IMG/VR virus record: IMGVR_UViG_3300010160_000148 | Location: 1-32,840 of that record | From: a virus | DNA: 32,840 nt | Direction: 5' to 3' (one strand) | In this document: one piece after another, positions 1 through 32,840 of the stretch | Numbering within the stretch: position 1 is the first letter of the stretch | Layout of the letters: each line of letters begins with the position of its first letter | The notes under the pieces: model-generated | Told to the model about the DNA's origin: nothing | Databases searched by the model: none | Seen by the model: only the letters and a program-made list of their open reading frames with translations | Translations under genes and position numbers: made by a program

Positions 1-1
1 A

Positions 2-856
2 TTCGTTGAGCGACCTACTGCGCCTGCACCCCTCATTGACCCCAAGTACTACGGTCATTCTTTCATCGAGGTATTGCAAGACTTGTTGCGTAACCCACCA
101 CCACCCCCACCACAGGGCGGTCAAGGTCAAGGCGATGACGACGGCAACGGCGGTGCTATGGATAAGCACATCTTCGGCAAAGCAGAGATCGGCACCAAGG
201 AAGCCAATGAGTTAGGTCGTCAGCTAGATGATGCTATTCGTCAGGGTAAGATGCTTGCCGACAAGTTAGCTGGTAAGGGCTCTCGTGGTAGTGCATTAGA
301 TCGTGCGACCCAAAAGCGTGACACTAACTGGCGTGAGCATATGCGTGATTGGATTACTGCGCTGTGTGAGGGTGATGAGTATTCTCGCTTCGCTCCACCT
401 AACAAGCGTTTGTTACCGCTAGGTGTTGTCATGCCGTCGCACTTCTCTGAGGCTACTGGCGAGTTGATTGTTGCATGCGATACGTCAGGTTCTATGGGTT
501 GTATCTATCCTACTGTGTTCGGTGAGATTGCTCGCATCGTAGAGAACGTCAGACCCGATAGCGTACGTATGTTGTGGTGGGACTGCGAGGTGTGTGGTGA
601 TCAGTTGTTCAAGCCACACGAGTATGCCAACATCGCATCGTTACTCAAGCCAGCAGGGGGTGGTGGTACTAGCCCTGAGTGCGTTGTGCAATACATTCGT
701 GAGAAGAAGTATCAACCCAAAGGTGTGGTATGGTTAAGTGATGGATACTTAGACGGAAGTGATGGTAAACTAGACGTACCTGCTTTATGGGGGATTGTGG
801 ATAACGACCACTTCCAGCCTCCACAAGGTAAGGTCGTTCGTATCTACTCTTCTTAG
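2..856 (+). CDS. VWA-domain protein, DUF2201/CobT-like (5' truncated by window edge)
   Basis: The reading frame is open from the first bases, so the gene begins outside the window; 284 residues are visible. The TTG at 74 is a possible start but is unlikely, because coding sequence clearly continues upstream of it. A proline run (about visible residues 32-37) acts as a linker before a VWA-like domain with the metal-site motif CDTSGSMG (about visible residues 159-166). The tail carries the SDGYLDG segment typical of VWA folds. In the DUF2201 family an N-terminal metallopeptidase-like domain precedes this VWA domain, and partners are often MoxR-type AAA ATPases; both would lie upstream here (inference). 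It probably acts as a metal-dependent adaptor in protein remodelling. The next gene starts 9 nt downstream. The VWA call is firm; the exact family is moderately sure. Confidence 0.75.
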   Translation, partial: FVERPTAPAPLIDPKYYGHSFIEVLQDLLRNPPPPPPQGGQGQGDDDGNGGAMDKHIFGKAEIGTKEANELGRQLDDAIRQGKMLADKLAGKGSRGSALDRATQKRDTNWREHMRDWITALCEGDEYSRFAPPNKRLLPLGVVMPSHFSEATGELIVACDTSGSMGCIYPTVFGEIARIVENVRPDSVRMLWWDCEVCGDQLFKPHEYANIASLLKPAGGGGTSPECVVQYIREKKYQPKGVVWLSDGYLDGSDGKLDVPALWGIVDNDHFQPPQGKVVRIYSS

Positions 857-864
857 GAGAATCT

Positions 865-1323
865 ATGCCAGCTAAGTCACACGGCATGACAGCAGGAAAG
901 CACAACGCTAGACACTACCCCAGTATCTACGGCGTGTGGAAAAATATGAAGCAAAGATGTACCAATCCAAACAACCCACGCTATGCAGACTACGGGGGCA
1001 GGGGTATTACTGTTTGTAAGCGGTGGCTTTCTTTTGAAAACTTTTACGCTGATGTGGGTGACAGACCGAAAGGCATGTCACTTGATAGGCGTAATAACGA
1101 TAGGGGGTATAGCCCAAGCAACTGCCAATGGGCATCAACAAGTGCGCAAAACATTAATAGTAGGAGAGCCAAGCCAACACGCATAGGTAACGAAACAATG
1201 TGCATAAGCGATTGGTGTCGAAAGACAGGCATAACCTATGGCTTATATAAAGCAAGAGTTCGCAAAGGGTGGAGTCTAGAGAAAGCGTTGACAACACCCC
1301 CACGTAAACAAGTAAACAACTAA
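865..1323 (+). CDS. Free-standing HNH homing-type endonuclease with C-terminal DNA-binding module
   Basis: The 152-aa protein has the pattern of phage HNH endonucleases: W25-x2-M28-K-x-R-C, YGGRGI (43-48), VCKRW (50-54), then SLDR (72-75), YSPSNCQWA (82-90) and N-rich QNINSRR. The C-terminus (112-146) holds a short HTH-like module ending GWSLEKALTTP, as in NUMOD-type modules that guide homing enzymes to a site. It is predicted to nick or cut DNA and spread its own gene. It has a good ribosome site (TAGGAGAA) and sits between the VWA gene and an unknown gene. Nine of its 16 arginine codons are AGA/AGG, against 1 of 15 in the VWA gene next door, which points to transfer from elsewhere. The nuclease family is firm; activity is untested. 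Confidence 0.85.
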   Translation: MPAKSHGMTAGKHNARHYPSIYGVWKNMKQRCTNPNNPRYADYGGRGITVCKRWLSFENFYADVGDRPKGMSLDRRNNDRGYSPSNCQWASTSAQNINSRRAKPTRIGNETMCISDWCRKTGITYGLYKARVRKGWSLEKALTTPPRKQVNN

Positions 1324-1347
1324 ACCAAACTAAGGAGTAGTATAACT

Positions 1348-1746
1348 ATGAATAACATTCATGAAAAAGCATTAACCAACGCAGTTAAATTGTTAAACGC
1401 TATCGGTGCTAAGTACGCCATCATTGACGTTGATCTTAAGAAGTATGGTGAGTTAGAAGTTATTACCAAATCCAAACGCAGACCAGCGAAGTATCCATAC
1501 GGCGTCATTCGTAAGCACATCAAGCCTTACCTTGATCACATTGCAGTTAATCAGACGGCACGCATCCCAGTTTCACCATACGACGCACAAACTGTATACG
1601 GTTCGGCATCGTCAACTGCTACTGTGCTATGGGGTAAGCAATGCCACAAGGTAGGTATGTCAGATGATAAGAGGTTTGTGATCATCACACGCACCGAGAA
1701 GATGGACGACCTTGACGATTTGTTTTCTAAACTAGGTATCAACTAA
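1348..1746 (+). CDS. Hypothetical protein (132 aa)
   Basis: Not recognised. The protein is 132 aa, basic in its first half (KSKRRPAKY near residues 42-50), with a Ser/Ala/Thr-rich middle (STATVLWG near 88-95) and an acidic C-terminal stretch (EKMDDLDDLF). No signal peptide or membrane segment is visible. The ATG at 1348 has a clear Shine-Dalgarno site (AAGGAG, about 11 nt upstream). It lies between the homing endonuclease and the DUF3150-like gene and probably belongs with the latter and the VWA gene, the endonuclease being a later insertion. The basic first half could suit nucleic-acid binding, but this is only an inference from composition. Confidence 0.75.
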   Translation: MNNIHEKALTNAVKLLNAIGAKYAIIDVDLKKYGELEVITKSKRRPAKYPYGVIRKHIKPYLDHIAVNQTARIPVSPYDAQTVYGSASSTATVLWGKQCHKVGMSDDKRFVIITRTEKMDDLDDLFSKLGIN

Positions 1747-1755
1747 GGGGGATGT

Positions 1756-2628
1756 ATGACTAGATATAACATCGACACATGCGCATTACTGGTAGAACTC
1801 AACGTATCACAATGGACAGCACGCAAGTTAGACCGCTCAACCACAGACGAGTTGGTAAGTAACAAGCATGCGCAAGCTAAGGGTGCGGCTCGGGTTAACA
1901 AGCACCTGTTAGCTGGACGTACTGAGTTAGAAGTTGTCAACAAGCACGTAGGGGAAACTCGTCAATACGTGCTTGACAACACGTTGCCTTGGAGTGATTC
2001 GGGTATTCGCTTATTGCCTAGCACTAAGTTCATGGAATTTAATGGCAAGCTACAACAGGCAGAGGATAAGTTCTACGGATTGGTTGCGGAGTTTGTATTG
2101 ATCTACCCATCGCTGATTACTGCACAAGCTATGGCATTGGGTGATATGTTTAACCGAGACGACTACCCACAACCTGACGACATCTCGCATCGCTTCAGGT
2201 TCAATGCCAACTACATGCCTGTGCCTGCATCAGGTGACTTTAGGGTAGACATCGGTAATGATGCGCAAATCGAACTCAAGACCAAGTTATCTGCTTTAGC
2301 TGACCAACGAGTAGAGAACGCTATGGATTCCTTTAAGCGTCGTATGGTAGACCACCTTGCCCGTATGTCTGACCGCCTATCTATTGACTATGTTAGTGGT
2401 GAGGCTAAGCCTCGTGTGTTCCACGACTCGTTGCTACACACCGCACATGAGTTATGTGACTGGGCTAAGGACTTGAATATAATCAATGATCCTAGTATCG
2501 AAGAGGCACGCAAGGCATTGAAGGGCGCCATCAACGGCATTGACTTGAAAGACTTACGCAAAGATGTAGGCGCACGTACTGAGGTTAAGACGCAAGTCGA
2601 TGACATCTTATCCAAGTTTGCTTTTTAA
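1756..2628 (+). CDS. DUF3150-like protein
   Basis: The 290-aa protein begins with a short hydrophobic segment then LNVSQWTARKLDR (about 15-27), which resembles the opening of the DUF3150 family ('...L.ISxWTGRKK...'). It continues with LPWSDSGIRLLP (about 97-108) and long helices rich in charged residues. Members I know of are phage or plasmid proteins of unknown function often coded near MoxR/VWA genes, which fits the VWA gene 900 nt upstream. No catalytic motif stands out. The start at 1756 follows an AAGGGGG ribosome site by about 5 nt. The stop overlaps the strong ribosome site of the next tiny gene. Family assignment is from memory of the pattern and is moderate only. Confidence 0.6.
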   Translation: MTRYNIDTCALLVELNVSQWTARKLDRSTTDELVSNKHAQAKGAARVNKHLLAGRTELEVVNKHVGETRQYVLDNTLPWSDSGIRLLPSTKFMEFNGKLQQAEDKFYGLVAEFVLIYPSLITAQAMALGDMFNRDDYPQPDDISHRFRFNANYMPVPASGDFRVDIGNDAQIELKTKLSALADQRVENAMDSFKRRMVDHLARMSDRLSIDYVSGEAKPRVFHDSLLHTAHELCDWAKDLNIINDPSIEEARKALKGAINGIDLKDLRKDVGARTEVKTQVDDILSKFAF

Positions 2629-2640
2629 GGAGGTGAAGTA

Positions 2641-2820
2641 ATGCCTAAACTAAAAAACAAACCATGCAATTTAACCAAAAAAGAATGGAGTTTTTTACTA
2701 ATGGTTTTTGATGGGTACGTTGAGAATTTAGATTCTTCGGAAGACACAACCAACATGCTTAAAGAGATACATCAGAAGCTATTCTTTATGGATTATTTAA
2801 TTAAGCAGGAGGAAGCATGA
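2641..2820 (+). CDS. Hypothetical small protein (59 aa)
   Basis: This very short gene is supported by context: the sequence just upstream, AAGGAGGTGA at 2627-2636, is a full-length match to the anti-Shine-Dalgarno consensus, at ideal spacing from the ATG. The stop TGA overlaps the next start as ATGA. The product is 59 aa, Lys-rich at the N-terminus (MPKLKNK), with an amphipathic middle (LLMVFDGYVENL) and an acidic tail (KQEEA). The function is unknown. It is probably the first of a translationally coupled ladder of small genes. Confidence 0.75.
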   Translation: MPKLKNKPCNLTKKEWSFLLMVFDGYVENLDSSEDTTNMLKEIHQKLFFMDYLIKQEEA

Positions 2821-3047
2821 GAGTAGAAAACAAAGATGGTAGCTGGTGCCAATGCGTTACTGAGGGCAACGTCATTCACTACACCGATAGCGATGGGGTT
2901 TGGATGAAAGAAACCTACGATAAGAAAGGTAGAATTGCCGCCCGCCTTGATAGCTACGGTGCATGGGATAAGTTTACCTATAAGGAAGACCCCCTTAAAA
3001 ACAACAAAGAAGTATTGTTTGAGCACAAGAAAGGGCAAACGTCATGA
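2817..3047 (+). CDS. Small YD-repeat-like protein (76 aa)
   Basis: The 76-aa product contains two short related units, YTDSDGVWMKETYDKKGR (about 22-39) and DSYGAWDKFTYKED (about 45-58). Both have an aromatic-Asp-Ser-x-Gly-x-Trp core followed by a Thr-Tyr, like single YD/RHS-type hairpin repeats. Small phage proteins of this look exist; their role is unknown. The start overlaps the previous stop (ATGA), and the ribosome site AGGAGGAA lies just upstream. Its own end overlaps the next gene by 4 nt, so it is coupled on both sides. No catalytic residues are evident. Confidence 0.75.
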   Translation: MRVENKDGSWCQCVTEGNVIHYTDSDGVWMKETYDKKGRIAARLDSYGAWDKFTYKEDPLKNNKEVLFEHKKGQTS

Positions 3048-3331
3048 GTGTATTAAAAGAAGCGAACGCAATCATCTATGGGGATAGAGAGAAGACCTAC
3101 GGTCATCCTTCTAAAAACCTCAAAACCATAGCGGTAATGTGGGGGGCCTACTTAAATGCACGCAAAAACGTAGAGCACACCACCGCAAAAGATGTTGCCG
3201 CAATGATGATGTTAGTTAAGGTAGCTAGGTTTGCTAACGACCCTGACCATAGAGATGACCTAGTAGATATATGTGGCTACGCCGCATTGATTGAACGGTG
3301 TGATGAAGAACCAATAAAGGAAGAAGCATGA
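3044..3331 (+). CDS. DUF6378-like phage protein
   Basis: The 95-aa protein has the layout of the phage DUF6378 family: the opening ANAIIYGDREKTYGHPSKN (8-26), then a helix ending in MWGAYL, TAKDVAAMMMLVKVAR (47-62) and the closing HRDDLVDICGYAAL (69-82). The length is usual. The YGDRxxxYGHP and HRDDLVDIAGY blocks are helical and resemble MazG-like all-alpha folds with acidic metal-site residues, so a nucleotide-handling role is possible but unproven. It starts with an ATGA overlap and ends with another, inside the coupled small-gene ladder. Confidence 0.8.
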   Translation: MSVLKEANAIIYGDREKTYGHPSKNLKTIAVMWGAYLNARKNVEHTTAKDVAAMMMLVKVARFANDPDHRDDLVDICGYAALIERCDEEPIKEEA

Positions 3332-3627
3332 ACGCATTTATTACACAACACATTCGTGATAAGTATCGCATCGAATGGCAGGAAGAATACATACTAGGTA
3401 TGGTCAACCAGCTAGGTTCAATGAGCACCATGCGTATCTTGAGTCTGTGTGACAAGCAAAACCTAATGTCACCAGCCACAGCGCATAAGTACTTAAAGAA
3501 CGCAGTTAGGCACAAGTTGTTGACACAGAAACGCAACAAAGAAGATGCGCGTGGTGTTGAGTTTACCGTTGCACCTAAAGGCGACCAATTTTTAGAGGAG
3601 GTAAAACATGCCCATGTCAGAAAGTGA
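3328..3627 (+). CDS. Small winged-helix (MarR-like) protein
   Basis: The 99-aa protein shows a helix-turn-helix arrangement: GSMSTMRILSLCD (about 30-42), a recognition-like helix SPATAHKYLKNAVRHKLL (47-64), then a basic wing QKRNKEDARG and a final strand (VEFTVAPKGDQFLEEV). This matches the MarR/winged-helix pattern for reading a single DNA site, so it may regulate phage or host transcription. It is much like small phage regulators and is coded mid-operon with an ATGA overlap to the previous gene. Its last 20 nt overlap the next gene. The fold call is moderate and the target is unknown. Confidence 0.7.
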   Translation: MNAFITQHIRDKYRIEWQEEYILGMVNQLGSMSTMRILSLCDKQNLMSPATAHKYLKNAVRHKLLTQKRNKEDARGVEFTVAPKGDQFLEEVKHAHVRK

Positions 3628-3811
3628 AATCCTATTGATGATGCGTGAGAACGCCGCACTATGTAACCTTGAAGCTGAGGTAATCATTGCGCTCAAAGCG
3701 TATCGAGTGGGCGACCAAGAAATACTCAACCAGCAACTTAACCAAATAGTAATCTGTCTGCAACGTCTTGATGAGGTAAGGAAACGCTATGACACCCGAA
3801 GCCAAAGTTAA
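3608..3811 (+). CDS. Hypothetical small protein (67 aa)
   Basis: Unrecognised 67-aa protein predicted to be largely helical (ILLMMRENAALCNLEAEVII; then QLNQIVICLQRLDEVRKRYD), so a small helical bundle or dimer is plausible. Two ATGs compete (3608 and 3614). GGAGG at 3597-3601 is 6 nt from the first and 12 nt from the second, so 3608 was chosen. It overlaps the winged-helix gene by 20 nt and the VRR-NUC gene by 23 nt, which is dense even for this operon. Confidence 0.65.
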   Translation: MPMSESEILLMMRENAALCNLEAEVIIALKAYRVGDQEILNQQLNQIVICLQRLDEVRKRYDTRSQS

Positions 3812-4076
3812 AAAGAAAGTTGTCGATGTTATTAAAAAATACGGTGGTTACTATTTTTTCCCTGCTACTGGTGGTTATGGGCGTAGTGGGGTTCCTGATA
3901 TTGTGTGTTGTTATCGGGGTGTGTTCGTTGCTATCGAGTGTAAGGCTGGCAGTAACAAACCCACACCTTTACAAGAAGCAGAGATGCAGAAAATTAGGCA
4001 AGCACAGGGGTTCGTATTGGTGGTAAATGAAACGAACATACAAGACGTAGAAGTGCTACTAAAGGACATATCATGA
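3789..4076 (+). CDS. VRR-NUC domain nuclease
   Basis: The 95-aa protein is a single VRR-NUC domain of the PD-(D/E)xK nuclease class. Key residues are visible: G34-V-P-D37, E50-C-K52 in the strand VAIECKA, and the following PTPLQ (58-62) with Q62, plus the final VVNETNIQDVEVLL. The N-terminal TPEAKVKKKVVDVIKK is the usual first helix. Stand-alone phage versions are thought to act as Holliday-junction or flap-type nucleases in replication and recombination. The length is typical for a minimal domain. The start has AGGAAACGCT upstream; the end overlaps the next gene (ATGATAA). Confidence 0.88.
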   Translation: MTPEAKVKKKVVDVIKKYGGYYFFPATGGYGRSGVPDIVCCYRGVFVAIECKAGSNKPTPLQEAEMQKIRQAQGFVLVVNETNIQDVEVLLKDIS

Positions 4077-4318
4077 TAAACAAAATAGACAAAGCTAAGG
4101 AGCAAGCGTATGAAGAAGTACAACAGCAGTTAGCACTATGCACAGTAGAGAACGCAATCCACTCAGCCGCAGTAATCATAATCAACAACGAATCGGAAAC
4201 CGTCAAGGTCTATGGGTTGAATATGGATGAGATGGAATTGCCAATGCTATTACTTGAAACCGCCGCAGAAGTAAGTGAACGAATTAAAAAACTAATCAAA
4301 AACAGGACACTACAATGA
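4073..4318 (+). CDS. Hypothetical protein (81 aa)
   Basis: Unrecognised 81-aa protein. It starts with a charged helix (INKIDKAKEQAYEEVQQQL), followed by a hydrophobic strand SAAVIIIN, a turn, VKVYGLNMDEMELPMLLLE and a basic C-terminal helix (ERIKKLIKNRTL). The alternation suggests a compact alpha/beta fold. It is coupled to the VRR-NUC gene by a 4-nt overlap, with AAAGGA 7 nt before its ATG, and to the next gene by another overlap. Confidence 0.65.
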   Translation: MINKIDKAKEQAYEEVQQQLALCTVENAIHSAAVIIINNESETVKVYGLNMDEMELPMLLLETAAEVSERIKKLIKNRTLQ

Positions 4319-4503
4319 AACAAGCTAAGTTTGAAACATACAAACCAAAACCAAACGAGTTCGCTATTGCACAATCACGCACCAATACCTCGTATACCAA
4401 GAACTATGTACCAGCGCCACACCCTTTCTTAAAACGCCTTGAAGAGTTTCGTGCTATTCAAAGCCTATGGACACCAAGCAAACCAGCAGGAGGTAAGTCA
4501 TGA
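4315..4503 (+). CDS. Hypothetical basic small protein (62 aa)
   Basis: Unrecognised 62-aa protein rich in Lys, Pro and Tyr (FETYKPKPNEF, NTSYTKNYVPAPHPFLKRLEEF), probably partly disordered. It starts in an ATGA overlap and ends in another with the 54-aa gene. AGGAGGTAAG just before its stop is the ribosome site of that next gene. No motif allows a function call. Confidence 0.6.
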   Translation: MKQAKFETYKPKPNEFAIAQSRTNTSYTKNYVPAPHPFLKRLEEFRAIQSLWTPSKPAGGKS

Positions 4504-4664
4504 ACGAGTTAAAAGCAGGAGATATGGTTTATGTTGGCAATCAAACGTGTCCTTACGTGGTAGTAAACCCAATACCGGAAGATATGACACCTAATGTAGG
4601 AGGTATGACATTAGTTGCTCGTTGGTACAGAACAGAAATATTAAGAAAGGTGGAACAACAATGA
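4500..4664 (+). CDS. Hypothetical small protein (54 aa)
   Basis: A very short gene supported by its fit in the ladder: its ATG lies in an ATGA overlap with the preceding gene, AGGAGG sits 5-7 nt upstream, and its TGA overlaps the next ATG. The product (54 aa) has a beta-rich look: LKAGDMVYVGN, then PYVVVNPIPEDM, then MTLVARWYRTEILRKV. The GDMVYV-type start resembles small SH3-like barrels, but the match is too weak for a claim. Confidence 0.65.
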   Translation: MNELKAGDMVYVGNQTCPYVVVNPIPEDMTPNVGGMTLVARWYRTEILRKVEQQ

Positions 4665-4873
4665 ACGTCCCATATAACAACGGCAAGGTAAAGATGGGCC
4701 AGTTCTATGAGCGCCCACTACCAAGTTATGACATTGACAAAGACATGGCGCTACTACAAACGTCTATGATTGGCGACATCAAAACAATCAAAAGAGAAAA
4801 GCTAGCATGGCGTGTTTATATGGCTTTGCTAGTTTTCGGTGTGTTCGGTGCAGTTCTGTTTGCTAAAAACTAA
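4661..4873 (+). CDS. Small membrane-anchored protein (70 aa)
   Basis: The 70-aa product has a soluble N-terminal half (PYNNGKVKMGQFYERPLPSY) and one C-terminal membrane segment (VYMALLVFGVFGAVLFAKN, about 52-70), so it is probably a tail-anchored inner-membrane protein with the N-terminus in the cytoplasm. The ATG at 4661 lies in an ATGA overlap with the previous gene and follows AAGGTGG. A GTG at 4622 in the same frame would lie inside the previous gene and was rejected. A spanin or holin role is possible for small membrane proteins, but nothing specific supports it. Confidence 0.7.
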   Translation: MNVPYNNGKVKMGQFYERPLPSYDIDKDMALLQTSMIGDIKTIKREKLAWRVYMALLVFGVFGAVLFAKN

Positions 4874-4882
4874 GGAATAAAA

Positions 4883-6868
4883 ATGAGTGTGCCATTTGAC
4901 AAGATACTTGTCATTGACTTTGAGACGAGGTGGGATAGCAAGGAGTACACGCTATCCAAGATGACGACAGAAGAGTACGTCAGAGACCCTCGCTTCAAAG
5001 CTTTTGGCTTGTGTTACAAAACGTTAGATGTAAAGGAAGACATTACATGGGTATCACACGAGGACATACAAAACTGGGTTAATTCGATTGATTGGAGTCG
5101 GACGGCAGTGCTTGCGCATAATGCTCAGTTTGATATTGCTATTCTTAGCTGGGTTTATGGGGCGAGTCCTTGCTTTATTTTTGACTCTCTATCTATGGCT
5201 CGTGCTCTTAGGGGTGTGGAAGTAGGCAACAGCCTAATGAAGTTAGCCGAGGTATACGAACTACCACCAAAAGGCAACGCAGTATACAGCACAAACGGAT
5301 TGAGTGAGTTGTCGTACGAAGTAGAACAAGAACTTGCACAGTACTGTAAGCATGACGTGTTCTTATGCGAGAAGATATTTGAGAACCTGATGATGGAAGT
5401 TGATGGTGGCTTTCCAGTAAAAGAACTCAAGCTAATCGACATGACACTGCGCATGTTTACGAACCCTGTATTAGAACTAGACGAGGAGATGTTGAATGAA
5501 GCGATCATTGATGAACGCACGAAGCGTGAAGCGTTACTTAAAAAGGTCGGCATTGAAGAAACGGCGCTTGCAAGCAATGACCAGTTTGCAAATGTGTTAC
5601 TTGAACTTGGCGTTGCGCCCCCTAAAAAAATATCAAAAACGACAGGCAAAGAGGCTTACGCATTTGCAAAGAACGATGCCTTATTCCAAGCCTTACTCAA
5701 CAGCGATAATGAAGATGTCTCTTTACTTTGTGAAGCTAGGCTCAAGGTTAAGAGCACGCTTGAGCGCACAAGAGCGCAACGTTTTGTTGATATTGCAGAA
5801 CGAGGTACGCTCCCTGTACCGCTTAACTACTATGGAGCACACACCGGTCGTTGGTCGGCGTCCAAGGGTTCGGGGCTTAATTTACAGAACCTCAAGCGGG
5901 GGTCTTTCCTACGTAAAAGTATCCAAGCCCCGAAAGGCTTTACGCTTGTCGTCTGTGACCTTTCCCAAATTGAGCCAAGGGTTCTCGCATACCTTGCGGA
6001 CTATCACTCGCTCCTCAACATTTTTGCTTCGGGAAAAGATGCGTATGCGGCGTTCGGTGCGCAGATGTTTGGGATACCAACACTCAGTAAAGAGACGCAC
6101 CCCGACCTCCGTCAGTCAGCCAAGTCAGCACTACTCGGTTGTGGGTATGGAATGGGTTGGGCTTCATTCTCTGCACAACTCCTTACAGGCTTTCTAGGCG
6201 CACCGCCCACAATGTACGACAAAGCGTTTGCCAAGCAGTTGGGGGTAACTACACAAGATGTACATGACTTTATTGGTTGGGAAAAGAACATGGAGATGAT
6301 GCGTGCTATACCGCATACCTGTTCCGAGAAAGAATTGCTGATTCATTGTCTCGCCGCCAAGAAGATCATTGATAAATACAGGGACGCCGCTCACCCAGTA
6401 GTTGACCTATGGGATCTGTGCAACTCGTTGGTGAGTCATAGCCTATCTAATGGTAAACCCTATGAGCATAAGTGCCTAACTTTTGACAAAGAGCGTATAA
6501 TCTTACCTAGTGGTCTTGCTTTAAAGTATCCTGAGTTAACTGGTCATGCCGATGAAAAAGGGCGTATTCAGTGGTCTTATGGCGCCGATATTAAGTCCAC
6601 TCGCAAGCTGTATGGCGGTAAGATAGTAGAGAACGTAGTACAAGCGGTAGCAAGATGTGTGATGACGGATGGCATGCTCAGGATACAGAAGAGGTATTCC
6701 TGCGTATTAACTGTGCACGATGAGGTTGTGTGCCTAGTGCCTGAGAATGAAGCCGTAGAAGCAGAAGCATGGGTATTGGAACAGATGGTCAAAGAACCTT
6801 CGTACATGCCCGGCATACCTTTAGATGCTGAAACAGGATGTAACAAACGATACGGAGAAGCTAAGTAA
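4883..6868 (+). CDS. DNA polymerase, family A, with 3'-5' exonuclease domain
   Basis: The phage replicative polymerase (661 aa) copies the genome and proofreads. The exonuclease domain (about 1-175) keeps the acidic residues D12/E14 in VIDFETRW, D84 in HNAQFD, and Y154/D158 in YCKHD. The polymerase domain carries TGRWS (321-325), LNLQNL, motif A VVCDLSQIEPR with D359, motif B RQSAKSALLGCGYG with R410, K414 and Y422, and motif C LTVHDEVV with H612-D613-E614. All catalytic residues are present. The length is near that of T7-type and other phage family A enzymes. It starts after AAGGAATAAAA, and its stop shares a base with the next start (TAATG). It heads the replication block. Confidence 0.97.
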   Translation: MSVPFDKILVIDFETRWDSKEYTLSKMTTEEYVRDPRFKAFGLCYKTLDVKEDITWVSHEDIQNWVNSIDWSRTAVLAHNAQFDIAILSWVYGASPCFIFDSLSMARALRGVEVGNSLMKLAEVYELPPKGNAVYSTNGLSELSYEVEQELAQYCKHDVFLCEKIFENLMMEVDGGFPVKELKLIDMTLRMFTNPVLELDEEMLNEAIIDERTKREALLKKVGIEETALASNDQFANVLLELGVAPPKKISKTTGKEAYAFAKNDALFQALLNSDNEDVSLLCEARLKVKSTLERTRAQRFVDIAERGTLPVPLNYYGAHTGRWSASKGSGLNLQNLKRGSFLRKSIQAPKGFTLVVCDLSQIEPRVLAYLADYHSLLNIFASGKDAYAAFGAQMFGIPTLSKETHPDLRQSAKSALLGCGYGMGWASFSAQLLTGFLGAPPTMYDKAFAKQLGVTTQDVHDFIGWEKNMEMMRAIPHTCSEKELLIHCLAAKKIIDKYRDAAHPVVDLWDLCNSLVSHSLSNGKPYEHKCLTFDKERIILPSGLALKYPELTGHADEKGRIQWSYGADIKSTRKLYGGKIVENVVQAVARCVMTDGMLRIQKRYSCVLTVHDEVVCLVPENEAVEAEAWVLEQMVKEPSYMPGIPLDAETGCNKRYGEAK

Positions 6869-7107
6869 TGCACGAAATCAACGATGTGCTAACACCCAAA
6901 GAACTAAAAGCCTTAACAATGCGTGAAGCAGGCTATACGTTTGTAAGAATGAAAAAAGAGTTTGGCGTGAGCGCCACAGGGGTACAAAGATACTACCAGC
7001 GAGCCCGCCGTAGGCAAGAAGAGTGGTTGGACTTTAATGTAGTGCATAAAGATATGTTGTTTGAACTGGTACCAATAACTAATCAAATCAAGGAGTTATG
7101 CAAATGA
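6868..7107 (+). CDS. Small helix-turn-helix protein (79 aa)
   Basis: The 79-aa protein contains a sigma region 4/resolvase-type HTH: TMREAGYTFVRMKKEFGVS (about 17-35) and a recognition helix ATGVQRYYQRARRRQEEW (36-53) that is strongly basic. This suggests DNA binding, for example as a regulator or a polymerase-associated factor. It is coupled to the polymerase gene by TAATG and to the metallopeptidase-like gene by overlap. The function beyond DNA binding is not inferable. Confidence 0.7.
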   Translation: MHEINDVLTPKELKALTMREAGYTFVRMKKEFGVSATGVQRYYQRARRRQEEWLDFNVVHKDMLFELVPITNQIKELCK

Positions 7108-7409
7108 AGATACCAAAAGAAGTAACCATAGGGCGAACACCCCATCTGGTATGCACGAAAAAGCATCTAGTGGTTGGCAAGACGTTGTGCAGAGGGTCTT
7201 TTAATGAAGAAACCCACACCATAACCATAGCCCAAGGCAACACCGAACGTGGTTATGTATACAGCGCGGATGAGCGAAGTAATACGTTTTGGCATGAGCT
7301 TACCCACGCAATTCTATATGATATGGGGTGCACACTAACGCACAACGAGAAGTTTGTTAATGAGTTTTCCAACCGCTTACATCAAGCTATTACAACTGCG
7401 AGGTTTTAA
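7104..7409 (+). CDS. Small HExxH metallopeptidase-like protein
   Basis: The product has the zinc-site motif FWHELTHAILYDMG (H-E-x-x-H) after a beta-rich N-terminal half (TITIAQGNTERGYVYSADE), a SprT/minimal gluzincin-like layout. A following acidic residue in NEKFVNEFSNRL could be the third ligand. Two ATGs are possible: GGAG at 7092-7095 is only 2 nt from ATG 7098 but 8 nt from ATG 7104. The latter also forms an ATGA overlap with the upstream stop, so 7104 was chosen (101 aa). Small phage proteins of this kind are common beside replication genes; the substrate is unknown. SprT relatives act on DNA-protein crosslinks, but that role is speculative here. Confidence 0.75.
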   Translation: MKIPKEVTIGRTPHLVCTKKHLVVGKTLCRGSFNEETHTITIAQGNTERGYVYSADERSNTFWHELTHAILYDMGCTLTHNEKFVNEFSNRLHQAITTARF

Positions 7410-7613
7410 ATGGATATAAAAGTCGAGTGCCTTAAAGAGAACAAAGATGGGTCAGCAGATGTGCTTGTTCACTTCGATAAAGAAGGTTTGGAGTTTTTGG
7501 TTCAAGAAGGTATATTAGCCATACTCAAGCAGTTCATCGAACAAAACAAGAACGCTCAAGCTGGCATAAAGATGCGCAAAAAGCTAAATAAAAAAGCAAA
7601 AAATAATGGGTGA
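7410..7613 (+). CDS. Hypothetical protein (67 aa)
   Basis: Unrecognised 67-aa protein: an N-terminal beta hairpin (IKVECLKENKDGSADVLVHF), a helix GLEFLVQEGILAILKQFIEQ and a very basic end (KMRKKLNKKAKNNG). The start follows directly on the previous stop (TAAATG), with GAGG about 6 nt upstream. The hairpin-helix layout is common for small phage proteins upstream of nucleases. It overlaps the next gene by 8 nt. Confidence 0.65.
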   Translation: MDIKVECLKENKDGSADVLVHFDKEGLEFLVQEGILAILKQFIEQNKNAQAGIKMRKKLNKKAKNNG

Positions 7614-7827
7614 ATACGAACCTCAATGGAGTGACGAAGAGCAGACTATGGTCGACCTGATGAAGCTGGCTGGGTATGGGGTAGTGCCTGACATCAGTCG
7701 AGATCGCACCACCATCCACCTACATTTACCTCACACAGGCGCACCGCTTTTGTTTACGGCAGATACCGAGTATGAAGCAATCCGCAAATGTTTTAATGCT
7801 TGGGATAAACGTCATGCCGAAGATTAA
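7606..7827 (+). CDS. Hypothetical protein (73 aa)
   Basis: Unrecognised 73-aa protein with an acidic N-terminus (PQWSDEEQTMVDLMKLAGYG), a beta segment (RTTIHLHLPHTGAPLLFTAD) and a helix (YEAIRKCFNAWDKR). The start overlaps the previous gene, and the ribosome site is weak (A-rich), so coupling is likely. Its last 14 nt overlap the chosen start of the RecB-like nuclease gene. Confidence 0.65.
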   Translation: MGEYEPQWSDEEQTMVDLMKLAGYGVVPDISRDRTTIHLHLPHTGAPLLFTADTEYEAIRKCFNAWDKRHAED

Positions 7828-8479
7828 ATGGTCACACTCAGGTCTTAAGGATTACGAGGGCTGTGCAAGACGTTTCCACGAAGTCAAGGTGCTGAAGAAC
7901 TTCCCATTCACAGACACAGTTCACACCGTATACGGCAAGCAAGTGCATGAGTCTGCTGAACTATACGTACGGGATAACGTACCACTACCGCCCGAACACG
8001 AGTTCGTAAAACCAACCCTTGACGCATTACTTAAAAAGACAGGGCGCAAACTACCTGAGCACCAAATGGGCTTGAAAGAAGACCTAACACCTTGCGATTT
8101 TAATGACCCTGATGTATGGGTGCGTGGTATTGCTGACCTACTTATCATTGATGACGATGGTTTAAAAGCTAGGGTAGTGGACTACAAGACCGGCAATAAT
8201 AGATACCCTGACCGAGACCAACTAATACTGATGTCTTTAATGGTGTTTGCCCACTTCCCCCACATACGCCAAGTTAACTCTGCTCTGCTGTTTGTTGTCA
8301 AGAACACGATGGTCACGCAGACGATGACCGTAGAAGAGAAGAATTTCCATTGGCAACTGTATCGGGAAAGGGTAGCAAAACTGGCAGCATCCTACGATAA
8401 TGATGTTTGGAACCCAACAAGTACACCCTTATGTGGCTGGTGTCAAGTAAAGGGTTGCGAATTTAACCCAAAACACTAA
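7814..8479 (+). CDS. RecB/Cas4-like PD-(D/E)xK nuclease with Fe-S cysteine set
   Basis: This is a 221-aa single-domain nuclease of the RecB family. Numbered from ATG 7814: H45 in KQVHESAE, D108 in GIADLL, D123-Y-K125 in VVDYKTG and Q136 in DRDQLILM match the family's metal and catalytic positions. One cysteine near the N-terminus (C17 in YEGCARRF) and three at the end (C207-x2-C210-x4-C215) reproduce the split Fe-S cluster arrangement of AddB and Cas4. It probably trims DNA ends in phage recombination. The start MPKIKWSHSG is preferred because it opens with the family's usual 'S.S.L..Y..C..R' segment; an in-frame ATG at 7772 would add 14 unrelated residues buried in the previous gene. Confidence 0.88.
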   Translation: MPKIKWSHSGLKDYEGCARRFHEVKVLKNFPFTDTVHTVYGKQVHESAELYVRDNVPLPPEHEFVKPTLDALLKKTGRKLPEHQMGLKEDLTPCDFNDPDVWVRGIADLLIIDDDGLKARVVDYKTGNNRYPDRDQLILMSLMVFAHFPHIRQVNSALLFVVKNTMVTQTMTVEEKNFHWQLYRERVAKLAASYDNDVWNPTSTPLCGWCQVKGCEFNPKH

Positions 8480-8487
8480 GGCAAATC

Positions 8488-8745
8488 ATGGCAACTAAAC
8501 GCAACTACGCACAAGAATACGCAAACTACGACGGCACAGAAGTCGTTAAGAAGAAGCGAGCACAACGCAACAAAGCACGCCGTATGTTAGAGCGTGAAGG
8601 TGCGGTACACAAGGGTGACGGCATGGATGTAGACCATAAGAAACCACTAAGCAAGGGCGGTACAACAGTACGCTCAAACCTTAGAGCCGAACCAGCTACC
8701 AAGAACCGCTCATACAAGCGCACGTCAAAGGGGGCAATCAAGTAA
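8488..8745 (+). CDS. Small HNH endonuclease
   Basis: The 85-aa protein has the core VDHKKPLSKGGTTVRSNLR (48-66) with D49-H50 and N64, and a third conserved Asn (N73 in ATKNRSY), which is the canonical HNH fold of small phage nucleases. The N-terminus is basic (KKKRAQRNKARRML). Such proteins act as nicking or terminase-associated nucleases, or as homing enzymes. In this position, between a RecB-like nuclease and unknown genes and away from any visible terminase, the role is open. Ribosome site AAGG precedes the ATG. It ends in TAATG with the next gene. Codon use does not stand out. Confidence 0.85.
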   Translation: MATKRNYAQEYANYDGTEVVKKKRAQRNKARRMLEREGAVHKGDGMDVDHKKPLSKGGTTVRSNLRAEPATKNRSYKRTSKGAIK

Positions 8746-9152
8746 TGGGTATATCAGACGAGGATTATGCTGAAGCAATACAAAAACAAAAACAGGCTCA
8801 GCAAAAACAAATGGAGAAACAAATGGCAAACACAGTACTAACAACGTCAGGAACAATAAACGCAAACAACCTTACTACAAGCACTATTGCAGGTACGTGG
8901 GCAGTTCAAGAACCCTACGGCACGTTTAAGGTGTTGTCAGAAGAAGACCTACGGCATGAAGGCATGAAGGCACCATTGTCTGCACTAGTAGATATGTGGC
9001 TTGCTCGTTGGCAAGGAGAGTGGGTTAATGAGAGTGAGTTTCAAGAGGATGATTTTTGGCGTATTGCCATGATTCGTTTAACAGGCGCTAACAAGCTGGA
9101 GAAACACAACCTAGCTAACCAACACACATCTGTATACAGGATTATTGAATGA
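8745..9152 (+). CDS. Hypothetical protein, paralogue of the next gene (135 aa)
   Basis: Unknown 135-aa protein. The first 27 residues are a Gln/Lys-rich helix (EAIQKQKQAQQKQMEKQ); the rest ends with a block LSALVDMWLARW (75-86) ... FWRIA ... VYRIIE. This C-terminal block aligns with that of the gene immediately downstream (IEACVNMWIIKY ... LWEIG ... TYEIID), so the two are probably a tandem duplication. A second start is possible at ATG 8823, which has GGAG about 6 nt upstream and would remove the Gln-rich extension; 8745 is retained because of the TAATG coupling. No function can be assigned. Confidence 0.7.
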   Translation: MGISDEDYAEAIQKQKQAQQKQMEKQMANTVLTTSGTINANNLTTSTIAGTWAVQEPYGTFKVLSEEDLRHEGMKAPLSALVDMWLARWQGEWVNESEFQEDDFWRIAMIRLTGANKLEKHNLANQHTSVYRIIE

Positions 9153-9502
9153 AAAACGAAAGATACAGTACAGGGTGGCATGATCCACGAGGTGTGTTTG
9201 GCGATACTAGGATGCCAGTATTTGCTGAAAAATACGGCGATGTATACAAGTACAAAAACAAATGGGGATCACCACTTATGCCAAAAGTAAAAGTAGATGC
9301 ACACGAGTACGTCACAGAAGCAAAAGACTTACCGATAGAAGCATGTGTAAACATGTGGATTATCAAGTATGGCAATGAAATTATTCAAGCCACCGAAACA
9401 CTTGGTCAAGGTGAGTTGTTATGGGAGATTGGCAACCGCTTATGGTGGGCTGACCGCATGAAGTACGACCAAGCAAACGATACTTACGAGATCATAGACT
9501 AA
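9149..9502 (+). CDS. Hypothetical protein, paralogue of the previous gene (117 aa)
   Basis: Unknown 117-aa protein, aromatic-rich and coupled to its neighbours by an ATGA overlap in front and TAATG behind. Its C-terminal half (about 58-117) shares with the upstream protein the spaced pattern A-x-V-x-M-W, W-x-I, R-L, A-N and Y-x-I-I-acidic end. The N-terminal halves differ (this one has a GWHDPRGVFGDTRMP segment). The pair may form a heteromer, or one copy may have diverged for another target; both are inferences. Confidence 0.7.
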   Translation: MKNERYSTGWHDPRGVFGDTRMPVFAEKYGDVYKYKNKWGSPLMPKVKVDAHEYVTEAKDLPIEACVNMWIIKYGNEIIQATETLGQGELLWEIGNRLWWADRMKYDQANDTYEIID

Positions 9503-11061
9503 TGCAAATCATAGAAAACAAAGCGTTGCTGTTTAAGACACGCAACCCTGACAAATACAGCATCATTCCTAGAAGCAAAGTTGTCAGCGAGGATAATGGT
9601 ACGTTTGAAGTAGCGGTGTACTGGGGTTTAGATGAGACGAGAGTGCTCCGCAACTTAGGTGTAAAGAATGTCCCATCACCTATTAACGGCAAGTACACTT
9701 GGCCTAGTAGATACAAACCTTTTGTGCATCAAATTGACACTTCATCCTTTTTGACAATGCATCGCAGAGCGTTTGTGTTCAATGACCCCGGTACTGGCAA
9801 GACGTTCTCGGCATTGTGGGCGGCTGATTATTTAATGGCACTAGGGCAAGTTCGCCGTTGTTTAATTCTGTGTCCGCTATCTATCATGCACGACGCTTGG
9901 GTAAGTAGTTTTGGTAAAAGTATTATCCACCGCTCAGTTGTTGCGGCTCATCATGTACAGGCATCAAGACGTGTTGAAATGGTACAGGGTGATTACGAGT
10001 TTGTTGTGGTGAACTATGATGGCTTGAACCTAATTGCTGAAGAAGTTATTGCCAATGGCAAGTTTGATTTGGTTATCGTAGACGAAGCCAACGCATACAA
10101 AAACCCATCAACTAAACGCTGGAAGTCGCTTAATAAAATTCTCAAGCCCGACACAATGCTGTGGATGATGACAGGCACACCTTCTGCACAATCGCCTGTG
10201 GATGCTTATGGTTTGGCTAAGCTAGTGAACCCTTCAGGTGTACCGAAATTTGCTACTGCATGGCGTGACAAAGTAATGGCTAAGCTGACCAAGTTTAAGT
10301 GGGTGCCAAAATCAGGTGCGGCACAGGCAGTATTTGATGCTCTTCAGCCAGCAATACGTTATACAAAAGAAGAGTGTACTGACCTACCGCCAGTATTAAC
10401 CGAGACCCGAGAAATTCCCCTTACACCTCAACAAGTTAAGTACTACCGCCTACTCAAAGACCGCATGGTTATGCAGGCATCAGGGGAAACCATTACTGCC
10501 GTTAATGCGGCGGCGGGTGTATCAAAGTTGCTACAAATTAGTGCTGGTGCGGCGTATACGGATGATCATGAAGTTGTTGAGTTTGACTGTATGCCTAGGC
10601 TGAACGTGTTGCTAGAAGTATTGGAAGAAACCAGCCGTAAAGTAATTGTCTTTGCGCCGTTCAGACACAGTATAGAGACCATCCAAACCTTCTTAATAAA
10701 GCACGGCATAGCAAGCGAAGTGATTCATGGCGACGTGTCGGTAAATAAACGAACCGATATATTTAAGCGTTTCCAAACCTTGCCTGACCCTCGCATACTG
10801 GTAGTGCAACCGCAAGCCGCCTCGCATGGTGTAACCCTAACTGCCGCCGATACTGTGCTGTTTTATGGGCCTGTAATGTCGGTAGAAACGTATTTACAAT
10901 GCATTGCTCGAGCAGATCGTATTGGTCAGACAGCCACCAACGTAACCGTGATACACTTACAGGGTAGTGAGATAGAAAAGAAGATGTTCAAGCAACTAGA
11001 AAAACGTGTTGCAGGGCATGACATTCTATTGAACCTGTACAAAGAGGAAATTAGTTCGTAA
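9502..11061 (+). CDS. SNF2-type (superfamily 2) DNA helicase/translocase
   Basis: The 519-aa ATP-driven DNA translocase has both RecA-like lobes. Visible are Walker A NDPGTGKT (94-101), motif Ia LILCPLSIM, Walker B VIVDEANAYK (DEAN, 194-197), motif III MTGTPSAQSP, and in lobe 2 VFAPFRHSIETI, VIHGDVSV, VVQPQAASHGVTLT and the SNF2 motif VI ARADRIGQ with its arginine fingers. The protein is short for the family, with no extra domains. Phage members are placed in replication or recombination blocks and likely remodel DNA or displace bound proteins. It starts in a TAATG junction and ends the first plus-strand transcriptional segment; a promoter lies just downstream. Confidence 0.93.
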   Translation: MQIIENKALLFKTRNPDKYSIIPRSKVVSEDNGTFEVAVYWGLDETRVLRNLGVKNVPSPINGKYTWPSRYKPFVHQIDTSSFLTMHRRAFVFNDPGTGKTFSALWAADYLMALGQVRRCLILCPLSIMHDAWVSSFGKSIIHRSVVAAHHVQASRRVEMVQGDYEFVVVNYDGLNLIAEEVIANGKFDLVIVDEANAYKNPSTKRWKSLNKILKPDTMLWMMTGTPSAQSPVDAYGLAKLVNPSGVPKFATAWRDKVMAKLTKFKWVPKSGAAQAVFDALQPAIRYTKEECTDLPPVLTETREIPLTPQQVKYYRLLKDRMVMQASGETITAVNAAAGVSKLLQISAGAAYTDDHEVVEFDCMPRLNVLLEVLEETSRKVIVFAPFRHSIETIQTFLIKHGIASEVIHGDVSVNKRTDIFKRFQTLPDPRILVVQPQAASHGVTLTAADTVLFYGPVMSVETYLQCIARADRIGQTATNVTVIHLQGSEIEKKMFKQLEKRVAGHDILLNLYKEEISS

Positions 11062-11078
11062 GGAAAACCCTATATTGG

Positions 11079-11107
11079 GTTACAAAGCATCTTTACTGAT
11101 GTATAAT
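11079..11107 (+). promoter_or_regulatory. Sigma70-type promoter
   Basis: A perfect -10 TATAAT (11102-11107) is preceded, with a 17-bp spacer, by GTTACA (11079-11084), which matches the -35 consensus at four of six positions. It lies in the 67-nt gap after the helicase stop, one of only two clear gaps on this strand. Transcription would start about 11114 and place the AAAGGAG ribosome site (11115-11121) at the very 5' end of the mRNA of the next gene. It would drive the SSB-like to primase segment with host RNA polymerase. Confidence 0.55.
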
Positions 11108-11128
11108 CTTTTACAAAGGAGCATAAAA

Positions 11129-11527
11129 ATGCCAAACGAAGATGAAGCAATACCGCTAGAAACTTTAGCAAGGGTGTACAGAAAAATATACCTAAAAGCA
11201 CAAGAAGTACAAAAGCAATTAGACAAGCTGGACGAACAGAAAGTTGAACTAAAACTCGCTATGAAAGACCAAATGCGGGAGTTGGGTATTACTTCTGTGA
11301 AGACTGCTGGTGGTAACATATCACTCTCTACTAAAACAAGGTACTACACAGACGATTGGGATTCATTCAAAAGTTTTGTGATAGAGAACGATGCAATAGA
11401 TTTGTTTGAACAGCGCATAGCGCAAAAGAACATGGCTATATTTTTAGAAGAAAATCCCGGAAAGGTTCCGGCGGGGTTATCTTCTTTGTCTGAAAACACC
11501 GTAACCGTTACAAAACCAACCAAATAG
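11129..11527 (+). CDS. Hypothetical coiled-coil phage protein (132 aa)
   Basis: The 132-aa product begins with a long charged coiled coil (about 8-52, including AQEVQKQLDKLDEQKVELKL), then GITSVKTAGGNISLSTKTRYY, DWDSFKSFV and FLEENPGKVPAGLSS before a beta tail ending VTVTKPTK. The layout (coil, SVKTxxG beta hairpin, D-W-D-x-F helix, 'PxGL' end) recurs in phage proteins next to single-strand-binding or recombination genes, somewhat like Gp157-type proteins, but the family is not certain. ATG 11129 is chosen over an in-frame TTG at 11075 because AAAGGAG lies 7 nt upstream and the longer start would precede the promoter's start point. Its stop lies inside a repeated 17-nt string. Confidence 0.75.
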   Translation: MPNEDEAIPLETLARVYRKIYLKAQEVQKQLDKLDEQKVELKLAMKDQMRELGITSVKTAGGNISLSTKTRYYTDDWDSFKSFVIENDAIDLFEQRIAQKNMAIFLEENPGKVPAGLSSLSENTVTVTKPTK

Positions 11528-11530
11528 GAG
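11514..11530 (+). repeat. 17-nt direct repeat, copy 1 (contains ribosome site)
   Basis: The string AACCAACCAAATAGGAG occurs here and again, identically, at 11772-11788. This copy covers the last codons and stop of the coiled-coil gene and the AGGAG ribosome site of the 78-aa gene. The distance between equivalent positions is 258 nt, exactly one small gene. Confidence 0.9.
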
Positions 11531-11536
11531 TAGCAA

Positions 11537-11773
11537 ATGGAGGAATTTAAAGAGGTCAGTTTGGCGCCAGACCAAGCGTTTTATAACGATTTAATTAAAG
11601 GTTTTGGCATGATTCTGAGAGCCACTAAAGTTACAAAAGCACAGGCTTTTACCATGTATTTCAATGCGGCAATGAGCATGGTGCCTGATACAGGCATAGA
11701 CGAAGCGACTCTTGTAAGAATTGTAAAAGAGTCTTTTGAGCATTTTAAATCACAAAAAGAAGTAAAACAGTAA
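11537..11773 (+). CDS. Hypothetical protein (78 aa) between direct repeats
   Basis: Unrecognised 78-aa, mostly helical protein (QAFYNDLIKGFGMILRA; AQAFTMYFNAAMSMVPD; EATLVRIVKESFEHFKSQ), possibly a small dimeric bundle. Ribosome site AGGAG lies 6 nt before the ATG. The gene is exactly bracketed by two identical 17-nt strings that include the ribosome sites of this gene and of the next. Recombination between the copies would remove the gene cleanly, so it may be a gene that is gained or lost in relatives. Confidence 0.7.
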   Translation: MEEFKEVSLAPDQAFYNDLIKGFGMILRATKVTKAQAFTMYFNAAMSMVPDTGIDEATLVRIVKESFEHFKSQKEVKQ

Positions 11774-11788
11774 CCAACCAAATAGGAG
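11772..11788 (+). repeat. 17-nt direct repeat, copy 2 (contains ribosome site)
   Basis: Second identical copy of AACCAACCAAATAGGAG. Here it follows the 78-aa gene's stop (whose last bases it touches) and supplies the AGGAG ribosome site of the SSB-like gene. The base before the repeat differs between copies and the base after it changes T to C, so the exact match ends at 17 nt. Confidence 0.9.
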
Positions 11789-11795
11789 CAGTAAC

Positions 11796-12689
11796 ATGGG
11801 CGAATTAGCCAACTTTAATGCAACACAAGCACCATCCTTTGCACGCAAAGGTGAATTATCATCACTAGCCAAGAGCCTCGCAGGGGGTGGTATTGGTGGC
11901 GGTGGCAAACGTATTTCTATCAAGGGCGGTGTATTCCGTTTGATGGCTGACGGCAAAGAAATTACCTCTATTGATGATCGCCACCTTGACGTTGTTATCG
12001 TTAATGCCGCACCAAAAATCAGTCGTACATACTACGCTGGCACATACGAAGAGGGCAATACCTCAGCACCTAATTGCTGGTCTGCTGACGGTGAAACACC
12101 TGATGCTAGTATTGATACACCACAAGCATCAAACTGCGCATCATGCCCGATGAATGTTAAAGGCTCAGGTCAAGGCGAATCTAAGGCTTGCCGCTTTTCA
12201 CAACGGCTTGCAGTAGTGCTAGCTAACGACATCCAAGGCGATGTAATGCAGTTAACCCTAGCCGCTACATCAATCTTTGGTAAAGAAGAGGGCGACAAAC
12301 GTCCACTACAAGCCTACGCTCGTTACTTAGCGGCACAGAACATCAACCCTGAGACACTTGTAACACGTCTACGTTTTGATACAAAAGCCGCAGTACCCAA
12401 GTTGTTTTTCCAACCATTACGTTGGTTAGAGGATGATGAGTACGCAGTAGCCGTAGAGAAAGGCAGTTCAACACTAGCCAAAAATGCAGTAACTATGAGC
12501 GTGTCCAAAAAGAATGACGCTCCGCAACTTGAAGGCGCTAAGCCAAAAGCTAAAGCCGCACCAGCCGTGGAAGAAGCCGAGTCGTTTGATGAGCCTGAGA
12601 AGCGCAAGCCAGCAGTTAAGGCAACCGCAGTACCAGCCAAGAAGACAAGTAGCTTAGCCGCTACCGTTGATGAGTGGGATGACGAGTAA
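11796..12689 (+). CDS. Candidate single-stranded-DNA-binding protein with zinc-type cysteines
   Basis: The 297-aa protein has three parts: a Gly-rich N-terminus (about 29-45), a beta-rich core (44-222) with four cysteines spaced C94-x19-C114-x2-C117-x14-C132, and a long Ala/Lys/Pro-rich linker ending in an acidic tip (VDEWDDE, 291-297). A disordered linker plus acidic tip is the hallmark of SSB proteins, which use the tip to hold partner enzymes; T4 gp32 shows that a phage SSB can also bind zinc. It is coded two genes before the primase-helicase. It would coat single strands during replication. The SSB call is inference from architecture and context; no known OB-fold signature was confirmed. 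Confidence 0.65.
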   Translation: MGELANFNATQAPSFARKGELSSLAKSLAGGGIGGGGKRISIKGGVFRLMADGKEITSIDDRHLDVVIVNAAPKISRTYYAGTYEEGNTSAPNCWSADGETPDASIDTPQASNCASCPMNVKGSGQGESKACRFSQRLAVVLANDIQGDVMQLTLAATSIFGKEEGDKRPLQAYARYLAAQNINPETLVTRLRFDTKAAVPKLFFQPLRWLEDDEYAVAVEKGSSTLAKNAVTMSVSKKNDAPQLEGAKPKAKAAPAVEEAESFDEPEKRKPAVKATAVPAKKTSSLAATVDEWDDE

Positions 12690-12804
12690 GTAAAGACTAT
12701 CGGGGGTGAATGTGCAGACTGATGCACCGGCGTTTACAAATGGCGCTTTTTTCGAGTTGGAGTTCAGTACCAACCATCCCCGCCCACAAATTAACGAGAA
12801 AATC
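12690..12804 (+). promoter_or_regulatory. Structured leader/intergenic region upstream of HTH gene
   Basis: This 115-nt gap is the longest non-coding stretch in the window. It can form two perfect 5-bp hairpins: GTGCA/TGCAC with a 6-nt loop (about 12712-12727) and GTTGG/CCAAC with a 9-nt loop (12756-12774). A T6 run at 12747-12752 follows a weak G-U-containing stem. It precedes a Cro-like HTH gene and may be a control point (attenuation or protein binding). No convincing -35/-10 pair was seen. An in-frame GTG at 12706 would extend the HTH protein into it but lacks a spaced ribosome site. Confidence 0.35.
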
Positions 12805-13071
12805 ATGGCTTATTCAGAAGAAATTAAAAATACAACAAAGAACGCACCCAAGACGCTGGGCAACCAGCTAGGGCGGTGGGCTATCCATTTAGATTTCCCA
12901 GTAATAGAAGTAGCAAAATTCACAGGCGCAACAAGACAAACTGTATACAACTGGTTTAGTGGAACCGAAGTAACCAACGCATACAAGATGCGTGTGCAGT
13001 CCTTGTTAAACATACTCCAATCTAGCAAGACATCCGAAGAGGCACTAAGACAATGCTTAAAGAACAAATAG
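12805..13071 (+). CDS. Cro/XRE-like helix-turn-helix protein (88 aa)
   Basis: The 88-aa protein carries a classic HTH: VIEVAKFTGATRQTVYNWF (about 31-49), followed by SGTEVTNAYKMRVQSLLNIL, the Cro/C1-type 'A..(T/G)V....V..W..G' pattern. It is small enough to be a pure DNA-binding regulator. ATG 12805 was chosen because it begins a normal N-terminus and leaves the structured leader free. It could bind its own leader or act on early genes (inference). The last 19 nt overlap the next small gene. Confidence 0.75.
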   Translation: MAYSEEIKNTTKNAPKTLGNQLGRWAIHLDFPVIEVAKFTGATRQTVYNWFSGTEVTNAYKMRVQSLLNILQSSKTSEEALRQCLKNK

Positions 13072-13220
13072 AATCCCCGATACACCCGCCAACTTTTAGT
13101 GATCTTGAACTGTTACGCTTTTGTGAAGAGCATGTATATGCACAAGGTTTACCAATTAGTTTCCAAAAAGAAATAGTTCGCCGCTTCGCTGACAAAATAG
13201 TACAAACACGCAGTTATTAA
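13053..13220 (+). CDS. Hypothetical small protein (55 aa)
   Basis: A short gene between the HTH and the primase genes. The 55-aa product reads as a compact helical protein (TFSDLELLRFCEEHVYAQGL, then SFQKEIVRRFADKIVQT). The ATG at 13053 overlaps the HTH gene by 19 nt and has AGAGG about 10 nt upstream; the stop leaves 15 nt before the primase gene. Coding is supported by the tight fit and by sensible protein composition; the function is unknown. Confidence 0.6.
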   Translation: MLKEQIESPIHPPTFSDLELLRFCEEHVYAQGLPISFQKEIVRRFADKIVQTRSY

Positions 13221-13235
13221 CTCGAAAGGTCTCAC

Positions 13236-16112
13236 ATGACGTCGCAGGAATTCCTAGCGACTGTGCTACCGACTTCGGGACTATATTGCACCGTAGAAAT
13301 TAGTACAGCTAAAAAAGAACACGTATTTGTAAATACGATTGAAGAGTTGTATAGCAACGCTATACAGTTTGACGAGAAAAAGTACAACACATTTTATGCA
13401 CTAGCTACGTTTGATGGAAAGAAACGCCTTGCTGATAACGCAGTAAAGATCAAGTCGCTGTTCTTAGATATTGATTGTGGAGCAGGCAAAGATTACGCAA
13501 CCAAGAAAGATGCGGCTAATGCACTAGATACGTTTTTAGTAGGTACAGGTTTAGATTTAGTGGGTAATCCGTGGATTGTTTCAAGCGGTGGTGGCCTACA
13601 CGTTTATTTTCCGTTTACCGAAGAAGTAGATATTGCCACTTGGAAACCTGTTGCTGAGAACTTAAAGCGTTTGTGCAAGAAAGAAGGCTTTAACATTGAC
13701 GCTTCGGTAACTGGCGATGCCGCCCGAATCCTGCGTGTACCTGATACACACAACTATAAGCAAGAAAACCCACGCAAGGTTGTTATTAAGGTACAAGGCG
13801 ATATATTTGATTTTCAAACCCTTGCAGACCACCTTAGAGAAGCGATTGGGGTTGCCGCATACGAAGACCTACCAGCCCTACAACTGCCCGGAAACCGCCC
13901 TAAATTAGCCCCAAATGCCAATAGCGTTAAGCTAATGGAAAATAGCGTTACATTCTTTAAAACTATCGGGAGTAAGTGTGGTCAGATTAACTACTACCGT
14001 GAACATGCGGCAGAAGACGGCATGGAACCCTTGTGGCGAGGTATCCTCAGCCTAGCTAAATCGTGCGCTGATGGGGTGGAAGAAGGCTTGGCACTATCAG
14101 CTATGCACCCCTATGATTTAGACCGCCATAACACCAAATGGAACGCTATCAAAGGCCCATATAAATGTCTCAAACTAGACGAGGCAAACCCCGGTGTCTG
14201 TACCAACTGCCCACACTACGGCAAGATCACAACACCTCTCATGCTAGGGCGGGAAATCAAGGTAGACAACGCTCCAAAAGAAGTTGTAGTCGATCGGACA
14301 CAAGAGAAAGAAATCTCAGCTAATTTGAACGATGAAAACGAGCCAGTTAAGATTACACGCCCAACTCCACCTAAAGGATTTGGCTTTGGCGCTAGTGGTG
14401 GTGTGTTTATGGATAGGATGGTGGAGGACGAACAGGGCGGTAAATCAAGAAAACAGGTCATGCTTCTCCCTTACGATTTGTTTGCAGTAGATATTCTCAA
14501 TAATAAAGGAGATCACATCGTTCACCTAATGGCTTTTAGACCTGATGGTGCGATAGATGTTTTAATCCCTCAGAAATCCATTGTCAGTAAAGAAGAAACC
14601 GTCAAAGCGTTAGCCAATCAAAACATCATTGCCGCCTTTGGTGCTGGTAATGACAAGAACTTATTCGACTATGTGCGTGGCTGTGTGGAGTTTATTAGCG
14701 CCAATAAGAAGGCTATACCTATACCAAGTAGTTGTGGCTGGCAAGAAGACGAAACCTTTGTATATAACAGCCGTATCTTTGCACCTAACGGCACAGAAAT
14801 ATATGTACCAACCCCAGCATTAGATAACATCAACCAGTATACCAAACCAACTGGCACGCTAGATAACTGGAAGAAAGTTTTTAACATGCTGATTGCTAAG
14901 GGTGAGTGGCAAGTTTTGGCTATGTCTTTAGTTGGTCCAGCATCCATCCTGATGGAATTTACAGGGTACAACGGCTGTGTATACCACCTTGGTTCTTCTA
15001 AATCAGGTATGGGTAAGTCGTTGGCGCTTGAATTAGCGGCTAGTTTCTTTGGTCATCCTGAGCGGTATCGTGTAACGCAGAGCACGTCTATTGTTGCATC
15101 GCAACAGCGTCAGGGTTTACTGAACAGCTTGCCGTTTATTATTGACGAGACCACCAACAAGAGTCGTGATGACTTTGAGTGGTTGCCTGAGTTCTTGCTA
15201 GATTTAACGCAAGGTAAGGGCAAAGACCGCATGAAGCAGGGCTCTAACGAAGAGCGGATTAACGACACTACATGGAAACTACTGGTGCTCTTCTCATCCA
15301 ATACGCACGTCATGGACTTCCTATCAGGCGCACGTAAACACGCATCACAGGCTGAGATGTTCCGTATTTTAGAATTGCAGATGAACAAGAAGCTGAAGTG
15401 GACACCCGAAGAAGCAAAAGCATTGTCGCTCCTTAAAAATAATTTTGGTGTAGCAGGTCGTGAGCTAATACGCTGGATAGTCAAAAATAGAGCTGTTGCC
15501 AAACAAGTATTGGAAGAAACCAAAACCAAACTAAAGGTAGAGTTTGAATCGAATGAGGACGAGCGCTACTGGACTGCGGGTAATAGCTGCATCATCGCTA
15601 TTGTGCAACTGCTTGGTAAAAAATATGCCAACATTATCGACATCCCAGTTAAGCCTATCGTAGAAGTTCTGCGCATGATGGTGTACAGCGCCCGTGGGAT
15701 TATCCATAGTAGTGAGCGTACGGCTGAGGATGTATTGAACGCCTACACCCGTGAGTATTTTGGTAAGTTTGTAATGGTCAAGCTATCTGTTGAAGGTAAA
15801 TTAATAGCTAGTTTGGGTGGCACAGAAGCAGTAGACGAGTCGCTTACCCGATCTGATATTGCTGGGCGTGTAGAAAGAGGCTTCACACCGGGGCACATTG
15901 ACTACTACATTGAAGAGCAATTGCTTAAACAGCACTGCGTATCAATGAGTTTCGGCTACAAGGATTTCAAAGAAGCGATTGAGGTTATGCCCAACTACAA
16001 AGTTAAATACGTGCGCAAGGACTTGTTATCCAAGACTCGGGGTCCTACCATGCGGGTTAACGTCATGCAGATTACTAGACCGATAACGCCTGACGACAAT
16101 GAAGAAGATTAA
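13236..16112 (+). CDS. Primase-helicase: archaeo-eukaryotic primase fused to DUF927-type ATPase
   Basis: The 958-aa replication protein combines primer synthesis with a motor. The N-terminal primase (AEP) domain shows motif I SLFLDIDCG with D78/D80, motif II SSGGGLHVYF (116-125, with H122), and motif III DAARILRVPD (161-170). A zinc-type set follows: C311, then C322-x2-C325-x-H327. From about 380 to 720 there is a DUF927-type region with a Walker A-like loop GSSKSGMGKS (586-595), Walker B-like FIIDE, and a sensor-like LVLFSSNTHV. The rest is a helical C-terminal part. It likely acts with the family A polymerase and the SSB-like protein as the replisome core. The start is 9 nt after AAAGG. The overlap of 14 nt with the next gene suggests coupling. 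Confidence 0.88.
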   Translation: MTSQEFLATVLPTSGLYCTVEISTAKKEHVFVNTIEELYSNAIQFDEKKYNTFYALATFDGKKRLADNAVKIKSLFLDIDCGAGKDYATKKDAANALDTFLVGTGLDLVGNPWIVSSGGGLHVYFPFTEEVDIATWKPVAENLKRLCKKEGFNIDASVTGDAARILRVPDTHNYKQENPRKVVIKVQGDIFDFQTLADHLREAIGVAAYEDLPALQLPGNRPKLAPNANSVKLMENSVTFFKTIGSKCGQINYYREHAAEDGMEPLWRGILSLAKSCADGVEEGLALSAMHPYDLDRHNTKWNAIKGPYKCLKLDEANPGVCTNCPHYGKITTPLMLGREIKVDNAPKEVVVDRTQEKEISANLNDENEPVKITRPTPPKGFGFGASGGVFMDRMVEDEQGGKSRKQVMLLPYDLFAVDILNNKGDHIVHLMAFRPDGAIDVLIPQKSIVSKEETVKALANQNIIAAFGAGNDKNLFDYVRGCVEFISANKKAIPIPSSCGWQEDETFVYNSRIFAPNGTEIYVPTPALDNINQYTKPTGTLDNWKKVFNMLIAKGEWQVLAMSLVGPASILMEFTGYNGCVYHLGSSKSGMGKSLALELAASFFGHPERYRVTQSTSIVASQQRQGLLNSLPFIIDETTNKSRDDFEWLPEFLLDLTQGKGKDRMKQGSNEERINDTTWKLLVLFSSNTHVMDFLSGARKHASQAEMFRILELQMNKKLKWTPEEAKALSLLKNNFGVAGRELIRWIVKNRAVAKQVLEETKTKLKVEFESNEDERYWTAGNSCIIAIVQLLGKKYANIIDIPVKPIVEVLRMMVYSARGIIHSSERTAEDVLNAYTREYFGKFVMVKLSVEGKLIASLGGTEAVDESLTRSDIAGRVERGFTPGHIDYYIEEQLLKQHCVSMSFGYKDFKEAIEVMPNYKVKYVRKDLLSKTRGPTMRVNVMQITRPITPDDNEED

Positions 16113-16290
16113 GGTGCATTACCCGTGGCAGAAGCTAGAACTTAAACAGAAGTTTTTTATACCAACATTGCGGTTAGAAGAAACAAAAAGTGAGGGGCTT
16201 AGCGCCGCCACTCACTACCGCATTATAGGTAAAGCCGAGTTTGGTACCGTACAAGGTAAGCTCGGTGTTTTGTTTACTCGCGTTCGCTAA
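16099..16290 (+). CDS. Hypothetical small protein at the convergence point (63 aa)
   Basis: The 63-aa basic protein (MKKIKVHYPWQKLELKQKFF; GLSAATHYRIIGKAEFG; a final GKLGVLFTRVR) looks like small phage proteins with the pattern 'G.FFVP.......GL..A....R..G.GVLF.R' that end replication blocks; its role is unknown. It overlaps the primase gene by 14 nt and its final 17 nt overlap the 3' end of the giant gene on the other strand. It is the last gene of the plus-strand block. Confidence 0.6.
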   Translation: MKKIKVHYPWQKLELKQKFFIPTLRLEETKSEGLSAATHYRIIGKAEFGTVQGKLGVLFTRVR

Positions 16291-19200
16291 GAAGTTCTTT
16301 AGATAGCTCGATTCTTTCTTTACGAACTTCATCAAGCTGACGGCGTTTATCAGGACCTGACAAGTTAGGGTCAGATTTAATCTCCCGCTCTTCTTTAGCA
16401 AGCTGACCCATTTTTTGTTTAAATTGACCAGCTAAAGGAGCAAGGCTTAACTCATCGGCAAAGCGGTCAGCGTAGGCACCTGCTTCTTTATCACGCCCTT
16501 CTTCTTCCAGCTTTTTATATGTCTGACCAGCACGGTTAATAGCTTCTATATCTTTATACGCACGGTTAATGAGACCACTAGCATCTTTAGATTGAAATAA
16601 AGAACCGATAACAGGCATTTCACTTGCACGAGCAGTTGGTTTTTCACCGGCAGCGCTACCAAATAACGGATTAGTCATAGAAGCAAGCGCCAAAGGCAAG
16701 CCACCTGTATAACCACGCACCATGTATTCAAGCTGAACAGGCGACAAGTATTCGCCCAAGAATGGAATTGAACCCGTGCCTTTACCAATAAACTTGGCAA
16801 GTTCGGTTGTATTAGAGTTAAATCGCTCAGAAGGATCAACACCAGCAAGACGATCGCCAACAATGCTGCGACCTGTGTAGAACGAGTAATCAGCAATAAT
16901 TTCAAGCGGTGCTTTTATAGCTTGTGGTATAGAAGTAGGACCAATCGGTATAGAGTTCTGAATCATTTTACTCAAGGCTTTTACCGCTTCTTTAGCAGTT
17001 TTATCGCCGCGCATTACGTTTACAATAGCTTCCGGTAACGCCTTGAACGGAATGCCCAATTCAAATGGAATAGGTACACGAACTGGCTCATCAATACCCG
17101 GTACATACACAAACCAATTGTTATAGCGCTCGTCGTCATTAGCGTTTTGGTAAGCCTCGTCCTCGCTCATTAATAGAGCGTAAGCCATAGACATACCGAA
17201 CATCAGCATGCCACGCTGCCATATTTTTTGTTTAATGCGTAGCTTATCTTGGAAAGTAGCTTTTCCTGTAAACGCGTTGTACAACACGTTCAGACCTTGA
17301 ATCTGTGCGTTCATGAACGGCACCATTGTAGATAGCAAAAACAAGCTAGACGAGGTACCACGCTGAGTAAATGGCATTGTTTCGTAAGTAGCCAACGCCG
17401 CTTCCATTTCAGATAAGCCTTGTTTACGGAAACTGTTAAATGCAACTTCACGAGTAGCAGCATCACCCTGTGCTGCTAAAGCATCTGCTTTAGCTAAATA
17501 CGATTCCCAACCACCCTTACCGCTAGTAATTTGGAGAAGAATTTTTTGCATGTCTTCTGATGTACCAGTAAACACGTTGCTGCTTACTAAACCTAAACGC
17601 TCAATCTCGCTAGTGCCAACCTCACCACGACGCATTCTGCCAATAGATTTACCCATTGCTTTAAGGGAAGTTAAAACAGGAATAGTGTTAACGCCGCTAG
17701 CCATAGTAGCTGTGAACGGATCACGAATAATCTGACGTGCAGCATAGACTGGACTTCTAGTTACCCATGACCGTAGAGTACGAGCAAAAAAGCCCATGCT
17801 CTTGACCAGCGATGGAACGCTCGTGTTAACGCCAGCTAAACCTTGAACCAAATACTCAGAAGGAATACCAGTAGATTCGGTGTTAACAATAACATGGCGG
17901 AAGCCGTCATCTTTATCATTAATTGGCTGCACGCTAAAACGAATTACTTTATCACTAGCTGGGCCTTTACCCGGACGTATTTTTATTCCTGATTCGCCTC
18001 TAGCATCTACCAAACCTAATTCAGCTAAAGTAAACGCGACGTTACGAGAGGCTAGATTGTGCAACGCCATATCAATCAACAGATTAGTGTTCTGCAACGC
18101 ACCGGTGTAGATGTCAACAATGCGCTCGTCACCACCAACTAATTCTTTTAAGTAAGGCTGATCTTTTAAGTTACCAATACGCACACGATCAGCGCCACCT
18201 AAATCAAGCATTACGTTACCGTTTTCTTCTGTACGGTAGAATGGCACGTAGTCATCATTCTTAACTAGGTCAATAGCTTTGTTTTTAGGGAGAGCGCCGG
18301 TTTGAACCAAAAAGTTCATTAGGTCACGGTTGTATTGGTCATATACCTTATCGGCTTCAGCAAAACCTCTACGTAGGGTTTCATTACCAGCAACAAGAGC
18401 ATCAACTTCCTTGAGCATCTTAGACATCTCTTGCGGGTTTTTAAAGTTTAATTTCTCTACGCCTACATTCTTAGCACGTTTACTAATACGATACAGGCTA
18501 TATGCGTTACGAATACCTTCTGCATTACCCCAACCAATCTTGCCTAAAATTTCAGCAAGTTTTTTTATGTTAGCGCCGGATTTAGACTCTACCACGAGCC
18601 CCTTACCGCCTTTTTCTTGGCGAACTACGGGAACACCGATAGTTAATGCATTGCCAGAAACAGTAAAACGCTGATTGTGTTGAGATATATAGTACTTAGC
18701 TTGATTAGCCAACAACGAGTTTTTCATGCCTTTAATTTCAAGCACTTTTTCAAAACTAGCTGAACCGGCTACCAACTTCTGTTTAAGGTACAAACCAATA
18801 TTTGGTGGGAACAAGCGGTCTTTTAACGGGGCTTGTTTAGCCATCATCATGTCGGCACCACGGGCAATTATTGCACCGCCCGGACCATAAGTAGCTTTAC
18901 CACCTTTTAATTGATACTCGCCATCACGCCCTTTATATATACCGGGGGCAATCTTTTCAGAATTGCGAGCATCCCGAAGCAACTTGTAAACGTCAGTTGT
19001 GTTGATGTCTAGGTCAATACCCATCTTACGCAAGGCAGCACGGAACGCACCAACCAAGGCTTTAATAAACTCATTGGCTTTCTGAATAAAGTTTTTATCA
19101 GGTCTAGCTTCAGCAGTATGTGCAATAACCTCACGTAGGGCTTTAGCTTGGGCAAACTCTTCAGACTTGCCAGCTTGTTTAGCAGCCGTGTAAGCGGCAA

Positions 19201-22200
19201 GAGCTTCTTCTCCAACACCTAATTTATCAGCTAGCTTAGCTACGCTACCGTTCTGAGCAATAACTTTCCTAGCCAGCGCATCCATACCGGCCTGCCCAAG
19301 AACGCCTTCAACACCCAAGTGACCTGTAATTTCGTGCGCTAGTGTGCGCTCTACGTCTTTAATATCAGCGTGGTTATTAGCCACAATAAAGACTGTGCCG
19401 TCAGGCATTACACCGCCACGAACACCATCAATCTCTGTATCTGTATAGCCGCCGTTTGCAATAGCGCCACGTAATGTAGGCGTTAGCTTTTCAAGAACAA
19501 TAACCTTGAGCCCTTTTGGTAGCTTAAGTTTGTCAACAACACGCTGTACAACGGATGAAGACACGCCTTCTCCAGTAATCGGCTTTTCAATACGTGGGTC
19601 CCAATCACCACGCATGCCTTCTTCCAAGCCTTTGAAATCGTCCATGCTGATCTTGGCATCTTCAATTTCATTAGTCCAAAAATCAAGACGCTGTTTTTCC
19701 GCTCTGCGGATAAATTTTGTAAACTCAGCTTCAGTAATACCAACAGCTTTATACCCTGCCTCTACAACAGCGTTTTCATCAAGCGCTTTCTTAAACTCTT
19801 TGGCAAGAATTTTTTCTTTTTCACGACCCTTAGCATTTTTAATACGCTCTGCTTGGTTTTTACCAGCAGTAGTTTTAGCAAACTTTTCTTCTTCGCTAAG
19901 CGGTTTTTGTAGTTTGTTTTCGTTTACCGCAACTCGTTGTTTGTACTCTGTAGCTTTTTCTTCTATATAACTTGCAGCGTTTCTGCCCAACGCTTCAGCG
20001 TTTGCAAGTATTTCTTTTTCAGCGTCAGTTAACTCGTCGCCGTGTTTATCTAAAAACTTTTTGTCCGCTTCTTTAAGTTTTGCTCCAGTAGCTTTTGTTT
20101 CAATTAAGTCTTGCTTTTTACGAAGCCTATTTACTTCATTATCTCGTTTGCTTTCAAACGTAGATTTTTTATACAACCTATCAGCCGCTTCACGTTTAAT
20201 CTGACCGCGGTTTCTAAGAACCTCAAAATCAGCGTTAGTAATAACATCAAGTTCTGCCTGTAGTGACTGCCTTGCAATACGAATTTTGTCGTTAGCTGCG
20301 TTAATAGTTCTCTTTTGAGCAGTTGTAGCGTCTTTAGGCGCTTTTTTAATTTCTTTTGCGTTAGCTGCATCAAGTTCTTTTTGAACTTCCTCTTGCCTTT
20401 TATTACGCTGTTTAGTAGTAATAACATTTTTACGGCGTTCAATAGCACGGCGGCTTTCTTCTGTCTGCTCAGCTTGAAGCGCTTTACGTTCTTCTTCAGC
20501 TTCAATAGAACCTTTTGGACCAACTTCTTTTTTAGCTCGGCGTACAATTCCCATACGAGCAGCATCCTCTTCAGACGCTCTACGGATAGTAGCAATGTCT
20601 TTAAGAATCGCTTTGCCTTCGGGGGATTCTGATTCTACTTTAGATAGCTGAATAAACAAATCGCCAAGTTCACCCGGTTTAGTGCCAAGGCTTTCATTTT
20701 CTGCATATTTACGCGTTTTAATAACTTCGTTAGCATACGCTTCTTTAGCTTTTTGTACAGCAGCAGCCCGTTCATTTTCGGACTTACCAATCTGTTTATC
20801 AGCGGCGTCAATGGCTTTAAACAATTTACGCATTACTGTAACTTTTTTACTTATGTTAATAAACGACAGGTTACTTAACACAGTTTGCGTTACAACCGCT
20901 TGAACTTTTTTACCGGGTAAACCAAGACCTACTTTTTGACGACCTTCTTGTTCGCTACGCTTAAGTATTTTGGATGTGCGCTCTCTATCACCGCCTACTT
21001 CTTCTGCACGAGCAGCACCAGCTTCAGCTTGTTTTTTAGCGTAATACTCACCACGAGCTTTTTGGTAAGTAATAGAAGCATCTAAATAATCTGCATTGTT
21101 TGCTTTAAGTTGATCAAAAAACTGTTTAAAGTCAGCATCTAGTTTTTGTTTGGCGGCGCTTTCGGCGGTAGCAATGGTTTCTTTTACTTGTTCAATTGCT
21201 TTATTAACGTCTGCAGTAGTATCTGCGCGCAGCTCATCGGCTTGTTTACGTAGCTTATCGGCTTTACGTCGCAGGCTCTTATTAATAAGAGTTTCACCCC
21301 TAGGTAATGGACCAACACTTAAAGAAGACGTAATCTCAGTATTAGCTTCTAGTTCAGCAGCAGCGGCTTCTTTTTCTTTTTTAGTGGCTTCAATTACTTT
21401 ATTAAAAAACGACGTTTTTTCTTCTTTGCCGCCAGCAATATCCCGCATAAAATCAAGAGCGGTTTGTTTTTGTTTGTTAAAGTCATCAAGAATAGCTTTG
21501 GATTTGCGTACTTCTACAGGGGTAAAAATACGTAGGGCTTCGCCCAAACCACGCAAAATACCACGGGTAGATTCTAAAAAGTCATTGGCAATATTGCGTA
21601 GCTTGGACAGTTCTTTTGGCTCGCCATCAATCTCGGGCATGCTTTCAGCGGTAATCTCTGGGGCTTCAACAAGTGGAGCACGCTCAGAACCAAACGACTG
21701 TTTAAGTTTATCAAGAGTATCCCTAATGTCGATACGCTCTTGTTCACGCATACCGGTGCGAATCTCGCCTTTACCTTCTTTTTCGCCACGCACAAACTCG
21801 GCTTTAGCAGCGTCGTATTCTTTATTGGCTTCTTTAATAGAAGTGGTTAAACGGTCGATCTGTTTTTTGTAAGTAGAAATAACGCTTCTATCGCTGGCAG
21901 TATTGATCTTGTCTTCAAGATCGTTCTTTTTATCAATCAGCGTATCTAGGTTATTGCGAATCTGTTCAATTTGCTTGTTGGCTTCGCCGTAGTTTGTAAC
22001 AATATCTTCGTCTGTTAAACCAGACTTACCAATAGCTTCAACGTATTGTTCGTAGGCAGTCTTGTCACCAAAGTTAAAGCCGGCATCTTTAAAGGCTTTA
22101 GATATAGCGGTTTCTTCTGCAGTCTCAGGGGCCCGTTGCAGTTCAGCACGCCAACCAGTAGCTCTAGCAGCTTTACTTAACAACAACTGCTCAACAACAG

Positions 22201-25200
22201 TGGCAAATTCTTCTTGCTCTTGGCGAGTCATGTCCTCTTCTTTACGGCTACGACGACCAATATTAATATCAGAAATAGCCGCCATAATAAGCGTATCTAC
22301 ATCGTTGCGAATACCACGTAAGATTAACGGACGAGACTGACCTTCAAGAGTAGTTTCGGTAGCAGCAGCGCCACCCATAAACTCGCCTTTGCGAAGCTGG
22401 TCAATGGCATCTTGAATTTCAGTAAGAGCTGTGCCTTCTTTAGCAGCACCAACAACACGTTCACCTTTAGCTCCACCTTCTGGTAAGCGTGAGGTTTTCT
22501 TAACTTTAGCTAGCTTAGCGTTTGCATTAGCAATACGGGTTTGTAAGCGCTTAATTTCGCTAGGAGCAGTTGCTTCTTTAAGTTGGCCCTCAAGAGTCTC
22601 AATATCAGACTCAATGCGCAAGTATTTAGGTACTTTGCCTTTTGCCCGTAACGGAAGTGTAGCGTCAAGAATTTCGTTCTCAAGACGCGCTTTACGTTTC
22701 TCGAGTCTATCTAAAAAGTCTTTTTGCGCTGGATTTTTTAAAGCGCTATGGGATTTCTTAGCAATATTTAATTTTGCAATTCTGTCTTTTGCCCAATATA
22801 CATCTTTTTCAGAAGACTCTTTGTTATCAACAATGGCTTGTTGCGCTTTTATGTTTGCGTCAATTTCTGCAAGCGCTTTCTTTTTAATACCAGCTAAATC
22901 AAACCCTTCTGATACACTTACTTTTTCATTATCAATGCGCTTCTTTTCTGCTTCAGCAGTAGTAATTGATTTTTGCGCAGCTTTTTTATCGACTTCAGAT
23001 GCTGTTTTACGAGCAATGGTTGCTTTTGCTTTTTTAATTGTGCGGTTTAAACGGGCTTTTTCAGCTTTTTTATCTGCTTCGTTTTGTTCGTCGTAACCAA
23101 GCAATCTGTTAATTTCAGCTAGTTCAGCCCTAACTTTTGCTATATGCGTTGGTGTGTATTCGCCAACTGGCAAGTCAGGTTTAAATAGCTTTTGCGCTGC
23201 AGGAATTTCAGCTTGACGATAACGTAACTCTCTACGGCTTTCTACTTTAGATTTGGGTAGCGTGCCCGGCTCAACAGCAGCATTTTCACTTAACTTTTCA
23301 AACAACTGTTCTAAATAAGGGGTGCGTGGATCAGCAGGCAAATCCATCTTATTCTGCTCTGCAGTGGCGCGATCTCTTTCAATCTCGTCAAGTTTATCTG
23401 CAACTTCTTTGCGTAGAATTGCTGCTTCTTGTGGGTCGCTAAACGACCACTTGCCGTTTTTACCAGCGCTTGTTGTTAAGCCAAGGAGTTTTGCAGAAGT
23501 GTTATATAGATTACCTTTGTCAATTTCTTCAGCCACTTTCTGGACTGTATCCATTTCACCAAAAGCTCTTTGCCGTTCGCTTGCTGCAGCCCCTAAACCA
23601 GCAAGGCGGTTGTTGGTCATTTCATTAGCTCTGAGTTCGTACTCAGCCATATCAATTGGCTCGCTAATTTCTTCTTCGCTAAGTATTTCAAACTTGCCAG
23701 TCTTTTTGTTGTACTTAACTGGGCCTTGCAGGCGCTCTTCTTGTTTCTGCGCTAGTGCTTGGCTGGCTGCGGTTTCTTCTTTGCGCTGAGATACTTGTGT
23801 GTTTAACTCGTCTATTTTAGTCTGCGCATCTTTAATAGACTGAATAAGTTCTTTACGTTTATCTGAAGTTAAGTTAGCGTCTTCACTAGCTACTGCTAGT
23901 TGGTTTTGCGCTTTCTTTAAGGCGCTGTTGGCACTCTTTAACTGTGCTTCAGGAGTACGTACGTTTATACCAGCACGTTGTGCAATCTCGGATAGCTGTT
24001 GCAGTTCAGCGCTTTTCTTATCAAGTAAGTCCCCAAAAGTTTCAGCTTGTTGGATGTTGCTATTTTTCATAGCGTCTTGCAGTTTTGTTTGCAAGTAGTC
24101 TACTGTGCTAGCTAAGCCTTGATGTTCTTTAATAAAGCCTTGCGAATCTTCTTTAACCTTTTGAGCCTGCTCGTTTTTAGCAGATTCCTGTTCTTCTTGA
24201 GCTTTTCTTTCAGCAATAGCTTGGTCAATACTAAACGCCTGCGTTTCTTCGGCTGGAGCGCCAGCAGTTTTTAACTCGCCAACAAGACCTTTGAGCTGGG
24301 CTTGAAGGTCTTTAATTTCTTTCTTGCCTTCATCAACCGCTTCTTTATCTAGGCGGGGGTCTTTAAGAACAGACTGGATCTGAGTAATGCGCCCTTGTAT
24401 GTCGTTGCGTTGGGTTTCAAGTTCTGCACGGTATTCTGGAGTTTGTTTGCGTGCTTCTTCTGCAGCGGATGTTGCTTCATCGCGTTTTGTTTGTTCTTTT
24501 AAAAGAACATCTTTAGCTTCACCACGTTTACCAGCAACACCAAACGGAGAGGCAATACCACCTAATACAGCGCCACCAACAAAACTTTCAAGGTACTCTT
24601 TACGGGCTTGTTCGTCAGCAATGTTTAAGCCAGCTTGTAAACGTTCAAAAAACTGTTGCCCTGCTTCTGTAGCGCCTTCAATACCAGCAATCTTTGCGCC
24701 ACCAGCAATGTAATGCCCAGCAGTTTTTACTGTGCCTGCTTCAATAATTTTTTTAGCCGCTTGTTCTGAAAGCTCAACACCAGCAGACTTAAATATTTTT
24801 TGTACGCCCGGCAAATACCTAAAACCAACTACGTCTAACGCAGCTTGCGGGATAGCGGCTGCAACTGCTTTGCCTAGGCTAGCTTCTTGTAATGATTGCC
24901 CTTCTTGTAGATCACGAGATAGGTTTGATCCTGTGAATTGTAGACCAGACGCTAAACCGGCAAGACCTGCACCTGCCGCAATTGGAGCGCCACCTAAAGC
25001 AGCCGCACCACCAACTGCAATAGGAGCCGCCATATACGGTAACGAACCACCCAGTAACTCACGGGCTTTTAAAAATGGCGCTTCAGACCAACTTTCTTTA
25101 GTTGGTTTGTAAATACGCGCGGCTTCGGCTTGACGTTCTTTTTGGTACTTTTCGGCTTCGCCTATGTCCATTAAACCAGTTTTACCGGCTACAGCAGCAA

Positions 25201-25378
25201 GGTCGCCTTTTAATGTTTGGTAGCTTGCTTTAGCGGCGCCAGTTAACCCAGTATCGGGTTTTTCAGCTGGCTGGTATAAGTCTTTGTATTTTTCTTGAGC
25301 GTGCGCCAATGCCTCGCGTTGTGATACCCCTTCGGGCACATCCATGTAGGAACCATCGGGTAAACGCAAATATGGCAT
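16274..25378 (-). CDS. Giant internal virion/ejection-type protein with peptidase-like and LPD38-like regions
   Basis: The 3034-aa protein is by far the largest in the window. The opening LPDGSYMDVPEGVSQREAL (6-24) is a motif of phage internal virion proteins. A hydrophobic Ala/Gly segment (about 112-148) is followed by FTGSNLSRDLQEGQSL (148-163). Charged, mostly coiled-coil sequence fills about 285-1900. A peptidase-like region contains LAHEITGHLGVEG, with H2015-E2016 and H2020 (HExxGH). Near 2340-2370 is the YNRDLMNFL...YVPFYR pattern of large polyvalent proteins, and from about 2685 an LPD38-like C-terminus with a hydrophobic segment near 2725. It is the last gene of the virion block, the place of T7 gp16, so it likely enters the host with the DNA. 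No strong ribosome site precedes its ATG (AAAAAGTAAAACTT). No RNA polymerase motif was found. Confidence 0.82.
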   Translation of the reverse strand: MPYLRLPDGSYMDVPEGVSQREALAHAQEKYKDLYQPAEKPDTGLTGAAKASYQTLKGDLAAVAGKTGLMDIGEAEKYQKERQAEAARIYKPTKESWSEAPFLKARELLGGSLPYMAAPIAVGGAAALGGAPIAAGAGLAGLASGLQFTGSNLSRDLQEGQSLQEASLGKAVAAAIPQAALDVVGFRYLPGVQKIFKSAGVELSEQAAKKIIEAGTVKTAGHYIAGGAKIAGIEGATEAGQQFFERLQAGLNIADEQARKEYLESFVGGAVLGGIASPFGVAGKRGEAKDVLLKEQTKRDEATSAAEEARKQTPEYRAELETQRNDIQGRITQIQSVLKDPRLDKEAVDEGKKEIKDLQAQLKGLVGELKTAGAPAEETQAFSIDQAIAERKAQEEQESAKNEQAQKVKEDSQGFIKEHQGLASTVDYLQTKLQDAMKNSNIQQAETFGDLLDKKSAELQQLSEIAQRAGINVRTPEAQLKSANSALKKAQNQLAVASEDANLTSDKRKELIQSIKDAQTKIDELNTQVSQRKEETAASQALAQKQEERLQGPVKYNKKTGKFEILSEEEISEPIDMAEYELRANEMTNNRLAGLGAAASERQRAFGEMDTVQKVAEEIDKGNLYNTSAKLLGLTTSAGKNGKWSFSDPQEAAILRKEVADKLDEIERDRATAEQNKMDLPADPRTPYLEQLFEKLSENAAVEPGTLPKSKVESRRELRYRQAEIPAAQKLFKPDLPVGEYTPTHIAKVRAELAEINRLLGYDEQNEADKKAEKARLNRTIKKAKATIARKTASEVDKKAAQKSITTAEAEKKRIDNEKVSVSEGFDLAGIKKKALAEIDANIKAQQAIVDNKESSEKDVYWAKDRIAKLNIAKKSHSALKNPAQKDFLDRLEKRKARLENEILDATLPLRAKGKVPKYLRIESDIETLEGQLKEATAPSEIKRLQTRIANANAKLAKVKKTSRLPEGGAKGERVVGAAKEGTALTEIQDAIDQLRKGEFMGGAAATETTLEGQSRPLILRGIRNDVDTLIMAAISDINIGRRSRKEEDMTRQEQEEFATVVEQLLLSKAARATGWRAELQRAPETAEETAISKAFKDAGFNFGDKTAYEQYVEAIGKSGLTDEDIVTNYGEANKQIEQIRNNLDTLIDKKNDLEDKINTASDRSVISTYKKQIDRLTTSIKEANKEYDAAKAEFVRGEKEGKGEIRTGMREQERIDIRDTLDKLKQSFGSERAPLVEAPEITAESMPEIDGEPKELSKLRNIANDFLESTRGILRGLGEALRIFTPVEVRKSKAILDDFNKQKQTALDFMRDIAGGKEEKTSFFNKVIEATKKEKEAAAAELEANTEITSSLSVGPLPRGETLINKSLRRKADKLRKQADELRADTTADVNKAIEQVKETIATAESAAKQKLDADFKQFFDQLKANNADYLDASITYQKARGEYYAKKQAEAGAARAEEVGGDRERTSKILKRSEQEGRQKVGLGLPGKKVQAVVTQTVLSNLSFINISKKVTVMRKLFKAIDAADKQIGKSENERAAAVQKAKEAYANEVIKTRKYAENESLGTKPGELGDLFIQLSKVESESPEGKAILKDIATIRRASEEDAARMGIVRRAKKEVGPKGSIEAEEERKALQAEQTEESRRAIERRKNVITTKQRNKRQEEVQKELDAANAKEIKKAPKDATTAQKRTINAANDKIRIARQSLQAELDVITNADFEVLRNRGQIKREAADRLYKKSTFESKRDNEVNRLRKKQDLIETKATGAKLKEADKKFLDKHGDELTDAEKEILANAEALGRNAASYIEEKATEYKQRVAVNENKLQKPLSEEEKFAKTTAGKNQAERIKNAKGREKEKILAKEFKKALDENAVVEAGYKAVGITEAEFTKFIRRAEKQRLDFWTNEIEDAKISMDDFKGLEEGMRGDWDPRIEKPITGEGVSSSVVQRVVDKLKLPKGLKVIVLEKLTPTLRGAIANGGYTDTEIDGVRGGVMPDGTVFIVANNHADIKDVERTLAHEITGHLGVEGVLGQAGMDALARKVIAQNGSVAKLADKLGVGEEALAAYTAAKQAGKSEEFAQAKALREVIAHTAEARPDKNFIQKANEFIKALVGAFRAALRKMGIDLDINTTDVYKLLRDARNSEKIAPGIYKGRDGEYQLKGGKATYGPGGAIIARGADMMMAKQAPLKDRLFPPNIGLYLKQKLVAGSASFEKVLEIKGMKNSLLANQAKYYISQHNQRFTVSGNALTIGVPVVRQEKGGKGLVVESKSGANIKKLAEILGKIGWGNAEGIRNAYSLYRISKRAKNVGVEKLNFKNPQEMSKMLKEVDALVAGNETLRRGFAEADKVYDQYNRDLMNFLVQTGALPKNKAIDLVKNDDYVPFYRTEENGNVMLDLGGADRVRIGNLKDQPYLKELVGGDERIVDIYTGALQNTNLLIDMALHNLASRNVAFTLAELGLVDARGESGIKIRPGKGPASDKVIRFSVQPINDKDDGFRHVIVNTESTGIPSEYLVQGLAGVNTSVPSLVKSMGFFARTLRSWVTRSPVYAARQIIRDPFTATMASGVNTIPVLTSLKAMGKSIGRMRRGEVGTSEIERLGLVSSNVFTGTSEDMQKILLQITSGKGGWESYLAKADALAAQGDAATREVAFNSFRKQGLSEMEAALATYETMPFTQRGTSSSLFLLSTMVPFMNAQIQGLNVLYNAFTGKATFQDKLRIKQKIWQRGMLMFGMSMAYALLMSEDEAYQNANDDERYNNWFVYVPGIDEPVRVPIPFELGIPFKALPEAIVNVMRGDKTAKEAVKALSKMIQNSIPIGPTSIPQAIKAPLEIIADYSFYTGRSIVGDRLAGVDPSERFNSNTTELAKFIGKGTGSIPFLGEYLSPVQLEYMVRGYTGGLPLALASMTNPLFGSAAGEKPTARASEMPVIGSLFQSKDASGLINRAYKDIEAINRAGQTYKKLEEEGRDKEAGAYADRFADELSLAPLAGQFKQKMGQLAKEEREIKSDPNLSGPDKRRQLDEVRKERIELSKELLSERE

Positions 25379-25408
25379 AAGTTTTACTTTTTAAACTAGT
25401 AGGCGGGT

Positions 25409-26983
25409 CTAGTATGGTCTTGTTTGTGCGCCCTGTCCCGGAATTGTAGCAGAAAGCAGCGAACCATTTACATATCTGTAGTAGTCTTGCTCGCTATTAA
25501 TACCCATACTTTGCAATTCTTTATAGTACTTTCTGTTATCTTTTGGCATGTCATTCCATTGCTTAGCCGCATCAGTCAACGACATCTGGTTTGTTTTGCC
25601 TGTTTTGCCGTATAAAGCTTCAAGTTGCGGATTACCTGCAATACCTTTTAAAGTACGTAATGCTTCTGGTTCTTGATTAAGCGTAGCAGCTCTAAGTGAA
25701 AGGTCTTGTTTTCTATATGCGGCTTCGTCGTGTAATCTCTTAAACATAAGAGCGGATTCCATATCACCTCTAGAAGCAGCTTCTTGAGCTTTAGCAAGGT
25801 TAAAATCCATTTCATTAGCGCTTTGTTCAACAGCACGTTGTTCTTTACGAGACGCTGCCGCTGTTTTAGCAACTGCAGAAGCCCCTTGACCCGCTGCCAT
25901 AGCCATATTAGGGTTGCTAAACAAAGCGCTAGCTATGTTTAAAAGAGCTTCGCCACCACCTTGGCTTTTTAATTGGGCAAGACCTTCACGTTGTTTAGCG
26001 CCCATACCTTCTAGTTTGGATAAGAAACCGTCTCTGTTTTTCTTAACCATATCCATGTAGCTAGCAAACTCATCAGTACCGCCAATACCAGCTTTAGTTT
26101 TGTCAGGACCGGGAGCATTTAACGCTGTTCCAACAGCTTTTCTAGCAGGCATTGTTACATCAGGAGCAGCTGCCGCTCCTGTGCCGGGCAACGCAGGAGA
26201 ACCTTCTGGAAAAACGCCTTTATTTGTAGCAAGCGCAGTCAGTTGGTCTGGCGTCATGGCAGCGGTTTTAGCGGTTGTTGCAACGTCATCTTTTCTTGCA
26301 GCGCGTGTACGTTGACTTGGCGTAAATATAAAATCTTTAATCCCAGCATTACGTTTTTCTTCTTCTGCTTGATTTTCAGCAATAATACGGCGTAGCTTTT
26401 GAGACTCACTTTCTTCTTTAGAAGGAACGTAATTTGGATCTGTCGGCATAGAAACGTATTGCAACGGATTAACTAGACTAGAATATTCACCATTAAAACG
26501 TGGTACTTCTCCGCCCTCATCAAACGCAACAATACCACCGCTAGCCATGTCCATAGAGTCCATGTTAGGAGCAGGCAAATCAGCAATACCACCATCGGAA
26601 TACATTAACCCACCTTGTGCAGCCATCATAGGCTGTTGGGGCATACCTTGTGGCATCTGTGGTTGGTCGCCCATCAACAACTTTTCTTTAACGCTAGGTT
26701 GTTGAGCTTGCGCCATAGCCTGTTGACCACTCATAGCAGTACGCAACTGTTTACGACCCATAGCTTCAGTCATTGCAACGTATTGTGGAACGTCAAGACT
26801 CTTACCTTGGAGTACTTCAGCCAACTGCCCATCGCTCATTTTGCGGGCTAGTGCCATAACCTGAGCCATATTGCCTGATGAAATGCCTTTAGGAGCCGTA
26901 GCTGGTTGTGCAATAGCGGCTAATCCTGCTTGAGGAGCGGTTGCCATGCCTTTCGGTGCTGCCATACCCATAGATGGTGTCAT
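25409..26983 (-). CDS. Internal virion-type protein with DGG motifs (524 aa)
   Basis: The 524-aa protein has a Met/Gln/Ala-rich N-terminal 120 residues, then two related motifs AQGGLMYSDGG (122-132) and ASGGIVAFDEGG (147-158) followed by EVPRFNGEYSS. The rest is polar with helices typical of structural core proteins, including FLSKLEGMGAKQREGLAQLK and MAMAAGQGASAVAKTAAASR. It lies between the Gln-rich protein and the giant protein, the position of T7 gene 15 (inference from order, not from sequence). A ribosome site AAGGA lies 6 nt before the ATG. It stops 30 nt before the giant gene. Confidence 0.75.
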   Translation of the reverse strand: MTPSMGMAAPKGMATAPQAGLAAIAQPATAPKGISSGNMAQVMALARKMSDGQLAEVLQGKSLDVPQYVAMTEAMGRKQLRTAMSGQQAMAQAQQPSVKEKLLMGDQPQMPQGMPQQPMMAAQGGLMYSDGGIADLPAPNMDSMDMASGGIVAFDEGGEVPRFNGEYSSLVNPLQYVSMPTDPNYVPSKEESESQKLRRIIAENQAEEEKRNAGIKDFIFTPSQRTRAARKDDVATTAKTAAMTPDQLTALATNKGVFPEGSPALPGTGAAAAPDVTMPARKAVGTALNAPGPDKTKAGIGGTDEFASYMDMVKKNRDGFLSKLEGMGAKQREGLAQLKSQGGGEALLNIASALFSNPNMAMAAGQGASAVAKTAAASRKEQRAVEQSANEMDFNLAKAQEAASRGDMESALMFKRLHDEAAYRKQDLSLRAATLNQEPEALRTLKGIAGNPQLEALYGKTGKTNQMSLTDAAKQWNDMPKDNRKYYKELQSMGINSEQDYYRYVNGSLLSATIPGQGAQTRPY

Positions 26984-26992
26984 ATTTATTCC

Positions 26993-28027
26993 TTAACCAA
27001 ACGCTTTGTACGCGCCCAAGGCGCCAAGGCCATAGCCTAAAAGTTGCTGACCTGTACTAGGTTGCGCTTGATACATTTGTGTTGTTGAAGACTGTAATGG
27101 TAAACCCCTAAGCATAGAGTTCATAATACCAAGCTGCATGTATGGATACTGTTGTGCAGTAGCGTAATCTTGAATAGACTGATTAATCTTCTGTTGTTCT
27201 TGCGCTTGCTGTTGAGCGCCCGCTTGAGATTGCGTATTTAAAATATTTGTCTGCGCACCAAGTTGTTGTGTACCTAATTGACCTAAATTAGCACCTGCAG
27301 CATTAGCTTGCCCCAAACCTTGTAATGCTGCGCCGTAACCTTGCATATTTAAGTTAGCACCAAACTGTTGTTGCTGTTGTGCATTTTGGAATGCGTTTTG
27401 TGAACCTGTAGCTTCAATACCTTGTAGCTGACTATTTAAACTACGTTGAGCTTCAGAATTTACAATAGCTTGACGGCTACCGCCAAAAGCACCTGAACCA
27501 ACAGCTTGCTGGTTACGCATACCTTGCCCAATCCCATAGTCACGTAGTGCTTGACTCTTTTGATAGTCAACTACGTTTTGCATATATGGCGACATATAGC
27601 CTTGCATAGAACGTGGGTCTTGCGCTTGTTGTGCGTATTGTTGCCCTGCACCAGCTGCTTGTCCTGCAATACCTAAAGAACCTAAACCTGAAATACCTGA
27701 CAAACTACTACCTGCAGCATACTGGTCAGGAGTTGTTAAATTAGCAGCGCCAGCTTGAGATTGTTGTTGTAACGGAGAAAACCCTGCTACATAATCGTTA
27801 GGATTTGAACTATATGGTTGGTATGGCCTAAACGACGTCATGTCGTCGTTATAAATTTGCGACTGTGTAGACGCAAGCATGTTTTCCACATACGGACGTG
27901 CGTATTCTGGGACGTTGGTATTAACAGTAGTGCTTTGTGTAGGTTGAGAGCTACCACCACCAGAAGAACCTCCGTAGAACATAAACTGATCTACAAACCA
28001 CCACTTCAACATTTTTAATATATTCAT
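26993..28027 (-). CDS. Gln/Ala/Gly-rich internal virion protein (344 aa)
   Basis: The 344-aa protein carries MSPYMQNVVDYQKSQALRDY (145-164) and GAFGGSRQAIVNSEAQRSL (179-197), a signature seen in phage internal or DNA-transfer proteins. The middle is a Gln-rich helical stretch (about 200-310), and the end is a short hydrophobic GLGALGAYKAFG. The position between the GNAT-like and 524-aa proteins is that of T7 gene 14. The ATG forms an ATGA overlap with the GNAT-like gene and has AGAGG 8 nt upstream. A second ATG 15 codons in (MFYGGSSGGG) is possible. The first residues (ILKMLKWWFVDQF) are amphipathic and could touch membrane. Confidence 0.75.
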   Translation of the reverse strand: MNILKMLKWWFVDQFMFYGGSSGGGSSQPTQSTTVNTNVPEYARPYVENMLASTQSQIYNDDMTSFRPYQPYSSNPNDYVAGFSPLQQQSQAGAANLTTPDQYAAGSSLSGISGLGSLGIAGQAAGAGQQYAQQAQDPRSMQGYMSPYMQNVVDYQKSQALRDYGIGQGMRNQQAVGSGAFGGSRQAIVNSEAQRSLNSQLQGIEATGSQNAFQNAQQQQQFGANLNMQGYGAALQGLGQANAAGANLGQLGTQQLGAQTNILNTQSQAGAQQQAQEQQKINQSIQDYATAQQYPYMQLGIMNSMLRGLPLQSSTTQMYQAQPSTGQQLLGYGLGALGAYKAFG

Positions 28028-28437
28028 ATTTTTGCCTCTACAATTCTGTAGCGTTCTTTAAACCCGTATCTAGTCCACAACCGTGCAATAGATTCTCTTG
28101 CGGCACCCTGTATTTTAGTGGCGCCTTGTGCTTTAAGTAAAGCTGTAAACTGCGCATAAGTGTCTTGATTACTAATTAATTTACCGCCAATAGCTACTAC
28201 AAACGCAACTCTGTCGTTAGGCATATTATTAAAATTAATTGCCGCCGCACCGTGAATTGTATTTTCTTCATCTACTGCAACTACCAAAAGCCATTGCCCG
28301 TTAGCTAGCATTACTTTAGCTTGTTCAGCGGTGTAATCATCTTCACCCCATTTTAACGCTTCAGCTAAAAACTCTTTAACCAAAGGCCATGCTTGGTGAA
28401 ATGCTGCAGTAAAGACGGGTTGAATAGTTAAATTCAA
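28024..28437 (-). CDS. GNAT-like protein, T7 gp13-like position (137 aa)
   Basis: The 137-aa protein has a GNAT acetyltransferase-type layout: helices WPLVKEFLAEALKW, beta strands WLLVVAVDEENTIHGAAAINF, then VAFVVAIGG, and the final segment IQGAARESIARLWTRYGFKE (113-132), where 'RYGF' is the usual GNAT end. T7 gp13, an internal virion protein of nearly the same length and also GNAT-like, sits at the matching place in its virion block. The only in-frame start is TTG at 28437, directly after the TAA of the upstream gene and in the same frame, with no good ribosome site, so translation probably depends on the upstream gene. Acetyltransferase activity is doubtful in such virion forms. Confidence 0.75.
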   Translation of the reverse strand: MNLTIQPVFTAAFHQAWPLVKEFLAEALKWGEDDYTAEQAKVMLANGQWLLVVAVDEENTIHGAAAINFNNMPNDRVAFVVAIGGKLISNQDTYAQFTALLKAQGATKIQGAARESIARLWTRYGFKERYRIVEAKI

Positions 28438-28926
28438 TTAACCAGTCCATCCAGACCAAGATGGGCCGTTATCTGTTGCTGGTGCTGGGTGTTCTGCATC
28501 CCATTTAGCTTGCGCTTCTGCTGCCTGTTGCTGTTGTAGCCTTACACTGGGTACTACGTTATTTAAATTCTGATTAATTGCTGCCATATTTGGTCTGTAA
28601 TTAGAACCAACGTAAGGGGCTAATGGTGCTAGTTGTTGCAACCCGCTTTGATAAGGAGCGCTTTGCTGTTGCATGCCAAACATACTTTGTAAACTAGGTA
28701 AGCCAAGACTTGTGGTTTGCGGGGTCTGCCCACTATGCTGAGCCATAATGTTTTGCAAAAACGGTGTAGCTGTTTGAGGGGTGTATTGGGATGCGTATCT
28801 ATTAGCCATTGCTTCAGGAGAAGCGGACGCAGGAGCAGTATATGCCACACCGGGTTTACCAGAACCATATTGTGGACTTACTGAACCGCCTCCACCACCT
28901 CCGCCCCCACCAAGCATTCCACCCAT
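28438..28926 (-). CDS. Gly/Gln/Pro-rich structural protein (162 aa)
   Basis: The 162-aa protein opens with a run of nine glycines (6-14) and continues low-complexity (SPQYGSGKPGVAYTAPASAS; then Gln-rich MQQQSAPYQSGLQQL), with a basic helix SVRLQQQQAAEAQAKWDAEH near the end. No enzyme motif is visible, and it is probably part of the virion. It shares one base with the preceding gene (TAATG). Its TAA is followed in frame, without any gap, by the TTG of the GNAT-like gene. Confidence 0.65.
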   Translation of the reverse strand: MGGMLGGGGGGGGGSVSPQYGSGKPGVAYTAPASASPEAMANRYASQYTPQTATPFLQNIMAQHSGQTPQTTSLGLPSLQSMFGMQQQSAPYQSGLQQLAPLAPYVGSNYRPNMAAINQNLNNVVPSVRLQQQQAAEAQAKWDAEHPAPATDNGPSWSGWTG

Positions 28927-30419
28927 TAGACTGGTACTCCACTTTTAAAGTTAACAGACGGCGCTTGTTTCTTTTTACCTGTACGAGCAGTACGAACTTT
29001 ATCCATCATGGCATAAAGGCGCTTTGCGCCTGCATCAGTAGACCCATTACCAAGATGAGAAACAACATCAGCAGGTACCACAAACTCGCCATCTGCCAAG
29101 CGCGCAGGTTGCTTACGACCAATTTGAGCTGGGATATTATCTGACATGCCATCGCCGGGACCTTTTAATAAACGACCACCATCTGAGTAACCACCTAAGT
29201 CTGCAAGACCACCCCGAGCACCAGCAACGGCATTAGCAGGTAAGTCGCCCAAAGTCATACCTGAACGTAATGGAGATGTGCCAGTCATATTAGCGCCATA
29301 ACGAGCGTTATTAAGCATAGCCAACCCAGCTTGGTCTGCACTCATAGCAGCCATAGTTCTATCAGCAGTTAAATTAGCACGTTGTTTTTTCTTAGCGGGA
29401 TCACCACCACCAGATAGCGCCATTAAACCACCATCAGCAGCGTAACGTGTGTATTGAGCTTGATAGTATGGTTTAGGTTGAGGTGGGGTATACCCTTGAA
29501 AATTAGGAGAAAGAGTTACTGCGCTGCCAGCAGGATCTTCTGTAGTGTTGTTGACCCCCGCAACTGTATTCATGCCAATATCAGCTCCAATACCCGGAAG
29601 AACTTGAGTCATAGCCTTACCCGGCGTACTCATAGTACTGTAATAACTTGGGGGAACTGCTTTATTATCTTCAACAGATGGTGTTGGAACGGAAGGGTTG
29701 TTAACTAGTTTTTGTAAAAAATTTTGTTGTGGGGGCGGTGCTTTATACGCATCACCAAATTCATTTAATTTATAACCTTCTGGAACAGTGTTTGTTGAAC
29801 CTTGTCCAGAATAAGGAAGGTTAGCTACTTGGTCTGCTGGAATAGATGCACTAGGAACTTGCGGCATTCCGGGTCCAGCCACTTGTTTAATAGTGTCTGT
29901 AGCTTGCGCACCTTGGTTTACAGAATCGACTACTTGGCCTGTTTGTGCAGTTGTTTTAGCCGCTTCACCAGCAACATCTCCAGCACCGCCATAAGCACCC
30001 ATACCACCCGATATAGCGCCACCAAGACCACCATAAAGAGCGCCTTGACCTACGTCTTTACCTTGCGCTGCAGCACCAATAGCGCCAACACCCGCACCAG
30101 CTCCAGCACCAGCCATTGCACCACCAACAGTAGCAGCAGTGCCCACAGCCATGCCTTCAGCGGCAAGAGCAGCACTAAGAGCAGGGGCAGCAGCACCAGC
30201 CGTAAAGTAAGTAGCCGCAGCCATAGCTACGATAGGAAGAATTTGTTCTAAGAACCCTGCTTCTGGCAACCCTGTTTCTGGGTTAATTGTTAAGCTACCG
30301 CCATGCGCTTTAGCAAGCGCCTGTAACCCCTGTACCTCTTTTGGGGTCATATGGACAAGCATCTGGTCTTTACCACGTCCTTTTTGTTGAACGTGTTTAG
30401 CTAGGGTGTGTAAGCTCAT
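28926..30419 (-). CDS. Gly/Ala-rich virion-associated protein with DGEFVVPADVV motif (497 aa)
   Basis: The 497-aa protein begins LAKHVQQKGRGKDQMLVHM (6-24), then LTINPETGLPEAGFLEQILP (43-62), a pattern I recognise from other phage virion proteins. A long hydrophobic Ala/Gly region (63-145) could insert in membrane. A linker follows, then AADGGLMALSGGG (327-339), ARGGLADLGGYSDGGRLLKG (401-420) and PARLADGEFVVPADVVSHLG (438-457). The tail is basic (RTARTGKKKQ). The 'DGM..IPA.......LADGEFV' segment recurs in many phage tail-block proteins. It shares DGG motifs with the 524-aa protein. Spacing to the jelly-roll gene is 37 nt; AAGG lies 8 nt before the ATG. Confidence 0.75.
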   Translation of the reverse strand: MSLHTLAKHVQQKGRGKDQMLVHMTPKEVQGLQALAKAHGGSLTINPETGLPEAGFLEQILPIVAMAAATYFTAGAAAPALSAALAAEGMAVGTAATVGGAMAGAGAGAGVGAIGAAAQGKDVGQGALYGGLGGAISGGMGAYGGAGDVAGEAAKTTAQTGQVVDSVNQGAQATDTIKQVAGPGMPQVPSASIPADQVANLPYSGQGSTNTVPEGYKLNEFGDAYKAPPPQQNFLQKLVNNPSVPTPSVEDNKAVPPSYYSTMSTPGKAMTQVLPGIGADIGMNTVAGVNNTTEDPAGSAVTLSPNFQGYTPPQPKPYYQAQYTRYAADGGLMALSGGGDPAKKKQRANLTADRTMAAMSADQAGLAMLNNARYGANMTGTSPLRSGMTLGDLPANAVAGARGGLADLGGYSDGGRLLKGPGDGMSDNIPAQIGRKQPARLADGEFVVPADVVSHLGNGSTDAGAKRLYAMMDKVRTARTGKKKQAPSVNFKSGVPV

Positions 30420-30456
30420 AAGCGTACCTTGAGGTTATTTGGTGTCAAGTTTAACA

Positions 30457-31131
30457 TTAATATAGCGCCGATACAAAGGACATTGTGGCTACTACCGATT
30501 GGGTTGACGGCTTTGTAGGGCTTGCGCTGGCAGGATAGTATGGAATGGTTACGTTAGTTCCATCTGTGGTAGACCAGTAAATCTGGATATAATCCCCAGC
30601 AGCCATAGAAACAAAGTAATTCCAGCCCTTAATATCGTGAAAAGGATCTCCGGGATTTTTTCTTGCTGGCATACCAACTTTGCCTGTAGAACCTGTAATA
30701 TCAGCTAAAGTGGCTGTTGCAGCAGTGTATTGTTTAAGCCAAATATATACATCTTGTGGGGCATTAGAAAGGTTTTGTAACTGTACACTAAACTGTATGT
30801 TGTAAAGACCGGGGTAATCAGGGGTAATTCTAGAACTACTTACGATAGAAAACCCGTTGGTAAAATCGGTAGTATTAAAAGTTAAAGCTGTAGCAGTATT
30901 AGATGCAGCAGACTGGGTTACGCCGCTAGAAAACGCACCATATGGGAAAGTAACCGAGCCACCGCCAGAACCGTTTAAAAGACTTGCACCAAAGTTATCA
31001 ATCTGGTTAAAGTACAAACGAAGCACGTTTGAATACTGGTCAAAGTATCCAGCGTTATACCCAGCTAATGGAGCATTAGGTAAGTTTGGCGCTTTTGAAG
31101 GGCGGATTGGTGCAGATCTATTAAGTGCCAT
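30457..31131 (-). CDS. C1q/TNF-like jelly-roll virion protein (224 aa)
   Basis: The 224-aa protein has an N-terminal attachment part (YFDQYSNVLRLYFNQIDNF, about 29-47) and a beta-rich C-terminal domain. The latter shows SRITPDYPGLYNIQFSVQLQ, DVYIWLKQ, NYFVSMAAGDYIQIYWSTTD and the final VVATMSFVSALY, the strand order of C1q/TNF-like jelly rolls. Such proteins decorate phage heads or tails and can bind the host surface. The ATG shares a base with the beta-propeller gene (TAATG). The fold call is from pattern; its place on the particle is inference. Confidence 0.75.
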   Translation of the reverse strand: MALNRSAPIRPSKAPNLPNAPLAGYNAGYFDQYSNVLRLYFNQIDNFGASLLNGSGGGSVTFPYGAFSSGVTQSAASNTATALTFNTTDFTNGFSIVSSSRITPDYPGLYNIQFSVQLQNLSNAPQDVYIWLKQYTAATATLADITGSTGKVGMPARKNPGDPFHDIKGWNYFVSMAAGDYIQIYWSTTDGTNVTIPYYPASASPTKPSTQSVVATMSFVSALY

Positions 31132-32840
31132 TATCTGCGTCCGTCTGGTCTTATATCAATCCGTGGATAACCCATCTGCCAAGCAACCCCTAGTTCATTA
31201 GACTCAATTCTAAACGCCATTTGTCTGCCTCTAATACGGGTGTAAACTTGCCCAGTAAATTGTTGAACAGCATAAGTACGTTGATTAGCGTAACTTTGAG
31301 CACTTACTACCGCTTGTGGGTCAGGGTTTCCATAAGACGTTCCTGAGTTAACTCTTGGTATTACGGTCATATTAACTTGTGGTATACCCGATGTAGAGCC
31401 GTTAAACGTTAAGTCAGGCAGTATGCGCCACACAAACCCAAAGTTATGCCCCTCTCCAATATCAAAATCAGATGACTGAATATAAGACACAATCGGCACC
31501 GCAGTTAGTCCTGATACATCGTCAGTGCCGTTCTCGTGGTAAAGGATTCTAAAGTTGTCGGTATCGGCACCCATTGGGTATTGGCGTAGTCCAGAATCTA
31601 ACCAAGCAGTGCGGCTCATAGTTCCATAAGACCATACATCATCTAAATAATCGTAAATAACATAGCGGTCAACAATATCACTATTAGCAGAGCAATAGAA
31701 CCACCAAATCTCGTTGTAGCCTTCAATAGACCCAGCAAATACTTGGAAGTTCTGGTTTTGATTAATGTCTTGGTAAACGTATTGACGCAACGAACAAGAC
31801 AATGTTTCTACACGACCCGTGTATCTATAAAACTTATCAGTACCCATCCAATAGGTTACGTTATTAACTGTAATAGAAGCGTTGGGACCCATAATAGATA
31901 TGTTGTCTTGTAATAACTGGAAGCCCCAAACATAAGGAGGCCCTAAATATTGCATAGAATAAACAGCCGAATCTGACCAAACAATTATCTCTTGACGAGT
32001 TGAACGAGCACAAACAATATAGGAACCAATATTAAGGCGATATTCGCCAGACTGGTTTGTTACTGCGGGTACCCATTCATAAGGGTTTTCTTGGTCGGAC
32101 CAACGTACTAATAGCGGGTCAAATGGAGTATCAGCATCTGTAGGGTCATAAGGATTAGCGCCCATTGCAATAACAAAGCGTTGAATTGCCGACCCAATAA
32201 TTTGGTTAGTTGTGTTAGGTACAAACTGACCTTGATACCCTAAAGATGTAGAAAGCGTATTTAACAGAACTGCTCTTACACTGACGCCAGTTGTTGCTGA
32301 CCAGTAATAGATACCACCACCACGAGGGGCAATAATTAAATCTTGACCAAAATTATCGTTAGTCCATAAACGCAACTGGGAACCAATACCCACATCTGCT
32401 GCAGACCCCCAAGGACGAATACCGTATTCTGGATAAGCAGTAACAGTAGTCCCACCACCTACAGAACCATACAAAGCAGTTACAGAAGCTGTGCCCGTAC
32501 CAGAACCCGGACCTGTAGCAACAAAAGATACGCCGACTGTATTTGACGCCGCCCCAATAGCTGTAAAGCTTGTAGTTCCTACAGAAGTAATAATGTATGT
32601 AAGCCCTGTACTAAAAGACCCTGCATTGGCATCAGGTAGCGTAATCGTGTAGCTATTAGCGTCTACGTAAGTAATTTCAAAAGTTTTATTTAGCACTGTA
32701 GCAGGCACAGCGGCATCAATCCCAACACCATATACTCCATAACTGCCTGTACCAAACCCAACTGTGCCAGAAAAACCATATACAGAAGGTGTTGCTATTA
32801 AATCTGTTGCTCCAGAAAAAGCTACCCAAACAATAGAAGC
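31131..32840 (-). CDS. Beta-propeller tail nozzle/DNA-stabilisation-type protein (5' truncated by window edge)
   Basis: The frame is open to the right edge, so the start lies outside; 569 residues are visible. A GTG at 32706-32708 is only an internal codon. The protein is full of short beta strands with repeats around Trp/Tyr: WSDQENPYEW, EIIVWSDSAVYSM, YVWGFQLLQDN, WMGTDKFYRYTG, EIWWFYCSANS. This is the pattern of the beta-propeller shared by P22 gp10 and T7 gp12 nozzle proteins. It forms the lower tail tube of podoviruses. A Gly/Thr-rich module at 32487-32612 seems inserted near its start. The gene leads the visible virion block and is coupled to the jelly-roll gene. Confidence 0.8.
   Translation of the reverse strand, partial: ASIVWVAFSGATDLIATPSVYGFSGTVGFGTGSYGVYGVGIDAAVPATVLNKTFEITYVDANSYTITLPDANAGSFSTGLTYIITSVGTTSFTAIGAASNTVGVSFVATGPGSGTGTASVTALYGSVGGGTTVTAYPEYGIRPWGSAADVGIGSQLRLWTNDNFGQDLIIAPRGGGIYYWSATTGVSVRAVLLNTLSTSLGYQGQFVPNTTNQIIGSAIQRFVIAMGANPYDPTDADTPFDPLLVRWSDQENPYEWVPAVTNQSGEYRLNIGSYIVCARSTRQEIIVWSDSAVYSMQYLGPPYVWGFQLLQDNISIMGPNASITVNNVTYWMGTDKFYRYTGRVETLSCSLRQYVYQDINQNQNFQVFAGSIEGYNEIWWFYCSANSDIVDRYVIYDYLDDVWSYGTMSRTAWLDSGLRQYPMGADTDNFRILYHENGTDDVSGLTAVPIVSYIQSSDFDIGEGHNFGFVWRILPDLTFNGSTSGIPQVNMTVIPRVNSGTSYGNPDPQAVVSAQSYANQRTYAVQQFTGQVYTRIRGRQMAFRIESNELGVAWQMGYPRIDIRPDGRR

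Follow-up and report, generated by a model that had tools for sequence, protein, structure and literature searches.

Described phages with comparable gene cassettes

Phage large polyvalent proteins with LPD38 were reportedly recognized by Iyer et al. in 2017. In the Burkholderia phage JC1 (Bcep22-like, Lessievirus) the gene order is nozzle gp61 - hypothetical - N-acetyltransferase gp63 - gp64 - ... - gp67 - gp68 - gp69, and gp61, gp64, gp67, gp68 and the 4515-aa gp69 were detected in CsCl-purified virions (PMC9144972). The gp50 protein of phage N4 is built of an N-terminal ejection part, a cargo, a C1 region with HExxH and a helical C2 region (PMC12633501). In StenR_269 a Cys-free protein of 2270 aa has been put forward as a virion RNA polymerase (vRNAP). 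For giant vRNAPs, a connection has been drawn between the lack of cysteine and the route through the tail and the oxidising periplasm (PMC3715699); for N4-type vRNAPs the Cys-free signature is already known.

Organization of the cassette

The DNA analysed here is a 32,840-nucleotide stretch of IMG/VR record IMGVR_UViG_3300010160_000148 (hereafter the window). It is a fragment, and eight relatives of 46-68 kb were used for genome-level tests. Among cultured phages, HTVC027P and HTVC023P are the nearest to it by TerL. As the preliminary description had stated, its minus strand carries, in order of transcription, open reading frames for a nozzle-type protein and for products of 224, 497, 162, 137, 344, 524 and 3034 aa. 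The larger ones are real genes, because relatives with the same order exist in IMG/VR for each. The recurring order across IMG/VR loci is nozzle - (tail gene) - 497 - (162) - GNAT - 344 - 524 - giant, and cassette order and content are shared by about 100 IMG/VR loci and by isolates of several podovirus lineages. Very probably this block encodes the ejection proteins of an uncultured podovirus; its 497-, 344-, 524- and 3034-aa products would be packaged and then ejected.

The first gene (31131..32840, minus strand) is 5′-truncated by the contig end. Among solved structures, its product matched the nozzles 9nwi_Y (E=7e-23), 8zkk and 8zkm (both E ~1e-9); it also matched phrog_3287 (E=7.6e-53), a virion structural protein, and in tblastn 'stabilization protein' genes of Bruynoghevirus, DSL-LC04 and pelagiphages. 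The nozzle reading was thus confirmed, and by these matches the protein is of the P22 gp10/LUZ24 type. The 224-aa protein (30457..31131, minus strand) is probably tail-associated, judging from its position and its relatives, in which this slot is variable (homologues of 69-466 aa). Few relatives have a counterpart of the 162-aa Gly-rich, Cys-free protein (28438..28926, minus strand).

The GNAT fold ascribed to the 137-aa protein (28024..28437, minus strand) was confirmed by an AlphaFold2 model (pLDDT 92.2) and by Foldseek and VIA structure matches. The best Foldseek match had E=6e-8, and among the matches listed all 50 of 50 PDB entries were acetyltransferases (GNATs); against Tetrahymena GCN5, VIA gave a Z of 12.1 and an rmsd of 2.9 over 125 aligned residues. 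The predicted fold places the protein in the GNAT superfamily.

Proteins of 497, 344 and 524 amino acids

The Cys-free 497-aa protein (28926..30419, minus strand) has a Gly/Ala-rich hydrophobic stretch at residues 60-118, and 53% of its family have a TM-like segment (median position 60). The TM-like segment that a gp14-type pore should have sits in this protein, which the preliminary description had left out of its T7 mapping; it is a candidate outer-membrane pore. Homologues occur in the cassettes of DSL-LC04, HTVC027P and Pag-Yong1.

The Gln-rich 344-aa protein (26993..28027, minus strand) belongs to a family found in more than 590 IMG/VR stretches and matches phrog_4287 'DNA ejection protein' (E=2.2e-13). 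The corresponding gene measures 640-1020 aa in 45 relatives, of which 32 have a collinear 524 profile in its C-terminal half; in about half of the relatives 344 and 524 are a single fused gene. The 344-aa protein would accordingly represent the N-terminal part and the 524-aa protein (25409..26983, minus strand) the C-terminal part of the fused form. We regard both as putative ejection proteins, the 344-aa one from its phrog_4287 match, the fusion and the cysteine census below, and the 524-aa one, a candidate component of a periplasmic tunnel, from the census, the fusion and an SLT lytic transglycosylase domain in two members of its slot (L058 and L109). A move of the hydrolase domain from gp16 to gp15-type proteins has been described (PMC8954989), and the SLT domain in this slot agrees with it. 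The tblastn search of the 344-aa protein against phage isolates gave no match, and the alignments of 344, 524, N-module and C-module, searched as profiles against the PDB, gave none or chance matches only. Compared by profile with proven ejection proteins, the 344, 524, 497 and N-module families showed no homology, the phrog_4287 label excepted.

Modules of the 3034-aa protein

The giant (16274..25378, minus strand) consists of two conserved modules around a variable middle. The N-module (residues 1-330; 24389..25378, minus strand) has hydrophobic Ala/Gly-rich segments and, in an alignment of 32 sequences, conserved E-x-x-T-E-x-x-Q and QAG motifs; according to our module map it is found in other giants lacking the C-module. 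A tblastn search of the first 793 residues against phage isolates gave no match. The middle (residues 331-1900; 19679..24388, minus strand) has no recognised domain, 27-45% charged residues, low Gly/Pro and helical periodicity (z=5.3 at 3.6 residues, z=3.6 at 3.5). Periodicity and charge fit long helices, but do not prove the very long coiled coil described before. The middle is conserved in close relatives only and is replaced by unrelated sequence in others.

The C-module (about residues 1990-3034) contains HEITGH (residues 2015-2020; 19319..19336, minus strand), a putative zincin metallopeptidase motif in which H2015, E2016 and H2020 are kept in at least 90% of aligned relatives, and LPD38 (Pfam PF18857; residues 2740-2924; 16607..17161, minus strand; E=1.8e-29, 103.6 bits vs. 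a curated cut-off of 27). The unusual extra domains expected of this protein are therefore present, yet both were already recognised ones. The C-module model was poor (pLDDT 61), and Foldseek found no match to it below E=1.5. N and C modules recombine among the giants of relatives, and a syntenic relative (L092) carries methylase/helicase domains in the same slot. Judged by its domain content, the protein is a 'large polyvalent protein' with LPD38 and a zincin motif, an already-known kind of injected protein; module map, C-module homology and lack of cysteine suggest that it is probably ejected.

Profile comparisons, proposed as a check in the preliminary description, left T7 gp13-gp16 unmatched but connected the C-module with JC1 gp69 (hhalign 99.7%, E=1.9e-25) and with HTVC034P gp44 (100%, E=6.5e-42), which occupies the gp16 position. 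The HTVC034P order is tubular B - acetyltransferase - IVP B-like (gp46) - 580 aa - 1229 aa with the C-module. JC1 gp69 likewise has HExxH (HEAFH, 3465, in hhalign register with HEITGH, as is HELVH, 2228, of N4), LPD38 (E=8e-34) and no Cys, and closes a cassette that runs from nozzle through GNAT and virion proteins to the giant; it is the one homologue known from virions, by mass spectrometry. It differs in its 'DarB-like' annotation and 1.5 times greater length, whereas the helical middle of our protein has no recognised enzyme domains, and the remaining JC1 cassette proteins have no profile-recognisable kinship to those of the window. In Planktothrix phage Pag-Yong1, UMO75972 is also a Cys-free giant with a C-module including the LPD38 region, and nozzle, 497-type and 344-type genes are in common with the window; its middle, however, has no recognisable kinship, and the N-module profile was unmatched in it.

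Cysteine census

Cysteine was nearly absent from the giant (2 in 132,707 aa), 344 (4 in 52,384), 524 (0 in 12,892) and 497 (2 in 38,916) families, together 8 in about 237,000 residues, and the giant of the window has none. The neighbours differ, with 0.67% in the nozzle family (the nozzle of the window contains Cys), 0.47% in the GNAT family and 1.1-2.4% in early genes. No Cys was found in T7 gp15/16, P22 gp7/20/16, N4 gp50/51/52 or JC1 gp64/67/68/69. In the T7, P22, N4 and JC1 cassettes this signature tells ejected proteins apart, with few exceptions, from neighbours that are not ejected, and may thus reveal ejected proteins beyond sequence similarity. N4 gp56 and gp57 lie outside the N4 ejection cassette, yet are also Cys-free, and low Cys could come partly from unusual composition. 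As a compositional indication, the near-absence of Cys lends independent support to ejection of the 497-, 344-, 524- and 3034-aa proteins.

Comparison with T7 and alternative assignments

The block had been described as following the T7 gene order 12-13-14-15-16 with a gp16 equivalent more than twice T7 size. The size ratio is correct (3034 vs. 1318 aa, 2.3 times), and nozzle, GNAT-type, small, medium and largest protein follow one another, with rising sizes and Cys-free large proteins as in T7. However, three genes between nozzle and GNAT are absent in T7, and a similar order is found also in P22, N4 and Bcep22-like phages, so that order is not T7-specific. A true but divergent T7 ejectosome, in which the GNAT, 344-, 524- and 3034-aa proteins were gp13, gp14, gp15 and gp16 with extra domains, is unlikely, even though order, relative sizes and GNAT fold agree, the gp16 slot of HTVC034P, whose gp46 carries an internal-virion-protein-B-like annotation, is taken by an LPD38 protein, and gp15/gp16-type proteins diverge past easy sequence recognition (review PMC8954989). 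As the earlier remark that sequence likeness is not evident had anticipated, hhalign gave less than 2% for every pair of block proteins with T7 gp11-gp16. A search for T7-type single-subunit RNA polymerase that recognised T7 itself as positive control (E=1e-109) found none in the eight relatives or the window. The nozzle is of the P22/LUZ24 type, and a Pfam search found in the giant no counterpart of the N-terminal SLT domain of gp16. These results speak against a specific T7 relationship. The equation of 344 with gp14 and 524 with gp15 is doubtful, as the two are one gene in many relatives and the TM-like segment lies in 497. The giant can be called a gp16 equivalent by its place in the last slot and by its probable function as an ejected protein, not by demonstrated homology. 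Profile searches likewise gave no match of GNAT, 344, 524, 497, N- or C-module to T7 gp11-gp16 or P22 gp7/14/20/16.

It is very improbable that the giant acts as a virion RNA polymerase of the N4 gp50 kind, although it shares with gp50 size, lack of Cys, the last place in a small-medium-giant cassette (gp52-gp51-gp50 in N4) and a plan of N-part, cargo, HExxH and helical C-terminal part, in which the zincin precedes the helical region (PMC12633501, PMC10747016). Compared with an N4 RNAP profile of 12 sequences, the middle-region profile reached 0.1% and so did not match, a comparison that a divergent domain could escape, and this middle is charge-rich, low in Gly/Pro and swapped for unrelated sequence in relatives. 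The C-terminal regions align weakly (2%), with HExxH in register. Since PF00940 fails to see N4 gp50 itself, the search with it is uninformative on a vRNAP in the giant. Equally improbable is that the giant builds or measures a long tail and is not an ejected effector. The long helical region, the position downstream of tail genes and the tape measure annotation of the DSL-LC04 497-type homologue would fit such a role; against it stand the P22/LUZ24-type nozzle and the C-module relatives in podoviruses (Bacillus phage Page, with a portal annotated podovirus-type, and C1-morphotype JC1).

Proposed mechanism

Ejection from a podovirus head is consistent with C-module homology to giants at the corresponding position in further podovirus cassettes (one such giant was detected in virions), with the exchange of N, middle and C parts as modules, and with near-total Cys absence. 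The head would be loaded with the 497-, 344-, 524- and 3034-aa proteins, and these would exit via the nozzle ahead of or together with the DNA, at least partly unfolded during passage. We infer that 497 may insert into the outer membrane as a pore, and that 344 and 524 may form a periplasmic conduit, sometimes with a murein hydrolase domain. The giant would leave last. By analogy with N4, from which the module roles are transferred, its N-module may dock to the conduit or inner membrane, the C-module (zincin and LPD38 helical region) may serve packaging, its metallopeptidase processing the giant itself or a host protein, and the helical middle may be spacer or cargo.

A broader joint reading, which we consider less likely than not, takes the last ejection protein of this lineage as a general delivery chassis, the Cys purge as a general marker and the helical middle as part of the conduit. 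If true, exchangeable N- and C-modules would surround swappable cargo (methylase-helicase in some relatives, the helical region here), the purge of Cys from every channel-passing protein would be a sequence-only marker of ejected podovirus proteins, and the middle would be a structural part of a trans-envelope conduit rather than an enzyme. The natural yet too specific T7 analogy is corrected by these results, which place an abundant uncultured phage lineage among phages injecting giant polyvalent proteins.

The window also resembles P22 in order (gp10, gp26, gp14, gp7, gp20, gp16) and nozzle type. P22 gp16 differs in its 609 aa and in having no LPD38 match, but the N-terminus of the giant aligned with it over 24 columns at 1.5% probability, a lead only, with a similar short starting motif, NGKTFNFPDGTS against LPDGSYMDVPEGVS.

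Late block and its relatives

The IMG/VR record is linear (32,840 bases), with early and replication genes (HNH endonucleases, DNA polymerase, exonuclease, helicase and primase) at 1-16,112 on the plus strand and a convergent late block on the minus strand, where the contig end cuts the nozzle gene. The genes of this block, their sizes and order are all as the preliminary description gave them. We gathered relatives through two queries: the C-terminal third of the giant 3034-aa protein, which gave 30 loci, and the 344-aa protein, for which the best 80 of more than 590 stretches were used. These relatives keep the convergence, the giant facing a 949-958-aa primase, and show a recurrent order of nozzle, variable tail gene, 497, (162), GNAT, 344, 524 and giant (numbers are lengths in aa in the window); GNAT immediately precedes 344 in 69 of 85 distinct cases. 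A contig of another metagenome (L032:1-8611) has up to 100% protein identity over most of the block, so at least two samplings have caught this virus or a near-identical one. Outside the block, a pair of neighbouring HNH endonuclease-type genes occupies the left end (2-1323, plus), and a small protein in the early block, beside the primase (12706-13071, plus), weakly matched a terminase-small-subunit profile (E=0.0015).

The giant is a modular, probably injected polyvalent protein

The giant (16274-25378, minus) is probably an injected polyvalent protein, a known kind, within a podoviral ejection cassette. HMM mapping revealed conserved N- (residues 1-330) and C-modules (1990-3034), and a middle with conservation confined to close relatives. 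Pfam places LPD38 at 2740-2924 (E=1.8e-29). At the start of the C-module lies HEITGH (2015), a motif that relatives share and that lines up with the HExxH of Burkholderia phage JC1 gp69 and of N4 gp50, the virion RNA polymerase (vRNAP; overall N4 alignment weak, 2%). The module matched gp44 of phage HTVC034P (100%, E=6.5e-42) and JC1 gp69 (99.7%, E=1.9e-25); profile comparison gave no match to T7 gp16 or P22 gp16.

The two modules recombine. Of the pair, several relatives' giants bear the N-module alone and others the C-module alone; the two scanned giants of the former type (loci L047 and L103) carry a C-terminal DarB-like region (phrog_10089). In a syntenic relative (L092:12185-20941) the same slot holds a giant whose N6-methylase and strawberry-notch/SNF2-type helicase domains make up a DarB-like antirestriction cargo, and which has an 80-aa stretch in common with JC1 gp69 (60% identity). 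Last-slot proteins of pelagiphage HTVC027P (1342 aa) and metagenomic phage DSL-LC04 (1068 aa) are Cys-free and lack the C-module; giant size is thus not universal in the wider group.

JC1 has a similar order (nozzle, hypothetical, N-acetyltransferase, gp64, two genes, gp67, gp68, gp69), and its CsCl-purified virions contained gp61, gp64, gp67, gp68 and gp69 (PMC9144972). Giant ejection proteins of short-tailed phages reach 5007 aa in Pavtok (PMC8402733). According to a proposal of Iyer et al., polyvalent proteins of this kind are injected along with DNA; the authors cite N4 gp50, whose encapsidation needs its zincin-bearing C-terminal region (PMC5512222).

Relationship to T7

The order of the block had been likened to that of T7 gp12-gp16. 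A specific T7 relationship is not supported: late-block profiles did not match T7 gp11-gp16, no T7-type RNAP occurred in eight relatives (the T7 positive control was detected), the nozzle is of P22/LUZ24 type, and tail-fibre and lysis genes lie upstream of it, where T7 has gp8-gp11. Terminase, portal and capsid genes are located elsewhere. By TerL, the closest isolates are pelagiphages HTVC027P and HTVC023P, alongside DSL-LC04. The proposed equivalence of the giant to gp16 holds for position and predicted function and was not shown by homology.

For the 137-aa GNAT protein the fold was confirmed; specific kinship with T7 gp13 was not upheld by profile comparison. Its AlphaFold2 model (pLDDT 92) gave acetyltransferases or annotated relatives in all 50 listed Foldseek matches in the PDB (best E=6e-8), and VIA aligned it with Tetrahymena GCN5 (Z 12.1, rmsd 2.9, 125 residues). 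Matched predicted viral structures included GNAT proteins of other podoviruses.

Cysteine depletion

In the window, the giant, 524, 344, GNAT, 162, 497 and a 224-aa protein have no Cys; the minus block has three, all in the nozzle, vs. 79 expected at the plus-strand rate. Across relatives we counted 2 Cys in 132,707 residues of giants, 4 in 52,384 (344 family), 0 in 12,892 (524) and 2 in 38,916 (497), vs. 267 in 39,654 for nozzles, 37 in 7,959 for GNAT and 1.1-2.4% for early proteins. Large ORFs in the slot just after 344, including 22 without detected similarity, held 12 in 171,859. T7 gp15/16, P22 gp7/20/16, N4 gp50/51/52 and JC1 gp64/67/68/69 are Cys-free, T7 gp14 has one, and nozzle and GNAT-slot neighbours have several; the pattern recurs in DSL-LC04, HTVC027P, Pag-Yong1, a Vibrio phage and PTXU04. 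Some other virion proteins, e.g. N4 gp56 and gp57, are also Cys-free. Earlier work noted the absence of Cys in N4-type vRNAPs and attributed it to their route through the tail and the periplasm (PMC3715699, PMC2784036). A Cys-free 2270-aa late protein of StenR_269 was assigned as a putative vRNAP solely on its size, helical content and lack of Cys (PMC10747016); as LPD38 polyvalent proteins share these traits, that assignment is worth re-testing.

Fusion and putative roles of 344, 524 and 497

In 45 relatives the 344 gene encodes 640-1020 aa, usually with the giant directly next, and in 32 of these 45 long proteins the C-terminal half matches the 524 profile, so 344 and 524 form a single protein in much of the lineage. 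A Gly/Ala-rich TM-like segment is present in 497; none was found in 344 or 524. We suggest that 497 may form an outer-membrane pore and 344+524 a periplasmic conduit, and that the giant, as the last protein, would act at the inner membrane or in the cytoplasm. Two 524-slot proteins (L058:9702-11678 and L109:2941-4872, related loci) contain an SLT lytic transglycosylase domain; that of L058 shares 34% identity with the N-terminal domain (12-115) of T7 gp16. Its presence in this slot fits the SLT domain swap already described between gp16- and gp15-type proteins (PMC8954989).
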